Source: Pleionea litopenaei (lineage in GTDB: Bacteria; Pseudomonadota; Gammaproteobacteria; Enterobacterales; Kangiellaceae). From it: a stretch of 64,000 nt of DNA. Numbering within the stretch: position 1 is the first letter of the stretch; the number at the start of each line of letters is the position of its first letter. Positions 1 to 64,000 of the stretch are shown piece after piece. The notes under the pieces are model-generated. The model saw only the letters and a list, made by a program, of their open reading frames with translations, was not told where the DNA came from and searched no databases. The DNA lies in the NCBI RefSeq assembly GCF_031198435.1, contig NZ_CP133548.1, positions 1 through 64,000 on the forward strand, read 5' to 3'. A program made the position numbers and the translations under genes.

Positions 1-3000
1 ATTGACGGCGAATGGCAAGGTGGATAAGGCGGCGTTGCCAGCGGTGGAGGGCGAGCAGGGCGAGAACTACGAAGCTCCGCGCGGAGAATTGGAAGAGCTG
101 CTGGCGAGTTTATGGTCGTCGATGCTGGACATTGACGTCGCGCACATCGGTCGGCAAGCGCACTTTTTTAACCTAGGTGGGCATTCATTATTGTCGATCC
201 GTTTAGTGGCCGAGGTGCGATCACACTGCCAAGTGGCGTTGCCGATAAAGGCCATATTTGATCATCCCCGATTGAGTGAGTTAGCGGCCTATATTGCCGA
301 GCAAGCGCCGAGTGCGGAGCGGTTACCGCCGATCACGGCGGTGAATCGGACCGGAGAGGCATTGCCGTTATCGAGTTCACAATACCGTTTATGGTTGGTG
401 GATCACCTAGGCGGGGGCAGTGCTCAATACAACATATTCTCGGCGTTGCAGTTACGGGGCGAGTTAAATCGCGAAGCCTTACAACACGCGTTGACCGGAT
501 TGTTGAGTCGTCATGAAGTGCTGCGCACGGTGTATGTGGCGCTTGACGGAGAGCAAGTGATGCAGGTGGTGGGCCCGGTGGTTGAGGTGCCTGTGGATGT
601 CGAGTCATTGGCCGATTTACCGGAGCAAGAGCAGGCGGACGCGGTGTTGTTGGCGGGTCAAGAGGAAGCGATCAAGCCGTTTGATTTGAGCCAAGATTTG
701 ATGCTGCGAGTGAAGTTATTGGCATTGGATGCGCAGACGCATGTGGTGTTGTTGACGGTGCACCACATAGCAGCGGACGGTTGGTCGTTAGGGGTGTTGG
801 TGAAAGAGTTTGTGGCGCTGTACGACAGTTACGTGCGCGGCGAGGCGCCGACGTTGCCAGCACTGACCATCCAATACGCGGATTACGCGCACTGGCAGCA
901 AGCGTGGTTGAAGGGGCCGACACGGTCAGCGTTGGAAGCTTATTGGGTGGAGCAGTTGTCGGGGATCCCGCAAGTTCATAGCTTGCCGCTTGAGCAAGGG
1001 CGTCCAGCGCAACAACGGCATCATGGCGCGTCGTACCAGCAGACGTTACCGGCGACGTTGAGTCAAGGGTTGAATGGGTTAGCGCAAGCGTCAGAGGCGA
1101 CGCTGTTTATGGTGATGGAAACGGCGTTTGCGGCGTTGTTGAGTCGACTCAGTGGCGAAGATGACATTGTTGTGGGGACGGCGGTAGCGGGACGAGAGCC
1201 ATTGGAAGTGGCGCCGTTGATCGGTTTCTTTGTGAACAGTGTGGTGCTGCGCAGTGATCTCAGTGGAGCGCCGAGTTTTGACGATTTATTGGCGCGAAAT
1301 AAGTTGATGATCATGGACGCGTATGAGCATCAAGGATTGCCGTTTGAGTTATTGGTAGAGGCGCTGCAGCCGGAGCGAAGTTTGAGTCACGATCCGGTGT
1401 TCCAGATAGTGTTTGGATTAAACAACACCGACAGTCATTCGTTGTCGCTCCCGAATTTAGAGGTGACGACGGTGAATACGCCGCAGCAGACGGCGAAAGT
1501 CGAGCTTGAGTTGAATGTGGTGGAGTTTGCGGGAGAGCTGCACGTTAGCTGGACGTTTAATACGGATTTATTCAGCCGAGAGCAGATAGCGGAGTACGCA
1601 CAAAGCTATGAACGATTATTGAGAGGGATAGTGGCGTCGCCGAGCCGAGCGGTGCATGCGCATCCGTTGCAAACGGAAGAGGAGCGAGTAGCGCAGTGTC
1701 GTGCGTTGTCGGGAGAGCCGTCGGCGGTGTTGTGGCCGACGATGTTGTCGGGCTGGTCAGCGCAAGTGTTGTCACGAGGGACGTCGATGGCAGCGGAGAG
1801 TGGTGAAGCGAGTTTAAGTTATGCGGAGCTGGATGCGCGTTCGAATCAGTTGGCGCATTACCTGTTGGAGATGGGCGTATCGCAAGGCAGCCGAGTGGGG
1901 ATAGCGCTGGGTCGAGGTTTGAGTCAGCTAATCGGTCTGTTGGGTGTGATGAAATCGGGCGCGAGCTATGTGGCGTTGGAGCCGGAGCATCCGCGGGAGC
2001 GTCATGAGTATGTGCTCAAAGATGCGGGCGTTGAGCTGGTGTTGGTGTCGGAGTCGGTATTAGGACGGTTACCCTTGTCGGGTGTGGATGTGTTGTTAAT
2101 GGACGATGCGCTGAGCGACGACTGGTTATCGGATTGGTCACGAACGAGCGTTGATGTGACGGTGAGCGGAGAAGACGAGGCGTATGTGTTGTACACGTCG
2201 GGCTCGACGGGTCGACCGAAAGGGGTGCGCATCAGCCATGGCGGTTTGAGTCATTATTTAAGTCATGCGCAGAGTTACTTGGGTGATTCCATCGAGCGTT
2301 CGGTGGTGAGTTCGCCGCTGTGTTTTGATGCGACGATCACGACGTTGTACGCGCCGTTATTATCGGGCGGAACAGTGGAGTTGTTGCCGGAAGAGGGCGA
2401 TGTGTTGTCGGCGCTAGGAGAGCGTTTGATGGGAGAAGAGGCGTGTTTATTTAAAATCACGCCGGCGCATTTAACGGCGTTGTCGCATGGATTAGATCGA
2501 GAGGCGCGCAGTGATGCGAAGCATTGTGTGGTGGTCGGCGGAGAGCAGTGGCACGTTGGGAGCTTACGGCATTGGAAAGGCGAGCGTTTGGCGCATGCGA
2601 CCTTTGTGAATGAGTACGGACCGACGGAAACGGTGGTGGGTTGCAGTGAATACCGAGTGACGTCGTTGTCGGCGTTGTCGTCGTTGCCGGACAGTGCGGG
2701 CGTGCCGATAGGTCGAGGGATAGCGAATACGCAATTGTACATTCAAGGCGAGGGAGGCGAGAGTCAACCGCCGGGGAGTGTGGGCGAGTTGTGCATAGCG
2801 GGAGCGGGAGTTGGCTTGGGTTATGTGAGCGAGCCGGAGGCGTCGGGATTTGAGGCGCATGGTTATGAGGCGGGAGCGCGTTGGTATCGCAGTGGCGACT
2901 TGGTGCGTTGGAGTGAGACGGGCGGCCTGGTGTATGTGGGTCGACGAGATGAGCAGGTTAAGGTGCGCGGCTTCCGAGTGGAGTTGGGTGAAATTGGCGC

Positions 3001-3396
3001 GGTGCTGGACAGTTGCGAGGGCGTGCAATTGTCGTGTGTGTTGGTGCAGGGAGAGGCGCCGGAGCAGCGGTTAGTGGCGTATGTGGTGCCGGAGTTGATG
3101 CCGGAGGCAGAGGCGGTCCAGAGTGTGTTGGATGAGTATCGAACGCGCTTGAGTGAGCGGTTACCGAGTTACATGGTTCCGCAGCAGTATGTGTTGTTGG
3201 CGGCGATGCCGTTGACGGCGAATGGCAAGGTGGATAAGGCGGCGTTGCCAGCGGTGGATGGTCAAACGACGGGTGTGGAATATGTCGCGCCACGCAATGC
3301 GACCGAAGAGATGTTGTGTGAGATTTGGGGAGAGGTGTTGCGTCGAGAGTCGGTTGGGATCCATGACAATTTCTTTAGCATCGGTGGAGACTCAAT
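1..3396 (+). repeat. 3.4-kb near-identical NRPS repeat, copy 1 (T-C-A-T)
   Basis: Bases 1-3396 match 6681-10076 at a constant offset of 6680 with only scattered substitutions. I count about eleven amino-acid differences over roughly 1130 residues. Similarity stops abruptly just after the codon for the carrier serine (GGDSI). The left limit lies outside the window. Confidence 0.95.
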
Positions 3397-3610
3397 CTTG
3401 TCGATCCGAATTGTTTCAGAGTTAAAGAAATTAGGCTGGTTTTTAGCGGTGCAAGATATTTTTGTGCATCAGACAATTAGTAAGTTGGCTGAAAAAATAA
3501 GCGAACATGGTTCCAATGAAAATGAACAAATAAATACAGAAATTGCTGGAAAAATAATGATGAGCGACAAAGACGAATTAATTAAGGGTGAAGTGGAGAC
3601 TGAAATATGA
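2..3610 (+). CDS. Nonribosomal peptide synthetase, 5'-truncated by the window (…A)-T-C-A-T
   Basis: The reading frame is open at the left edge: the first residues are the A10 motif (TANGKVDKAAL) of an adenylation domain whose body lies outside, so the TTG there is not a start. Visible order by residue of the open frame: carrier domain 25-100 with phosphopantetheine Ser62 in GGHS; condensation domain about 115-550 with HHIAADG at 254-260, LCL-like by its first motif; adenylation domain about 575-1080 with YTSGSTGRPKG, NEYGPTE and YRSGDL; second carrier about 1095-1165 with Ser1131 in GGDSI; then a charged tail of about 35 residues, probably a docking end. By hand alignment to GrsA the A-domain pocket reads D-A-T-A-V-G-E-V-G-K, closest in style to Asn pockets. 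The stop overlaps the next start by four bases (ATGA), so the two are translationally coupled. Nearly the whole visible part is duplicated in the next gene. There is no epimerase and no thioesterase. Confidence 0.95.
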   Translation: MTANGKVDKAALPAVEGEQGENYEAPRGELEELLASLWSSMLDIDVAHIGRQAHFFNLGGHSLLSIRLVAEVRSHCQVALPIKAIFDHPRLSELAAYIAEQAPSAERLPPITAVNRTGEALPLSSSQYRLWLVDHLGGGSAQYNIFSALQLRGELNREALQHALTGLLSRHEVLRTVYVALDGEQVMQVVGPVVEVPVDVESLADLPEQEQADAVLLAGQEEAIKPFDLSQDLMLRVKLLALDAQTHVVLLTVHHIAADGWSLGVLVKEFVALYDSYVRGEAPTLPALTIQYADYAHWQQAWLKGPTRSALEAYWVEQLSGIPQVHSLPLEQGRPAQQRHHGASYQQTLPATLSQGLNGLAQASEATLFMVMETAFAALLSRLSGEDDIVVGTAVAGREPLEVAPLIGFFVNSVVLRSDLSGAPSFDDLLARNKLMIMDAYEHQGLPFELLVEALQPERSLSHDPVFQIVFGLNNTDSHSLSLPNLEVTTVNTPQQTAKVELELNVVEFAGELHVSWTFNTDLFSREQIAEYAQSYERLLRGIVASPSRAVHAHPLQTEEERVAQCRALSGEPSAVLWPTMLSGWSAQVLSRGTSMAAESGEASLSYAELDARSNQLAHYLLEMGVSQGSRVGIALGRGLSQLIGLLGVMKSGASYVALEPEHPRERHEYVLKDAGVELVLVSESVLGRLPLSGVDVLLMDDALSDDWLSDWSRTSVDVTVSGEDEAYVLYTSGSTGRPKGVRISHGGLSHYLSHAQSYLGDSIERSVVSSPLCFDATITTLYAPLLSGGTVELLPEEGDVLSALGERLMGEEACLFKITPAHLTALSHGLDREARSDAKHCVVVGGEQWHVGSLRHWKGERLAHATFVNEYGPTETVVGCSEYRVTSLSALSSLPDSAGVPIGRGIANTQLYIQGEGGESQPPGSVGELCIAGAGVGLGYVSEPEASGFEAHGYEAGARWYRSGDLVRWSETGGLVYVGRRDEQVKVRGFRVELGEIGAVLDSCEGVQLSCVLVQGEAPEQRLVAYVVPELMPEAEAVQSVLDEYRTRLSERLPSYMVPQQYVLLAAMPLTANGKVDKAALPAVDGQTTGVEYVAPRNATEEMLCEIWGEVLRRESVGIHDNFFSIGGDSILSIRIVSELKKLGWFLAVQDIFVHQTISKLAEKISEHGSNENEQINTEIAGKIMMSDKDELIKGEVETEI

Positions 3611-6600
3611 TGGCTATAAATGAGCTGCTTAGATCATTAGAAGAAAAAGGGATACGACTCGGTTTAAATGATAATGGTAATTTAAAAATTCGAGGTGATA
3701 GTGAGAAATTAACCGATGCGCTAATTGCTGAACTTAAAATGCACAAAAGCGACATCATTAGTTTGCTAAAAAAGTCGCAGCCGTTTGGTCAATTAACGGA
3801 TTCAGAACGAGATGAATTGCAATCGACTTTTCCAGAAGAATTAGAAGACGCTTACCCATTATCGGCCTTACAAAGCGGCATGGTTTTTCACACGGAGTTG
3901 GCCGATTTTGATGGGACTTATCACGATTTGAATGCTGAGCATGTGCGTTGTGAATGGCATGAAAATTTCTTCCGCCAAGCGCTTAGCTATTGCGTCACCC
4001 GCCATCCCTTATTGCGCACTGGCTATCGCTTAAAAGGCGAGCGTCCTTTGCAGTTGGTTTATAAAGACGTGCCACTGCCTTTGGTGATTGAGGATATTCG
4101 AGAGCAATCGGATGCTGAACAAGCCGAACATATTGAGCAATGGAAAGCCGCACAAAAGGCGCACCCTTTTAATTGGCTCAGAGGACCGTTGTTTCAAATC
4201 ACTATTTTTCGACGTCAAGACGACAGTTTTGAATACATAGTCAGTTTTCATCACTCGGTATTAGATGGTTGGAGTCGAGTGACATTAACAACCGAATTGT
4301 ACGCATGTTATGAGCGCTTGCTCTCAGGTGAAACGCTCGATGCACCGGTTGTTGATTGGACGTACCGAGATTTTATCGCATTAGAGCAGCAAACGCTTCA
4401 GGATGAGTCGGCGCGAGCGTACTTTAAGCAACAGCTCAAAGAGGTTCCTAGTGTGCAGTTGCCGCGTCTTTATCCGCAGTGGGATGGGCCTGAGCGATTA
4501 AGCTGGCTTCGCATTCGCGAGTTTACTGACTTATCTCAAGATTTGTTGGGGGTTGCACAACAATTAGGTGTCCCTATCCAAGCGTTGTTGATAACGGGCC
4601 ATTTAAAAGTGCTGTCGATGCTCAGTGGTCAATCGAGTGCATTGAGCTGCATTACAGTGAATGGACGGCCCGAACAAGAGCAAGCCGATCAAGGGCTAGG
4701 GTTATTTTTAAATTCTTTGCCTTTATGCGAGACGCTGCCATCAGGAAGTTGGCGCGCGTTGATTGCTCATGTCTCGAATACGTACCGAAAAAACATGGCG
4801 TATCGACGCTATCCGATGTCACAGATCCAACAAGACAGCGGTATCAATTTTTCTGAAGTGTCATTCAATTACACGCATTTTCACGCGTATGAGCAGGCGC
4901 GAGAAATTGTTGAGAAGCGTGATGTCGAAGTGCTCAGTGCGTCGGGCTATGAAGAAACCAATTTTGATTTAGTGGTGGACGTCAGTCGGACGTCTGGAAC
5001 CGATAACTTATTGTTAAGTTTCAGTTATGACAGTCGAGAGTTCAGCGAAGAATTGATGGCGCAGCTGGGCCAATATTATTTGCGCACGTTCCAAGCGTTA
5101 CTGACTGACTTAGACGGTGCTCATGAGCAAACTGAGTGGCAAACGGAAGAGGAGCGAGTGGCGCAGTGTCGTGCGTTGTCGGGAGAGCCGTCGGCGGTGT
5201 TGTGGCCGACGATGTTGTCGGGCTGGTCAGCGCAAGTGTTGTCACGAGGGACGTCGATGGCGGCGGAGAGTGGTGAAGCGAGTTTAAGTTATGCAGAGCT
5301 GGATGCGCGTTCGAATCAGTTAGCGCATTACCTGTTGGAGATGGGCGTATCGCAAGGCAGCCGAGTGGGGATAGCGCTGGGTCGAGGTTTGAGTCAGCTA
5401 ATCGGTCTGTTGGGTGTGATGAAGTCGGGTGCGAGCTATGTGGCGTTGGAGCCGGAGCATCCGCGGGAGCGTCATGAGTATGTGCTCAAAGATGCGGGCG
5501 TTGAGCTGGTGTTGGTGTCGGAGTCGGTATTAGGACGGTTGCCCTTGTCGGGTGTGGATGTGTTGTTAATGGACGATGCGCTGAGCGACGACTGGTTATC
5601 GGATTGGTCACGAACGAGCGTTGATGTGACGGTGAGCGGAGAAGACGAGGCGTATGTGTTGTACACGTCGGGCTCGACGGGTCGACCGAAAGGGGTGCGC
5701 ATCAGCCATGGAGGTTTGAGTCATTATTTAAGTCATGCGCAGAGTTACTTGGGTGATTCCATCGAGCGTTCGGTGGTGAGTTCGCCGCTGTGTTTTGATG
5801 CGACGATCACGACGTTGTACGCGCCGTTATTATCGGGCGGAACAGTGGAGTTGTTGCCGGAAGAGGGCGATGTGTTGTCGGCGCTAGGAGAGCGTTTGAT
5901 GGGAGAAGAGGCGTGTTTATTTAAAATCACGCCGGCGCATTTAACGGCGTTGTCGCATGGTTTAGATCGAGAGGCGCACAGTGATGCGAAGCATTGTGTG
6001 GTGGTCGGCGGAGAGCAGTGGCACGTTGGGAGCTTACGGCATTGGAAAGGCGAGCGTTTGGCGCATGCGACCTTTGTGAATGAGTACGGACCGACGGAAA
6101 CGGTGGTGGGTTGCAGTGAATACCGAGTGACGTCGTTGTCGGCGTTGTCGTCGTTGCCGGACAGTGCGGGTGTGCCGATAGGTCGAGGGATAGCGAATAC
6201 GCAATTGTACATTCAAGGCGAGGGAGGCGAGAGTCAACCGCCGGGGAGTGTGGGCGAGTTGTGCATAGCGGGAGCGGGAGTTGGCTTGGGTTATGTGAGC
6301 GAGCCGGAGGCGTCGGGATTTGAGGCGCATGGTTATGAGGCGGGAGCACGTTGGTATCGCAGTGGCGACTTGGTGCGTTGGAGTGAGACGGGCGGTTTGG
6401 TGTATGTGGGCCGACGAGATGAGCAGGTTAAGGTGCGCGGCTTCCGAGTGGAGTTGGGTGAAATTGGTGCGGTGCTGGACAGTTGCGAGGGCGTGCAATC
6501 GTCGTGTGTGTTGGTGCAGGGAGAGGCGCCGGAGCAGCGGTTAGTGGCGTATGTGGTGCCGGAGTTGATGCCGGAGGCAGAGGCGGTCCAGAGTGTGTTG

Positions 6601-9600
6601 GATGAGTATCGAACGCGCTTGAGTGAGCGGTTACCGAGTTACATGGTCCCGCAGCAGTATGTGTTGTTGGCGGCGATGCCGTTGACGGCGAATGGCAAGG
6701 TGGATAAGGCGGCGTTGCCAGCGGCGGAGGGCGAGCAGGGCGAGAACTACGAAGCTCCGCGCGGAGAATTGGAAGAGCTGCTGGCGAGTTTATGGTCGTC
6801 GATGCTGGACATTGACGTCGCGCACATCGGTCGGCAAGCGCACTTTTTTAACCTAGGTGGGCATTCATTATTGTCGATCCGTTTAGTGGCCGAGGTGCGA
6901 TCACACTGCCAAGTGGCGTTGCCGATAAAGGCCATATTTGATCATCCCCGATTGAGTGAGTTAGCGGCCTATATTGCCGAGCAAGCGCCGAGTGCGGAGC
7001 GGTTACCGCCGATCACGGCGGTGAGTCGGACCGGAGAGGCATTGCCGTTATCGAGTTCGCAATACCGCTTATGGTTGGTGGATCACCTAGGCGGGGGCAG
7101 TGCTCAGTACAACATATTCTCGGCGTTGCAGTTACGGGGCGAGTTAAATCACGAAGCCTTACAGCAAGCGTTGACCGGATTGTTGAGTCGTCATGAAGTG
7201 CTGCGCACGGTGTATGTGGCGCTCGACGGAGAGCAAGTGATGCAGGTGGTGGGCCCGGTGGTTGAGGTGCCTGTGGACGTCGAGTCATTGGCCGATTTAC
7301 CGGAGCAAGAGCAGGCAGACGCGGTGTTGTTGGCGGGTCAAGAGGAAGCGATCAAGCCGTTTGATTTGAGCCAAGATTTGATGCTGCGGGTGAAGTTATT
7401 GGCACTGGATGCGCAGACGCATGTGGTGTTGTTGACGGTGCACCACATAGCGGCGGACGGTTGGTCGTTAGGGGTGTTGGTGAAAGAGTTTGTGGCGCTG
7501 TACGACAGTTACGTGCGCGGCGAGGCGCCGACGTTGCCAGCACTGACGATCCAATACGCGGATTACGCGCACTGGCAGCAAGCGTGGTTGAAGGGGCCGA
7601 CACGGTCAGCGTTGGAAGCTTACTGGGTGGAGCAGTTGTCGGGGATCCCGCAAGTTCATAGCTTGCCGCTTGAGCAAGGGCGTCCGGCACAACAACGGCA
7701 TCATGGCGCGTCGTACCAGCAGACGTTACCGGCGACGTTGAGTCAAGGGTTGAATGAGTTAGCGCAAGCGTCAGAGGCGACGCTGTTTATGGTGATGGAA
7801 ACGGCGTTTGCGGCGTTGTTGAGTCGGCTCAGTGGCGAAGATGACATTGTTGTGGGGACAGCGGTAGCGGGACGAGAGCCATTGGAAGTGGCGCCGTTGA
7901 TCGGTTTCTTTGTGAACAGTGTGGTGCTGCGCAGTGATCTCAGTGGAGCGCCGAGTTTTGACGATTTATTGGCGCGAAATAAGTTGATGATCATGGACGC
8001 GTATGAGCATCAAGGATTGCCGTTTGAGTTATTGGTAGAGGCGCTGCAGCCGGAGCGAAGTTTGAGTCACGATCCGGTGTTCCAGATAGTGTTTGGATTA
8101 AACAACACCGACAGTCATTCGTTGTCGCTCCCGAATTTAGAGGTGACGACGGTGAATACGCCGCAGCAGACGGCGAAAGTCGAGCTTGAGTTGAATGTGG
8201 TGGAGTTTGCGGGAGAGCTGCACGTTAGCTGGACGTTTAATACGGATTTATTCAGCCGAGAGCAGATAGCGGAGTACGCACAAAGCTATGAACGATTATT
8301 GAGAGGGATAGTGGCGTCGCCGAGCCGAGCGGTGCATGCGCATCCGTTGCAAACGGAAGAGGAGCGAGTGGCGCAGTGTCATGCGTTGTCGGGAGAGCCG
8401 TCGGCGGTGTTGTGGCCGACGATGTTGTCGGGCTGGTCAGCGCAAGTGTTGTCACGAGGGGCGTCGATGGCGGCGGAGAGTGGTGAAGCGAGTTTAAGTT
8501 ATGCGGAGCTGGATGCGCGTTCGAATCAGTTGGCGCATTACCTGTTGGAGATGGGCGTATCGCAAGGCAGCCGAGTGGGGATAGCGCTGGGTCGAGGTTT
8601 GAGTCAGCTAATCGGTCTGTTGGGTGTGATGAAGTCGGGGGCGAGCTATGTGGCGTTGGAGCCGGAGCATCCGCGGGAGCGTCATGAGTATGTGCTCAAA
8701 GATGCGGGCGTTGAGCTGGTGTTGGTGTCGGAGTCGGTATTAGGACGGTTGCCCTTGTCGGGTGTGGATGTGTGGTTAATGGACGATGCGCTGAGCGACG
8801 ACTGGTTATCAGATTGGTCACGAACGAGCGTTGATGTGACGGTGAGCGGAGAAGACGAGGCGTATGTGTTGTACACGTCGGGCTCGACGGGTCGACCGAA
8901 AGGGGTGCGCATCAGCCATGGAGGTTTGAGTCATTATTTAAGTCATGCGCAGAGTTACTTGGGTGATTCCATCGAGCGTTCAGTGGTGAGTTCGCCGCTG
9001 TGTTTTGATGCGACGATCACGACGTTGTACGCGCCGTTATTATCGGGCGGAACAGTGGAGTTGTTGCCAGAAGAGGGCGATGTGTTGTCGGCGCTAGGAG
9101 AGCGTTTGATGGGAGACGAGGCGTGTTTATTTAAAATCACGCCGGCGCATTTAACGGCGTTGTCGCATGGATTAGATCGAGAGGCGCGCAGTGATGCGAA
9201 GCATTGTGTGGTGGTCGGCGGAGAGCAGTGGCACGTTGGGAGCTTACGGCATTGGAAAGGCGAGCGTTTGGCGCATGCGACCTTTGTGAATGAGTACGGA
9301 CCGACGGAAACGGTGGTGGGTTGCAGTGAATACCGAGTGACGTCGTTGTCGGCGTTGTCGTCGTTGCCGGACAGTGCGGGTGTGCCGATAGGTCGAGGGA
9401 TAGCGAATACGCAATTGTACATTCAAGGCGAAGGAGGCGAGAGTCAACCGCCGGGGAGTGTGGGCGAGTTGTGCATAGCGGGAGCGGGAGTTGGCTTGGG
9501 TTATGTGAGCGAGCCGGAGGCGTCGGGATTTGAGGCGCATGGTTATGAGGCGGGAGCGCGTTGGTATCGCAGTGGCGACTTGATGCGTTGGAGTGAGACG

Positions 9601-10263
9601 GGCGGCCTGGTGTATGTGGGTCGACGAGATGAGCAGGTTAAGGTGCGCGGCTTCCGAGTGGAGTTGGGTGAAATTGGCGCGGTGCTGGACAGTTGCGAGG
9701 GCGTGCAATCGTCGTGTGTGTTGGTGCAGGGAGAGGCGCCGGAGCAGCGGTTAGTGGCGTATGTGGTGCCGGAGTTGATGCCGGAGGCAGAGGCGGTCCA
9801 GAGTGTGTTGGATGAGTATCGAACGCGCTTGAGTGAGCGGTTACCGAGTTACATGGTCCCGCAGCAGTATGTGTTGTTGGCGGCGATGCCGTTGACGGCG
9901 AATGGCAAGGTGGATAAGGCGGCGTTGCCAGCGGTGGATGGTCAAACGACGGGTGTGGAATATGTCGCGCCACGCAATGCGACCGAAGAGATGTTGTGTG
10001 AGATTTGGGGTGAGGTGTTGCGTCGAGAGTCGGTTGGGATCCATGACAATTTCTTTAGTATCGGTGGAGACTCAATTTCTTCAATTCGAATAGTAACTTT
10101 ATTAAGGTTACGAGGAGCAAACTTAGATATTACTAACTTGTTCCTAAACCCAACCATTGCTGCAGTCGCCAATTATATTTCTTTTGACTCTGTTGAAGAA
10201 CTTGAGCATCAAAAAGAAACAATGATTCAACAAGGTAAAAAAATTGAAGAAGGCGAACTTTAG
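3607..10263 (+). CDS. Nonribosomal peptide synthetase, dock-C-A-T-C-A-T (two modules)
   Basis: This 2218-residue cytosolic megasynthase adds two residues. Residues 1-55 look like a TubC-type N-terminal docking domain. The first condensation domain (about 75-490) has HHSVLDG at 215-221 and a YPLSALQSGMVFH-type first motif, seen in DCL or dual-type domains. The first adenylation domain is about 512-1030 and its carrier has Ser1087 (GGHS). The second condensation domain has HHIAADG starting at 1279 and is LCL-like. The second adenylation domain is about 1583-2095 and its carrier has Ser2156 (GGDSI). Both adenylation pockets equal that of the upstream gene, so I infer the same amino acid is used at each. 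From the first A10 motif to the last carrier Ser the DNA is a near copy of the upstream gene. The final 60 residues are unrelated and AT-rich. The order of action with neighbours should follow the docking domains. Confidence 0.96.
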   Translation: MMAINELLRSLEEKGIRLGLNDNGNLKIRGDSEKLTDALIAELKMHKSDIISLLKKSQPFGQLTDSERDELQSTFPEELEDAYPLSALQSGMVFHTELADFDGTYHDLNAEHVRCEWHENFFRQALSYCVTRHPLLRTGYRLKGERPLQLVYKDVPLPLVIEDIREQSDAEQAEHIEQWKAAQKAHPFNWLRGPLFQITIFRRQDDSFEYIVSFHHSVLDGWSRVTLTTELYACYERLLSGETLDAPVVDWTYRDFIALEQQTLQDESARAYFKQQLKEVPSVQLPRLYPQWDGPERLSWLRIREFTDLSQDLLGVAQQLGVPIQALLITGHLKVLSMLSGQSSALSCITVNGRPEQEQADQGLGLFLNSLPLCETLPSGSWRALIAHVSNTYRKNMAYRRYPMSQIQQDSGINFSEVSFNYTHFHAYEQAREIVEKRDVEVLSASGYEETNFDLVVDVSRTSGTDNLLLSFSYDSREFSEELMAQLGQYYLRTFQALLTDLDGAHEQTEWQTEEERVAQCRALSGEPSAVLWPTMLSGWSAQVLSRGTSMAAESGEASLSYAELDARSNQLAHYLLEMGVSQGSRVGIALGRGLSQLIGLLGVMKSGASYVALEPEHPRERHEYVLKDAGVELVLVSESVLGRLPLSGVDVLLMDDALSDDWLSDWSRTSVDVTVSGEDEAYVLYTSGSTGRPKGVRISHGGLSHYLSHAQSYLGDSIERSVVSSPLCFDATITTLYAPLLSGGTVELLPEEGDVLSALGERLMGEEACLFKITPAHLTALSHGLDREAHSDAKHCVVVGGEQWHVGSLRHWKGERLAHATFVNEYGPTETVVGCSEYRVTSLSALSSLPDSAGVPIGRGIANTQLYIQGEGGESQPPGSVGELCIAGAGVGLGYVSEPEASGFEAHGYEAGARWYRSGDLVRWSETGGLVYVGRRDEQVKVRGFRVELGEIGAVLDSCEGVQSSCVLVQGEAPEQRLVAYVVPELMPEAEAVQSVLDEYRTRLSERLPSYMVPQQYVLLAAMPLTANGKVDKAALPAAEGEQGENYEAPRGELEELLASLWSSMLDIDVAHIGRQAHFFNLGGHSLLSIRLVAEVRSHCQVALPIKAIFDHPRLSELAAYIAEQAPSAERLPPITAVSRTGEALPLSSSQYRLWLVDHLGGGSAQYNIFSALQLRGELNHEALQQALTGLLSRHEVLRTVYVALDGEQVMQVVGPVVEVPVDVESLADLPEQEQADAVLLAGQEEAIKPFDLSQDLMLRVKLLALDAQTHVVLLTVHHIAADGWSLGVLVKEFVALYDSYVRGEAPTLPALTIQYADYAHWQQAWLKGPTRSALEAYWVEQLSGIPQVHSLPLEQGRPAQQRHHGASYQQTLPATLSQGLNELAQASEATLFMVMETAFAALLSRLSGEDDIVVGTAVAGREPLEVAPLIGFFVNSVVLRSDLSGAPSFDDLLARNKLMIMDAYEHQGLPFELLVEALQPERSLSHDPVFQIVFGLNNTDSHSLSLPNLEVTTVNTPQQTAKVELELNVVEFAGELHVSWTFNTDLFSREQIAEYAQSYERLLRGIVASPSRAVHAHPLQTEEERVAQCHALSGEPSAVLWPTMLSGWSAQVLSRGASMAAESGEASLSYAELDARSNQLAHYLLEMGVSQGSRVGIALGRGLSQLIGLLGVMKSGASYVALEPEHPRERHEYVLKDAGVELVLVSESVLGRLPLSGVDVWLMDDALSDDWLSDWSRTSVDVTVSGEDEAYVLYTSGSTGRPKGVRISHGGLSHYLSHAQSYLGDSIERSVVSSPLCFDATITTLYAPLLSGGTVELLPEEGDVLSALGERLMGDEACLFKITPAHLTALSHGLDREARSDAKHCVVVGGEQWHVGSLRHWKGERLAHATFVNEYGPTETVVGCSEYRVTSLSALSSLPDSAGVPIGRGIANTQLYIQGEGGESQPPGSVGELCIAGAGVGLGYVSEPEASGFEAHGYEAGARWYRSGDLMRWSETGGLVYVGRRDEQVKVRGFRVELGEIGAVLDSCEGVQSSCVLVQGEAPEQRLVAYVVPELMPEAEAVQSVLDEYRTRLSERLPSYMVPQQYVLLAAMPLTANGKVDKAALPAVDGQTTGVEYVAPRNATEEMLCEIWGEVLRRESVGIHDNFFSIGGDSISSIRIVTLLRLRGANLDITNLFLNPTIAAVANYISFDSVEELEHQKETMIQQGKKIEEGEL
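5141..6728 (+). repeat. Third copy of the 1.6-kb adenylation-domain repeat
   Basis: Bases 5141-6728 match 1671-3258 (offset 3470) and 8351-9938. Similarity begins abruptly at aaacggaaga in the C-A linker and ends in the A-T linker. Upstream of 5141 the condensation domain is unrelated to the other two. The adenylation domain was therefore copied as a unit between different condensation domains. Confidence 0.93.
6681..10076 (+). repeat. 3.4-kb near-identical NRPS repeat, copy 2 (T-C-A-T)
   Basis: This is the partner of bases 1-3396 at offset 6680. The last common bases are at 10071-10076. After that the two genes encode unrelated carrier C-terminal halves (ILSIRIVSELKK against SSIRIVTLLRLR). 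Confidence 0.95.
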
Positions 10264-10280
10264 AAAGTAGGGCTATAGAC

Positions 10281-10313
10281 TCGCTGTTAAATGAAAGTTT
10301 TATTTAGCAGCGA
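10281..10313 (+). promoter_or_regulatory. Intercistronic stem-loop ahead of the methyltransferase
   Basis: Arms tcgctgttaaat (10281-10292) and atttagcagcga (10302-10313) pair over 12 bp with one G·U, around a 9-nt loop. No T-run follows, so it is unlikely to be a simple terminator. It lies between the NRPS stop (10263) and the next Shine-Dalgarno (ctaagga, 10321-10327). It could be an mRNA-processing or stability element; that role is inference. Confidence 0.5.
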
Positions 10314-10334
10314 TAATCTTCTAAGGAAAATAAA

Positions 10335-11651
10335 ATGAAAAAAGAAAATATAGAACTTTCAAACTATCATGAATTTAATTTACATTCGGCCCATTCGCAG
10401 GATGCTGTCGATAAAATTAATAAATCGTTTTATGGTCGATTTAACTTTCCATGGTATCCCTCAATTGCAGAAAAGTTTAATGATCAGTCGTTTTCGATCA
10501 ATATGCTTAACCAAGATATCGGGTCATGGGATCATTCTCGAATTCAAAAGAGCGCTAAAATATGGGTGGCTGGTTGTGGTACCAATCAAGCTGTATTAAC
10601 CGCATTGAAATACCCTGAGTCGGAGATCACTGGGACGGATATTTCAGTTGAATCACTTGCCGCCGCTCGAGCCCTGGCTGAAAAACTAAATGTAACGAAT
10701 TTGAAATTAGAAGAAAAAAGCATTAATGACGTCACTTACAAAGATGAGTTTGACTACATAATTTGTACTGGCGTAATACATCATAATGCCAATCCTCAAA
10801 TTCCCTTAGAAAAACTAAGCAATGCATTAAAGAAAAATGGAATAATGGAGTTGTTTGTATACAATTACTATCGAAGAATTTTGAATACAGCATTTCAAAA
10901 AGCGATAAGATTGATTTGTACGGATGACGGTACCCCCAATATTGACTTAGAATTGCCGTTAACCAATTTGATGATCAATAATTCTGCGCACAGCTGCAGT
11001 GGATTGATGCAATCACAGCTATTTCATTTGAAAGGCGCGCATGAATGTGATATCGCCGACAAGTTATTGCAGCCTGTCGAGCATAGTTATACTGTCGAAA
11101 CATTTGATCGCTTGGTTCAAGAGTGTCAATTGCAAATTGTGAGTAATTGCATTTGCTCATGGGATAAGGTCGAAGATGCTCTTTCATTTGAAATGAAATT
11201 TCATGACAAAGAACTAGCTGAGAAATATGAGTCACTTCCAGATATTACTCGATGGAAAATAGGGAACTTATTATTATTAGAGGAATCGCCTAACACATGG
11301 TTTTATTTACAGAAGAAAGAGTCTGACTTTGCTGTTAAAGACACTCATCAAATAAATGCTGAATTTCTCGATACTGTGTTTGAAAAAACAAAGGCAAAGA
11401 CGGATCTCTTTGTTCGCAATCACGATGATTCATATTTACTTGCGACAAAAGGTAAGTCCTATCCGCAGCCGGAAATTCCTACTAATAATATTGCGTCCCT
11501 AGTCTTCAATAGGGTTGATGGTAAGAAAACTGTAAGAGAAATATTATCAAGCTTAGGGACGAATTTAGGTTTTTATGAATTAAATGATTTGCGCATGCGT
11601 TTAACAACGACCGCCTTCCCATATTTAGTATCAATAAAAAATAAAATATAA
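10335..11651 (+). CDS. SAM-dependent methyltransferase with PqqD-like C-terminal domain
   Basis: This 438-residue class I methyltransferase has motif I VAGCGT at 78-83, the acidic ribose-binding Asp in TGTD (99-102) and ICTGVIHH at 143-150. It probably methylates the peptide or a precursor. Residues about 375-438 (SLVFNRVDGKKTVREI and following) look like the PqqD/winged-helix fold that binds peptides in RiPP and some NRPS pathways. That part is by pattern only. The AAGGA Shine-Dalgarno at 10323 and ATG at 10335 are well spaced. The gene sits between two NRPS genes in the same direction and is clearly AT-richer than the NRPS repeats. The methyl acceptor (O, N or C) cannot be told from the sequence. 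Confidence 0.85.
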   Translation: MKKENIELSNYHEFNLHSAHSQDAVDKINKSFYGRFNFPWYPSIAEKFNDQSFSINMLNQDIGSWDHSRIQKSAKIWVAGCGTNQAVLTALKYPESEITGTDISVESLAAARALAEKLNVTNLKLEEKSINDVTYKDEFDYIICTGVIHHNANPQIPLEKLSNALKKNGIMELFVYNYYRRILNTAFQKAIRLICTDDGTPNIDLELPLTNLMINNSAHSCSGLMQSQLFHLKGAHECDIADKLLQPVEHSYTVETFDRLVQECQLQIVSNCICSWDKVEDALSFEMKFHDKELAEKYESLPDITRWKIGNLLLLEESPNTWFYLQKKESDFAVKDTHQINAEFLDTVFEKTKAKTDLFVRNHDDSYLLATKGKSYPQPEIPTNNIASLVFNRVDGKKTVREILSSLGTNLGFYELNDLRMRLTTTAFPYLVSIKNKI

Positions 11652-11669
11652 GCGATTAGTGGAATAATT

Positions 11670-14600
11670 ATGACAATTGCAGCGCGATTGATTGCGGAAG
11701 CAAAAGCTCAAGGTGTTACTTTATATATTAAAGGTGACAAATTAGCCTACTTGGCCGAAGAGGGTGGTTTTTCTAACGAACTGAAATCTAGAGTAGTAGA
11801 GAATAAAGAGTTGATCAGGCAGTTTTTTCTTGATGAGAAAAACTCAACACATTTAAATGCTCCTTTCAGCCAGTTGACAGCGCTTGAGCGAGAATCGCTC
11901 GAGAATAATGAACAGTACGAAGATATCTATCCTCTCGCTGCTTTGCAGGCAGGCATGGTATTTCACACCGAGCTAGAAGGTTTTAGTGGTATATATCATG
12001 ATATTGCGGTACAGCACATTCGTTGTGAATGGAACGAAGGGTTATTTCGAGAAGCGTTGGACTATTGCATCGCGCGCCATCCTATTTTAAGAACGCATTA
12101 TTATTTAAAAGGTGAGCGTCCTCTACAACTGGTGTTGCGTCATGGGCCCTTGCCATTGGAAGTCGAAGACATTCGTTTACTCGATCGTGAAGAACAAGCG
12201 CAACAATTAAAACATTGGGTAGAGCAAAGAAAAACGCATGTTTTTGATTGGCAATCAGGACCGCTGTACCAAATCAATATTTTCTTACGCAGTGAAGAAA
12301 GTTTTCAGTTCATCATCAGTTTTCATCATTCGGTGTTAGATGGTTGGAGCCGCGCGTCATTTAGCACTGAGTTGTACAATTGTTATGAGCGATTACTGGC
12401 GGGAGCGACCTTACCTGCGGTATCAACTGACTGGACCTATCGTGATTTTATTGCGTCTGAGCAAAAGGCCATTGCACAAGTCGAGTCGATAGAACACTTT
12501 AGAAATATGTTACACGATGCACCTGTCTATCAGTTGCCTCGTTTACCTGACGATACCTCGAGCACGTCCGGACACCGCTCGATGGGATTACCAAAATTCC
12601 GACAGCACTCAGAGCAACTGTTAGCACTGTCGAAAAGCATGGGCGTGCCCATTCAATCGATATTGTTAGCGGCTCATCTTAAAGTACTGTCGACGGTGAG
12701 TGGTCATCGTAAAGCGATGACGTGCATGTTAGGTAATGGTCGACCAGAGCGAGAAGGTGCAGAGCAAGGGTTAGGATTATTTTTTAACTCTCTGCCATTA
12801 GCGCTTGAGCTGGATGATTGTACTTGGCGTCAACTTATTGAGCGAGTGTCGAGTGCTAACGCACAAAACCTATCGCATCGTTTGTATCCTCTTTCTGAAG
12901 TTCAAAAACATCTTGGGCGAGATTTTTCTGAGGTGATGTTCTACTTCACCCACTTCCATGTTTTCGAACAAATGAATACGCCGAAAAAATCATCGGCAAG
13001 TGAGGCCGCGAATGAGACGGGCCGTTCAACGTTTGAAGTCTTGAATGCATTTTCTTATGAACAGACTAATTTCGATTTATTGGTCAGTGTGGCGCAAAGT
13101 TTAGGCGTCGATGAAATGGATTTGAACTTTGTCTACAACACGCAAGTTTACAGTGAGCAACAAATTAAACAGCTGAGTCATTATTATCTGATGGCTTTTG
13201 ATTTGATGCTAATGCAGTTAGACACGTCTCACCAGGCGACGTCTTTATTATCCGCTAGCGAGCAGCGAGAGTTATTAGCGCCGGTAACCCCTTCGTCATC
13301 AACGTTCTCGCCTCCGGCAACGTTTTTACAATCTTGGTCAGAGCAAGTCAATGCCCGCAATACGCAGGTAGCGGTTCGCAGTGGTGATGAGTCTTGGTGT
13401 TACGGTGAGCTAGAAGAGCAAGCGAATCGAGTGGCGAACTGGCTCAGTGCACAGGGTGTGCAAAAAGGCGATGTGATAGGGGTGTGTTTGGAGCGCAGCT
13501 TACCTTTAATGAGCCATTTGTTGGGTTGCCTAAAAGTAGGTGCGGCGTATTTGCCGCTGGATCCCAGTTACCCCGAACAACGCTTGCAGTACATGTTAAG
13601 CGATAGCCAAGCGCAATGGGTGTTGGTTGATGTCGAGCATCCGGCATTTAAGCGTGAGGGCGTCAAGGTGTTCAATATTGCGTCGACGGATTATCAAGCG
13701 GCGTTATTTGCAAGTGCATCTGAGTATCGTTCCGAGGTAAGGGCAGGCGATTTGGCTTACCTGATTTACACATCCGGCTCAACGGGCCAGCCGAAAGGTG
13801 TGATGGTGAGTCATGGCAACGTAGCGAACTTTTTAATGAGCATGCAAGAGCAGCCCGGTTGCCAAGTCGGAGATCGTTTATTGGCGGTGACACCGATCAG
13901 CTTCGACATTCATGTATTGGAATTATTTTTACCGTTGATAAGTGGTGCGGAAGTGGTGCTGTGTCGTCGAGAAGACAGTGTCGATGGAGCGCGTTTGTCG
14001 GCACAGTTAGCGGAGCATGAAATCACGATGATGCAAGCGACCCCGATGACTTGGCGGTTGTTGCTCGACAGCGGAGAGTGGCCCTCAGGGGTTATTTTGA
14101 AGGCGCTGTGTGGTGGAGAACGTTTAGCGGAGGATTTAGCGAGTCGTTTGTTAGAGCGAGTGGATTCGCTATGGAATATGTACGGACCGACGGAAACGAC
14201 GGTGTGGTCGACCTGCGCGCGGCTGACGAATGAAGGTGTGAGCATCGGTTATCCGATAGCGAATACGCAATGTTATGTGTTGAGTGAGTCGAGAGAGCTG
14301 TTACCGCGAGGCGTCAGTGGAGAGTTGTATATAGGCGGAGCGGGTGTAACGCAGGGATATTGGCAGCGAGAAGCGTTAACGGCGGAGCGTTATTGTGACA
14401 ATCCGTTTGTAGAAGGTGGACAAGAACGGATGTATCGAACGGGCGATCGAGTGCGATATTTGGCGGATGGACGTTTGCACTATGAAGGTCGAGTGGATGA
14501 GCAGGTCAAGCTGCGAGGGCAGCGAATAGAGCCTGGAGAAATAGAAAGCGTTTTAGTCGAGCATGAAGGACTACGGTCAGCGGTGGTAACGATTCAATCG

Positions 14601-15143
14601 GGAGCGGGAGAGGATGATGGTCGCTTGGTGGCTTATGTGGTCTTGGCTGACAAAGAGGGATTGTTAGACGAGGGAGAGTTAGCGGAGCGATTGCGTGACT
14701 ATTTAGAGCCCCGTTTACCACTGCATCTGATCCCGAGTGCTTATGCGGTCTTAGAGGCTTTGCCCTTAACGCCGAATGGCAAGGTAGATAAACGAGCGTT
14801 GCCGGCCATCACAAATGAACAAGGCACTCGTCCATTTACTGAGCCAAGTAATGAAACAGAACAAACCTTGGTCACCCTGCTGGCAAAAATCCTGGCACGA
14901 CCCGACCATGACATCAGTACCAGCGCGAGCTTTTTTGAGTTGGGCGGACACTCTTTAATGGCAATGCGTTTTGCGAATGAAATTAGCCAAAACTTTAATA
15001 TTCATTTTCAATTAACCACTATTTTTCATTATCCGACAATAAAACAGATGGCTTTGGAGATTAATAACCTGAGCAACAGCAATAGTTTGATATTTAAAAC
15101 TGAATCAGAATTGTCAAGCGATGAAATGGAGATATCGATATGA
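11670..15143 (+). CDS. Nonribosomal peptide synthetase, dock-C-A-T (one module)
   Basis: Residues 1-58 look like a TubC-type docking domain. The condensation domain (about 75-510) has HHSVLDG at 219-225 and a YPLAALQAGMVFH first motif, so it is a sister of the first condensation domain of the two-module gene. The adenylation domain (about 545-1045) has YTSGSTGQPKG, NMYGPTETTVW and YRTGD. By hand alignment its pocket reads D-I-L-M-L-G-M-V-W-K, nearest to known glycine pockets such as DILQLGLIWK; this is tentative. The carrier has Ser1095 in GGHS. The stop overlaps the next gene's start by four bases. The A domain is unrelated at DNA level to the three repeated A domains. A C-terminal tail of about 35 residues may be the partner dock. 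Confidence 0.95.
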   Translation: MTIAARLIAEAKAQGVTLYIKGDKLAYLAEEGGFSNELKSRVVENKELIRQFFLDEKNSTHLNAPFSQLTALERESLENNEQYEDIYPLAALQAGMVFHTELEGFSGIYHDIAVQHIRCEWNEGLFREALDYCIARHPILRTHYYLKGERPLQLVLRHGPLPLEVEDIRLLDREEQAQQLKHWVEQRKTHVFDWQSGPLYQINIFLRSEESFQFIISFHHSVLDGWSRASFSTELYNCYERLLAGATLPAVSTDWTYRDFIASEQKAIAQVESIEHFRNMLHDAPVYQLPRLPDDTSSTSGHRSMGLPKFRQHSEQLLALSKSMGVPIQSILLAAHLKVLSTVSGHRKAMTCMLGNGRPEREGAEQGLGLFFNSLPLALELDDCTWRQLIERVSSANAQNLSHRLYPLSEVQKHLGRDFSEVMFYFTHFHVFEQMNTPKKSSASEAANETGRSTFEVLNAFSYEQTNFDLLVSVAQSLGVDEMDLNFVYNTQVYSEQQIKQLSHYYLMAFDLMLMQLDTSHQATSLLSASEQRELLAPVTPSSSTFSPPATFLQSWSEQVNARNTQVAVRSGDESWCYGELEEQANRVANWLSAQGVQKGDVIGVCLERSLPLMSHLLGCLKVGAAYLPLDPSYPEQRLQYMLSDSQAQWVLVDVEHPAFKREGVKVFNIASTDYQAALFASASEYRSEVRAGDLAYLIYTSGSTGQPKGVMVSHGNVANFLMSMQEQPGCQVGDRLLAVTPISFDIHVLELFLPLISGAEVVLCRREDSVDGARLSAQLAEHEITMMQATPMTWRLLLDSGEWPSGVILKALCGGERLAEDLASRLLERVDSLWNMYGPTETTVWSTCARLTNEGVSIGYPIANTQCYVLSESRELLPRGVSGELYIGGAGVTQGYWQREALTAERYCDNPFVEGGQERMYRTGDRVRYLADGRLHYEGRVDEQVKLRGQRIEPGEIESVLVEHEGLRSAVVTIQSGAGEDDGRLVAYVVLADKEGLLDEGELAERLRDYLEPRLPLHLIPSAYAVLEALPLTPNGKVDKRALPAITNEQGTRPFTEPSNETEQTLVTLLAKILARPDHDISTSASFFELGGHSLMAMRFANEISQNFNIHFQLTTIFHYPTIKQMALEINNLSNSNSLIFKTESELSSDEMEISI

Positions 15144-18100
15144 CAATATTTAGTGAATTGTTTGAAGAGCTTAAATCTAAAGGCATTTCTCTTAACCTTG
15201 ATGAGAACAATAACTTAAAAGTTCGCGGAAAAGTTACAAACTTAACTCAAGATGTGACTGAAAAATTAAAGGCTCATAAATTAGAGTTGGTCGAGTGGAT
15301 TAAGGACCAAAGGCAAAAGGCAGAAGTTTCCGAATTGTTCAAGTCTAATATCCCAATAGCTTCTCGTGATCAAGTGAATTATATCTGTTCATTTTCACAG
15401 CAAAGGATGTGGCTGCTCGATAAACTAAATGAGGGAAGTTCCGAATACAATATGCCTGCTACGTTTAAATTGGTGGGTGATATTAATTCAAATATACTAG
15501 AGCGAGCATTTGCCCAATTAATTTCATGCCATGAAATTCTAAGAACTACGTATAGTAAACCTGATTTTGAAGTAAGACAGTGTGTAAAGGCAGAATTTAC
15601 TTTACCCTATACCTTTCTTGACCTAAGCAATCAGTCTAAAGATAAGATAAATAAGAGACTTAACTCTCTAGTTGAAAAGCATGCAAGTCATGTTTTTGAT
15701 TTAGAGAATGAGATGCCGGTTAATCTCACATTAATTAAAATCGGGCTAAATGAGTACGCTTTTTTATTTAATATACATCATATTGCGGCGGATGGACTCT
15801 CTAGAGATTTATTGATTGATCAACTTATCGAAACCTACTACTTGTTAGAGAAGAATGAAAACTATCAAGTCCCTAATCAGAGAATTCAATACCTTGATTA
15901 TGCATCTTGGCAGAGAAGTTGGCTGACCCAAGAAAAACTAGATCGACAAATTAGCTATTGGCGAGAGCGACTCAAAGGCGTTCCTGAAGTGCATAGTCTG
16001 CCATTGGATAAAAAACGCCCTGCTAAGCAAGATCTGACTGGAGCTTCTTTGAACGTTACTGTTCCTAATAAACTCGCTGCAAAAATATTAGATTTCTGTA
16101 AAAAGAATGATTTTACACTGTTCCATTTTATGCAAACAGCATTTTCTATTGGATTACATTTTTTCGGTAGACAAGAAGATATAGTACTTGGTGCGCCATT
16201 AGCCGGAAGAGAACATCCAGATCTTGGGGAAATGATAGGTTTTTTCATGAATACATTGGTGCTTCGATGTAATATTAGAAAAGACTCTACACTCATTGAC
16301 CTAATTCGTGAGAACAAAAGGAATTTACTAGAGGCCTATCAAAATCAAGACGTTTCGTTTGAGATGATTGTTGATGCTCTATCTGTCAATAGAAGCAGTC
16401 AATATAATCCATTGACTCAAATATTTTTAAACGTATCAGAAATCAACCAAACGATTAGTCGATCTGAAGGCTCAAGATCGGATATTCAAGTGTTACCCTT
16501 GTATAATGAAAGCGCCGCGGAGTGGTCAAAAGCAGATATGACGTTGTACTGCAACCTCATTAATGACCGAATGACTTTTGACTGGTCATTTCGTAAGTCT
16601 CTATTTAACGAATCTTCAATTCAATCGCTTTCCAATCTAGTAGTTATGATTGCCGAACAACTTTGTGATAATAGCGACGCTAAGATCTCAAATCTTAAGT
16701 TGTTGTCTGACACTAATAAGAATGCCATTAAGGAATTATACGGTACAAAAAAATTGACAAAGAGTTTTATTTCTATTGCTCAATTAATCGATGAGGTTGC
16801 TTTGTCGCAACCTGATAAAGTTGCAATTAGACATAAGCAAAAGAAAATCGCTTTTGGTGACTTAAAAAAGCGAACAGATCAATTCGCTAAGAACCTTCGT
16901 GAATATCATCAGATAGAAAATAATGATGTTGTTGCTATTTGCATGGAACGTGGGATAGATTTAGTTATTGCGTTAATCGGTATTTTGAAAGCTGGGGCAG
17001 CTTATTGTCCAATCGATCCAGATTTTCCTAATGACAGGATTCAATATATATTATCTAATTCTAAAGCGAAACTGCTCTTAACCTCACTAAAATATAGTTA
17101 CTTGAAAGATAGTATGCCCAGTTATCGGCTATTTGATGATTTATTGAAATTGAAATCATCATCTAAATTACCTCGTATATCAGAAGATAATCTATCTCAT
17201 ATTATCTACACTTCAGGCTCAACAGGTAATCCAAAAGGAGTTAAGGGTACTCATAAGTCAATGTATAACAGAGTTGACTGGATGACAAAGGAGTTTCCAT
17301 TTTCGTCAAACGAGAGATGTTGCTTCATTACGTCTTACAATTTTATTCGGTCTGTATGGGAAGTTTTCTTGCCATTAACTGCAGGTGTCGAAATGTTAAT
17401 AGTCGACACCGAGGCTGTAAAACAAGCGGATACGTTTGTTGACTTGATTGCAGAGTATTCGATCTCTCGAATAGTCACAGCGCCATCGTTAGCAAGAAAA
17501 ATGTTGTTGCTTAATCGTGATAAATTAAGGTCACTTAAGTATTGGTTTATCAGTGGAGAACCTCTTAGTAACAGCTTAACTAATGACATCGCTGATTCAT
17601 TAGAACATATTTCTTTAGTCAATTTGTATGGTGCTACTGAGACAATGTCAGATGTAACTTACAATTTAGTTCCAAGTCAGTGTGAAAAGCAAACGGTTCC
17701 AATAGGAAAGTCTATACAAAACAATCTTGTATTAATCCTTGATGAAAACTTTGATTTTCTACCTGTGGGTGTTGCGGGTGAAATATTTGTAAGTGGGGAT
17801 AATGTAGCTCAAGGCTACATTGGTATGCCAGAGTTGACCTCTGAAAGGTTTTTGTACGCACCAAAAGAAAGTGACGCATACAGTTTAAGTCATCAACTAT
17901 TTTATAAAACCGGAGATGTCGGTCGTCTTTTAGAGTCAGGTGATATTGAATTTATCGGTCGCGTCGACCATCAAGTGAAGATTCGAGGCTTTCGTATAGA
18001 GCTTGGTGAAGTTGAGTATAATTTAAAACGTATCAAACATATCGATCAGGCTGTTGCGCATGTCAGTGGTGAAGGAGACGGTAAGAAGATTGTTGCGAGT

Positions 18101-19393
18101 GTGCTTATTGAAAATAGAAATAACAGTAGGTACTCGAACGAGAATGAACTGAACCAGTTAAAGCAAACTATATTAGCAGAATTGAAAGCTTTAGTTCCCG
18201 AATATATGGTCCCTACAAAATTAATGGTATACCAAGAATTTCCGCTACTTGCGAATGGTAAGGTTGATCGAAAAAGGTTGGAAAAAGAGAGCGAAAACGC
18301 ATTAGCTAATCATCAGGTTATTCAACCCAGAACTAAAGTTGAAAAAATTATAGGTGACATATGGCGCGCAGTTCTCAAGATAGATAATTTATCGGTGACT
18401 GATGACTTTTATGCTTTAGGTGGGAATTCCTTGTTGTTGATTGAAGTCTTTTCGAAATGTAAGGCACATGGACTGAAAGTTACAATTAAGCAATTGGCGA
18501 TGTACCGAACAGTTGAGTCACTAGCGAATATAGTCGAAAAGCGGTCTGTAGTAAAAACGACAGATAGTAAGTGTTTAGTCCCGTTGAATAATTCGAAGTC
18601 ACAATCAAATGTTTTTTGTATTCATCCGATTGGGGGGACTGTAGCTTGTTATCAAGCCTTGGCTGAATATCTCGAACCTGACGCGAAAGTCATAGGAATG
18701 CAATGTAGAGATATTTTTACTGACTTTAAAATGGGATCTTTTGTTGACCTAGCGAAATATTATGTTGAAGAAATATTGACTGTGCAATCTGAAGGTCCTT
18801 TTCATATTATAGGGTGGTCTCTAGGCGGGAAAATTGCTTATGAAGTTGCTTCGCAGCTTGAAAAGCAAGGTAAAAAGATAGGGTTTGTTGGACTATTAGA
18901 TGCTCGATCGTTTACCGATCAATTAAGCGAAGAAGCTCCATGGTATTTACCCATAAGTCGACTTCATAGTGAAGCCGAACTGAAAGTTTCTTGGGATTAT
19001 CTTTCTCAATTTAATCAAGACGATGGAATAGAGGTACTTTCATCATTGTTAGTAAAAAGTGGCGATATCTTAGAGGGTATAGACGCAGGATTGATTTCGA
19101 ATTACTTTCATTACTTGAGTAATTTAGATATCGCTTTGAGTGAGTACTTTCCTAGAACGAGCGACTTTGATTTCGTGTTGTTTAGAGTTAAACAAAATGA
19201 GCATCAAATAAATCACTTAAACTCTTTGTCGTTTGACGAGCGAGCTAAGTTTGAGAACCACGGATGGAGTTACTTGGCACAGGGGCATTTAAACGTTATT
19301 GATGTCGACGGAACTCATGCCACAATGTTGTCTCCGCCTCATTTTGACAGTTTGTCTGAAAAAATACTGATTCTGCTTAAAGAAAAATTATAA
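15140..19393 (+). CDS. Terminal nonribosomal peptide synthetase, dock-C-A-T-TE
   Basis: This last module should add the final unit and release the product. Residues 1-55 look like a TubC dock. The condensation domain is about 70-500 with HHIAADG at 213-219. The adenylation domain is about 530-1045 with YTSGSTGNPKG near 690. The carrier has Ser1097 (GGNS). A type I thioesterase occupies about 1145-1417 with nucleophile Ser1227 (GWSLGG), Asp1254 and His1393. The A4 motif reads FIRSVWEVF, so the usual Asp235 is Ile736 and position 236 is Arg737. The pocket by hand is I-R-W-S-F-S-L-S-D-K, which resembles beta-alanine-type pockets (VDWVISLADK) more than alpha-amino-acid ones. The gene is strongly AT-rich and starts by ATGA overlap. 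Confidence 0.95.
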   Translation: MTIFSELFEELKSKGISLNLDENNNLKVRGKVTNLTQDVTEKLKAHKLELVEWIKDQRQKAEVSELFKSNIPIASRDQVNYICSFSQQRMWLLDKLNEGSSEYNMPATFKLVGDINSNILERAFAQLISCHEILRTTYSKPDFEVRQCVKAEFTLPYTFLDLSNQSKDKINKRLNSLVEKHASHVFDLENEMPVNLTLIKIGLNEYAFLFNIHHIAADGLSRDLLIDQLIETYYLLEKNENYQVPNQRIQYLDYASWQRSWLTQEKLDRQISYWRERLKGVPEVHSLPLDKKRPAKQDLTGASLNVTVPNKLAAKILDFCKKNDFTLFHFMQTAFSIGLHFFGRQEDIVLGAPLAGREHPDLGEMIGFFMNTLVLRCNIRKDSTLIDLIRENKRNLLEAYQNQDVSFEMIVDALSVNRSSQYNPLTQIFLNVSEINQTISRSEGSRSDIQVLPLYNESAAEWSKADMTLYCNLINDRMTFDWSFRKSLFNESSIQSLSNLVVMIAEQLCDNSDAKISNLKLLSDTNKNAIKELYGTKKLTKSFISIAQLIDEVALSQPDKVAIRHKQKKIAFGDLKKRTDQFAKNLREYHQIENNDVVAICMERGIDLVIALIGILKAGAAYCPIDPDFPNDRIQYILSNSKAKLLLTSLKYSYLKDSMPSYRLFDDLLKLKSSSKLPRISEDNLSHIIYTSGSTGNPKGVKGTHKSMYNRVDWMTKEFPFSSNERCCFITSYNFIRSVWEVFLPLTAGVEMLIVDTEAVKQADTFVDLIAEYSISRIVTAPSLARKMLLLNRDKLRSLKYWFISGEPLSNSLTNDIADSLEHISLVNLYGATETMSDVTYNLVPSQCEKQTVPIGKSIQNNLVLILDENFDFLPVGVAGEIFVSGDNVAQGYIGMPELTSERFLYAPKESDAYSLSHQLFYKTGDVGRLLESGDIEFIGRVDHQVKIRGFRIELGEVEYNLKRIKHIDQAVAHVSGEGDGKKIVASVLIENRNNSRYSNENELNQLKQTILAELKALVPEYMVPTKLMVYQEFPLLANGKVDRKRLEKESENALANHQVIQPRTKVEKIIGDIWRAVLKIDNLSVTDDFYALGGNSLLLIEVFSKCKAHGLKVTIKQLAMYRTVESLANIVEKRSVVKTTDSKCLVPLNNSKSQSNVFCIHPIGGTVACYQALAEYLEPDAKVIGMQCRDIFTDFKMGSFVDLAKYYVEEILTVQSEGPFHIIGWSLGGKIAYEVASQLEKQGKKIGFVGLLDARSFTDQLSEEAPWYLPISRLHSEAELKVSWDYLSQFNQDDGIEVLSSLLVKSGDILEGIDAGLISNYFHYLSNLDIALSEYFPRTSDFDFVLFRVKQNEHQINHLNSLSFDERAKFENHGWSYLAQGHLNVIDVDGTHATMLSPPHFDSLSEKILILLKEKL

Positions 19394-19409
19394 ATAAAAG
19401 GAGAGAAAA

Positions 19410-20363
19410 TTGTTTACTATTTCATTAGAAGAAATTCCAGGATTACCGGTAGTAAAGCCTGGGGAAAAATATGAGGGAATTGACCACTCGAGTTTCTACC
19501 GCTCTATCGCTAGTGAAATCTCACCGATCATTGAACAATACGGCGGCGTTTTAATGCGAGGGTTTAAGATAGACTCAGAAGCTGCGTTTCAAGACTTTAT
19601 GAGTGCAATTCCAGAGCAGCAATTGGATTATATCGATGGTAATTCTCCACGAACGAAATTAATTGGAAAAGTGTATACCTCAACTGAATATCCAAAAGAA
19701 TATGAGCTTTCAATGCATAACGAGTTATCTTACTCGAACAATTGGCCAAAAATGTTGTATTTTTGTTGCGTTACCGAGCCTCTTGAAGGTGGCCATACGT
19801 TGATTGCAGATTGCAGAAAAGTATTAAAAGAACTAGATCCTGATTTGGTTGATAAGTTCGCTAAGAATAAAGTTAAGTATACTCGGTATCTGCATGGTGG
19901 ATTCGGCTTGGGATCTTCATGGCAAAAAACGTTTGAAGTATCATCAAAAGATGAAGCAGAGCAATGCTGTAAGGATCTAGATATCGATTTTGAATGGGAC
20001 GACGATGATGGTCTAATGATATCGCAAATCGGGCCGGGAGTAGCAAGGCATAGAACCACGAATGAGTTAGTCTGGTTTAATCAAGCGGATCAATTTCATT
20101 TATATAATCTTCCTGATGAGATACAAGAAGGCATCTTAGCTCTTACTGAAGGTGACAAGCGAAAGTATCCTACTTACGCATATTTTGGTAATGGGGAAGA
20201 AATAGACACTCGCTTGTTAAAGGAGGTTCGTTCGGTTTTTAAAAAGAACACAATAGTATTTCCATGGAAAAAAGGCGACTTGATGATCATCGATAATCAG
20301 CTTATGGCGCATGGAAGGTCTCCCTTTAATTGTGAGCGAAAGATTTTAGTAAGCATGACATAA
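19410..20363 (+). CDS. SyrP/AsnO-like Fe(II)/2-oxoglutarate-dependent oxygenase (TauD superfamily)
   Basis: The 317-residue protein has the iron-binding His103-x-Glu105 (MHNELSY), followed by the GGHT segment typical of TauD-like enzymes, and the distal His301 in MAHGR. Such stand-alone enzymes in NRPS clusters beta-hydroxylate Asp on a carrier (SyrP) or free Asn (AsnO). Here either Asn/Asp or another tethered residue is possible. The start is TTG at 19410, backed by AAAGGAG 6-8 bases upstream; no in-frame ATG lies near. It follows the terminal NRPS by 16 bases, so it belongs to that operon. A paralogue follows 28 bases downstream. Confidence 0.88.
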   Translation: MFTISLEEIPGLPVVKPGEKYEGIDHSSFYRSIASEISPIIEQYGGVLMRGFKIDSEAAFQDFMSAIPEQQLDYIDGNSPRTKLIGKVYTSTEYPKEYELSMHNELSYSNNWPKMLYFCCVTEPLEGGHTLIADCRKVLKELDPDLVDKFAKNKVKYTRYLHGGFGLGSSWQKTFEVSSKDEAEQCCKDLDIDFEWDDDDGLMISQIGPGVARHRTTNELVWFNQADQFHLYNLPDEIQEGILALTEGDKRKYPTYAYFGNGEEIDTRLLKEVRSVFKKNTIVFPWKKGDLMIIDNQLMAHGRSPFNCERKILVSMT

Positions 20364-20391
20364 AAATTTAAGAGAATATTAGAGGATTGAA

Positions 20392-21357
20392 ATGACAAAT
20401 TTAAAGATTTCTATTGATGATCTCGAGCCAATTGGTGGACTCCCTTTGTTATTTAATGTAGATACTGAAGGTAAGCGAACTATGGACTGGCTTTCGGAGA
20501 ACAAGTCACAGATTCAAGACTTGATTTCTAAGAATGGTGCATTGTTACTTCGCGGTTTAAAGATAATTAGTAGTAAGCAATTTGGTGATGCTTTAGAAAC
20601 TATATTTGATGGTAAGTTAATCGAATATAAATATCGATCAACCCCAAGAACGGGTCTTCGAGGCAACGTTTATACTGCTACAGAATATCCATCGAACGAA
20701 GTTATAGCGCAACACAATGAAAATGCCTACTCGAGAAGCTGGCCAAATCGAATTGGATTATTTTGTATGCTGCCAGCTCAAGAAGGAGGTGAAACCCCAA
20801 TAAGCGACAGTCGATTGATTTATGAGCGTCTACCAGAAGAGGTCCGATTGAAGTTTGAAGAAAAAGGTATAATGTATGTGAGAAATTACTCAGATATGGA
20901 CCTACCATGGACCGAAGTATTTCAAACTGAAGATAGAGCAGAGGTTGAGCAGTATTGTGTCGACAATGAATTGCAATTTGAATGGAAAGATAATAATGCA
21001 TTAAGAACGGTTCAAGTTAACCCTGCGGTTGCATTTCATCCGGTTACTAACGAAAAAATATGGTTTAATCAGGCACATTTATTTCACATTTCAAATATCG
21101 CTCCAGAGATGAGAGATGTATTGATTGATTCATTAGGAGAAGAAAATTTGCCTAGAAATACATTCTATGGTGACGGGGAACCAATTGAAGAAGACGTATT
21201 AAACATGATTCGTGACCTATATGAAAAAACTAAGATTAAGTTTCAATGGCAGAAAAATGATTTACTGTTACTTGATAATATGTTGTTCACTCATGGAAGA
21301 GAATCATTTGTCGGTGAACGCCGAGTTTTGGCTGGGATGGCCTGCCCAAATAGATAG
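20392..21357 (+). CDS. Second SyrP/AsnO-like Fe(II)/2-oxoglutarate-dependent oxygenase
   Basis: This 321-residue paralogue of the preceding gene has His108-x-Glu110 (QHNENAYS), a GGET segment and distal His301 (FTHGRESF). The ATG at 20392 follows an AGAGGA Shine-Dalgarno. The two paralogues are clearly diverged, so they may act on different residues or give different stereochemistry. That is inference. It is the last gene of the biosynthetic operon and is followed directly by a terminator. Confidence 0.88.
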   Translation: MTNLKISIDDLEPIGGLPLLFNVDTEGKRTMDWLSENKSQIQDLISKNGALLLRGLKIISSKQFGDALETIFDGKLIEYKYRSTPRTGLRGNVYTATEYPSNEVIAQHNENAYSRSWPNRIGLFCMLPAQEGGETPISDSRLIYERLPEEVRLKFEEKGIMYVRNYSDMDLPWTEVFQTEDRAEVEQYCVDNELQFEWKDNNALRTVQVNPAVAFHPVTNEKIWFNQAHLFHISNIAPEMRDVLIDSLGEENLPRNTFYGDGEPIEEDVLNMIRDLYEKTKIKFQWQKNDLLLLDNMLFTHGRESFVGERRVLAGMACPNR

Positions 21358-21378
21358 TATGTACGACCGCTGACAGTC

Positions 21379-21427
21379 ACTGAGTTTTTCTGCTCTAGTT
21401 AATTTGAGCAGGATACTCAGTATTTTT
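21379..21427 (+). terminator. Rho-independent terminator ending the NRPS operon (possibly bidirectional)
   Basis: Outer arms ACTGAGT (21379-21385) and ACTCAGT (21415-21421) enclose inner arms CTGCTC (21390-21395) and GAGCAG (21406-21411). ATTTTT follows. It lies between convergent genes (stops at 21357 and 21447). Confidence 0.75.
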
Positions 21428-21446
21428 AGCGCCCAGTTCAGTGCCC

Positions 21447-22772
21447 CTAAAAGATTATTCGAAATCCAGCACCTTGATTGGAGCGTAACTTCACGTTATC
21501 AAGCAGCACTAGATCACCTCCAAGATTAATCATAATTTGTTTGGCGAGGGCAAGCCCAATGCCGGAACCATTTGGTTTTGTCGTAAAAAATGGCACAAAT
21601 ATTTGTTCTCTTGACGAATCTTCAACACCTTGACCTGAATCAATAATGTCCAGTATTAAATTTGTAGAGGACTTTATTGTAATGGAGATCGAGATAAGTT
21701 GTTTATTACTTGACTGTTCGACGGCCTCAATGGCATTGACAATCAAATTAATTAACACTTGTTCGAGCTGTGCAGGGTCCGTCATAAGCCAATAAGTGTT
21801 TATTCTGTTATTGTACTCTAGTGCAATGTTCTTTGTTTTGAACTCGTTGTTGTAAAGGGTAATAACGTCTTGTACCAATTGACATATATTAACCCTTCTA
21901 AACTGCGGAGCAGGGAGACGACTAATTTTAGAATATTGTTTAACGAATTCATTTAGATGAGTGGATCGTCTACTTATTGCTTGTAAAGCACTTGTTAGGT
22001 CTGCAGTAGACTGATTGCAGCCAAGATTCATTTCACCTATTATTCTAAGGCATGTATCAGACATTGATTGCAATGGCAGTATTGAATTAGAGATCTCGTG
22101 CGTGAGAACTCTGACAAGACGCTTGTAAGCTTGATTTTCTTTGAAATTTAATTCTTTTGTTATCGATTGCAAACTAATTAGGTAATGCTTATAGCCCTGT
22201 AGATAAATTATGTGGACAGAAACAGAAAGTATTTCTCGTCTTTCATTTTTGTTCAAAGACAATAGTGACTTAGAAGCGCTGGGAATACTTGTTATTAAGT
22301 CTTTAAGCTCTCTAACATCAGACAAATTTATTTGAATCAAGTCTTTCCCTAACAAACGGTTTGACGCCGTGTTATTATGAATTACTTGTAATTGCTCATT
22401 GGCCACGATTATTCCAGAATCAATATTCGAAATAATTTCTTTGAGTAACTGATTTTGAGCGTAGTTATCAGAGCGAGTTTTGTGGAACTTCTCTCTTATG
22501 TTTTCATAATAAACGTGAGTTTCTTGGTCAAAAGAAAGTCCCAGTAGTCGGTCATTATTTGCTAGAGCTTTTAGTGCATTAGTGACTAGAAATCTACTCC
22601 GAAGAATAACACTTACTAATTTAGCTAGAATTAAGCATGTCACTAACATAAGTGCGAAAGTGAGAGGTGTTAATCCTCTATCGACCAGTAAAGCTCCAGT
22701 CATTAATGAGCAAGCAATTAATAGACAAGGCCAAATGCAAGTATTAAACAAGTTTGTCATAACAAAACTCAT
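21447..22772 (-). CDS. Membrane-bound sensor histidine kinase (NtrY/NtrB-like)
   Basis: The 441-residue protein starts with two close membrane helices (about 10-29 and 36-57) and little or no periplasmic domain, so it probably senses within the membrane or in the cytoplasm. A PAS-like segment (about 110-205) precedes the phosphoacceptor His225 in LTHEISNS. The ATPase domain has the N box (Asn347 in LIVNAIEAV), DSGQGV near 378-383 and GSGIGLALA at 402-410. The HEISNS form of the His box is common in partners of NtrC-type regulators. It overlaps the upstream regulator gene by four bases, so the two form one operon, divergent from the transporter genes. Confidence 0.9.
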   Translation of the reverse strand: MSFVMTNLFNTCIWPCLLIACSLMTGALLVDRGLTPLTFALMLVTCLILAKLVSVILRSRFLVTNALKALANNDRLLGLSFDQETHVYYENIREKFHKTRSDNYAQNQLLKEIISNIDSGIIVANEQLQVIHNNTASNRLLGKDLIQINLSDVRELKDLITSIPSASKSLLSLNKNERREILSVSVHIIYLQGYKHYLISLQSITKELNFKENQAYKRLVRVLTHEISNSILPLQSMSDTCLRIIGEMNLGCNQSTADLTSALQAISRRSTHLNEFVKQYSKISRLPAPQFRRVNICQLVQDVITLYNNEFKTKNIALEYNNRINTYWLMTDPAQLEQVLINLIVNAIEAVEQSSNKQLISISITIKSSTNLILDIIDSGQGVEDSSREQIFVPFFTTKPNGSGIGLALAKQIMINLGGDLVLLDNVKLRSNQGAGFRIIF

Positions 22773-24160
22773 AGCCTATATTTGTCTAATCTGCGATATA
22801 ATGCACCACGAGTGAGACCTAATGCTTTAGCTGCTTGACTGAGGTTCCCATCAAAATATTGAATTGCTCGCTCTATGGTTCCTTTCTCGACTTCAGATAA
22901 ATTAAAGGTCTGTATCGGGACTTCGGATTTTTCTTGACTCGATATAACTAAGTCATTAAGTAATATTTGGTTATCTTCAGAGAGAATGACAGAGCGCTCT
23001 ATTACATGAGACAGCTCGCGTACATTACCTGGCCAAGGATACAACTCAAGTCTTTTAAGGTTGTCTTGGTCGAGCGCTGCTTGTCGGCGATATTTTTTAT
23101 TAAAGTATTCTATATAATAATTTGCGAGAACGGCTATGTCTCCTTTTCGCTCTCGAAGCGGAGGCAGTTTTAGTTCTATAGTATTTATCCGATATAACAA
23201 ATCATGTCTAAAGGATTCTTCATGAACCTTCTTTAGTAGGTCTTCATTGGTTGCACATATTAATCGACAATCGGTATTGATTTTTGTATTACTGCCTAGA
23301 GGAGTAATTTGCTTATCCTGTATGACTTTTAAAAGCTTGATTTGTTGAGTTAGTGGTAAGTTACCGATTTCATCTAAAAATAATGTTCCACCATTGGCTA
23401 GTTCAAATTTACCAATTCGGTCAATAACAGCATCAGTGAACGCTCCTTTTTTATGACCAAATAGTTCACTTTCAAATAAATTTTCGGAGATGCTTCCCAT
23501 ATCGATGGATATAAATGGTTGATCTCGTCGGGTGCTATTATTGTGAATGGCTCTAGCGGTGAGCTCTTTTCCGGTACCACTTTCGCCAAGAATTAATATA
23601 TTAGCGTCAGTAATCGCAACTTTACTTATTGTCGCAAAAATATCTTGCATAGGTTTACTTTTGCCAATAAACGGCTGTGAACCGTTCAGTTCTAAACCAA
23701 GCCCTGTTTTTGTTCTATTCAGTTGACTTACTGAACGTTTTGATTCGGTGTGTTTTAATCCAGCTGTTAATGTCGCCAACAATTGATCATTCGAAAATGG
23801 TTTTTCAAGAAAATCTGATGCTCCAGTTTTAATTGCTTCAATGACTATTGGCATGTCTGCGTAGGCAGTCATCATAACAACAGAAGTATCAGGTGCCATT
23901 AAATTGATCTTTTCAAGCCAATAAAATCCCTCTTTTCCACTAATGGCATCTCGAGTGAAATTCATGTCGAGTAATACAACATCAAAATCACTTTGTCTTA
24001 AAATATCAGGGATTTTATCTGGATTACTGAGCGTGACTACTTTTTCATAAAATCGCTTTAATAGAAGTTCCATTGACATCAATATGTCTGGATTATCATC
24101 GACAACCAGAATTCTTCCCAAAGATTTAGCGTTATCTTCCATTAAATATCTCATTTGCAA
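22769..24160 (-). CDS. NtrC-family sigma-54-dependent response regulator
   Basis: Order: receiver domain (about 16-130) with phosphoacceptor Asp65 (VVLLD); AAA+ domain (about 163-395) with Walker A GESGTGKE at 192-199 and Walker B TLFLDEIG at 259-266; C-terminal Fis-type helix-turn-helix (about 425-463). The sigma-54-contact loop reads GAFTDA (239-244) instead of the classic GAFTGA. It should activate the divergent exporter operon through the palindrome at 24203 and the sigma-54 promoter at 24302. The longest frame begins at TTG (24160). ATG at 24154 or 24142 are equally likely starts, as no strong Shine-Dalgarno decides. Confidence 0.92.
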   Translation of the reverse strand: MQMRYLMEDNAKSLGRILVVDDNPDILMSMELLLKRFYEKVVTLSNPDKIPDILRQSDFDVVLLDMNFTRDAISGKEGFYWLEKINLMAPDTSVVMMTAYADMPIVIEAIKTGASDFLEKPFSNDQLLATLTAGLKHTESKRSVSQLNRTKTGLGLELNGSQPFIGKSKPMQDIFATISKVAITDANILILGESGTGKELTARAIHNNSTRRDQPFISIDMGSISENLFESELFGHKKGAFTDAVIDRIGKFELANGGTLFLDEIGNLPLTQQIKLLKVIQDKQITPLGSNTKINTDCRLICATNEDLLKKVHEESFRHDLLYRINTIELKLPPLRERKGDIAVLANYYIEYFNKKYRRQAALDQDNLKRLELYPWPGNVRELSHVIERSVILSEDNQILLNDLVISSQEKSEVPIQTFNLSEVEKGTIERAIQYFDGNLSQAAKALGLTRGALYRRLDKYRL

Positions 24161-24202
24161 ATCAATATTTATCGCAATAATAAATATTTAATAATTTTGT
24201 TA

Positions 24203-24218
24203 TGTCCATTTTTGGACA
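24203..24218. promoter_or_regulatory. Palindromic candidate enhancer site for the NtrC-type regulator
   Basis: TGTCCA-TTTT-TGGACA is a perfect inverted repeat about 100 bases upstream of the sigma-54 promoter, at a usual distance for enhancer-bound activators. A looser half-site (CGGACA, 24236-24241) follows. The assignment to this regulator is inference from position. Confidence 0.6.
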
Positions 24219-24301
24219 GCATACTATTACAAAACCGGACACTTTCCAATACGTATCTATGTTTACTCGCCGCTAACGTAGATTTAATACTGCCTTCGAA
24301 G

Positions 24302-24318
24302 TTGGCATCTAACTTGCT
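24302..24318 (+). promoter_or_regulatory. Sigma-54 (RpoN) promoter of the exporter operon
   Basis: TTGGCATCTAACTTGCT matches the consensus YTGGCACRNNNNTTGCW with GG at 24304-24305 and GC at 24316-24317 in exact spacing. Transcription should begin near 24329, about 20-40 bases before the adaptor gene. Confidence 0.85.
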
Positions 24319-24367
24319 GTAGCTCGTTAACTATTCTAGAACGATCAAAATGCGGCAAGGAGTAACT

Positions 24368-25627
24368 GTGGATCGAAAAATTGAGCGTACGAAAAAAAAT
24401 ATTCTATTGAGAAAGCCATCGATAATCATTGCTAGTGCTTTGGCTATTGTACTCATTTATATTTCAGTTGATGCTTTTTCTAGTTCTCGTAGTCAGCAAG
24501 TCGACAAGCGGTCAATTCTGATAAATCAAGTGCAGCAAGGAGCATTTGTTGATTCGATTAATGTTAGAGGATTAATTACTCCAAAGACAACGGTATATCT
24601 AGATGCTGTGTCAGGTGGAAGAGTAGAGGAGATATATATCGAGCATGGTGCGATTGTAAAGGAAGGTCAGCCTTTACTTAAACTCTCCAATTCTGCATTG
24701 CAATTAGACGTAATCAGTCGGGAAGCTCAAATTTCTGAACAGTTGAACTTTTTGAGAAATACGCAAATGACTGCAGAAACAAATCGTTTAGCATTGAAGC
24801 GCGAGCTTCTCGATAATGACAAGGAAATAGCACAGCTAAAACGCGAGCTTAAAGCTTCTAATGAATTATTTAAGAGAAATCTAATAGCTAAAGATGATGT
24901 GGAAAAACTAGAGATTGATTTGAATTATTATATAGAAAGAAAAAAAATTAATATTCAAAGACAGGAGCAAGAAGAGAAAATACGTGAAGTTCAGATTAAA
25001 CAATTAGAAGAAAGTGCTATTACGTTACAATCAAATTTGAAATTTGCTCGAAAAAATCTAGAAAATCTATTAGTTACAGCACCAGTTGATGGATATCTCA
25101 GTGATTTAGATGTTGACCTAGGAGAGTCAAAGTCCGCAGGAGAGCGCTTGGGACAAATAGATATACCTAATGAATACAAAGTGTTAGCTAGTATTGATGA
25201 ATTCTATTTGAACCTATTATCTATTGATATGCCGGTAAGTATTGAATTAAATGGCGAAAAAATTGAAGCAAAAATTAATAAAATTGACAGTCGAGTGAAT
25301 AGTGGGCGTTTTACCATTGAAGTTTATATTCCACAAGCAGCTGTAAATAATACCGCATTAAAAAGAGGGCAAAGTGTGGATCTCGATGTGTTTCTTAGTG
25401 CTGGAACTGAAAATGCTTTATTAGTTAAGCGAGGCGCATTTGTTAATGAAACTGGTGGGAATTGGATCTTCGTGGTAAAGGGCAATACTGCAACTAAGCG
25501 AGCTATAAAACTTGGTAGAAAAAATCAAGATTATTATATGGTTGAAGATGGTTTGTCAGATGGCGATCAAATCATTACTTCTAGTTACGATTTATTCAGC
25601 AATGCAGAATCATTAATTTTAAAATAA
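24368..25627 (+). CDS. HlyD-family periplasmic adaptor (membrane fusion protein)
   Basis: It links an inner-membrane ABC pump to an outer-membrane channel. I choose GTG at 24368 because AAGGAG lies five bases upstream. An in-frame ATG at 24350 has no ribosome site and sits very near the predicted transcript start. From GTG the protein has about 419 residues: a cytoplasmic head, one membrane helix, a first lipoyl half (VEEIYIEHGAIVKEGQPL), a long coiled coil rich in E, K and Q, a second lipoyl half (LVTAPVDGYLSDLDVDLGE) and beta-barrel and membrane-proximal domains. The ABC ATPase follows 14 bases after the stop. No TolC-like gene is in view. Confidence 0.88.
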   Translation: MDRKIERTKKNILLRKPSIIIASALAIVLIYISVDAFSSSRSQQVDKRSILINQVQQGAFVDSINVRGLITPKTTVYLDAVSGGRVEEIYIEHGAIVKEGQPLLKLSNSALQLDVISREAQISEQLNFLRNTQMTAETNRLALKRELLDNDKEIAQLKRELKASNELFKRNLIAKDDVEKLEIDLNYYIERKKINIQRQEQEEKIREVQIKQLEESAITLQSNLKFARKNLENLLVTAPVDGYLSDLDVDLGESKSAGERLGQIDIPNEYKVLASIDEFYLNLLSIDMPVSIELNGEKIEAKINKIDSRVNSGRFTIEVYIPQAAVNNTALKRGQSVDLDVFLSAGTENALLVKRGAFVNETGGNWIFVVKGNTATKRAIKLGRKNQDYYMVEDGLSDGDQIITSSYDLFSNAESLILK

Positions 25628-25641
25628 ATAGGGATGAAATC

Positions 25642-26346
25642 ATGATTACGTTAAAAAACCTTAGTAAAATATACAGGACCGAAGATATCGAAACCACAGC
25701 GCTTAATGACATTAATTTAGTGGTAAATTCAGGTGATTTTCTGGCGATAATGGGTCCCTCAGGTTGCGGAAAGTCGACTCTTTTATCGATACTCGGTATG
25801 TTAGAGAGCCACACCAGTGGTGAATACCTTTTTCTTGATGAAGACTTAACAGGAAAAAGTGAACACAATCTATCTGAGATTCGCAAGAGTAATATTGGTT
25901 TTATCTTTCAGAGTTTTAATCTGATTGATGATTTAACTGTATTCGAAAATGTAGTTTTGCCATTACAGTATTTAGGTGTTCCTAAAGAAGAACGAGAACA
26001 GAGAACTGAGGCTATTCTAAAGCGAGTGGGCATCGATCACCGAGCTAATCATTTGCCTCAATTTTTGTCTGGCGGGCAACAGCAGAGAGTGGCAGTCGCT
26101 AGAGCGCTCGTGATTAACCCTAAAGTCGTTCTTGCAGACGAACCAACTGGAAACTTGGACTCCAAGAATGGGGAAGATGTCATGCAGTTATTACGCGACT
26201 TGAATAGCGAGGGGACCACCGTGATCATGGTTACTCACTCGGAGGTTGATGCGCAATATGGAAATCGAATTGTACGTCTTTTTGATGGGAAAATAATAGC
26301 CGAGCATTCAGAAAAACAGGTTAAAGAGGTGGATTATGCAGAGTAA
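25642..26346 (+). CDS. ABC transporter ATPase, MacB/LolD type
   Basis: The 234-residue ATPase has Walker A GPSGCGKST (38-46), Q loop Gln90, signature LSGGQQQR (142-149), Walker B VVLADEP (162-168) and a switch His in MVTHS. The length and the TGNLD end of the Walker B segment are typical of the MacB/LolD/FtsE group, which drives mechanical export instead of substrate passage through the membrane. It overlaps the permease gene by 11 bases and lies in the adaptor operon, so it probably energises export of the NRPS product. Confidence 0.93.
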   Translation: MITLKNLSKIYRTEDIETTALNDINLVVNSGDFLAIMGPSGCGKSTLLSILGMLESHTSGEYLFLDEDLTGKSEHNLSEIRKSNIGFIFQSFNLIDDLTVFENVVLPLQYLGVPKEEREQRTEAILKRVGIDHRANHLPQFLSGGQQQRVAVARALVINPKVVLADEPTGNLDSKNGEDVMQLLRDLNSEGTTVIMVTHSEVDAQYGNRIVRLFDGKIIAEHSEKQVKEVDYAE

Positions 26347-28750
26347 TAGTCTTATTCAGAATTATTTTTTAGCTGCATATCGCTCACTGACTAAGGACAA
26401 AGTTAATTTAGTACTAACTATTTTAGGATTGAGCTTTGGGTTATGTGCATCTCTTTTGGTGATAATTTATGCTATTAACGAAAGCTCTTACGATAAGTTT
26501 CAACCCAACAGTGAAACCACATATCGAGTGGTTCAACACCACGTGCCTTCGAGTTCTGATTATCCGTTAACAACACCCAGAGCAGATCAGCATATCAGAA
26601 AGATTCCCGGAGTAGAGGATGTCTTTACTTTGATTCGTACTCAATGGATCTTTAATAGCAAAGTTAAAATCGGAGATATGTTTTTCAATTTGGATCATTT
26701 ACAAGGTGCTCCAGAAAATATCAATGATTTTGTAAAAATTGAAACGATTGATGGCGATTTAGTCAAAGTACTAGCCGAGCCTGATTACATTGCCCTTTCA
26801 GAGTCTGAAGCTAATCGATTATATGGTACAACTGATGCCGTTGGTAAGACTATGTTATTTGTTAAATATGATGTAACTCTTACTGTTGGAGCTGTGTTCA
26901 AAGATTTGCCTGACAACACTCACTTTGCAATCGAGTCAATGTTGTCTTCTAAACCTTATATGAGAGCGAGGGGGAACCATTCGTTTACTTATATTCGTAT
27001 GTCTGAAAATGCCGATAAGGATTTAATTGAGAAAGAGCTTACTAGAATTTATGCGGAGCTTTGGAATTGGGACCCAAAAGAACTTACATTTTATTTACAA
27101 CCGATGCTTGATATTCATTTAGATGATAATTTAATGAACGATATGAAGTTTGGGGGCTCCAAACAGTCGCTAAATATTGCGATAATATTAAGTTTATTAT
27201 TATTACTAATTTCAAGTTTTAATTATATCAATATGAGCGTTGCGCAAGCAGGAATGCGAGCAAAAGAAGTAGGCGTGCGTAAAGTTCTAGGCGCTTCGCG
27301 TAGGCAAATAATTACTCAGTTTTTAAGTGAGTCAGTTGCGATTGTAATCATTGCAACGTTAATCGCATCTTGCTTAGTTGAGTTGTTGTTACCTGAGTTT
27401 AGTAATTTGGTTAGTCGGGATCTAACGATTGACGATTGGTTAGTTTATGCCGTTTGTGTAGTTTTAGGTGCTGTCTTGGTCGGTGTGGCCTCTGGTTTGT
27501 ATCCGGCTTTGTTTATTTCATCTTACAATACTCGGCAAGTTTTGAGTGGAGATCTACAAAGAGGAAAGACCGCGGTTACTGTTCGCAAAATACTAATGAT
27601 ATTTCAGTCTGGATTTTCGATCGCATTAATCATTGGTGCGATAACCCTTTATTCTCAGGTTAACTTTTTGAAAGACTTGCCAGTTAATTATGAGAAAGAG
27701 AATCGGCTTCGTATTACAGATGCTCCAGAGCAACTAATATATTCTCCAGAGAGCGCTGCATTGTTTAATGATATGATGCAAATTGAAGGCGTGATTTCTG
27801 CTACACCTGCTGATTTTGAACTAACCAAGTCAACTTATGCAGGGATATCAAATGTGCTGATTTCTGGTGTTGACTCGTTTACAAATGAAGTTGCTTATGG
27901 AGGTGTCGGCTTTGATGCAGTTAAGACATTGGGCTTAACTCTAATAACTGGTCGTGATTTCACGCGTGACCATGCTTCTGATTGGTTTAACCCCGAAACG
28001 AATAGTGCCTCCATATTAATTCCTGAGTCACTTTTGACTGCGGCAGGCTACGACAATCCAGAGCAAGCGTTAGGTAAAGTTTGGCAATTTAACGCTGGAC
28101 GAGTGAATGATTTGCAGGGGAGAGTGGTAGGTGTTTTTAAGGATGTCAAAATAGGATCATCCAAAGAGCGTTCCTTACCCGTTGTTTTTGCTGCGGGTTT
28201 ACCCGCATCGGGCGTAAACTCAGTGGTAATTAATGTTGTAGATAGCCGAGATCCATTATTACTGCAACGCCTAACCCAGTTTATAAAAACTCGACTTGAT
28301 GTCAATCCTGTGAATATTGAGGTAGTTTCAGATAAATATGAAATGATTTATAGAGAAGAGAATAATTTAACTCGTTTAGTAACTATCTTTTCGATGTTGG
28401 CGGTTTTCTTAACCTGCGTAGGAATGTTTGGGTTGACAGCCTTTAATACACAACGACGTAGTCGTGAAGTGGCCATACGTAAAGTTTTAGGCGCTTCAAG
28501 GATGAGTTTGGTTAAGTTACTGACAAAGGAAGCCTTAGTTCTCTCCTTGGTCAGCGTGATCCTGTCTTTTCCCTGCGCATTTTGGGCGGTAGACAGTTGG
28601 CTAAGTCATTATAATGATCGTATAAGCCAGTCGCCTTGGATATATTTATTTTCCCTAGTTACGGTGTTAACCATAACTTGGGTGACTATTTCTTATATAG
28701 CTTTTAAAACGGCAAGTTCCCGGCCGTCGAATGTTCTAAGAGCTGAGTAG
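26336..28750 (+). CDS. MacB/FtsX-like ABC transporter permease (two FtsX units)
   Basis: The 804-residue inner-membrane protein shows a membrane helix at about 20-45, a large periplasmic domain (about 50-270), a cluster of membrane helices (about 275-445), a second periplasmic domain (about 450-670) and three last helices (about 680-795). The repeated motif EVGVRKVLGASR / EVAIRKVLGASR before helices in each half marks a tandem of two FtsX domains fused in one chain. It works with the overlapping ATPase and the HlyD-like adaptor. A role in exporting the peptide is inferred from position and shared regulation. Confidence 0.9.
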   Translation: MQSNSLIQNYFLAAYRSLTKDKVNLVLTILGLSFGLCASLLVIIYAINESSYDKFQPNSETTYRVVQHHVPSSSDYPLTTPRADQHIRKIPGVEDVFTLIRTQWIFNSKVKIGDMFFNLDHLQGAPENINDFVKIETIDGDLVKVLAEPDYIALSESEANRLYGTTDAVGKTMLFVKYDVTLTVGAVFKDLPDNTHFAIESMLSSKPYMRARGNHSFTYIRMSENADKDLIEKELTRIYAELWNWDPKELTFYLQPMLDIHLDDNLMNDMKFGGSKQSLNIAIILSLLLLLISSFNYINMSVAQAGMRAKEVGVRKVLGASRRQIITQFLSESVAIVIIATLIASCLVELLLPEFSNLVSRDLTIDDWLVYAVCVVLGAVLVGVASGLYPALFISSYNTRQVLSGDLQRGKTAVTVRKILMIFQSGFSIALIIGAITLYSQVNFLKDLPVNYEKENRLRITDAPEQLIYSPESAALFNDMMQIEGVISATPADFELTKSTYAGISNVLISGVDSFTNEVAYGGVGFDAVKTLGLTLITGRDFTRDHASDWFNPETNSASILIPESLLTAAGYDNPEQALGKVWQFNAGRVNDLQGRVVGVFKDVKIGSSKERSLPVVFAAGLPASGVNSVVINVVDSRDPLLLQRLTQFIKTRLDVNPVNIEVVSDKYEMIYREENNLTRLVTIFSMLAVFLTCVGMFGLTAFNTQRRSREVAIRKVLGASRMSLVKLLTKEALVLSLVSVILSFPCAFWAVDSWLSHYNDRISQSPWIYLFSLVTVLTITWVTISYIAFKTASSRPSNVLRAE

Positions 28751-28762
28751 ATACAAATCAAT

Positions 28763-28791
28763 TGCGGCTTAGTAGGGCTGAGCCGCAGTTT
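28763..28791 (+). terminator. Hairpin after the exporter operon, possible terminator
   Basis: Arms TGCGGCT (28763-28769) and AGCCGCA (28781-28787) form a 7-bp GC-rich stem 12 bases after the permease stop. Only GTTT follows, so termination would be weak. Confidence 0.4.
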
Positions 28792-28924
28792 CACTACAAG
28801 AGTGTCAAAATTAAATATTTCGTTTTCGTCAGTCTTAGCTGGATTAACCCCCGTGAAATAAATTACACTACCGCAACTAAATAATTTCGTTTAGAACAAT
28901 GTCTTTTCAATGGAGTCTAACAGC

Positions 28925-29446
28925 ATGGTTAGATTGTTATTATTGAGCACATGCTTATTTACGCTAAATGCGTGTGTATCTAAGACAGTCGCGAATAGTC
29001 AGCAGACCTCGGCGCCTCTTGAAAAAAGCAAATACCAAACCTTCGTCTCTGCTGGTTCGTCTTTACCACTTACCACAGTGACGACGATAGACGGTGAGGT
29101 CATTGATTTTACTCAAGATAAATCGCGTAAGTTGATCATATTATTTGCTACTTGGTGCTCAGACTCTCAGCGAGCCATGAAGGCGTTAAGTCAATCGAGC
29201 ATGTTGCAAGAAGATGACCTACATATTATTGCCATCGCCCGAGAAAATTCCATCGATGAAGTGCGTCAGTTTAAACAAGACTATAATTTGCCCATCGATT
29301 TTGTTGCCGATGTCGATCGCAGTATCTACCAACAATTTGCTGAGGCGGGTATTCCGCGTTTAGTCATGGTCGATGGTAGTAATACGGTGATCGATGCGGT
29401 GCTTGCAGAAGGTAGCAATCAGTTGGACTTGATTCATTGGCAGTAA
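28925..29446 (+). CDS. Thioredoxin-fold lipoprotein (TlpA/AhpC-like) with a single active-site Cys
   Basis: I choose ATG 28925, since GGAG lies nine bases upstream; an earlier in-frame ATG at 28910 lacks a site. The product begins with a lipoprotein signal ending LNAC, so Cys17 would be lipidated and the protein anchored outside the inner membrane. Residues about 60-165 have the thioredoxin-like order with ATWCSDS where disulfide oxidoreductases have WCxxC, and a cis-Pro in GIPRLVMVDG. The resolving Cys is absent, which argues against a normal thiol-disulfide reductase and suggests a peroxiredoxin-like or binding role. Link to the exporter next door is unknown. Confidence 0.75.
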   Translation: MVRLLLLSTCLFTLNACVSKTVANSQQTSAPLEKSKYQTFVSAGSSLPLTTVTTIDGEVIDFTQDKSRKLIILFATWCSDSQRAMKALSQSSMLQEDDLHIIAIARENSIDEVRQFKQDYNLPIDFVADVDRSIYQQFAEAGIPRLVMVDGSNTVIDAVLAEGSNQLDLIHWQ

Positions 29447-29480
29447 ACTAAGTTTATTTGCAAGTTATCCAAAATAAAAA

Positions 29481-29504
29481 AGCCGACGTTCTGTCGGCTT
29501 TTTT
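29481..29504. terminator. Bidirectional rho-independent terminator
   Basis: AGCCGAC (29481-29487), loop gttct, GTCGGCT (29493-29499), then TTTTT on the + strand and an A-run upstream that serves the - strand. It lies between convergent genes. Confidence 0.9.
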
Positions 29505-29528
29505 ATCAAGTGAAGGCTCAACTAGCGC

Positions 29529-30002
29529 TTAACGTCGCTCATCGTCACGACGCTCTTTGATGTTGCTTGTGATGTTGAGTGACTTCCGATAGTCACGAAT
29601 CGCGTGCTGTTCGATCAAAATATTCACCGCGGTAAATACTTGATGAATGTCGTCTCCAATAGCTGGCGTTCCACCTCCTGGAGCCGTAGCGAGATTCCAG
29701 TGTTCCAATAACTCATTGTAGGCGGGTATATCGTTCGCAAATAGTTCAAAACACCCCGGCCCCCAGGTGACCGGCATGGCACCGCCGTCACCAAAATCAG
29801 TGGATCGCGCAGCATTACATTCTGTTGGACCAGCGAAAGGACCGCGATCATCATAATGTGCCGAACTACCAGAGCCGGTGACCGTTGTGTAGTACCAGCC
29901 AGGTGATGTAACAGGACCAGCAGCCATAATAGAATTTGCTAGGCCCGTTGCGAGTAACGTAGCTGCGATCATAAGTCGTTTATTCATAAAACGCTTTTTC
30001 AT
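29529..30002 (-). CDS. Exported protein of unknown family (paralogue of the next gene)
   Basis: The 157-residue product has an N-terminal signal peptide (positively charged start, hydrophobic core, cut near MAAG). The mature part begins with SPGWYYTTV, carries two cysteines (TECNAAR and GPGCFEL) that could form one disulfide, NDIPAYNELLEHWN in the middle and a charged tail (KERRDDERR). A good Shine-Dalgarno (AGGAG) precedes the ATG. I do not recognise the family. The neighbouring gene on the same strand encodes a protein with the same layout, so the two arose by tandem duplication. Confidence 0.75.
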   Translation of the reverse strand: MKKRFMNKRLMIAATLLATGLANSIMAAGPVTSPGWYYTTVTGSGSSAHYDDRGPFAGPTECNAARSTDFGDGGAMPVTWGPGCFELFANDIPAYNELLEHWNLATAPGGGTPAIGDDIHQVFTAVNILIEQHAIRDYRKSLNITSNIKERRDDERR

Positions 30003-30100
30003 ACTATTCTCCTAATTCTTTCGTCATACACCGAAATTGAACGACCATTTCCGTGTTGAAATCTTGTTGCCAAAGAAACCAGTTATTTCGGGTAATTCAA

Positions 30101-30568
30101 TTAGCGTTCGCCTTTCTCTTCGGCTTTACGCGGTTGAATATTGCTGACTTTATTCATGGCTTCGCGATAGTTACGGATCGCATGGTGTTCAATCAAAACA
30201 TTCACTTCACTAAGCACATATTCCATTTCTGCATCAAGGCTGGGCAGCCCAGTGTTAGGGCCAGTTGCTAGATTCCAATGCTCTAGAAGTTCGTTGTAGG
30301 CCCAAATATCGTTGTCGTGTAAATAGAAGCAACCTGGACCACCATCCCATGGAATCGAGCCGCCATCACCATAGTCGTTCCAGCGAACAGCATCGCATTC
30401 CGCTTTGGTGCTAAAAGGACCATTCCTACCAAATGTTGCCGAGCCACTCGCGTAGCTGACCGTGGTGTAATACCAACCCGGTGAAGAAACCGGCCCGATA
30501 GCATCTGCTGATTGGCTGCAAAGTGAGGCCGTTAAAACGATGGCACTGGCAAGTAATGTGGATTTCAT
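30101..30568 (-). CDS. Exported protein of unknown family, tandem paralogue
   Basis: This 155-residue protein has a signal peptide (cut near SADA) and the same ordered motifs as the gene 98 bases downstream: SPGWYYTTV, one Cys in KAECDAVR, GDGGS, one Cys in GPGCFYLHDNDI, AYNELLEHWNLATGP, VNVLIEHHAIRNYR, and a basic and acidic tail. A GGGAGA ribosome site precedes the start. Identity between the pair is around half by eye. No enzymatic signature is visible. Periplasmic or secreted location is inferred from the signal peptide. Confidence 0.75.
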   Translation of the reverse strand: MKSTLLASAIVLTASLCSQSADAIGPVSSPGWYYTTVSYASGSATFGRNGPFSTKAECDAVRWNDYGDGGSIPWDGGPGCFYLHDNDIWAYNELLEHWNLATGPNTGLPSLDAEMEYVLSEVNVLIEHHAIRNYREAMNKVSNIQPRKAEEKGER

Positions 30569-31150
30569 AAAAACATCTCCCTGGAGCTTCTTAAGTATTT
30601 AGCGGTTAAAGTGAAATAACCCCTGTCTGTGTATTGCTTTCGTATTTCTGACTTGCGATTAATTCGGCAGGTCATTGAGTTCGATACTAAGCTGGCGGGC
30701 TAAAAAGGCGAGAAAATTGACTGGACAATCGTGGTTAAATTGCTGGCGCAGTGCCGTATTAGAGCCGGGAAGAAACCTTTTGTTGTTCTTTCAACTCTAT
30801 GAATTTATTGATAAATATTGGTTTTTACCGAAATTTACCAGAACCCTTACTTAACATCTTGGGCGGCGCACCGCACAATGACCCAACAATGTAAGAATGT
30901 CTTGAATTCCCACTGTTTTTATCTCGAATTCGAGTTAGCCATTGCTAAATGAAAGGCTCAGAGAGAATGGCTTAGATGACGTGAGAGTGGCGAACAAACA
31001 CGGAGAATTAAAGACTGTTTAACAACCTAGTATGGTGTACTTTTTAGACGCAACATCAAATAGGTTCGATATCGAGTAAGCACAACATCAAGTTTTGAAG
31101 ATAACGTCTGGTTTCAATCGTAACCTAGAGTCGTTACAGGAGAGGAAAGC
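30569..31150. other. 582-bp gap between divergent genes; possible gene remnant
   Basis: No convincing gene is present. On the - strand, about 30658-30783, an open stretch reads FLPGSNTALRQQFNHDCPVNF and onward to LNDLPN-stop. It looks protein-like but has no start codon, so it may be a decayed C-terminus of an unknown gene. The rest should hold the two promoters. Confidence 0.35.
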
Positions 31151-31747
31151 ATGAATAGTAGTCAGTCTAAATCCGCGAATACGAATCGGATCAAAAATCT
31201 AACGGCCTCAGTCATACTGATTGGCAGCTTAACCGCAACGTCTTTGCTTCACGCACACAAGTTTCTCTCTGAAATAATTACTGAGGCCAATTTGGGTGCA
31301 AATGCCGTGTTTATTACTGTGGCGACTTTTCATCTCACTCAAGAAGACATGACCACCCTAGAGCAAGCTAACCAACCCATTGATTATTTTGTGGAATCGA
31401 TCCAAGGGTACGATGGGCAACCAAAGGTTGCCATTCGTTCACGACAACGCGAGGTCGAAGAAAGTTGTGAAGCGTCGCAATCGAAAACATGCGGACAATT
31501 CGATCATTTCACGCGAGGAAGAGCCGCCGCGCTAAATACTTGTTATGACTTATATCAAGCTGAGCCCGAGGCATACCCCACGGAATTAGTGCCGATGTAT
31601 TTAGGGCCTGCAACCTTTGTTGATGTCGACACCGCCAGTGATGAGCATCACCTCAACTATCATTTGAGCCAGGGTTTAACCTTTAGCTGTGGTTACGTTA
31701 CATGGGTCTTAAAAGATAAAGCGAAAGAGTCTCGCTATTCGTATTAA
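31151..31747 (+). CDS. Exported protein of unknown function
   Basis: The 198-residue product has a charged N-terminus and a hydrophobic segment (about 19-35, ending LLHAH), consistent with a signal peptide. The mature part holds four cysteines (EESCEASQSKTCGQF, NTCYD, FSCGY), which suits an oxidising compartment. I recognise no family. The sequence begins HKFLSEIITEANLGANAVFITVAT and has no catalytic motif I can point to. An AGGAG-type site precedes the ATG. The stop overlaps the stop of the convergent gene. Confidence 0.65.
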   Translation: MNSSQSKSANTNRIKNLTASVILIGSLTATSLLHAHKFLSEIITEANLGANAVFITVATFHLTQEDMTTLEQANQPIDYFVESIQGYDGQPKVAIRSRQREVEESCEASQSKTCGQFDHFTRGRAAALNTCYDLYQAEPEAYPTELVPMYLGPATFVDVDTASDEHHLNYHLSQGLTFSCGYVTWVLKDKAKESRYSY

Positions 31748-33918
31748 TGATGAGCCATGGTCGTTGACGTTTGGTGACTCTTTGAACTGTCTTCGACCGC
31801 CATTGAAAGCATCTTAACGTTTTGCATTATACTGTCGAGATGTTGGTTCAGAAGCGAGCGATCTTTTGGAGAGAGCGTCATGTCGGCCAAAATAAAATGA
31901 CAGGTACCAGCGACGTTTCTCCAGCGTGGATTCAGAGGGATTTTCTCTAAACTTAAATATTTATCGAGCGAACGAGTACGCAAGGTTCCATTATCAATCG
32001 ATACGGTCCATAGCTTACTTTTCTCAGCAAGTTCAACTCGATTGGTTTTCGTATGTTTTTCCCAGATGGAGACCGCCTCAATCATTGTACTAACCAGCGA
32101 TTCCCGTAAGATTTGCTTTAACTCACTTTCATTGAATTTTTTGGCTTGTTCTTGTTGCTGTTTGTTGTCAGCGACAGGTTGCACGGTATCACTTGGAGAG
32201 TAAATTGCTTTATTTGTCGTATAGTCTTCAGGACTATGCGTTGAAGGTTGATTGTTTGCCTGATCGTGTGAAGAAGAGTTTTGTGATGCAGAGCTTTGTG
32301 AAGTTGAAAAGTGATTATTTGCCAGTAAATAAGACTCCAAAACACGGTCGTTAGAATCAAAGGTTTGTGTTGGGTCTGCCGTGAAATCATGGTTTAAGGT
32401 TTCACCTAGCGCTATTAGCTGTTGTTGGTGATATTTAATGTTTTGCAGTAACGATTGTTTTTCTTTGTGCTTTTTAAACCAATAGAATACGATAAATCCA
32501 ATACACAAAATAAGTGCGAGACTTGCAAGTAACACGATGTTGGTTAATCGTTGAATTTTGGTTTGTTGTTCCGCATTCGCTATTTGTTCTAAAGCAAGTT
32601 CATGTTCAACCTGTTGCTTTTCAATCGTGACTTGAATGGTTTTTAGGTCAGCGTCAAACTTTTGCGCTAAGAATGCTTCTCGTGTGGATGAGTACTTCTG
32701 TAGAAACTGAAGAGCAGTCTTTGGCTGATTGGTTTGATAAGCGTCGCTTAAAATTTTATACAGCTCAGCTTCCTTGGCTAAGTCGTTTTTCTTCTCTGCG
32801 TCAATTAATCCACTGTTGGCAAAAACGATAGCTTGGTCATTCTGTCCATTTTGCAAATAGTAATGAGCCCATGACAAATTGAGTTCAAGACGCAGATCAA
32901 AGGCACTGTCATTTTGCAGCTCACTGGCTTTGCTTAAAAAGTGCTTTGCCGAGTCAAGTTGTTGCTCTTCGAGTTGCAGTTTTGCAATGTTAATTAAAGC
33001 TCGAGCTTGTTCTCCTTTGGAGTTTTTATAGGCAATCGAGTCGGTCGCCTTTTGTTGATAAAAAGCTTTTTTCTGAGCATCATCTAAACGATTGTAGGTG
33101 ACGGCAAGATCTTCGTAAACATGGGTGATGTTATTAAATACTCGGCGGTCAAAATTGGGCTCTTGAGTGTAATTTAAAAACGTATCGAGCGCTTGTTCAT
33201 AATAATGAATGGCTTGCTCAGTGTTTTCTAGTTTAGTGTAGATTAAACCGATATTGTTTAAGGTTGTTCCTATCGGATATCGATCGCCTATTTCAAGCTT
33301 CAGCGCCAAACTTTTTTGATAAAATTCAAGCGCTGTTCGAAACTCTCCAAGTTGCGATTCAATGAGTCCAACATCATTAAAGCTCTTAGCCAATAAACGA
33401 TTATCTTGCTGTTGTTCCGCCATGGTTAAGGCTTTGTACAAATGCTGCTTAGAGAGCTCAAAATCTTTCGCAAAATAATATTTTTGTCCCATTTTACGAT
33501 GCCAGCGATAAGCGGCAATTGGCGAGCGATCAAATGCGCTGCTTTCTCGTGCGGAGGACAGATAGAAACTTTCTTGTTCACTATTGCCCAGTGAGTGATA
33601 GATCTCGACCAATGCTAATTGCAATAATAGCTTTTGTTGTTCGATATCTATCGTTGATTGATTCATGTGTTCGACGCTGTCTAGTAATTTATTACAGACT
33701 TGTAAAGCATTGTTATAATCGCCGGTTTTCATCACTTGCTCACACGCTTGGTTGGGAGCGACGGTGCTGTCGGAGCTGGTTTGTGACGCGAAGGTGGGTA
33801 CCTGGAAAGTAGCGAATAAAAAAAATTTTAAGAGAATGATTTTCCAACCCTTTGTAGTTAAGGCGATTGGCATTCTTTTTTTTAAAATATCAAGCAAGGA
33901 AGTTTTATAGTTTTGCAT
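31744..33918 (-). CDS. TPR-repeat single-pass membrane protein with uncharacterised cytoplasmic domain
   Basis: The 724-residue protein has a signal-like hydrophobic segment (about 28-44), then periplasmic tetratricopeptide repeats (about 55-410; for example NDVGLIESQLGEFRTALEFY and NNIGLIYTKLENTEQAIHYY), a coiled coil, a membrane helix (about 460-480, IVLLASLALILCIGFIVFYW) and a cytoplasmic part. The latter has a low-complexity S/Q/N-rich linker and a C-terminal domain (about 605-710) with EKSKLWTVSIDNGTLRTRSLDKYLS and NPRWRNVAGTCHFIL. The layout resembles TPR-linked histidine kinases, but I see no phosphoacceptor His or ATP-binding boxes, so signalling would be by another means. The start is uncertain. 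Confidence 0.75.
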   Translation of the reverse strand: MQNYKTSLLDILKKRMPIALTTKGWKIILLKFFLFATFQVPTFASQTSSDSTVAPNQACEQVMKTGDYNNALQVCNKLLDSVEHMNQSTIDIEQQKLLLQLALVEIYHSLGNSEQESFYLSSARESSAFDRSPIAAYRWHRKMGQKYYFAKDFELSKQHLYKALTMAEQQQDNRLLAKSFNDVGLIESQLGEFRTALEFYQKSLALKLEIGDRYPIGTTLNNIGLIYTKLENTEQAIHYYEQALDTFLNYTQEPNFDRRVFNNITHVYEDLAVTYNRLDDAQKKAFYQQKATDSIAYKNSKGEQARALINIAKLQLEEQQLDSAKHFLSKASELQNDSAFDLRLELNLSWAHYYLQNGQNDQAIVFANSGLIDAEKKNDLAKEAELYKILSDAYQTNQPKTALQFLQKYSSTREAFLAQKFDADLKTIQVTIEKQQVEHELALEQIANAEQQTKIQRLTNIVLLASLALILCIGFIVFYWFKKHKEKQSLLQNIKYHQQQLIALGETLNHDFTADPTQTFDSNDRVLESYLLANNHFSTSQSSASQNSSSHDQANNQPSTHSPEDYTTNKAIYSPSDTVQPVADNKQQQEQAKKFNESELKQILRESLVSTMIEAVSIWEKHTKTNRVELAEKSKLWTVSIDNGTLRTRSLDKYLSLEKIPLNPRWRNVAGTCHFILADMTLSPKDRSLLNQHLDSIMQNVKMLSMAVEDSSKSHQTSTTMAHH

Positions 33919-34420
33919 AGTCTATTAATGAAGCGTTGCCTATCTAGAAGCGTGGCCTGTTTTATTTATTGTTATTGTTTCAGGTCGTTATTTGCCTGAG
34001 ACTTCGGCCTCATTATGGCATAACTAAGAAACAAATATTGGTGAATACTCCCGTATTTTGGCTATTGGTATATGAGATGTTTGGGTGGCGTAAGGGGGAA
34101 GATAATAAGGGGTAACATAAAAGAAATGATATAAAAGTCGAAGATCGGCGCCTTGCTTCGTTTGAAAATAAATACCTTTGTCCTTCAACCAATCGCGAAA
34201 GAGCATACCGCCTGCACCGTCTTAACTTGTAAACGTCAAAGCGATAAAAACGTTGTAGATATAAAACTATATCCATAGCTGAACATTAAGAAAGGCTGAT
34301 ATTCACCGGGAGTATATGGGAGTGAGCAGAAGCAAGTTTAACTTGCCTATGCGAGTAAACCTGTATAATTTAACCTCTATAGTTTGAGATATTTTGATTT
34401 TTTTTAATAAGGATTCATTG
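33919..34420. other. 502-bp gap between divergent genes
   Basis: No well-supported gene. A 60-codon - strand frame (34024-34206, MLFRDWLKDKGIYFQ...) reads protein-like, but it has no clear ribosome site and no known relatives to me. TATAAT at 34364-34369 is a candidate -10 for the metalloprotease gene, without a good -35. Confidence 0.3.
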
Positions 34421-37351
34421 ATGAAGAGACTTCTTCTTTCTGCTCTTGTTGGCTCAGTTTTAGTAACAGGCCACGCAACTCAAGTATACAAGTCTGAGCC
34501 CATAAATCGCCTACCTAAACATCTGTCAGGCTTGCCAAAGGAGGCGGTAAAAAGGTACCTCAGTTATGCTGGAAAGTCGCTCAACTACAAAGTGGTCAAG
34601 CATGCAAATATCGATTCATTTATGTTGCCACTGCCAAGCGGTGAAGAGGAAATGCGAGTATTAAATCGCGTTCAGCACAGCAATGGTAATGTAACCTTAA
34701 TTGGATTGCTGCAACTGGATAATTCAGACTATCGTGTGGTTGTCACACTCGGAAAAGATGGTGGCATTGCGGATATTATGGGCCCTAAAGCGCGCTACAG
34801 AATTGATATCAGAAACGATGGCTATTGGACGACGGATCTGTCGCATCGCAACATCCTTAACCGCTCTGGCAATGACGATATGATTGAGTCGCTGAGTCAA
34901 AACTTATTGAATCGGTACGATTTAACCGCATTGAAGCAACAACGCGAAAACGTTCTGAATAAGCAAGATAATGTACCCAAGTTTCAAAAGAGCTTACTTG
35001 CCTTGACTGTCGTAGATACCTATCTCTTATATACGCCAAATATACAAGCAGCATACCCTGGTGAGCTGGCCGAAACATTGATGAATCATGTGGTCGCTGT
35101 GACCAATCAAGCGTTTGTCGACAGTGACGTTGAAGTCTACTTACGTTTAGTCGGAACGGATCTGGTGAACTATACAAAGCCAAGTGACTTTAGTGCACTG
35201 GATGATCTAGCCGATGCGCTAAATGGTGTATCGATACTTGATCCCTCTCTAGTGAATGTACTTGCCAGACGAAATGAATTAGGTGCTGATTTAGTTTCAA
35301 TGATTCGTACTCACGATCTCAATGAGCGGGGCGTATGTGGCGTTGCATTTTTTCCGAATACGGAAAGCGATGTATTGATTAATATTTCAAATGTGGGTTC
35401 CAGTGGTGGCTCACATTGTTTCGATACCTTTACTCATGAAGTTGGGCATAACTTTGGCGCCGGTCATCAATGGCGAAATGGGCAAAGCGTTGGTTATTTT
35501 GATTTTTCTGGCGCGTTGATCAGTTCCGGAAAATTCAACACCATAATGTCATCAATAGGAACCGGAGATATCAATCGAAACTACGGTTTAAATAAGTTCT
35601 CTAACCCTGATATACAATGCGCCGGCGTTGCTTGTGGAGATGCGACGTGGGGAAACAATGCCGAAACCATTCGGTTATTAGCACCACAAAACGCTGCCCT
35701 AAGAGAATCGATCAGTGAAGTGGAGGTCAACCCTTATCTGCCTAGTCAGACTGACTTAGATAACGACGGTGTGCTTGATGATGTCGATGCATTTCCTTTT
35801 GACCCAACCGAGTCGGTCGACACCGACGGTGATGGTGTTGGTGATAATACCGATCAATTTCCGACCGATCCAAATGAATGGATTGACAGCGATGATGATG
35901 GCACTGGCAATAATGCAGATCTAGATGACGACAATGATGGCACACCAGATAACGAAGACGATTTGCCACTCGATCCCAATGAGCAGGTTGATAGCGACGG
36001 TGATGGAGTAGGTGATAATAGTGATGCTATGCGCTTTGATCCCTTTGAGTTCCGAAATAATGATGGTGATACTCAAGGCAATAGAATTGATAAAGATGAC
36101 GATAACGATGGTGTGAATGATTTTGCTGACGACTCTGACGCTGGTCGAGCGAAAATGTTCGTGGTGAGCGCAGGGAACGATCGTCTTTTGCAATATGACT
36201 TACCAACGAATCAGCTCGATGGTGTTTTGTATCAAGCGCAAACCGGGGCCTACACTATGCGTAGCGATATCAAGTCGAATAATCGGGGCGAGCTGAGAGT
36301 TATTGATTTTAGTGACGTAGCCGTTTTTAACCGAGAAGACGCGAGTTACAAAGTATTGGTTGATCGGAGCCAGCTAGGAACAAACTTCCCTGGGCATGTA
36401 GAAACCTACTCTTATGACAATAACGATTATCTCTTGATCAGTCATGGATTTGGGAGCTCAGGGCTAAGCTTACATCAACGAGATGGACAATTTTTAAGTG
36501 CTTCAAACTACGAAGACGATGTCTTTCGTGATATTGAATTCGTCACATCCGCTGGTATTTGGGTTGCGTCTAGATCATCGAATCAAGTTTTGTTATACCG
36601 CTTTCCAAATCTGCAAAAAATTAGTCCTCTTATTACTGATACGCGACTGCAAAAACCTGAGCAATTAGCTATTACACCGCAAGGTGATCTACTGGTTAGT
36701 GATGCGGGAAATAACAACATTCATCTAATCAGTTCTATTGGAAATTATATTCGAGTATTTATCACTGGCTCAGATGTTAATTTGGCTTCCATTGGTTGTA
36801 TGGAGTTTGGCCCCGATGGTTTTCTGTATGTTTGTAGTCGAGAAACCAATCAGATACTCAAGTTTAATGGTAGCACAGGCGCGTTTATTGAAGTTGTTTT
36901 GAGTGAACAGCAAGGGCTTATCGATCCTGTTGGCTTAACCTTTGCGGGTGCGGTTTTAGACGATGCTCCTTTTGACTCGACTAATGACAGTGACGGTGAT
37001 GGCGTGATTAATTCAGACGATGAGATGCCATTAGATCCATCTGAAACTCTTGATAATGATGGCGATGGTATTGGTAATAATGCTGATACAGACGATGACA
37101 ATGATCAAATGCCAGACACCTATGAAACCCAGTATGGCTTTGATCCTTTCAATGCAGCCGATGCCAATCAAGATGCTGATAGTGACGGGCGTACCAATTT
37201 GCAAGAGTACCTAGACAACACTGATCCAACGGATCCTAGCTCTGTGGCCTCATCGGGCGGCGGTGGTGGCGCTTTTGGATTTAGCCTTATTTCTCTATTG
37301 TTGATGTCATTGGGTTATCGTCGTAGAACGTGGAACCGTAAGTCTCAATAG
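34421..37351 (+). CDS. Secreted reprolysin-like zinc metalloprotease with TSP3 repeats and GlyGly-CTERM tail
   Basis: The ATG at 34421 has TAAGGA seven bases upstream and starts a signal peptide. The zinc site HEVGHNFGAGH is at 339-349, with a downstream Met-turn candidate (NTIMSS), as in the M12/reprolysin clan. Acidic thrombospondin type 3-like calcium repeats (DTDGDGVGDN type) lie at about 445-580 and again at about 855-925. Between them is a segment that looks like an NHL/beta-propeller (about 585-850). The C-terminus (SSGGGGGAFGF, a hydrophobic helix, YRRR) is a GlyGly-CTERM signal, which rhombosortase cuts on type II-secreted proteins. So it is probably a surface or secreted protease. 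A terminator follows. Confidence 0.9.
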   Translation: MKRLLLSALVGSVLVTGHATQVYKSEPINRLPKHLSGLPKEAVKRYLSYAGKSLNYKVVKHANIDSFMLPLPSGEEEMRVLNRVQHSNGNVTLIGLLQLDNSDYRVVVTLGKDGGIADIMGPKARYRIDIRNDGYWTTDLSHRNILNRSGNDDMIESLSQNLLNRYDLTALKQQRENVLNKQDNVPKFQKSLLALTVVDTYLLYTPNIQAAYPGELAETLMNHVVAVTNQAFVDSDVEVYLRLVGTDLVNYTKPSDFSALDDLADALNGVSILDPSLVNVLARRNELGADLVSMIRTHDLNERGVCGVAFFPNTESDVLINISNVGSSGGSHCFDTFTHEVGHNFGAGHQWRNGQSVGYFDFSGALISSGKFNTIMSSIGTGDINRNYGLNKFSNPDIQCAGVACGDATWGNNAETIRLLAPQNAALRESISEVEVNPYLPSQTDLDNDGVLDDVDAFPFDPTESVDTDGDGVGDNTDQFPTDPNEWIDSDDDGTGNNADLDDDNDGTPDNEDDLPLDPNEQVDSDGDGVGDNSDAMRFDPFEFRNNDGDTQGNRIDKDDDNDGVNDFADDSDAGRAKMFVVSAGNDRLLQYDLPTNQLDGVLYQAQTGAYTMRSDIKSNNRGELRVIDFSDVAVFNREDASYKVLVDRSQLGTNFPGHVETYSYDNNDYLLISHGFGSSGLSLHQRDGQFLSASNYEDDVFRDIEFVTSAGIWVASRSSNQVLLYRFPNLQKISPLITDTRLQKPEQLAITPQGDLLVSDAGNNNIHLISSIGNYIRVFITGSDVNLASIGCMEFGPDGFLYVCSRETNQILKFNGSTGAFIEVVLSEQQGLIDPVGLTFAGAVLDDAPFDSTNDSDGDGVINSDDEMPLDPSETLDNDGDGIGNNADTDDDNDQMPDTYETQYGFDPFNAADANQDADSDGRTNLQEYLDNTDPTDPSSVASSGGGGGAFGFSLISLLLMSLGYRRRTWNRKSQ

Positions 37352-37391
37352 TCAATTTATCCGTTTTATTTAATTGAAATGGAAACATAAA

Positions 37392-37422
37392 GGCAGACAG
37401 CAATTTTGCTCTCTGCCTTTTT
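37392..37422 (+). terminator. Rho-independent terminator after the metalloprotease
   Basis: GGCAGACAGC (37392-37401), loop aatttt, GCTCTCTGCC (37408-37417) with one C/C mismatch, then TTTTT. Confidence 0.8.
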
Positions 37423-37533
37423 ATTTTTCATTTAAATGGTTTGTTGAAAATTCGTATATCACTAAGCCATTGATTGCCGACAGAGCCAAAATGAGAGAAT
37501 GAGAGAATAAGAGTTAGCCTTTGTCTGTTGGTT

Positions 37534-37549
37534 TATAGACTCGTCTATA
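37534..37549. promoter_or_regulatory. Perfect 16-bp palindrome, candidate operator
   Basis: TATAGAC-TC-GTCTATA lies about 55 bases upstream of the small repetitive ORF, where a repressor or activator site would be expected. No binding protein can be named. Confidence 0.35.
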
Positions 37550-37602
37550 ACGACGTTGGAATAATCGATAAATAGCATGAAATGTCATTTGGAGTAACCT
37601 AT

Positions 37603-37725
37603 ATGAATGACAGGAGAAGGTATAAGTGCGTTTACTTCAGATTTTACAAGAGAATTTTCGAAAGGGTTTTTAAGAGAATTTTCGAAAGAATATGCAAAAG
37701 AGTATGCAAAAGAATTTATAGATAA
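37603..37725 (+). CDS. Possible 40-codon ORF for a cationic amphipathic repeat peptide
   Basis: ATG 37603 has TTTGGAG eight bases upstream. The predicted product starts MNDRRRYKC and then repeats a four-residue unit (KRIF, ERVF, KRIF, ERIC, KRVC, KRIY). In a helix this puts K/R/E on one side and F/I/V/C on the other. A second frame, ATG 37607 to 37735 (42 codons), reads the same DNA as MTGEGISAFTSDF followed by REFS/KEYA-type four-residue repeats. Only one may be real, and I cannot tell which. Both end 30-40 bases before the next membrane-protein gene, which has no ribosome site of its own, so coupling is possible. Confidence 0.35.
   Translation: MNDRRRYKCVYFRFYKRIFERVFKRIFERICKRVCKRIYR
37648..37719 (+). 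repeat. Six-copy 12-bp degenerate tandem repeat inside the small ORF
   Basis: Units start at 37648, 37660, 37672, 37684, 37696 and 37708. The first and third are identical (AAGAGAATTTTC) and the others differ at several positions. Twelve bases equal four codons, so every frame gives a four-residue protein repeat. Confidence 0.9.
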
Positions 37726-37765
37726 ATTTTATTAGTCAGTCTTATAAGAACAGAGCGTTTTGCGA

Positions 37766-38983
37766 ATGAAAAGTGGACCTGGTTTGAGTCTGTCTATTAA
37801 TCAAGCATTGAGTCAATGGAGAATCGTTGGGCTTACCCTAATGTCCATTAGCTTTATGATTGCGGTTTGGCTGCTTCAAATCGAAAATCAAGGTCGACAA
37901 TGGACGCCGAAGCAGGTATCTGTCGAAGAAGTTTCTGAAAAGTTAGCTGCTTTAAACAGCTCCGAATCGGTGTATAAATTTGGCTTGTTTGTCCAATCGA
38001 TTGAGTATCGGTGCCCTACGGATGTCACTCTCTCAGGATACTATTGGTTAAGAAAAACGAATCATTCGACATTTAACCTAGACTCTGGAGATATCGTGTT
38101 TCCAGAAGCTATTAAAATACAAATGTCCGACACACAAATAAAGAATAAAGATGATGGCGATGTGCTTCAAGGATGGTATTTCGAGTCAACACTAAGGCAA
38201 GAGCCTGCAATAGGAAGCTACCCGTTCGATCAGCGAGAAGTGCTAATCAGAATATGGTTGAAGGATTTTTCACAGAAATCGATCTTATCGTTGGATCAGC
38301 AAGCACATTCAGATAAGCACGGACTGATTGCTTTGGAAAAGACGATTGTATTATCTAGTTTTATTATTAAAGAAAGTTTTTTTGATTATAGTTTCTTTGA
38401 CGATAAAATTCGGCAATCTGAAAAACTTGCATTCGGAGTTCCTGACTCAAGTGCCAATCCGTTGTTGTCGTATGAATTGCGTTATAATATTCGGATTCAA
38501 CGAAACAGCTTAGAAGAGTTATTCAACGCATTCGTTCCTATTATAATGGTATTGCTTTTCGTGTATGTGTATCTGTTGAGCAACACTGGTTATAAATTGT
38601 CTTTTGGATTTCGTTGGTTGCAAAAATTGCGCTCAAGCATTTGGCCGGTTGTTTATGTTTGTTTTTTAGTTTATTCGCATTATAGATTAAGACAAACCCA
38701 TGCATTTAACGACTTTCAAATTATCGATGGTTATTTTCTTGTGGCCTATTTTGCAATTATTTCTTCTGTGCGTTTTGGTGTTACACCTTATGCATATTCA
38801 AGCTTGTACACGAATAAACATCAACATTCTTCAGAGAAAATAACACCGACATTCGTTGTCGGAGCGTTAGTTGATTACGATGTTCTTGTGAGTGAAACGT
38901 CAGTCATTCGTTATTATTGGTTGGCTATCGCGTTCCTTATGTGTGTTTACACTTTTATCGAGGCCATTTTCTTTTTTAGTTAG
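37766..38983 (+). CDS. Membrane protein, possibly a divergent Cys-loop (pentameric ligand-gated) channel-like protein
   Basis: The ATG at 37766 is preferred over an in-frame TTG at 37760. The roughly 405-residue chain has an N-terminal membrane helix (about 18-37), an extracytoplasmic domain of about 220 residues, and four C-terminal helices (about 255-275, 293-310, 325-345, 378-400). The domain has YPFDQREVLIRIW, like the FPFDxQ turn of Cys-loop receptors, and the region before helix three reads DFQIIDGYFLVAYF, like the KAIDxW start of M3 in those channels. The extra N-terminal helix and a long M1-M2 loop are unusual. An unrelated DUF-type membrane family with a YPFD turn (for example DUF4436-like) is the main alternative. 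Confidence 0.5.
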   Translation: MKSGPGLSLSINQALSQWRIVGLTLMSISFMIAVWLLQIENQGRQWTPKQVSVEEVSEKLAALNSSESVYKFGLFVQSIEYRCPTDVTLSGYYWLRKTNHSTFNLDSGDIVFPEAIKIQMSDTQIKNKDDGDVLQGWYFESTLRQEPAIGSYPFDQREVLIRIWLKDFSQKSILSLDQQAHSDKHGLIALEKTIVLSSFIIKESFFDYSFFDDKIRQSEKLAFGVPDSSANPLLSYELRYNIRIQRNSLEELFNAFVPIIMVLLFVYVYLLSNTGYKLSFGFRWLQKLRSSIWPVVYVCFLVYSHYRLRQTHAFNDFQIIDGYFLVAYFAIISSVRFGVTPYAYSSLYTNKHQHSSEKITPTFVVGALVDYDVLVSETSVIRYYWLAIAFLMCVYTFIEAIFFFS

Positions 38984-38993
38984 TTTTCTTTAA

Positions 38994-39027
38994 TTGGATA
39001 GTGCTCTTTATTGGACAGCTCTCTTTA
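38994..39027. repeat. Two-copy 17-bp direct repeat
   Basis: TTGGATAGTGCTCTTTA (38994-39010) and TTGGACAGCTCTCTTTA (39011-39027) are adjacent and share 14 of 17 bases, in the gap before the lipase gene. Confidence 0.75.
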
Positions 39028-39114
39028 TTCCTATTTTTATCGCAAGTCATGATGCTGTTTTTTCGTTAACTCTGCTTAATTTGAATTTTAAGCCATGGAA
39101 TTAGGAGAACGGAA

Positions 39115-40782
39115 ATGGCCGAGCTAACGACTCGAATGTGGATCAAAGCCGACAGTAGTTTTAAATACCCTGAGCAAACGCTAACGGACATTACCAGTCG
39201 GCCGAATATTGGTGTTTGTTTTTCTGGCGGCGGCACGAGAGCCATGTCGGCAGCAATGGGCCAAATGCGAGCGCTTAATCAATATAAGTTGTTTCCGGCG
39301 ATTCGTTACATTTCTTGTGTTTCCGGAGGATCATGGGCATCGACTATTTTTTGTTATTACCGCACGGGGGCGACCAGTGACGATGATTTATTAGGACCCG
39401 TAACACCTGCAGAGAAGATTACTCAGCGTCACCTTGATACCAGTCTAACATCGGCGCGTTTAGCGTATGGCGCAACCAAGTGGTTGGCCGGTATTATTGC
39501 AGAGTGGGAGTTGTTTCCAGATTTTGAATACACGTCAAACGATGTTTGGATTTATTCGATCAGTGAAGCCTACTTGCAAGACTTTGGATTATTTGACGCA
39601 CACTCAGCCGCGTACCATCCTACTAAACTGCCGTATTATTCTTGGGATGATAACCGTGTCGCAGACATTAAAGCGAAGAATCCAACGCTCGAAGATTCTA
39701 CCTTTTACACCTCACGGCCTAATCGCCCTTATTTAATTGTGAACAGTTGTATTCTATTACCTCAAGATAAGCCGACTCAAGATGGCAATGTGCATTTTGA
39801 GTACACGCCATTGACGGTCGGGCGAGGTACCTTGTCAGAGTCACAGGGTAGAGCCTATGGCGGTGGATTTATCGAGCCCTTTGCCTTTCGTAGTCAAGCT
39901 CCGATGGGGAGTGGCCCCTGGTCGAATGGCGCTTATGTTCAGCTCTCTGGCCAAGACCGCCCATTTACTTTAGCGGATACCACCGGAACAAGCAGTTCAG
40001 CCTATGCCGAGGTGTTGATTGATGACTTTTCAATCTCACGGTTTGATCCAAAATCTGAATATTTTCCGGTACAGCCTTCAGGGCCGCTAAATAGCGCGCA
40101 AACCTTTTTTGGTGATGGCGGTATTTTAGAAAATCAAGGCATTATTCCTTTGTTGCAACGAGGGGTTACGACAATATTTGCGTTTATTAATACCGAAGCC
40201 AAGTTAAGTCTCGACTATCATCCTAATAGCAATGGTGGCGATCCGAATAATGATCCCAATGGTTATTGTGATACTTCATTGCCTGCGTTGTTTGGCTACA
40301 GTCATTCGACTTGGAAGTGGCAGTATCCTAATAATCAAGTTTTTCCAACCGTTGATTTTCCTAAGTTAATTACGGAGTTTCAAAATTTAAAAAAGCAAGG
40401 GTTGCCTTTGGTCGTAGGAACTCAGCATCAAGTCGTAGCTAATTCAAGTTGGGGCATTGAAGCGCAAACGAATCCAGTAACGGTCGTTTGGTTTTATTTG
40501 GATCGTGTTACTCAATGGGAAAAGAAAATTCCAAACCATTACATTCAGGAACAAATTGAGCAGGGCAACCAATCGTATCCCGAAGGGCCATTTAAAAACT
40601 TCCCAAACTATAAAACCATCGGTCAAAATGATTTTGATTTAGTCGCATTAAGTCATCAGCAAATCGTCTTGCTGGCAGATTTAACTTGCGATGCAATGCT
40701 TTGGAAAGACAGTAGCGACGTGGCAGCCATTTTTCAGCAAGCTGCATCTCAAGCGGGCGCCAGTAGTTGTGTAAAGTCATAA
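39115..40782 (+). CDS. cPLA2/patatin-superfamily lipase
   Basis: The 555-residue protein has the oxyanion glycine loop SGGGTRAM (about 36-43), nucleophile Ser70 in CVSGGSW, and the dyad partner Asp334 in FGDGGILENQG. The order and the SGGS nucleophile loop resemble cytosolic phospholipase A2/lysophospholipase more than short bacterial patatins. It should cleave acyl esters of phospholipids or related lipids. I see no signal peptide (start MAELTTRMW), so it is cytosolic or exported by a system without an N-terminal signal. A TTAGGAG site precedes the ATG. Neighbours give no pathway. Confidence 0.8.
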   Translation: MAELTTRMWIKADSSFKYPEQTLTDITSRPNIGVCFSGGGTRAMSAAMGQMRALNQYKLFPAIRYISCVSGGSWASTIFCYYRTGATSDDDLLGPVTPAEKITQRHLDTSLTSARLAYGATKWLAGIIAEWELFPDFEYTSNDVWIYSISEAYLQDFGLFDAHSAAYHPTKLPYYSWDDNRVADIKAKNPTLEDSTFYTSRPNRPYLIVNSCILLPQDKPTQDGNVHFEYTPLTVGRGTLSESQGRAYGGGFIEPFAFRSQAPMGSGPWSNGAYVQLSGQDRPFTLADTTGTSSSAYAEVLIDDFSISRFDPKSEYFPVQPSGPLNSAQTFFGDGGILENQGIIPLLQRGVTTIFAFINTEAKLSLDYHPNSNGGDPNNDPNGYCDTSLPALFGYSHSTWKWQYPNNQVFPTVDFPKLITEFQNLKKQGLPLVVGTQHQVVANSSWGIEAQTNPVTVVWFYLDRVTQWEKKIPNHYIQEQIEQGNQSYPEGPFKNFPNYKTIGQNDFDLVALSHQQIVLLADLTCDAMLWKDSSDVAAIFQQAASQAGASSCVKS

Positions 40783-40841
40783 ATATCGGATAGCATATTG
40801 CGCAAGAAAGCCGCGAAAGATAGCCGCAAAAGAAAATGCTC

Positions 40842-40884
40842 AAAAAAGAAAAAGCGCCATCAACGAACCGTTATTTGATGGCGC
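40842..40884 (-). terminator. Rho-independent terminator of the cadherin-like gene
   Basis: Arms GCGCCATCAA (40854-40863) and TTGATGGCGC (40875-40884). Read on the - strand, the stem is followed by a long T-rich run (A-run 40842-40853 on +). Confidence 0.85.
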
Positions 40885-40919
40885 AGTGGATTACTCTAGT
40901 ATAATAAGATCGACCGTCG

Positions 40920-43118
40920 TTAATCCTCGAAACTCAGTACACTGATTTCTACTTGAGCCGTATTCGAGTCAGCGCTGCCGTCGTTCGCCTTAAACTCAAA
41001 AAAGTCCGTGCCGATAAACCCAGCGTTCGGCGTATACGTATAACTAGAGCCGTCATTGCTCAAGGTACCATTGGCCGGAGGTGTCACAATGATGAAGGTT
41101 AGTTCGTCATCGTCTGGGTCGAACGCAAACAAATTAAAGGTTACATTCGTTTCTTCAAAGGTCTCAACAAAGCGATCTTCGGCAATAGGCGCGGAGTTAC
41201 CTGAATTAGGAGCAATCGTAATATTCACAGAGGCAATGTTAGAGAGTGCCTGCCCATCACTGGCTTGAAATGAAAAGCTGTCATCGCCAATAAACCCTGG
41301 GTCCGGCACATACGTGTAATTCGGACCTTCACCTAATAAAATGCCATTTTCTGGTTGAGAAACGATAATGTAACTTAACACATCGTCATCAGCATCGCTG
41401 GCGAAAACGGTGATGTCCAGTGCTGTATCTTCAATACCGTCAGCCGTAACATCTTCAGCAATGGGTGGCGTGTTTTGGTTATTGGGCAGCATAGTAATCG
41501 TTGCGACGGCTACGTTTGATAAATCTTGTCCATCACTGGCTTGGAATGAAAAATTATCCTCACCGACAAAGCCAGGATCAGGGACATAGATATAATTCGG
41601 ACCATCACCAATAAGTTCGCCATGCATCGGTGGAGTCACAATTAAATACGTTAAGGGATCATCATCGGCATCTGACGCAAAAACGAAGACTTCTACCGCC
41701 GTATCTTCCAAGCCTTCTGCGGTTACATCTTCTGCAACCGGTGGTGAGTTTTGATTGTTCGGTAATACATTAATTGTTGCAATGGCGACGTTTGATATGT
41801 CTTGTCCATCGCTGGCCTGAAATGAAAAGGTGTCTTCGCCAACATAGCCCGGATCAGGCACATAAATATAGTTAGGTCCATCGCCGGTTAATTCGCCGTG
41901 CAGAGGGGGAGTAACCACGAAATAACTTAATGGATCATTGTCTGGGTCACTAGCAACAACGAACACGTCAACCGCAGTATCAGCAAGACCTTCAGCATTC
42001 ACATCTTCGGCGACGGGTGGCGAGTTTTGCTGATTGGGCAACACATCAATGATACCAACAGCAATGTTTGAAAGCGCTTGTCCATCACTTGCCTGAAATG
42101 AAAAGGTGTCTTCGCCAACAAAACCGGGATCGGGTAGATAAATATAATCAGGACCATCACCGACTAACTCTCCATGCTGTGGAGGCGTCACGATTAAATA
42201 GGTAAGAACATCGTCGTCGGCATCGGATGCGATGAGTAAAATATCAATGGACGTATCGGCCAAACCCTCGGTTTCGAGATCGTCGGCAATCGGTGGCGAA
42301 TTACTATTGTCGGGTACAACCGTGATGGTTGCTATGGCAACATTTGAGACATCTTGCCCATCATTGGCTTGAAATGAAAAGGTGTCTTCACCAGTAAATC
42401 CAGGATCGGGTGTGTATACATAATCTGGACCGCTGCCACTAAGGCTACCGTGTTGTGGTGGAGTGACAATAACATAGGTTAGTGGATCATTATCTGCATC
42501 GGTGGCAATCACTTCTAAATTCAGATCGTTGCCTTCGATGGTTTGCAGGTTGATATTTTCGGCAACCGGCGGAGTGTTGGTTTGACCATCGCAATCGGCA
42601 GGTCCTTTGTAAACAAAACTGATCCAACCATGTCCATTTAATTTAAAATCGGTCAGTTCGACTTCTGCAAATGAAACGGTTAAGTAATTGAACTGACTGC
42701 CTTGCCCGTCGTTTATACTCCAAATGGGAATCTGAATGTTTCGACCGAGTAGGGCGGTTAAGTTATCTCTAATATCGCGACTATTTTTTACTCCAGGTCG
42801 ACCTTGAACCCAATCGCCAATAGAGACTTGGTTGTCAAGTAAGTCATTTGGATTGATATAAGTATCACTGTTTCCAGGAGGAATTAAACTCGCCGCTAGG
42901 CTAGGAGCATCGTTATTGCCATCCCAGGTGAGCCAAGAATAATTTCCAGGTCCTGTACCCAGTGGTATTTGCTCGTACACCAAACGATTTGGATCGCTGG
43001 CGAGAAGTGCATTTGGGAGCGTGATTGGATATAGCTCACAGTGATTGAGAGGGTCGGCACTGACACCTCGAACATTGAGAATAAAAATACTTAGAACACA
43101 CAGAATTAAATAGCGCAT
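40920..43118 (-). CDS. Exported protein with six cadherin-like (Ig-like) repeats
   Basis: The 732-residue product has a signal peptide (cut near GVSA). Residues about 22-180 form a domain with GPGNYSWLTWDG, GDWVQGRPGVKNS and IPIWSINDGQG, a pattern I associate with uncharacterised exported proteins. Its two cysteines are near the domain ends. Residues 181-732 are six repeats of about 92 residues, each starting SPPVAEDV-like, with DADDDPLTY (calcium-binding acidic turn) and PDPGFVGEDTFSFQASDGQ. They belong to the bacterial cadherin-like/Big_9 type used in adhesins and surface proteins. No membrane anchor or sorting tail is seen, so it may be secreted. Confidence 0.85.
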   Translation of the reverse strand: MRYLILCVLSIFILNVRGVSADPLNHCELYPITLPNALLASDPNRLVYEQIPLGTGPGNYSWLTWDGNNDAPSLAASLIPPGNSDTYINPNDLLDNQVSIGDWVQGRPGVKNSRDIRDNLTALLGRNIQIPIWSINDGQGSQFNYLTVSFAEVELTDFKLNGHGWISFVYKGPADCDGQTNTPPVAENINLQTIEGNDLNLEVIATDADNDPLTYVIVTPPQHGSLSGSGPDYVYTPDPGFTGEDTFSFQANDGQDVSNVAIATITVVPDNSNSPPIADDLETEGLADTSIDILLIASDADDDVLTYLIVTPPQHGELVGDGPDYIYLPDPGFVGEDTFSFQASDGQALSNIAVGIIDVLPNQQNSPPVAEDVNAEGLADTAVDVFVVASDPDNDPLSYFVVTPPLHGELTGDGPNYIYVPDPGYVGEDTFSFQASDGQDISNVAIATINVLPNNQNSPPVAEDVTAEGLEDTAVEVFVFASDADDDPLTYLIVTPPMHGELIGDGPNYIYVPDPGFVGEDNFSFQASDGQDLSNVAVATITMLPNNQNTPPIAEDVTADGIEDTALDITVFASDADDDVLSYIIVSQPENGILLGEGPNYTYVPDPGFIGDDSFSFQASDGQALSNIASVNITIAPNSGNSAPIAEDRFVETFEETNVTFNLFAFDPDDDELTFIIVTPPANGTLSNDGSSYTYTPNAGFIGTDFFEFKANDGSADSNTAQVEISVLSFED
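40923..42578 (-). repeat. Six tandem 276-bp protein-coding repeats
   Basis: The repeats encode six 92-residue Ig-like units. The middle units are most alike (for example GDGPNYIYVPDPG occurs in adjacent units), while the last has drifted most (TPNAGFIGTDFFEFKANDG). This suggests recent expansion in the middle of the array. Confidence 0.85.
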
Positions 43119-43400
43119 AACAACCTCTTACGTTTGCATGATTGGATGTTGGAAAGGCGAGCTCTGTGACTCTTGGTCTTGTAGAAGAATCTTGTTGAAC
43201 AATCGTATTCAGCAATGACCTTTTTATTTTCCTAACCTTTTATTTCATAGTTCAATCAATGGAGATTGCCTGCTTGGTAGAAAAGAAAATTTTTGTTTTT
43301 ATAGCGTGCCTAAGATATTTCAAAGTCAGAGTGTGTCGATGGTCATTATTCTGGGTTTTACTAGCTCCTAAATATGAGATTGTTTCGCTATCAGCAATCG

Positions 43401-43468
43401 ATTGCTAATAACCCGATATTGCAAATAGCTCAATATTGTTAATAACCCAACATTGTCAATAACCCAAT
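43401..43468. repeat. Four-copy 17-bp degenerate tandem repeat
   Basis: Units at 43401 (ATTGCTAATAACCCGAT), 43418, 43435 and 43452 (ATTGTCAATAACCCAAT) run head to tail with no gap. Most differences are single substitutions. Confidence 0.85.
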
Positions 43469-43565
43469 AACGGCAGCTATCGGTATTTTTGTCATGATGT
43501 CTTTTCTAGGGCGAGGGATCGCGGTGAGCGAGCCAATGAAGTATTTTGATAATCGATAGCTTACT

Positions 43566-43615
43566 GAAAATCTAAGATTTTCCAAAATGAGCACTTGTTA
43601 CAAGTAACCAAGTGC
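43566..43615. promoter_or_regulatory. Two inverted repeats upstream of the M23-like gene
   Basis: GAAAATCT-A-AGATTTTC (43566-43582) and GCACTTGTTAC / GTAACCAAGTGC (43591-43615, one bulged C) lie 54-103 bases before the start codon. They may be operators or cruciform-forming DNA. Confidence 0.45.
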
Positions 43616-43668
43616 AAATTCTTCTATGGTACGTCAAAACTTAATGGTTGATAAACTAGGAGCTGAAG

Positions 43669-45192
43669 ATGAATGCGGCCGCTGCTAAGTGCTTAACAAT
43701 GTTGCAACTGGGAATAATAACGGTCATTTTCCCAACTCACGCAGATCAATTTCCGCTATCGGGTGATTCGCTTGCCGATAAAGAGTATTTGCAATGGGAG
43801 CAGTCAGAGCAGGGCGTTAGCCTTCAAGCGGTGCGCTTTAATCAAGATACCTGGCAAAGTAATCGCGGCAAAGACAGCAATGAGGCGTTTATATTCGGTC
43901 AGCCAGTACACGCGATGCGAGAGGGTAAGGTGGTTTCTTGCTGGCGTAAAGCTCCTGATAACGACACCATTGGAGAGTACGACGAAGAGCTTGGGTTAGA
44001 AACGCCTGAAGCCGATACGCGCATTCCTCGCTATGGCAATCATTTGCTGATTGAGCATCAGGATGGTTCTAGAGCACTTTATGCTCATATGCAGCAAGAA
44101 TCGATTCCGCAACGGCTATGTCCACAATCGGAACGCTATTTAACGGCAGTAGCGGATCCTGAGCATGCAGATGTTGAACGCCAGACTCGGGTAATGACCA
44201 GTCAGCAGGCAACCGTTAAGGTTGGTGAGAAGCTGGGCCGAGTAGGTAATAGCGGCATGAGCAAGTTTCCGCAATTGTTTTTACGATTAGAAAAAGAGGG
44301 TCAGCTACAACCATTGGTGTTTGAAAAAGGGTTGTTTTCAATGCGTGCGCAAAAAGATAGCTTTTTAAAGTGGCAGCCCATCGAAAATCAAGCGATTCCA
44401 ATGCCGCAAGCGTTTTTTTGGCCGGTTCGATCGTCTGTGAAAGAGCTAACCTATTTCCAACAATCGTTAAACGATTTTTCGAGACTTTCGTTGTGGTTAA
44501 GAGAGTCCGGTTATACTCCAACGCAGCGCGATGTTTATACGGTGGGCGGAAAAACCTTCGTGAATGTGAACTGGCAGCCATCAACGATGCCATGGCAATC
44601 TTATCCTTTGTTGAATGAGCAGCAGCATCTTGAAACCATGAATCAAGCATTTATTGATGGATATTCGTTAAAAGAAATCGACACGACCTTGGTGAGTGGA
44701 GAGCTAAAATATTCAACGTATTATGTGCAAGACTTAGCACCGGTCATGACCAAACATGCGATGAGCTTGGCGGACTTTAATACCTTTCGCTATGAAGCTC
44801 GAAAAGCCAATATGGGGGCGGCCGCTATATCCGTTCAGTATCAAGGGGAAGATCCGATTATTACCGCCTTGTTTCGCCCTGATGTTTCGCAACAGCAAGA
44901 ATATAATCCACGCATCAATCGAGATAACTTCGAGCGAGTGTATGAGCAAATGGCTTACAAAAAATATTATCCAGTTTATATGAATGCTTACTACAGTGAG
45001 CAACTGGGAGACATGGTTTCAGTAATTTTTGCGCCGCGATTTAACACCGATATGGATGACATCGATATGAGCCTAAGCGACGTCAAAAGTGCGTCTCAAG
45101 ACGCAAAAGAGGATGGTTTTAAACAGGGAATGATCTCCGGTTTCGATAATGTTAAAGATGATCATCGATTTGTTGGTTTTTGGTTAAAGTAA
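43669..45192 (+). CDS. Exported protein with degenerate M23 (LytM-like) domain and BTRD1-like repeats
   Basis: The 507-residue product has a signal peptide (cut near PTHA). Residues about 85-240 follow the LytM/M23 order: FGQPVHAMREGKV, GNHLLIEHQDGSRALYAHM, VKVGEKLGRVGNSG. Where an active enzyme has the final HxH (HLHFE), this reads PQLFLRLEK, and the first His-x-Gly-x-Asp motif is also missing. It is therefore probably a non-catalytic binder or activator, like EnvC/NlpD in principle. The second half has repeating units with RDVYTVGGKTFVNVNW and YYPVYMNAYYSEQLGDMVSVIF, which resemble the beta repeats of polyglycine-hydrolase-type proteins (BTRD1). AGGAG lies six bases before the ATG. Confidence 0.7.
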   Translation: MNAAAAKCLTMLQLGIITVIFPTHADQFPLSGDSLADKEYLQWEQSEQGVSLQAVRFNQDTWQSNRGKDSNEAFIFGQPVHAMREGKVVSCWRKAPDNDTIGEYDEELGLETPEADTRIPRYGNHLLIEHQDGSRALYAHMQQESIPQRLCPQSERYLTAVADPEHADVERQTRVMTSQQATVKVGEKLGRVGNSGMSKFPQLFLRLEKEGQLQPLVFEKGLFSMRAQKDSFLKWQPIENQAIPMPQAFFWPVRSSVKELTYFQQSLNDFSRLSLWLRESGYTPTQRDVYTVGGKTFVNVNWQPSTMPWQSYPLLNEQQHLETMNQAFIDGYSLKEIDTTLVSGELKYSTYYVQDLAPVMTKHAMSLADFNTFRYEARKANMGAAAISVQYQGEDPIITALFRPDVSQQQEYNPRINRDNFERVYEQMAYKKYYPVYMNAYYSEQLGDMVSVIFAPRFNTDMDDIDMSLSDVKSASQDAKEDGFKQGMISGFDNVKDDHRFVGFWLK

Positions 45193-45203
45193 TCCTAGAG
45201 TCT

Positions 45204-45243
45204 AGACAGATTGACGCTTTTTAACTCGTTAATCTGTCTTGTT
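45204..45243 (+). terminator. Probable terminator after the M23-like gene
   Basis: AGACAGATT (45204-45212) pairs with AATCTGTCT (45231-45239), with further ACG/CGT pairing inside. The following run (TGTTCT) is weak. Confidence 0.45.
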
Positions 45244-45420
45244 CTAAGACGTTAGTGAGCGATTCTTAAAACTTCATACCTTTAAGCGACTCAAATGGCC
45301 GAATTTAAGGCTAGAGCGCATTTTCTTTAGAGAAACATCTAATAACATTCCGATTCTTGTCTATTCATCCGCTGGCGATTAGTATTTTGTCACTGCTTAT
45401 AAAAACAAAAAGGATAACAC

Positions 45421-48400
45421 ATGTCATATCGCTGGATATCACTATTGGCTGGCCTGCCCTTGTTGCTGAGCGCCAGTGGGCCTGGCTACTATCGTTCACC
45501 CGACATCAATCAAAATACTTTGGTCTTTACCGCCGAAGGGGATATTTGGAAGGCATCAGCTTCAGGCCAAAATGCCCAACGCTTAACGTCGTCTCCTCAA
45601 GAAGAATTAGATGCGAGCTTGTCACCCGATGGCCAATGGGTCGCTTTTACCGCAAATTACGAAGGTGCCGACGAAGCCTATGTCATGCCTATTAATGGTG
45701 GCGTCGCGAAACGAGTAAGCTTTGAGAGCAGTCGCGTTAAGGTGCTTGGATGGGCGCCTAATGGTGAGTTATTGGTGGCGAGCAATAGCCAAACCGGGCC
45801 GATAGTCAGTTGGGTTTTAAAGCTTATCGATGTCAATGAATTAACCAGCCAAGTTTTGCCGTTAAGTGATGCCTCAACGGGAGTGGTGTCGAGTGATGGT
45901 AAGACCTTATTCTTTACTCGCTTCGGACTGCATACCTTTAGTGATAATGCGAAGATTTATCGTGGCGGCTTGGTCGCTGAAGTATGGCAGTGGGAACTAG
46001 GGTCAAAACAAGAGGCCAAGCGACTCCTCGCCGATCACAAGGGCGATGTTCGTGATTTAAGTTTCGCCAATGGCCATCTCTATTTTACCAGTGATGCGAC
46101 AGGCAATCGCAATCTATGGCAACTTGATCTCAAGACCAATCAGGCAAAAGCCATTACTCAGCATAAAAACTGGCAAGTACGAGACCCTGTGGTATTTGGT
46201 GATGTGGCGGTTTATCAGAAAGGCGCAGATTTAGTTAAATTGGAGCTGACCTCTGGTGAGAGTCAAATTCTGCCCATTGAGTTAACGTCAGATTTTCCTT
46301 ATTTGAGAGAGCGGTGGGTAAATCAACCGCTGAATTATTTAACGCACGCAGATGTGTCGAGTGGCCAACGAGTTGCACTCACGGCGCGTGGGCGAATTGC
46401 TCTAGCCAGTACCGATAATAGTCGTTTGATTCAAGTCGCCACTGATCCACGATCACGCAGCCGCAATGCGGTGAGTAGCCCAGATGGCAAGTGGGTTTAT
46501 GCCCTCAATGATGCCAGTGGCGAACTCGAAATATGGCAGTTTGCTAGCGACGGTAGTGATCAAGGAAAGCAATTGACAGATGATGGCGGTCATTTTCGTT
46601 ACAACCTTTATCCTTCTCCTGATGGACGTTACCTAGCACATGATGACAGTCAGGGGATGTTATGGTTATTGGATCTGAAGACCGGCAAAAACAGCAAGAT
46701 TTTAAGCGGTTTCGAGGGTAGTCAGCCGTTTGCAACCGTGACTTGGTCTGCTGACAGTCAATGGTTGGCTTTTAGTCATGTGCCAACGGGAGACATGCGC
46801 AATCGTGTTGGAATTTATTCATTAGCAAGCAAACGCAGTAAGCTTCTGACGACGGATAAGTATGTTTCTTATAGCCCCGTTTTTTCAACTCAGGGTGATT
46901 GGTTGTATTTTCTATCATCACGTGAATTCAATGCGACACCCAGTTCGCCTTGGGGCGATCGAAATATGGGGCCGATGTTTGATAAACGAGCGCAAATATT
47001 TGCTTATCCTTTGGTCAAGCAAGCTCAATTTGCCTTCGCCGATAAGACCGAGCTGTCGGTTGTTGAATCAAAAGAAGAGGACGATGATAAAAAATCTAAC
47101 AAAGCATTAGCGTGGAAAGAGCTTGGTGATGCGCTATGGCAAGTGCCGGTGGCAAGCGACAACTTTAATTCGTTAGCGGCCACCGATAGTCACTTATTTG
47201 TCTTGGCATCAACGGTGGGTAACAATGACGGTGCGACACTAAAAGCCATCAAATTTGAACCTAAGCCAGAAGTTAAGTCAGTTACTGAAAAAGTTCGTGG
47301 GTTTGGCTTGTCGTTAGATCGGAAAAAAATGTTGGTCCAAAAAGGGCGAGGAGCAGGCACTCAATTTTATGTTCTTCAGCCGAGCGATAGTTTTCCTTCA
47401 GATTTAAAAGACAACACGTTAAAAACTGGCGCGTGGAAGTTTGCTTTTTTACCTCGACAAGAATGGCAACAAATTTTTCATGACGCTTGGTTGATGCATC
47501 GAGAGTTTTTATATGACCCTGATATGCGAGGGCTTGACTGGGCAAAGGTAAAAGAACGTTATCATCCACTGTTATCTCGTTTAACGGATCGGCATGAACT
47601 CAATGATGTATTCAAGCAAATGATGGGCGAATTAAATGCGCTGCACTCACAAGTTAGAGGGGGGATACGCCGAAAGATTCTCAGCAGCCAACTACCGCGA
47701 ACCTTGGCGCCGCATTAGAACAGCAGTCCAGTGGCGTTGTGATTAAACATATCTATCAAACTGAACCGGAGCGTCCTGCTACCGCGTCGCCATTAGCTTT
47801 ACCCGGTGTGAATGCGCAAAACGGTGACCGGATTGTCTCGATTAATGGAATAGCCGTTAACACCATTGCTGATGTGACTCAAGCACTACGGAATCAAGTT
47901 GGACAACAAGTGTTGCTTTCATTAAAGCGTGGTAAACAATCCATAGAAACGGTGGTTAAACCCGTTGATCGTTGGGCTGAATATAACCTGCGTTACGCTG
48001 ATTGGACCCAAACAAACCTAGAAAAAGTGGCGACGAGTGCTCCGTCAGTTGGCTACTTTCATCTTGCCGCCATGGGCTCTAACGATATTGAAAATTTTGC
48101 TCGAGAGTTTTACGCCAATATTGATAAAAAAGGATTGATCATCGATGTACGAAACAATCGAGGTGGTAACATTGATAGCTGGCTTATCGAGAAACTATTA
48201 CGGCGAACTTGGGCATTTTGGGATGGAAAAAACTTCTCTCCTTTTACCAATATGCAGCAAACCTTTAGAGGGCATATCGTCGTATTGATCAATCAGAGTA
48301 CCTATTCCGATGGTGAAACATTCTCGGCCGCCGTTAAGGCGTTAGATATTGCTCCTTTAATTGGCAAGCGCACAGCGGGTGCAGGAGTATGGCTCAGTGA

Positions 48401-48665
48401 TGTTAGTCGACAGTCGGATAATGGCATGGCGCGAGTTGCACAATTTGCACAATACGCGATAAATGGAGATTGGATTTTGGAAGGTCATGGTGTTTCTCCG
48501 GATATTGAAGTTCATAACTTACCTTATGCTTCATTTAAGGGAGAAGATGCCCAGCTTGAATACGCGATTAAGTATTTAAACGAGAAGATCAAGTCAGAAC
48601 CCATTCCGGAATTAAAGGCCAAAGCATTCACTCCTTACGGAGAGCCAGCAAAAGACATTGAATGA
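45421..48665 (+). pseudogene. Tricorn-like S41 protease, split by a frameshift in a G-run
   Basis: The first frame (45421-47718) has a signal peptide, WD40/PD40 propeller repeats (SPDGQWVAFT, SPDGKWVYAL, SPDGRYLAHD) and the tricorn core start (LNALHSQVRGG, with the likely catalytic His). It then runs into IRRKILSSQLPRTLAPH-stop. The expected continuation, DTPKDSQQPTTANLGAALEQ, is present in the next frame directly after the six-G run at 47659-47664. That frame continues with PDZ (GDRIVSING) and the nucleophile Ser in TYSDGE. One extra G would restore a single protein of about 1080 residues, a normal length for bacterial tricorn homologues. A sequencing or assembly error in the G-run, or a phase-variable tract, is possible. 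True loss cannot be proven here. Confidence 0.85.
47739..48665 (+). CDS. C-terminal fragment of the tricorn-like protease (PDZ and S41 catalytic core)
   Basis: This is the second half of the frameshifted gene. In-frame similarity starts at 47665, before the first ATG-like start (TTG 47739-47741). It contains the PDZ domain (about 25-85), VDVRNNRGGN-type substrate binding (IIDVRNNRGGNID) and the catalytic Ser in TYSDGETFSAA followed by GKRTAGAGVW. No ribosome site precedes it, so it is unlikely to be made independently. Confidence 0.6.
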   Translation: MIKHIYQTEPERPATASPLALPGVNAQNGDRIVSINGIAVNTIADVTQALRNQVGQQVLLSLKRGKQSIETVVKPVDRWAEYNLRYADWTQTNLEKVATSAPSVGYFHLAAMGSNDIENFAREFYANIDKKGLIIDVRNNRGGNIDSWLIEKLLRRTWAFWDGKNFSPFTNMQQTFRGHIVVLINQSTYSDGETFSAAVKALDIAPLIGKRTAGAGVWLSDVSRQSDNGMARVAQFAQYAINGDWILEGHGVSPDIEVHNLPYASFKGEDAQLEYAIKYLNEKIKSEPIPELKAKAFTPYGEPAKDIE

Positions 48666-48680
48666 TCGAGGTAAGTAAAC

Positions 48681-48709
48681 GTGAGTCGCCCGTGATCGAG
48701 GCGGCTCAC
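48681..48709. other. Hairpin between the protease and helicase genes
   Basis: GTGAGTCGCC (48681-48690) and GGCGGCTCAC (48700-48709) pair with one G·U. No T-run follows, so a terminator function is uncertain. Confidence 0.35.
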
Positions 48710-48783
48710 AGTACTCGTTAATTCGTTGAATTCGGGTTACAATGTTCGCTTTCAACTGCCGGCTCGAGCATTCAGCATTGAAC

Positions 48784-50214
48784 ATGTCTTTTAAATCATT
48801 TGACTTACTTCCTAACATTCTAGAAAACCTTCGGGTGTCAGGTTATCAACATCCTACCGACATCCAACAAGAGGTGATTCCCGCGGCGTTAACTAAGCGC
48901 GATATCATAGCCGTCGCGCAAACAGGCACCGGAAAAACGGCAGCCTTTTCTTTGCCCTTGTTACAGCAGTTAGTTGAACAAAGAGAAAAAGGACAAACGC
49001 TTCGCCCCAACACTGCTCGAGCTTTAGTGTTGGCTCCCACACGAGAGCTAGCGTTGCAAGTTGATCAGAGTTTCAAAACTTATGGTGCCGGTCTGAATTT
49101 AATTATTGAGTGTGTTTTTGGTGGCGTGAAAATCAACCCTCAGATGATGAGGCTTCGTTCGGGCTGTGATGTATTAGTGGCTACCCCTGGACGTCTCCTC
49201 GATCTTATCTCAAAAAATGCGGTTCGTTTGGAAGATGTACAGACTCTGGTTCTTGATGAAGCGGATAGAATGCTAGACCTTGGGTTTGCTCCAGAAATTG
49301 ACAAATTATTCAATTTATTGCCTAAAAAACGACATACCTTATTATTTTCGGCAACCATGTCTGACACCATTCGAGAACTCGGTACGCGAATTACTGTTGA
49401 CGCAAAGCACATTTCCGTTAATCCAAAACATGTCACTGTGCGCTCAGTCACTCAAACGATGCATCCCGTCGATAAAAAAGAAAAGGCTGATTTATTAATT
49501 CATTTATTTGAAACGAATGATTGGAGCAAAGCTTTGATCTTCGTTAAAACAAAGAAAAGTGCGAATCAATTGGCCAAACAATTGAATCTGTCGGGTATTC
49601 CTGCAGACTGTCTTCATGGTGATCGTTCGCAACGAGAACGGCAGCTAGCGCTGCAGAAGTTTAAAGACGATGTGGTCCGTGTCTTAGTCGCGACGGATGT
49701 TGCTGCAAGGGGCATTGATATCGAACAAATGCCATTAGTTATCAACTTTGATTTACCGAAAGTGGCGGAAGATTATATTCACCGAATTGGTCGAACTGGA
49801 CGAGCAGGACAAGCGGGTTTAGCGATTAGCTTAGTAAGTGCAGACGAAGTCGATTTACTTAAAAAAATAGAAACCTCGATCAATCAACTATTGAAGCGTG
49901 AATTGGTTAGAGGCTTCTACCCAAATCACAATGTTCCTGAAACAAAGTTGATGTCGGCGAAGAAAAAGAAGCCGCATAAAAAGAAACTCGCCAAACTTAA
50001 GTTACTTCAACAAGAAAGTGGTCGAGAAGTAAAAGAGCTAGCCGAAAATCAAGATGAGCTAAATGAGATGGAGAACGACTCCGCTCAATTACAAAGATTT
50101 CGCTCTTCAAGTGATCAGCCGATGAAGGAATCGACCGGGCGCCCATCAATCAACTTTAAAACCGCAAAGTCAGCGAAAAAGAATAAGTCGAACAAAGGTA
50201 AATCTAAGTCTTAG
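48784..50214 (+). CDS. rhlE: DEAD-box RNA helicase, RhlE-like
   Basis: The ATG at 48784 (MSFKSFDLLPN) is chosen over the frame's earlier ATG at 48742, because the Q motif of this family starts a few residues after the N-terminus. All core motifs are present: Q motif (PTDIQQ), AQTGTGKT, PTRELA, TPGRLLD, DEAD, SAT, HGDRSQRER, VATDVAARGID and HRIGRTGRAG. The core is followed by a lysine-rich tail (KKKKPHKKK and KKNKSNKGKSKS), typical of RhlE-like helicases and probably RNA-binding. It unwinds RNA, likely in ribosome assembly or RNA decay. The assignment to RhlE within the DEAD family is moderate. Confidence 0.88.
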   Translation: MSFKSFDLLPNILENLRVSGYQHPTDIQQEVIPAALTKRDIIAVAQTGTGKTAAFSLPLLQQLVEQREKGQTLRPNTARALVLAPTRELALQVDQSFKTYGAGLNLIIECVFGGVKINPQMMRLRSGCDVLVATPGRLLDLISKNAVRLEDVQTLVLDEADRMLDLGFAPEIDKLFNLLPKKRHTLLFSATMSDTIRELGTRITVDAKHISVNPKHVTVRSVTQTMHPVDKKEKADLLIHLFETNDWSKALIFVKTKKSANQLAKQLNLSGIPADCLHGDRSQRERQLALQKFKDDVVRVLVATDVAARGIDIEQMPLVINFDLPKVAEDYIHRIGRTGRAGQAGLAISLVSADEVDLLKKIETSINQLLKRELVRGFYPNHNVPETKLMSAKKKKPHKKKLAKLKLLQQESGREVKELAENQDELNEMENDSAQLQRFRSSSDQPMKESTGRPSINFKTAKSAKKNKSNKGKSKS

Positions 50215-50377
50215 TTTTTGACGATTTTTTATGTTTCCAGTTTTTTTTAGTGCGCTTGTAAAAGTCTTTGCAAGGCGTATACAAAGTTTCTAATAATGAG
50301 TTTGCTAAGCGTTTGAAAAAATTAAAAAGAAAGCATGAAAAATGTTTGAAAAGTACGCTAAAGAAATGATCTAACTT

Positions 50378-50426
50378 AGCACGAACACTGACTGAAAGGC
50401 ACTCTACAGTCATCAATGTTCGTGCT
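50378..50426. other. Long inverted repeat between convergent genes
   Basis: AGCACGAACA (50378-50387) and TGTTCGTGCT (50417-50426) pair perfectly, with TGACTG/CAGTCA (50389-50394, 50407-50412) as an inner stem. There is no T-run on either side, so it is not a standard terminator, though it sits where one is needed (stops at 50214 and 50438). Confidence 0.6.
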
Positions 50427-50437
50427 TGAACAAATGA

Positions 50438-51082
50438 TTAACTATTTTCTCTTGCTTGAATCAACTGATCATCGATTGATTTTGCTCTAAGGTAAGCAGA
50501 ACGGTTGGTTAATCGAGCTGCGTAATCAGAAAATTCACTACGTTCGGGTAAGGAGCCAAAGAGGGTTCCCCAAATCACATGAGAGCCTATGTAAACATCG
50601 GCGGCGGTAAAGTGACTGCCGCAGATATAATCCGACTCAGATAATTTCTTAGCTAAAACATCAACCACCATGTCATATTGACCATAACCCACCATGCGTT
50701 GCTTTTCTGCGCTTACTTCTACTCCAAGAGAGCGGTTTACGATGGCTGCTTCGAGAGGGCCAGCGGCAAAAAATAACCAACGGTAGTAATCGGCGCGGTC
50801 GGCGATTGCAGGAGCTAATGTTATATTGGTTGTAATATCCGCTAAGTAGGCACAAATTGCGGCACACTCAGTGATAACTTTACCCTCGTGGCTAATTGCG
50901 GGGACTTTTCCCATTGGGTTAATGGATAAGTATTCAGCGCTTTTCATGGATTGTTCGTATTCAAGTATTACTTGTTGATACTCTAATTCAGTTTCCTCAA
51001 GCATCCATCGCGCAATTTGGCCGCGAGACATTGGGTTGGTGTAAAGCGTTAATGCACAGTTAGGATTATCGACTAGACTCAT
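50438..51082 (-). CDS. Glutathione S-transferase family protein
   Basis: I choose the ATG at 51082, preceded by AAGGAG; the frame extends five codons further to a TTG. The roughly 214-residue protein has a thioredoxin-like N-terminal domain (LTLYTNPMSRGQIARWML, NPMGKVPAIS with the cis-Pro, and ITECAAICAYL with the Glu/Ser-type glutathione contact) and an all-helical C-terminal domain (FTAADVYIGSHV). It should conjugate glutathione to electrophiles or act as a peroxidase. The substrate is unknown. It is monocistronic, divergent from the VOC gene. Confidence 0.88.
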   Translation of the reverse strand: MSLVDNPNCALTLYTNPMSRGQIARWMLEETELEYQQVILEYEQSMKSAEYLSINPMGKVPAISHEGKVITECAAICAYLADITTNITLAPAIADRADYYRWLFFAAGPLEAAIVNRSLGVEVSAEKQRMVGYGQYDMVVDVLAKKLSESDYICGSHFTAADVYIGSHVIWGTLFGSLPERSEFSDYAARLTNRSAYLRAKSIDDQLIQARENS

Positions 51083-51558
51083 GAGAGCTCCTTTCAAGGT
51101 GGGCAGATGGATTACCGCCTCTTTTGAAAAAATATTACTATTTGATAAATACCTTTAGGTAAATACCATTAAATGGTGAAAAATTTCAGTCTACATAGAC
51201 AAGAATATACATCGACAAGAGTTTACATAGACAAAAGTATACATAGCCAAGTTGTCGTCGCTTAGCTAATCGCTACCTTATACAAAAAATCTCATTTCGT
51301 ACAGCATTGCTTGGTTCTAGAGGCGCTAAAAGTAAGAGGGCCGTTGACTGTGCATAAGTCTGCCTTGAGAAGCAAGCGACAAAAATACTTGAGGCTGGTG
51401 ATCTCTGAAAGGTATTATGCGGGATAGATGATTATTTCAAATTGAGCTGATGTTTAGCTTTTTTGAGATGTTTATTAACGTTTTATATCTCTGAATTTTT
51501 ATGACTAAATTAAGAAAGAAATAGAGTATTCACACAAATGTAATAAAGGAGCTTGGCT
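51083..51558. other. 476-bp gap between divergent genes
   Basis: No gene is seen. It contains the four-copy 16-bp repeat at 51191-51254 and presumably both promoters. Confidence 0.5.
51191..51254. repeat. Four-copy 16-bp degenerate tandem repeat
   Basis: Units at 51191 (CTACATAGACAAGAAT), 51207, 51223 and 51239 (ATACATAGCCAAGTTG) run head to tail. The core ACATAGACAA is best kept. Confidence 0.85.
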
Positions 51559-51912
51559 ATGCCGCGGAATGAATCGATCAATTACCTAGAAATCCCTTCG
51601 AGCGATCTCACGTTAACAAAAGCGTTTTTCTCAGCCGTATTCAATTGGAAGTTTACTGATTATGGACCGGAATACTGTGCTTTTGAATCAAGTGAAATTG
51701 AGGGCGGCTTTTTTTATTCTGAAAAGTCATCGCAACAACAAGGCGGCAGTGTTCTTATTGTATTTTACAGTGATGAACTATTGTTGACGCAAGAAAAAGT
51801 CGTGTCTTCGGGTGGGACATTGTTTAAAGAGATTTTTGAGTTTCCTGGCGGAAGACGTTTTCATTTTTTCGATCCAACCGGTAATGAATTTGCGGTTTGG
51901 TCGGATAAGTAA
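51559..51912 (+). CDS. VOC-superfamily (glyoxalase/bleomycin-resistance-like) protein
   Basis: The ATG at 51559 has AAGGAG seven bases upstream. The product is about 117 residues, a single VOC module: INYLEIPSSDLTLTKAFFSAVFNWKF, then a central strand set, and the typical end GGRRFHFFDPTGNEFAVWS. Such small proteins act as dimers that bind a metal or a small molecule. The metal ligands are not obvious, apart from His near FHFFDP and Glu in GNEF. The function is unknown. Confidence 0.82.
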   Translation: MPRNESINYLEIPSSDLTLTKAFFSAVFNWKFTDYGPEYCAFESSEIEGGFFYSEKSSQQQGGSVLIVFYSDELLLTQEKVVSSGGTLFKEIFEFPGGRRFHFFDPTGNEFAVWSDK

Positions 51913-52455
51913 CCTGAATTATTGAGATATATAGCATAGACAAGTTAGCAGAAATTTCATTTTAAAATATTATCGCTAATTTGTGTGTAAGCTTTTGCAG
52001 GTGGCGCTATAGTGAATTCCGAGGATTAAATGAGATAGGGACGTTAAGGAATATCGCTATGTTGTGATTTTCGGTAACTTCAGAATGTAGCTCACAGTAA
52101 GCAAAACGTTTTGTAACTTCCAGCAGTTTTGTATCAGACGAATGCTTTGTATCATGTGAGTATTGACTGTCAGCGTTTAATGTCAGTGTTTTGAGCGTTT
52201 TATGTCAGTGTTTTGAAAGTTGCTTGGTCTGTTTTGAAAATCACTTAATCTGTTTTGATGGTTGCTTGGTCGCTGTGAGATAAAGCTATTGATTCAATAC
52301 TTTCTTGTTTGAAATAGCTTTAGAAAAGTGATTGGCTATCTAGACGATATTGGCGGTGATTCAATCGATACTATTTTTGACGGCTTTTGAACATCTAATT
52401 CTCTTTGTTATTTGGAGTGCAGTAAATAAATCAACTGTAATATCAAGGAGTCTTT
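51913..52455. other. 543-bp gap with 21-22-bp direct repeats
   Basis: No gene is seen. Apart from the repeat cluster at 52181-52266 (listed), I see no hairpin with a T-run. Confidence 0.5.
52181..52266. repeat. Four-copy 21-22-bp degenerate direct repeat
   Basis: Cores TGTCAGTGTTTTGA at 52181 and 52203, TGGTCTGTTTTGA at 52225 and TAATCTGTTTTGA at 52246 recur every 21-22 bases, which is two helical turns. Confidence 0.75.
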
Positions 52456-52824
52456 ATGAAACTTATTAAAATCATCACTATAGCAGCTGTTATGTTAGCC
52501 TCTCAGTTCTCATTTGCAGGCTGGCAAAATAACACGACGGTGACCATCGGAACCTCTTCTTTTTATGGAAGCTTAAGAGCGACCCGTGATTCAGCGAACA
52601 ATACTGAATATCTCGCGTGTTATGTAAACGGACAAACCGATGCGATTACTTGTTTCGCTCGAGATGCTTCTAGCAACTATAAAAGCTGTACTATTGCGTC
52701 TCCAGATGATGGTGATTATGCAACAGTATCGGCGGTAAGCTCGTCTACCTATTTATACGTTGCTTTTAGTGGCGGTACTTGTACCAGAGTTCAAGCAACC
52801 AACGGTTCTTATAATCTACCTTAG
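52456..52824 (+). CDS. Small exported protein of unknown family, four cysteines
   Basis: The 122-residue product has a clear signal peptide (MKLIKIITIAAVMLASQFSFA, cut before GWQ). The mature part of about 100 residues has four cysteines (LACYVNG, ITCFAR, KSCTIA, GTCTRV) that could form two disulfides. It has repeating beta-like Ser/Thr-rich stretches. AAGGAG precedes the ATG. I do not recognise the family, and no motif suggests an enzyme. Confidence 0.7.
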   Translation: MKLIKIITIAAVMLASQFSFAGWQNNTTVTIGTSSFYGSLRATRDSANNTEYLACYVNGQTDAITCFARDASSNYKSCTIASPDDGDYATVSAVSSSTYLYVAFSGGTCTRVQATNGSYNLP

Positions 52825-52856
52825 TAAAGAAAATTTTTAAGCATTATCGTTGTAGT

Positions 52857-52884
52857 GACATCGAGAGAAATGTCTCTCGGTGTC
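52857..52884 (+). terminator. Hairpin after the small exported protein gene
   Basis: GACATCGAGAGA (52857-52868) and TCTCTCGGTGTC (52873-52884) form a 12-bp stem with one G·U and an AATG loop. The downstream run is poor (ATGATTGTTT). Confidence 0.5.
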
Positions 52885-53002
52885 ATGATTGTTTGAAGGC
52901 AAATAAGTCTTTAACGTCAACACAGACACCTTCAATGAGTCAATTTAGAACAAATTAACCTTCAATGAAAATTAACTTCATTGAAAAGATAGGAGAGTCA
53001 TT

Positions 53003-53581
53003 ATGAAATGGATGCTAGGCATTGGTTTATCGGTTCTTGGAGGATTTGTTCTTGGAATGTGGGTGATGAGTGAGTTTTCTAGTCGTCATGCTTTAGGGGG
53101 TACTCAGCCTACCTACAGCGAGGGACAAACCATTGATGAACAGAAAATTAATCAATTAATTGAGGTAGCTAGCCAAAGTAATGCTCAATCACCGCAATAT
53201 CAAAGCGAGCTCATCGTTGAATTGATTAAAATGAATCGTCAGGTTATGTCGAAGTTGCAAACTATTGAGAAAAGGTTGGATGACAAACCCAATGCTCGCA
53301 GTGACGTGCAAAGCAATGAACAAGTCGCCGAATTGCGTTCAGTAACGGGAGATATTATTGATAGTGATATTAATAATGCAACCAATACTCAGGCGATGAG
53401 CTACTTGAATCAACAAATAAACGCGGGTCGTTGGACAAAAGACAATGCTGATTATATTCAGTCGATGTCGGATAAGTTGACCAAACAGCAGCTAATCGCT
53501 ATTCAAATATCACTTAATGAAGCGATCAATAGCAGCCAGGTTCAATTAGAGTTTGATCCGGTTACTCATGCGGGATTTTAA
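53003..53581 (+). CDS. Membrane-anchored protein of unknown function
   Basis: The 192-residue product has one N-terminal membrane helix (about 4-24, with GLSVLGGFVLGMWVM) and a soluble remainder, mostly helical and rich in Q, N and S. A predicted coiled-coil stretch is about 65-92 (LIVELIKMNRQVMSKLQTIEKRLD). There is no recognised domain. AGGAG lies upstream of the ATG. It probably faces the periplasm, with the basic end inside only one residue long, so orientation is uncertain. No neighbour suggests a role. Confidence 0.65.
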   Translation: MKWMLGIGLSVLGGFVLGMWVMSEFSSRHALGGTQPTYSEGQTIDEQKINQLIEVASQSNAQSPQYQSELIVELIKMNRQVMSKLQTIEKRLDDKPNARSDVQSNEQVAELRSVTGDIIDSDINNATNTQAMSYLNQQINAGRWTKDNADYIQSMSDKLTKQQLIAIQISLNEAINSSQVQLEFDPVTHAGF

Positions 53582-53717
53582 ATTGTACTTTATTGATCAG
53601 GTCATACGAGAGACGAAAACATCTTAATACAAATCGAATCTTTGCAAGAAAAGTTGCCTGCAGTAAACTCCCAGAACGTTATTTGCTTTAGTATAATTTG
53701 AGTTTTGGGAGATTGTG

Positions 53718-54260
53718 ATGAAGGTTGACGCGTCTGAACGACTTATTTATGAACTGATGGATGAGTCACATGCAAATGATTTGTATGAGCTCGATCAAGA
53801 TCCTGAAGTGATGCGTTACATTACAGATGGAAAAATATCGACATGGGAAACTATCAACGACGTTCTGATTCCTCGTATGCTAAGGTACCGAAACCCTGAG
53901 TTAGGTTGGGGGATCTGGCGAGTTGCTTTGAAGGACAGCAACGAATTTATTGGTTGGGTGTTGGTTCGACCCATGAACTTCTTTTCTGAGCAGCGCAATG
54001 ACAATGATATTGAGCTCGGCTGGCGTTTTAAGCGAAGTACCTGGGGGCAGGGCTTTGCGACAGAAGCCGCTACTCAGGTAATGCGAGCTTTGGAGCAACA
54101 ATGCCCGCCAGAGTCGTTCAGTGCGATCGCGATTCCTGATAATCACGGCTCAATTAACGTGATGACAAAGTTGGGCATGAATTACATAAAGACCGATTGG
54201 CATCGAGATCCAATCGGTGATGTGAAAGTTGTATTTTACACACGTGAATTAGGCGTTTAA
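53718..54260 (+). CDS. GNAT acetyltransferase, RimJ/RimL-like
   Basis: The ATG at 53718 is preferred over GTG 53715, as GGGAG lies six bases upstream of the former. The roughly 180-residue protein is one GNAT domain: DLYELDQDPEVMRYITDG at the start, ELGWRFKRSTWGQGFATEA (acetyl-CoA loop, WGQGFA) and NHGSINVMTKLGM near the end. These mark the RimJ/L group that acetylates N-terminal amines or small molecules. The substrate cannot be predicted. Its stop overlaps the convergent gene's stop by four bases. Confidence 0.88.
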   Translation: MKVDASERLIYELMDESHANDLYELDQDPEVMRYITDGKISTWETINDVLIPRMLRYRNPELGWGIWRVALKDSNEFIGWVLVRPMNFFSEQRNDNDIELGWRFKRSTWGQGFATEAATQVMRALEQQCPPESFSAIAIPDNHGSINVMTKLGMNYIKTDWHRDPIGDVKVVFYTRELGV

Positions 54261-55795
54261 TCTTGCTCGCTTTTTAGTTGGACTCGATATAAATCGAGTC
54301 TTCGATCTTTAAGGTTATTGACTGAGCCTTCTGTATTGAGCAGTTTTAACTTGTCGAGGTCGACATCGGCATAGATCATCATTTCGGCGTTTGCCGTCGC
54401 TTCAGCAAGCGTTGCATCGTGTGGAAAGTAGACATCTGATGGCGAAAATACGGCCGATTGTGCATATTGAATATTCACATTATCAACCCGTGGCAGATTG
54501 CCAACACTGCCTGCAATAGCAACATAACACTCGTTTTCAATTGCGCGAGCTTGTGAACAAAGGCGTACTCGTAAATAGCCATTTTTTGTATCCACCCAAA
54601 AAGGGACAAAGAGAATTTGTACGCCTTGTTCGGCCAAAATTCTAGCAAGCTCCGGAAACTCTGAATCGTAACAAATTAAAATACCTACCTTGCCAGCGTC
54701 CGTTTCGAAAACCTGAATTTTGTCACCACCGTCGAGTACCCAATCGCGCTTCTCGTGGGGGGTAATATGTATTTTATATTGTTCATCGACACTGCCATCG
54801 CGATGACATAAATAAGAAACATTGTAGAGTCGGTTGTCATCTTGTACTGGAAGACTTCCGGCGACAATGTTGATATTGTACTCTACCGCCATTTGTGACA
54901 TGCGTAATCTAATTTCTTCGCTAAACTCAGACAAGAACTTTACTGCCTCGACAGGCGATTTTTCTGGCGCGAGTCCCATTAATGGCGCGCTAAAAAACTC
55001 CGGAAATAACGCGAAGTCGGATTGATAATCTGAAAGTGAGGAGACGATGAATTCGGTTTGTGCTAACAAATCTTCGAGCGAAGTAACGGTTCGCATTTGC
55101 CATTGCGCAACACCAATACGAACAATGGACTTTTCTACTTCATGAATAGAATCCGCTTCTTCTTCATAAAAAATATTATCCCATTCTAAAAGCGTTGCAA
55201 AACCTCGTGACTTTTTATCTTCGGGCAGGTATTGGTGCATTAGACGTTTGATGTCAAAATCATTAGACAATTGAAACGATAAAATAGGATCATACAGCTC
55301 CTTACGTTGTACCGCTTCAATGTATTCATTCACACTCATTTTATCGGCATAATCTCGGTAACCTGGAATTCGGCCGCCAGCAAGTATGGCTTTCAGGTTA
55401 AGTGCTCTACAAAGTTCTCGTCTGGCTTCATAAAGTCGGCGACCCAGACGTAAACCACGATAATCAGGATGTACGAATACGTCTAATCCATAAAGAGCAT
55501 CGCCGCGGTCATCATGCCGAGCGATTTCTTTATCAGATACAACGTCTTTGTAAGTATGCCTTGAAGAGTAACGTTGGTAGTTGACCTTTATGGTCAATGC
55601 CGCGGCGACGAGTTTTCCATTATCTTCTATAGCAATCTGGCCATCAGGAAAAGCATTGACCAATGCTTGAATGGTTGCCTTTGGCCATGCGCCTCCAATG
55701 TCTGGATAAACGAGGTCCATAAGCTCCGCTAGCGCGGTGTAATCATTGGGCGTAATAACTCGCAGTTGTAATAATGTTTCTTGAGACTGACTCAT
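54257..55795 (-). CDS. GNAT acetyltransferase fused to a nitrilase-family (carbon-nitrogen) hydrolase
   Basis: The 512-residue fusion has a GNAT domain (about 10-205, acetyl-CoA loop DYRGLRLGRRL at 111-121) and a nitrilase domain (about 225-505). The nitrilase catalytic triad is intact: Glu266 (FPEFF), Lys341 (YKIHITPH) and Cys375 (LICYDSEFPE). This fused architecture is known across bacteria as an uncharacterised amidase/acetyltransferase family. It probably acts on an amide metabolite, but the substrate is unknown. It is monocistronic. Confidence 0.9.
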   Translation of the reverse strand: MSQSQETLLQLRVITPNDYTALAELMDLVYPDIGGAWPKATIQALVNAFPDGQIAIEDNGKLVAAALTIKVNYQRYSSRHTYKDVVSDKEIARHDDRGDALYGLDVFVHPDYRGLRLGRRLYEARRELCRALNLKAILAGGRIPGYRDYADKMSVNEYIEAVQRKELYDPILSFQLSNDFDIKRLMHQYLPEDKKSRGFATLLEWDNIFYEEEADSIHEVEKSIVRIGVAQWQMRTVTSLEDLLAQTEFIVSSLSDYQSDFALFPEFFSAPLMGLAPEKSPVEAVKFLSEFSEEIRLRMSQMAVEYNINIVAGSLPVQDDNRLYNVSYLCHRDGSVDEQYKIHITPHEKRDWVLDGGDKIQVFETDAGKVGILICYDSEFPELARILAEQGVQILFVPFWVDTKNGYLRVRLCSQARAIENECYVAIAGSVGNLPRVDNVNIQYAQSAVFSPSDVYFPHDATLAEATANAEMMIYADVDLDKLKLLNTEGSVNNLKDRRLDLYRVQLKSEQD

Positions 55796-55876
55796 AGACT
55801 TCCTTTACCGATTAACCATTCAAGTATTGCGCAAACTATGTAATGTATAAACGATTTTATGTATTAACCATTATCT

Positions 55877-55963
55877 TTATAAGCCACTCTGCTGTTGCCC
55901 AGTCTTAGCGACGGTGATCGCATCGGTCATTTGATGATTCATCATACGACCGATATTGGTCAT
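55877..55963 (-). CDS. Possible 28-codon ORF downstream of aconitase
   Basis: On the - strand a GAGGT site seven bases ahead of ATG opens a frame reading MTNIGRMMNHQMTDAITVAK and ending GQQQSGL-stop. The start codon lies in the second arm of the 12-bp hairpin that follows the aconitase stop, so translation might depend on its folding. Nothing is known to me about such a peptide. It could also be a gene remnant or chance. Confidence 0.25.
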   Translation of the reverse strand: MTNIGRMMNHQMTDAITVAKTGQQQSGL

Positions 55964-56002
55964 TCAGATTACCTCAATGGGCTTTTTCAAGTAATCTGAA
56001 TG
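55961..56002 (-). promoter_or_regulatory. Perfect 12-bp hairpin just after the aconitase stop
   Basis: CATTCAGATTAC (55961-55972) and GTAATCTGAATG (55991-56002) are exact inverted repeats around an 18-base loop, eight bases past the stop. No T-run follows in the - direction, so it is more like an mRNA 3' stabiliser or regulatory structure than a terminator. Confidence 0.55.
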
Positions 56003-56009
56003 GTTGATT

Positions 56010-58739
56010 TTATTTCTCGTTCAACAGCTTGCGAATGACGTAGTGAAGGATGCCACCGTTCGCGAAATATTGGAATTCATTTTCCGTATCAATACGAATA
56101 TCCATGGTTACCGTTTTAGTTTTTGAGTCAGCTTGTTGAATGGTTATGTCTAATGTTTTTTGTCCCGCAGAAATAGCTGGAATGGTGAATTCTTCTTCGC
56201 CACTCAGTTGCAGACTATCAGCACTTTCTCCCTCTTTAAATTGCAGCGGCAAAATCCCCATACCAATCAAGTTAGAGCGATGAATCCGTTCATAACTTTG
56301 AGCTAAAACAGCTTTTACTCCAAGCAAATTAGGGCCCTTTGCAGCCCAATCTCGACTAGAGCCCGTTCCGTATTCTTTGCCAGCGATGACGAGAGTAGGG
56401 ACGTTTTCTTTTTGGTATTTCATCGCCGCATCATAGATGGACATTTTTTCTTGAGAAGGAAAATGGGTCGTATGACTTCCTTCGGTTCCGGGCGCCAGAT
56501 GATTTTTTAATCGCACATTAGCAAAGGTACCCCGCATCATCACCTCATGATTGCCGCGTCTTGAACCATAGGAATTAAAGTCTTTCGCGTCGATACCAAG
56601 ACTCATTAAATATTCTCCTGCGGGGCTGTTTTGTGCAATGGCACCTGCCGGAGAAATATGGTCGGTGGTAATACTGTCACCCACTTTCACTAAGCATCGA
56701 GCATTCACTATGTCATTAACTTGTTCGCTGTCTGCTTGCATTTCTTGGAAGAAAGGCGGGTGTTGAATATAACTGGATTCGGGCCAGTCATAGATAGATG
56801 AGTCGGCGACGTTAAGTTGATCCCACGTTTGGTTGCCTTTAAACACATCGGCGTATTTCTCGCGAAACAGTGTTTCGGTGACATTTTTTTCAACCAGCTC
56901 TCGAATTTCTTTGTCAGTCGGCCAGATGTCTTTTAAATACACCGGATTTCCATTAGCGTCGGTGCCTAGTGGATCTTTAGTTAAGTCACATTGCATATTA
57001 CCGGCGAGCGCATAAGCCACCACTAACGGTGGAGAGGCTAGGTAGTTGGCAGCAATATCTGAGTGGATACGCCCTTCAAAATTTCGGTTTCCCGACAGTA
57101 CGGAGCAGACGGGGAGTCGACCCACTCGTATTGCATTCTCGATGGGTTCTGGTAGAGGACCTGAGTTACCAATACACGTCGTGCAGCCATAGCCAACCAG
57201 ATTAAACCCTAACTGTTCAAGATCATCCAGCAATCCCGCATCTTTTAAGTATTCAGTAACTACCTGTGAGCCGGGCGCTAACGAGGTTTTCACCCAAGGC
57301 TTACTCGACAAACCTTTGGCAACGGCGTTTTTTGCAAGTAAGCCAGCTGCGACTAAAACAGAGGGATTACTGGTGTTGGTGCAGCTGGTGATGGCAGCGA
57401 TGACAATGGCACCTGGACTGAGTTCAAATTGCTTGTCACGGAAGGTCACTGGCACGCTGGAGTGTGACTGTTGAGTGGCTTTCGAGTCAGTGGCAGAGCC
57501 GCCTTCTGCAGCGAAATCGCTTTTATCTGCGTCAACAATGGCAATGCGTTGCTCAAGCCACTCATCGAACTTTTTAGCCGCCGCGGTCAGCTCGATTCGA
57601 TCTTGCGGTCGCTTAGGGCCGGCAATGGACGGAACAATAGAGCCTAAATCTAAGGTAAGATTTTCATGATAATCAGCCGTTGGCGACTGATCGTCATGCC
57701 AGATACCCAGTTTTTTGGCGTAAGATTCAACCAGCGCTATTTGTTCGGACGAACGTCCGGTTAATTCAAGATAGCGAATACTTTCTTGATCAAGAGGAAA
57801 GATGCCGCACGTGGCGCCGTATTCAGGTGCCATGTTCGCAATAGTGGCGCGATCGGCCGTCGATAAGAATTTAAGTCCCGGACCAAAAAACTCAACGAAC
57901 TTACCGACCACACCGTGTTGTCTTAATTGCTCAGTAATGGTTAAAACCATATCAGTTGCAGTAACACCCGGCTGTAACTTTCCGGTAAGTTCAAAGCCAA
58001 CCACCTTTGGAATCAACATGGTCACTGGCTGACCCAGCATGGCTGCTTCGGCTTCAATTCCACCCACGCCCCATCCTAAAATGCCAAGCCCGTTGATCAT
58101 GGTGGTGTGGGAATCAGTGCCAACCAATGTATCGGGGTAAGCCCATTGCTCCCCGGCAACTTGATGACTGAAAACACAGCGAGCGAGGTACTCTAGATTA
58201 ACTTGATGCACAATACCGCGACCAGGAGGAACAACTTTGAAGTTACTAAAAGCCGATTGGCCCCACTTTAAAAACTGGTAGCGCTCTCGATTACGTTCAA
58301 TCTCAATAGCAGTATTTTGTTCAAAGGCCGTGCTTGAAGCAAAGTGATCAACCATCACCGAGTGATCGATGACCAGTTCGACCGGGTTAAAAGGATTGAT
58401 TTTTTCAGCACTTCCGCCGAGTCGTTCAATAGCATCTCGCATTGCGGCTAAGTCAACGATGGCAGGAACGCCAGTAAAGTCTTGTAATATGACTCTGGCC
58501 GGAACAAAGGCGATTTCTTGTTGAGTCTCTTGATCGGTATTCCACTTAGCGAGTTGAATGATATCATCATCATCCACGAAATTTTCATGATTATGTCGTA
58601 AACAGTTCTCTAAAAGAATTTTTGCTGAGTAGGGTATACGATCGAGGTTGAAGTCTTTTGCCAGTTTATCAAAACTGACCATCTTGTAGCTTTGCTTGCC
58701 ACACTTTAGTTCCGTGATTTGCTGATATTTGTTTTCCAT
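56010..58739 (-). CDS. acnA: Aconitate hydratase, AcnA/IRP type
   Basis: The enzyme isomerises citrate to isocitrate in the TCA cycle through a [4Fe-4S] cluster. The 909-residue length fits AcnA (E. coli about 890). Cluster cysteines are in ITSCTNTSNPS and GYGCTTCIGNSG. Other family marks are VGTDSHTTMINGLGILGWGVGGIEAEAAMLGQP early on and the swivel-domain KEYGTGSSRDWAAKG near the end. A TAGGAG site precedes the ATG. It is monocistronic and divergent from the fumarase gene, another TCA enzyme. AcnA proteins can bind mRNA when the cluster is lost, a family property not shown here. Confidence 0.96.
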   Translation of the reverse strand: MENKYQQITELKCGKQSYKMVSFDKLAKDFNLDRIPYSAKILLENCLRHNHENFVDDDDIIQLAKWNTDQETQQEIAFVPARVILQDFTGVPAIVDLAAMRDAIERLGGSAEKINPFNPVELVIDHSVMVDHFASSTAFEQNTAIEIERNRERYQFLKWGQSAFSNFKVVPPGRGIVHQVNLEYLARCVFSHQVAGEQWAYPDTLVGTDSHTTMINGLGILGWGVGGIEAEAAMLGQPVTMLIPKVVGFELTGKLQPGVTATDMVLTITEQLRQHGVVGKFVEFFGPGLKFLSTADRATIANMAPEYGATCGIFPLDQESIRYLELTGRSSEQIALVESYAKKLGIWHDDQSPTADYHENLTLDLGSIVPSIAGPKRPQDRIELTAAAKKFDEWLEQRIAIVDADKSDFAAEGGSATDSKATQQSHSSVPVTFRDKQFELSPGAIVIAAITSCTNTSNPSVLVAAGLLAKNAVAKGLSSKPWVKTSLAPGSQVVTEYLKDAGLLDDLEQLGFNLVGYGCTTCIGNSGPLPEPIENAIRVGRLPVCSVLSGNRNFEGRIHSDIAANYLASPPLVVAYALAGNMQCDLTKDPLGTDANGNPVYLKDIWPTDKEIRELVEKNVTETLFREKYADVFKGNQTWDQLNVADSSIYDWPESSYIQHPPFFQEMQADSEQVNDIVNARCLVKVGDSITTDHISPAGAIAQNSPAGEYLMSLGIDAKDFNSYGSRRGNHEVMMRGTFANVRLKNHLAPGTEGSHTTHFPSQEKMSIYDAAMKYQKENVPTLVIAGKEYGTGSSRDWAAKGPNLLGVKAVLAQSYERIHRSNLIGMGILPLQFKEGESADSLQLSGEEEFTIPAISAGQKTLDITIQQADSKTKTVTMDIRIDTENEFQYFANGGILHYVIRKLLNEK

Positions 58740-58987
58740 TGATAAAGCTCCTAGTGGTAAGGGGCTAAAATAAGAACACCCGAGTTTATGTACTATTTAA
58801 ATTCAATGTTTACTTGCAATCCACAACTATTAAGTCATCAGTGTCTTGTTTTGAATAGTTGCCAGCCAATAATCACTGCTTTGGTGCAAGATTTATCTTT
58901 TTACTGCTGTTCGTTGCTTCTGCTAGTATTGGTCTATCAATGTAGTGGCAAATGAACTTTAGCTCAACCCTAGCGGAGGACTTGACC

Positions 58988-60373
58988 GTGAAATCTCGTA
59001 TTGAAAAGGACTCATTAGGTGAGGTAAAAGTACCAAACGATGCACTGTATGGCGCACAAACGCAACGAGCAATAGAAAATTTCGATTACTCATACCATCC
59101 ACTTCCTGTGTCTTTTATCAAAGCCCTGTTGCGTATTAAACGATCGGCGGCAAAAGCTAATGCTGAATTAAGTGAAATTCCAGATGCGACTGCCAAGGCA
59201 ATCATTGATGCGGTTGATAGCTTGGTATCAGCTCCTGATTTGATGAAGCATTTTCCTGTTAATGTTTACCAAACTGGGTCAGGCACCAGTACTAATATGA
59301 ATGCGAATGAAGTAATTGCTAATGTTGCTCACGATAGGAGCGCAAACATAATTATTCATCCGAATGATGATGTTAATTTTGGACAAAGTAGTAACGATAT
59401 TATCCCGACATGCCTACAACTGTCACTGGCTGAGGCATGTGTTGAGGACTTACTCCCTGCGTTTGATCAAGTGATCGGACAACTTGATGAGCTTGAGCTA
59501 GTATCACACGATGTAATCAAAACAGGACGCACTCACCTAATGGATGCGATGCCGATTTCATTTGCACAAGAGTTTGCGACTTGGAAATTCCAGCTGTCTG
59601 AATCACGAGAAAGAATTGTTTCCACCTTGGGGCGCTTAACTCAAGTGCCTCTTGGAGGAACAGCGGTAGGTACAGGAATCAATCGACATCATCAATATTC
59701 AGCAAAGGTCTGCGAGCTGTTGAGCGAAGAGTTTAAATTGCCCATTATTCCCTGTGCAAATCTGGCCTCACGCATGAGTTCTCAAGATGTCTCGCTTGAA
59801 ATGCATGGTCAACTTAGAGTGTTAGCAACGGTGTTGATTAAAGTGTCTAATGATTTGCGTTGGATGAATTCTGGTCCTAATTCAGGATTAGGTGAGATTC
59901 AATTACGTGCCATTCAACCGGGTTCTTCCATTATGCCGAGTAAGGTAAATCCGGTAATCTTAGAAAGTATTCTCATGATGTGTACTAAAGTCTTAGGTCA
60001 CGACACCAGCGTTGCGATCGCAAATCAATCAGGAAATTTTCAATTAAATGTTATGTTGCCATTAATCGCAGATTTATCGTTAAGTTCGGTTGATTTATTG
60101 ACTCATTCTTTAAAAGCGATGAGCAAAAAAGTATTAAGTACATTAACCATTAATGAGAAATATCTTGAGCAGATGGTATTACGTAATCCTATTTTGATTA
60201 CTGCTATTAACCGAAAGATTGGTTACGATCTTGCGGCTAAAATTGCAAAAACAGCTCAGTCACAACAGCGTAGTATCTTAGAGGTAGCAGAAGAAATGAC
60301 TGATATCACTCGAGCAGAGTTAGAGAAATTACTTGATCCTAAAGTGTTAGCTTATCCATTTGAAAAGTCATAG
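58988..60373 (+). CDS. fumC: Class II fumarate hydratase (FumC-like)
   Basis: I choose GTG at 58988, with GGAGGA seven bases upstream. The earlier ATG at 58952 has no site and adds 12 residues absent from the family. The roughly 461-residue protein starts SRIEKDSLGEVKVPNDALYGAQTQRA and shows TGSGTSTNMNANEV, HPNDDVNFGQSSND, KTGRTHLMDAMPIS and the signature GSSIMPSKVNP. The H and NDDVN pattern favours fumarase over aspartase, though the signature's Ser (usually Gly in fumarase, Ala in aspartase) is unusual. So aspartase-like activity is a minor alternative. It hydrates fumarate to malate without iron. Confidence 0.88.
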   Translation: MKSRIEKDSLGEVKVPNDALYGAQTQRAIENFDYSYHPLPVSFIKALLRIKRSAAKANAELSEIPDATAKAIIDAVDSLVSAPDLMKHFPVNVYQTGSGTSTNMNANEVIANVAHDRSANIIIHPNDDVNFGQSSNDIIPTCLQLSLAEACVEDLLPAFDQVIGQLDELELVSHDVIKTGRTHLMDAMPISFAQEFATWKFQLSESRERIVSTLGRLTQVPLGGTAVGTGINRHHQYSAKVCELLSEEFKLPIIPCANLASRMSSQDVSLEMHGQLRVLATVLIKVSNDLRWMNSGPNSGLGEIQLRAIQPGSSIMPSKVNPVILESILMMCTKVLGHDTSVAIANQSGNFQLNVMLPLIADLSLSSVDLLTHSLKAMSKKVLSTLTINEKYLEQMVLRNPILITAINRKIGYDLAAKIAKTAQSQQRSILEVAEEMTDITRAELEKLLDPKVLAYPFEKS

Positions 60374-60453
60374 ATAATTGGCGTTACACATGAATTTTAT
60401 CAAGTCACAACTTGAAAGAATTTAAGCGAGTTTGGTCAATTTGATCAGCTTGC

Positions 60454-61822
60454 TTATTCTGAATCCTTCAGTTTAAGTGAATACCAAGTACCTAAAATGC
60501 ACATACTAGCAAAAATGCCGACAACCCACAGGGTTCCCATCCAATGAGCGATCAACCCAAACGATGAACCAGAAATTAATACAAAACCGATCGCGGTATT
60601 AGAAATCGCAGTGAAGTGCGCTCTATTATCGTCGTCAGTAATGTTAACTAGATGTATCGAACGTCCTAATCGTATACCTTGATAGCCGATCATTAATCCA
60701 AAAAGCAACAGCGGTAGAACGAAAAGATTTTGCAATAGTTGAGGGAAAACGAGACTAATTATAATCAAGCTAACAAGGCTTACCGAACTGATGAGTCCGC
60801 TGTAGGTTAACACGCTTTGACTAGACTGATCCGCTAAACGTCCCCAAGTATAACTACTCAATAAGCTGGCGCTTGCACTAGCAAAGATAAGCAATCCCAG
60901 TTGACTGATGCCAGACCAAGAGACATCGTTGATGATCTCACTGATCGTCGCATAATCTGAGAGTTTGTGTTGACCTAGCATTAACATAAAAGGAGGTGCA
61001 AATGCCGTTGCGGTAAACAAAGCGCGAACAATGATAAATCATTGCAACATAGATTGTTCTGAGATTTTCTTTAGGTGAACCTTAAAGTCTTCAAGGGCAT
61101 TCTTGCCGCCTTCTGTGGTGCCGGGAGTCTCAACAATAAAGCTAAAACTTAGTGCTCCGAATAACCAAAATAGTCCAGCGATGCCTAAACAAAAAAGCAA
61201 TGTTAAGTAAATATCGCTAAATAATTTAGCCGTTAGTATAAAAGCGAGTAGCAGAGTTCCTGTCGCAGCAATTGAACTTGCTAAGCCAGTCGCACTGCCC
61301 CGTGATGAACTCGAAACCGTTTTGCCCAACACATCTTTGTAACTGAGAGAGCAAAGACTTCGTGAAACTGCAAGAATCGTAAGCAATATCAGTACCGACC
61401 AAGCCGCAAGGTTACCGGAAAGTAAACTGAAGCTCAGAACCATTCCGATTGCCGCTATACCCTGAAAAACTGAACCAATAATCCACACCCATTTTCGAAC
61501 GGCGCGCTGGCGCACCCAACGGGCAATGAACAATTGAGGTAACAAAGCGCCTGCTTCACGAATGGGGACGAGTAGTGCGACTAATCCACTGGCGGCGCCA
61601 ATCTGGGTGAGTAACCAACTGAGAATCAGTTTTGGATCGACCAAAAGCGTCGGCTAATTTGGTTAACGTTAAAGATAGAACATGTAGAAAGAAGTTCTGC
61701 GGCTGCTGGTCGCATGCCGCATCAGGTATATCATCGCAAAGACGTCCCTCGTCATCGCTAGCAATCGCTAGGTAGGCTTTTTCCAGTGACGAGCTAGAAT
61801 CGCTTGATGAAGGTTGGCTCAT
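60454..61822 (-). pseudogene. Major facilitator superfamily transporter, broken by a frameshift and an in-frame stop
   Basis: Three pieces add up to one twelve-helix MFS protein of about 455 residues. The first (61822 to about 61640) encodes the cytosolic start and LTKLADA. An extra base in the AAAA run at 61643-61646 shifts the frame, and the next piece (VDPKLILSWLL and helices through EQSMLQ) continues to TGA at 61041-61039. Translation in the same frame would go on FIIVRALFTATAFAPPFML and further helices to 60454. So the second break is a nonsense codon (CGA or TGG to TGA is likely), not a frameshift. Two independent lesions argue for true inactivation. It starts nine bases after the hydrolase stop, so it was the second gene of an operon. 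Confidence 0.85.
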
Positions 61823-61831
61823 GCTGTCAAA

Positions 61832-62491
61832 TTAGCTTAAGCATTGTACAAAAAAGCGATCGATATCAAGAATTTGCGCGGGGCACACAGCATGCTCCAT
61901 CGGATAAGTGCGATATTGGCAGGCGTATCCTTGATGTTGTAGCCGCTTAACCGTTTCTTGGCCCAGTTGTTCTGGAACCACAACATCGTACAAACCGTGA
62001 TGCACTTCTATCGGAATGGATTGATTCTCAGAACTAAGCTGGATGCTATCTTTGGTCGCAAAGTAAGTTGACATAGCCAATAATCCGCCGAGTGTCGACG
62101 GGTGTGACAAGGCAGATTCTAGAGCGACTGCACCGCCTTGAGAAAAGCCTGCAATAATAATTCTGTTCGCCGCAATGCCTTTATTTATTTGCTCTTGAAT
62201 TAACTCGTTCACCGCAGCTGCAGACTGGCGAAGTTGAGTTTCGTCAATTTTTCGATCGATATTAATATCGGTAATATCGTACCATGCAGGCATGACGAAT
62301 CCATTGTTAATGGTTACTGGCATAGAAGGCGCGTGCGGAAACACAAAACGAACGTTCAATTGTTGGGTTTGTTTTAACTCGGGGACGATAGGGTAGAAGT
62401 CATGACCATTCGCGCCGAGTCCATGTAGCCAAATAACACAAGCGTCAGGTGTTGCTTGTGTTTCTCTTTCTAAATAAGGCAGTAGTGCCAT
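61832..62491 (-). CDS. Alpha/beta hydrolase, acyl-protein-thioesterase/carboxylesterase family
   Basis: The 219-residue enzyme has the oxyanion-loop motif WLHGLGANGHDF (21-32) and a catalytic triad: Ser117 (GFSQGG), Asp169 (GLYDVVVP) and His200 (MEHAVCP). The length and motifs match the APT1/carboxylesterase II family of cytosolic esterases and lysophospholipases. It begins MALLPYLERE with an AGGAG-type site upstream. It is first in an operon with the broken MFS gene. Confidence 0.9.
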   Translation of the reverse strand: MALLPYLERETQATPDACVIWLHGLGANGHDFYPIVPELKQTQQLNVRFVFPHAPSMPVTINNGFVMPAWYDITDINIDRKIDETQLRQSAAAVNELIQEQINKGIAANRIIIAGFSQGGAVALESALSHPSTLGGLLAMSTYFATKDSIQLSSENQSIPIEVHHGLYDVVVPEQLGQETVKRLQHQGYACQYRTYPMEHAVCPAQILDIDRFFVQCLS

Positions 62492-62834
62492 GTGAATCTC
62501 CTGCGAAAACTATTTTAAAGTGTCTGTGCTTTAAACACAGGTTAATGTCGATCTCAGCTTGCTGTCGAGTTCAAGACTTTTACAATAAACAAGGTCTTAG
62601 CGAGAGCGCTCTCAAACTTTACACCTTGCAAACTTATTGACTCCGCCGCTGCAAAAGCTTGATACAAAGTCCAGCGTTAAAACGATAGGCATGGTTCTGA
62701 CCAGATGTGCTTTAATAGCCTGACTTGATTTCAGTTGCATTGATGGCGACTGAAAGTATCAAATTTTAAGACCTGAGCTCAAGTCTTTGCGTGAATTAAT
62801 TATTTTCTCTTAGTCTGTGCCTCAGTGAATAAAC
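62492..62834. other. 343-bp gap between divergent genes
   Basis: No gene is supported. A short inverted repeat (CTGTG-CTTTAAA-CACAG near 62523-62539) may belong to the hydrolase promoter. I see nothing else. Confidence 0.4.
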
Positions 62835-64000
62835 ATGGGATTAAAAATGAAACAATCAAAGGAAATGCCGAGCACGCAGCGTTTGGATGATGGCGAAATG
62901 AGGCCATCGGATTCAAATACCGTTAAACCGGCTTATAATACCGTTAAACCGGCTTATATAGTTGGCTGCGGTGGTTATTTACCCGGTTTACCGATAACCA
63001 ACGAGCAGATCCATCATTATATTGGGTACGTTACGTCGAAAAGCGAAAAACTAAAAAGAGCGACCTTACGAAAGAATGGTGTAAACACGCGACATTATGC
63101 GAGAGAGGCCGATGGCACGGTAACTCATTCAAACGCAGAATTGGCTGCTTTGGCCGTCGCTAATGCATTGCAAGATGCTACTTTCGATCCGTCACAACTT
63201 GAGTTTTTAGCCACGGCAACGACACAAGGCGATATGTTGGTTCCCGGACACGCAAGCTTGGTTCATGCAGCAACCGGTATTGACTCCCTGAGCTTAGCCT
63301 CGTTTCAGTCGGTATGTGCAAGCTCAACCATGGCAATTCAAAGTGCGGTGCACAGCATACAGTTAGGACAAACTCGTGTCAGTGCAGCGGTAGGTAGTGA
63401 GCTTTCGAGTGTTTGCTTTCAACCCAGCTTTTACCAGCCGTTCTATAATGAAGAAACGCCTGTCGATGAAGCTATGTCGCTAGAGTTTTTACGTTGGACG
63501 CTATCAGATGGTGGTGCGGCCTGTATTTTTTCAGACCGACCAAACCCCAATGGAGTGAGCTTTAAAGTCGACTGGATTGAACAGCGGAGTTTTGCCAACC
63601 GCGTTGAAAACTGTATGTATGCGGGAACGGCAAGCGCCAGCGATCAGAAGTACTGGCGGACATATTCATCACCACAACAAGCCTATCAGTCTGGAGCACT
63701 TGCATTAAAGCAAGATTTCGATTGTTTGTATAAGTTGTTTCCTTCTTGGGTTGGCTACTTTTGTGAACTGCTTGATAAACATCAGCTTGAGCCAACTTCC
63801 GTTGATCACTTTTTACCGCATTTTTCTGCTCAATCATTAGGTGATCATATGGCGCAGCTCCTCGATAAAGCGAAGGCATTGATTCCAAGAGACAAGTGGT
63901 TCAACAATTTAAACGCGATAGGCAACACGGGCAGTGCTTCTATATTCTTTATGCTCGACGGATTGAGAAAAACCAAAAAGCTCAGTCATGGAGAAAGCAT
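62835..64000 (+). CDS. Beta-ketoacyl-ACP synthase III-like protein, 3'-truncated by the window
   Basis: The frame is open to the right edge. Starts are possible at 62835, 62847 or 62865; none has a clearly spaced Shine-Dalgarno, so I take the first. After a 50-residue extension of low complexity, the KAS III/thiolase fold begins (YIVGCGGYLPGLPITNEQI). The catalytic Cys is residue 161 (SVCASSTMA), His is 329 (FLPHFSA) and Asn is 364 (IGNTGSAS). The product should condense or transfer an acyl group on an acyl carrier. Whether it serves fatty acid synthesis or a secondary pathway cannot be told here. Confidence 0.88.
   Translation, partial: MGLKMKQSKEMPSTQRLDDGEMRPSDSNTVKPAYNTVKPAYIVGCGGYLPGLPITNEQIHHYIGYVTSKSEKLKRATLRKNGVNTRHYAREADGTVTHSNAELAALAVANALQDATFDPSQLEFLATATTQGDMLVPGHASLVHAATGIDSLSLASFQSVCASSTMAIQSAVHSIQLGQTRVSAAVGSELSSVCFQPSFYQPFYNEETPVDEAMSLEFLRWTLSDGGAACIFSDRPNPNGVSFKVDWIEQRSFANRVENCMYAGTASASDQKYWRTYSSPQQAYQSGALALKQDFDCLYKLFPSWVGYFCELLDKHQLEPTSVDHFLPHFSAQSLGDHMAQLLDKAKALIPRDKWFNNLNAIGNTGSASIFFMLDGLRKTKKLSHGES
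62916..62957 (+). repeat. Perfect 21-bp tandem duplication in the KAS III-like gene
   Basis: Bases 62916-62936 repeat exactly at 62937-62957 and encode NTVKPAY twice. The reading frame is kept. Confidence 0.95.

What the first reader, a model, noticed from the sequence alone, without database searches (positions are those of the whole stretch)
1..10076. Almost identical 3.4-kb NRPS segments in adjacent genes, with breakpoints at domain landmarks
Bases 1-3396 recur at 6681-10076, and the A-domain part recurs a third time at 5141-6728. The right break falls directly after the carrier serine codon. The A-domain copy begins and ends in inter-domain linkers. About eleven residues differ over 1130. 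This implies very recent duplication or ongoing gene conversion, and shows where recombination swaps units in this cluster: the A domain alone, and T-C-A-T as a block.
Basis: seen in the sequence. Interest (0 to 1): 0.75.

Follow-up and report, generated by a model that had tools for sequence, protein, structure and literature searches.

The report
Repeated G-rich peptide-synthetase module segments
A bacterium's very large peptide-making enzyme cluster carries many almost identical copies of the same building blocks, cut at the same functional landmarks, and the more copies a block has the more its silent DNA positions have shifted to the letter G, which suggests that the copies keep rewriting each other rather than being merely fresh duplicates.

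Summary
Window 2-3396 matches 6682-10076 at 98.8% without gaps (11 residue changes, dS 0.038, omega 0.11), and the A block recurs at 5139-6728, with sharp edges. It is one edge of a larger thing: window plus the far end of the same contig form one NRPS region with 25 A domains and one TE, holding an alpha (Asn-like code) A domain 8 times plus a chimera, beta (Gly-like) 3 times, gamma (Ala-like) 3 times. Three module families end at the carrier motif GGxS; others break at A10, A3 or the C/A linker. New here: silent sites grow G-rich with copy number (fourfold G 0.14-0.17 single copy, 0.29-0.35 two, 0.42-0.50 three, 0.57-0.69 four to nine) while C does not rise. That resembles GRINS of polyketide synthases but mostly lacks their TA skew; it is not plain GC-biased conversion. 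In 18 other repeat-bearing NRPS sets GC3 rises with copies in 16, but the G-versus-C direction varies. 'Very recent duplication' is only partly right; concerted evolution with recoding fits best; import of G-rich modules is not excluded.

The parts
1..3607 (+). 3' end of NRPS gene G7 (T-C-A-T); its 5' part lies at C1:4368211-4380405; joined over the contig ends it reads 5,267 aa with no stop
   Evidence: the join is inferred, no reads
2..3396 (+). copy 1 of the 3.4-kb repeat: A10 motif (LTANGKVD) - T - C - alpha A - first part of T up to the codon after GGDS
1669..3258 (+). alpha A block (code DATKVGEVGK, Asn-like by recall), from the end of C to the A/T linker
3607..10260 (+). NRPS gene G8: TubC_N dock - C - A - T - C - A - T
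3769..5138 (+). C domain present in two copies (other at C1:4358470-4359839); fourfold G 0.34
5139..6728 (+). second alpha A block in the window, flanked on the left by a different C domain
6682..10076 (+). copy 2 of the 3.4-kb repeat; ends in the codon after GGDS of the last T of G8
8349..9938 (+). third alpha A block in the window
10335..11648 (+). stand-alone methyltransferase gene G9, single copy, absent from the parallel block at C1:4364.6-4368.2 kb
11670..15140 (+). NRPS gene G10: TubC_N dock - C - A - T
11949..13316 (+). two-copy C domain (other in G6); fourfold G 0.35; left break near the start of C (YPL[AS]ALQ)
13317..14810 (+). beta A domain, three copies (G1, G6, G10), code DILQLGMVWK (Gly-like by recall); fourfold G 0.42
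14955..14957 (+). right break of the G6/G10 repeat: last shared codon, the one after GGHS of the carrier domain
15140..19390 (+). NRPS gene G11: dock - C - A - T - thioesterase; single copy, fourfold G 0.16; the only TE found among the NRPS genes scanned
   Evidence: the dock scores just under Pfam's cut-off (24.5 vs 26)
19410..21354 (+). two TauD-family dioxygenases, possible tailoring (hydroxylation) enzymes of the cluster
   Evidence: role inferred

Best explanation
The window holds one end of a very long NRPS line in which whole modules, A domains alone and C-A-T blocks exist in 2 to 9 near-identical copies. Copies arise and are spread by homologous exchange between modules, with junctions on conserved core motifs (A3, A10, the carrier GGxS, the start of C) and in the C/A linker (junctions shown; process inferred). 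The copies then evolve in concert, so they stay about 96-100% alike although they are not young (inferred). While a segment is multi-copy, its silent positions drift to G on the coding strand, more so with more copies (the graded composition is shown; the drift is inferred). The likely cause is a strand-biased outcome of exchange or repair between paralogous modules, of the GRINS kind (inferred). The presumed product is a long, Asn-, Gly- and Ala-rich peptide (codes computed, meanings recalled).
For: Sharp edges and motif junctions in several module families. Differences between copies mostly synonymous, omega 0.11, so they look real and constrained. Nine repeat stretches: copies vs fourfold G rho 0.91; with six single-copy stretches rho 0.95; C: rho -0.12 over all 15 and -0.61 (p 0.08) within the nine. 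The four alpha stretches are not independent; counting alpha once leaves six families, still in order. Composition switches inside one gene at each change of copy number, e.g. G7 94155-94832 (numbered from C1:4280001) single copy GC4 0.34 between stretches of 0.46 (2 copies) and 0.76 (9 copies). Two-copy segments are already shifted in three separate cases. Incompatible site pairs among copies. A GC3 rise with copy number elsewhere: 16 of 18 repeat-bearing sets positive, Wilcoxon p 0.0045; 8 of 18 individually below p 0.05, two of the 16 nearly zero.
Against: No direct conversion tracts: incompatibilities do not cluster (alpha A p 0.95, alpha C p 0.10), so recurrent mutation or polishing noise could make them. 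No orthologous cluster was found, so 'paralogs closer than orthologs' could not be tested. Edge taper of GC3 is only mild (0.48-0.49 in the first 150 bases, 0.52-0.55 deeper). In other genomes the shift is to G in some and to C in others (12 of 18 toward G; 6 of 18 shifts with p below 0.05, three each way), so G-recoding is not general. Two of 18 sets fall in GC3 with copies (Caballeronia, Streptomyces). Copy number is counted today and need not reflect the past.
Confidence: 0.55

Rival explanations
1. Imported and amplified: G-rich modules came by horizontal transfer from other organisms and were then duplicated recently; copy number and composition are linked only because the imported pieces were the ones amplified.
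For: Sharp composition steps at the edges; AT-rich host cluster; frequent module exchange between clusters in print (PMC8097286, abstract, section 6 and section 7 part 1 of 3 read). Repeats elsewhere can be as skewed as alpha (fourfold GC skew 0.65 in G272, 0.58 in Eleftheria), so a skewed donor is conceivable.
Against: It needs about six separate imports whose G content happens to rank by copy number. C is not raised, unlike an ordinary GC-rich donor; in the 18 other sets the single-copy codons (low-copy in three) reach a fourfold GC skew of at most 0.33, against 0.69 here. Best reported relative of the alpha module in 394 genomes of the order is 46% identical (limit E 1e-200, two candidates scored per genome); best listed in the plasmid collection 40.6%.
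Confidence: 0.3
2. Ordinary recent duplication without conversion: modules were copied a short time ago and have only begun to diverge.
For: High identity, few amino-acid changes; no clustered conversion tracts.
Against: Composition graded by copy number; many four-gamete conflicts between copies; pair divergence inside one family ranges widely (alpha C 0.4 to 4.1%).
Confidence: 0.1
3. Assembly artefact: the repeats are wholly or partly a product of long-read assembly or of polishing.
For: The contig starts at the repeat edge; C2 is an indel-rich duplicate; ORFs are split by frame changes at the A/T border of G4 and G5.
Against: Copies sit between different neighbours, differ mainly at third codon positions, and keep frame over thousands of codons in the window. 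C2 repeats the window's first alpha block with 0 substitutions. The composition pattern is hard to explain by assembly.
Confidence: 0.05
4. Canonical GC-biased gene conversion, raising G and C alike in recombining copies.
For: GC3 and GC4 rise with copy number here and GC3 in 16 of 18 other sets; G/C is the majority allele at 89 versus 44 G/C-versus-A/T sites, ties left out; GC-biased conversion is proposed for bacteria (PMC4450053, abstract and passages).
Against: In this cluster only G rises, C does not; in other sets often only one of the two rises. Symmetric conversion cannot give that by itself.
Confidence: 0.1

Closest known systems
[quoted passage not shown] 2021; that paper is not held; known here from PMC10394414 section 10 and passages of PMC9899208)
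   Same: Repeats of over 90% identity within one assembly line, strong G-over-C skew on the coding strand, linked to gene conversion.
   Different: NRPS and not PKS; TA skew below the limits in all but one segment; aligned repeat blocks of about 1.1 to 6.5 kb; AT-rich host cluster of an unnamed organism; graded by copy number.
Concerted evolution of NRPS/PKS domains (PMC4256081, passages)
   Same: Sequence-homogenised domains inside one cluster; syringopeptin and mycolactone synthases named there as extreme examples.
   Different: The term 'GC content' does not occur in that text; here composition follows copy number.
XUT and linker+A exchange sites (PMC12668312 and PMC7486941, passages)
   Same: Natural junctions at FFxxGGxS, at the A/T border and at the very end of the C domain are sites used in engineering.
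   Different: Here they are natural and recur within one cluster.
Acore subdomain swaps (PMC8097286, abstract, section 6, section 7 part 1 of 3)
   Same: G7.A2 is a chimera with its junction at motif A3.
   Different: That survey found C-A linker, Asub and Asub-T interface mostly kept; here several junctions lie in or next to them.

Membership tests
Modular NRPS assembly line | C, A, T domains and TE in order | tested here: met
GRINS | identity over 80-90% to another region of the same synthase, at least 500 bp | tested here: met
   (the alpha T+linker stretch taken alone is 320 bp)
GRINS | GC skew above 0.15 (PMC9899208) or 0.25 (PMC10394414) | tested here: met
   met for alpha A 0.40-0.41, beta 0.31, alpha C 0.29; gamma 0.22, alpha T 0.16 and one two-copy family 0.16 pass only the lower limit; the other two-copy families 0.11-0.12 fail; four single-copy stretches 0.13-0.14
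GRINS | TA skew above the same limits | tested here: not met
   0.06-0.12 in eight of nine repeat stretches; the 521-base N-part of alpha A has 0.16 and so passes the lower limit only; hence called GRINS-like
Concerted evolution | copies in one genome closer to each other than to orthologs | tested here: inconclusive
   no ortholog found
Concerted evolution | mosaic conversion tracts among copies | tested here: inconclusive
   incompatible pairs 93 of 276 and 128 of 300, no clustering
GC-biased gene conversion | G and C rise alike at silent sites | tested here: not met
Natural XUT-type junction | breakpoint at FFxxGGxS of the T domain | tested here: met
   three module families end one to three codons after the serine (GGDS, GGHS, GGHSLLA)

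The most novel reading that the evidence does not exclude
Being multi-copy itself drives strand-specific recoding: exchange between paralogous modules writes G into silent positions of the coding strand at a rate that grows with the number of partners. This cluster, with 1-, 2-, 3-, 4-, 6- and 9-copy segments side by side in an AT-rich background, is a natural dose series that exposes how GRINS-like elements arise.
Probability: 0.3. Interest if true: 0.85.

Novelty: new variant of a known kind. Interest (0 to 1): 0.6.

Why it matters
How assembly lines gain, swap and homogenise modules decides what molecules they make, and engineers use such junctions. This locus shows several junction types at once in nature. 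Whether gene conversion is biased in bacteria is disputed in print (PMC4450053 abstract for; PMC8153448 abstract says not observed; a passage of PMC8223754 cites both views). A dose series inside one cluster makes the link between copy number, exchange and base composition testable.

Tried and rejected
Tried and rejected or inconclusive: (1) C2 as an extra real copy: rejected, 0 substitutions to the window in the first alpha block, differing there by indels; in its second alpha block it has 12 mismatches and further indels. (2) Naming the organism: the one genome-contig scan gave only a distant 26% hit in a spirochaete MAG, and it may leave out near records; the 16S search of the own genome found none; 17.5 kb of the plasmid contig shares only stretches of about 100 bases or fewer with seven plasmids of Alteromonas, Salinimonas, Shewanella, Vibrio and Marinobacter; left open. 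(3) Orthologous cluster: by the methyltransferase, 26 of 61 genomes (own included) matched at E 0.001, but outside the own genome only weakly, best 29% over 103 residues; by G8, all 5 genus genomes (own included) have matches, best outside the own genome 30%; by the alpha module 11 of 394 genomes of the order at E 1e-200 (own included), best 46%. None looks like an ortholog. (4) Canonical GC-biased conversion was my leading idea until base composition was split by strand. (5) Chi-like motifs: GCTGGTGG absent from the repeat and from single-copy G2-G3; GGTGG on the coding strand 13 in 3.3 kb against 22 in 22.7 kb, as G-richness alone may give. (6) Near-neighbour incompatibility test not significant. 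(7) Tandem-repeat finder on L132: no rows, period limit 500. (8) Plasmid half of the survey on its own: 5 of 8 positive, Wilcoxon p 0.23.

Survey bookkeeping: NRPS stretches of 42 genomes were fetched, picked by me from those listed. The first eight were picked for many NRPS hits and partly with GC in view, as the GC of some loci had been seen; a crude look at them (repeats of at least 90%) gave repeats richer in GC in 8 of 8 regions with repeats, one by 0.001. The other 34 were picked after that for long ORFs and mostly few contigs, without knowing their repeats or GC. 10 of 42 had at least 80 codons in repeats of at least 95% over 300 bases; the other 32 were dropped from the tests. 15 plasmids of 238 matching records were fetched by my choice, three of them Mycetohabitans; I passed over several records of human pathogens and a Planktothrix record; 8 of 15 had repeats. 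For three plasmid sets that are nearly all repeat I contrasted low with high copy number, with slightly different cuts. Four rhizobial plasmids probably share related clusters, so the 18 sets are not fully independent.

Full report
1. Window 2-3396 and 6682-10076 align over 3,395 bases with 41 mismatches and no gap. 30 codons differ silently and 11 change the residue; changes by codon position are 3/7/31. dS is 0.038, dN 0.0043, ratio 0.11. Identity collapses at 3396/10076 and at 3258/6728. The A block starts at 1669/5139, or 1666/5136 by another aligner setting.

2. Surroundings. The window is the first 64 kb of contig C1 (4,380,405 bases) of a 4.42-Mb, three-contig assembly. More copies lie at the other end of C1. 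Taking C1:4280001-4380405 and joining it to the window gives one NRPS region: G1 (4 A domains), G2 (4), G3 (3), G4 (3), G5 (2), G6 (1), G7 (4, two modules with an epimerisation-like domain, inferred from weak C-type hits), G8 (2), a methyltransferase, G10 (1) and G11 (1 with TE), 25 A domains in all, plus an upstream stand-alone A-T protein. The join falls inside the A10 motif of G7.A3 and reads 5,267 codons without a stop; it is inferred and not backed by reads. C2 (6,568 bases) duplicates window 3-6561 with indels and is not a further copy. C3 looks like a 17.6-kb plasmid assembled twice over, since its ORFs recur at that spacing.

3. Repeat families. A-domain identities give three groups: alpha, 8 full copies at 99-100% plus G7.A2, which is alpha from motif A3 onward only; beta, 3 copies at 98-99%; gamma, 3 copies at about 100%, as a tandem with period 3,150. 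The groups are 36-39% alike. Codes are DATKVGEVGK, DILQLGMVWK and DLFNNALTYK; reading them as Asn, Gly and Ala is from memory. A larger block, window 3769-10076 plus 11949-14957, matches 78470-84778 plus 85011-88019 (numbered from C1:4280001) at 99.4% and 98.6%; the methyltransferase gene lies in the window copy only.

4. Junctions. Right ends at the carrier domain, one to three codons past the serine: alpha at GGDS, the G6/G10 block at GGHS, gamma at GGHSLLA. A/T border: alpha ends at GKVDKAALPA, beta at GKVDKRALPA. Starts: A10 (LTANGKVD) for the 3.4-kb block, just before A10 for gamma; the end of C for the alpha A block; the C/A linker for beta; A3 (YTSGSTG) for the G7 cassette; the start of C for the G6/G10 block. 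Because these motifs are conserved among unrelated modules, a junction is known only to within its motif. The engineering sites XUT III/IV lie in FFxxGGxS (PMC12668312, passages); [quoted passage not shown] A survey of natural swaps found the C-A linker, Asub and Asub-T interface mostly kept (PMC8097286, section 6); this cluster departs from that trend.

5. Composition. Single-copy modules have GC3 near 0.32, the most repeated near 0.66. GC at fourfold sites by copies: 1: 0.305, 2: 0.491, 3: 0.644, 4: 0.673, 5: 0.757 (107 sites), 6: 0.765, 8: 0.707, 9: 0.762. Split by base, fourfold G is 0.14-0.17 in six single-copy stretches; 0.29, 0.34 and 0.35 in three two-copy families; 0.42 and 0.50 in the three-copy families; 0.57 (4), 0.69 (6), 0.64 (8) and 0.61 (9) in the parts of alpha. 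C stays between 0.07 and 0.21. Spearman of copies with G is 0.95 over all 15 stretches and 0.91 over the nine repeat stretches; with C it is -0.12 and -0.61 (p 0.08). The parts of alpha share a history and are not independent. One duplicated block of G7 holds both a 9-copy part (GC4 0.76-0.78) and a 2-copy part (0.46), so composition follows copy number and not the block.

6. Reading it. If recoding happened in place, about half of the fourfold sites of alpha changed while copies stayed within a few percent of each other; that means long concerted evolution, not a fresh duplication. If modules arrived G-rich, about six imports must rank by copy number by chance. I prefer the first (0.55 against 0.3). 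Direct tracts were not shown, and the edge test gives only a mild taper.

7. Elsewhere. Of 42 genomes whose NRPS stretches I fetched, 10 had repeats of at least 95%; in all 10 the repeats had GC3 at or above that of domain-matched single-copy codons, two of them by 0.001 or less, and 5 of 10 were individually below p 0.05 in a shift test (Wilcoxon p 0.001). Of 15 plasmids, 8 had repeats and 5 of 8 were higher; Caballeronia, Ensifer and Streptomyces were lower. As a trend with copy number, 16 of 18 are positive, Caballeronia and Streptomyces negative; 8 of 18 are individually below p 0.05. The strongest is G155: GC3 0.59, 0.79, 0.81, 0.84 for 1 to 4 copies. But which base rises varies: 12 of 18 shift toward G, 6 toward C, and 6 of 18 shifts have p below 0.05, three each way (composition). 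So the wider statement is altered, often strand-skewed composition in repeats; the G-only, copy-graded form is shown for this cluster alone.

8. Known kinds. GRINS are defined by repeats with both GC and TA skew, are linked to gene conversion, and are called rare in proteobacterial PKSs (PMC10394414 section 10). Here GC skew is met by alpha A, alpha C and beta, and TA skew is not met except in one 521-base stretch at the lower of two published limits, so I call it GRINS-like, not GRINS. Concerted evolution of NRPS and PKS domains is established (PMC4256081, passages). I found no paper that links NRPS repeat copy number to base composition; the searches were made, seen mostly as listings, in an open-access library that lacks the original GRINS paper.

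9. Assembly caution. ORFs G4 and G5 end with a frame change at the A/T border, and a C domain upstream of G1 is split over two frames. Such breaks may be sequencing errors. They do not touch the window copies, which are open throughout.

Noticed in passing
G000:C2:1-6568 versus window 3-6561: A small contig repeats the start of the window with indels and frame breaks: a leftover of assembly at a repeat edge, not another gene copy.
   Followed up: yes
G000:C3:1-35039 (L016, L017): The 35-kb contig looks like two head-to-tail copies of a 17.6-kb plasmid, as the same ORF set recurs at that spacing.
   Followed up: partly
C1 near 4,357.9-4,358.0 kb and 4,364.6-4,364.7 kb; also 4,311.9-4,312.9 kb: Frame breaks at the A/T border of G4 and G5 and inside a C domain before G1; sequencing error or real lesions, left as they are.
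   Followed up: partly
C1:4374400-4375872 (in L026), A domain G7.A2: A chimeric A domain: unrelated N-terminal part up to motif A3, then the alpha sequence with its Asn-like pocket.
   Followed up: partly
G3.A1, G3.A3 and G11.A1 (window 15140-19390 for the last): Pocket code IRWVFSLSDK lacks the usual Asp at position 235, so the substrate may not be an ordinary alpha-amino acid.
   Followed up: no
window 19410-21354: Two TauD-family dioxygenases next to the NRPS, possibly side-chain hydroxylases of the peptide.
   Followed up: no
window 21447-28750: Histidine kinase, sigma-54 response regulator and a MacAB-like exporter (HlyD, ABC ATPase, FtsX) directly after the cluster: likely regulation and export.
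   Followed up: no
L132 (G155:C2:4515001-4535000): A second strong case: repeated NRPS parts at GC 0.64-0.66 among single-copy parts mostly at 0.51-0.62, with C and not G raised on the coding strand.
   Followed up: partly
C1:4307641-4311836 (L019): A penicillin-amidase-type acylase and an ABC transporter just upstream of the NRPS genes, suggesting an acyl group may be cut from the product on export.
   Followed up: no
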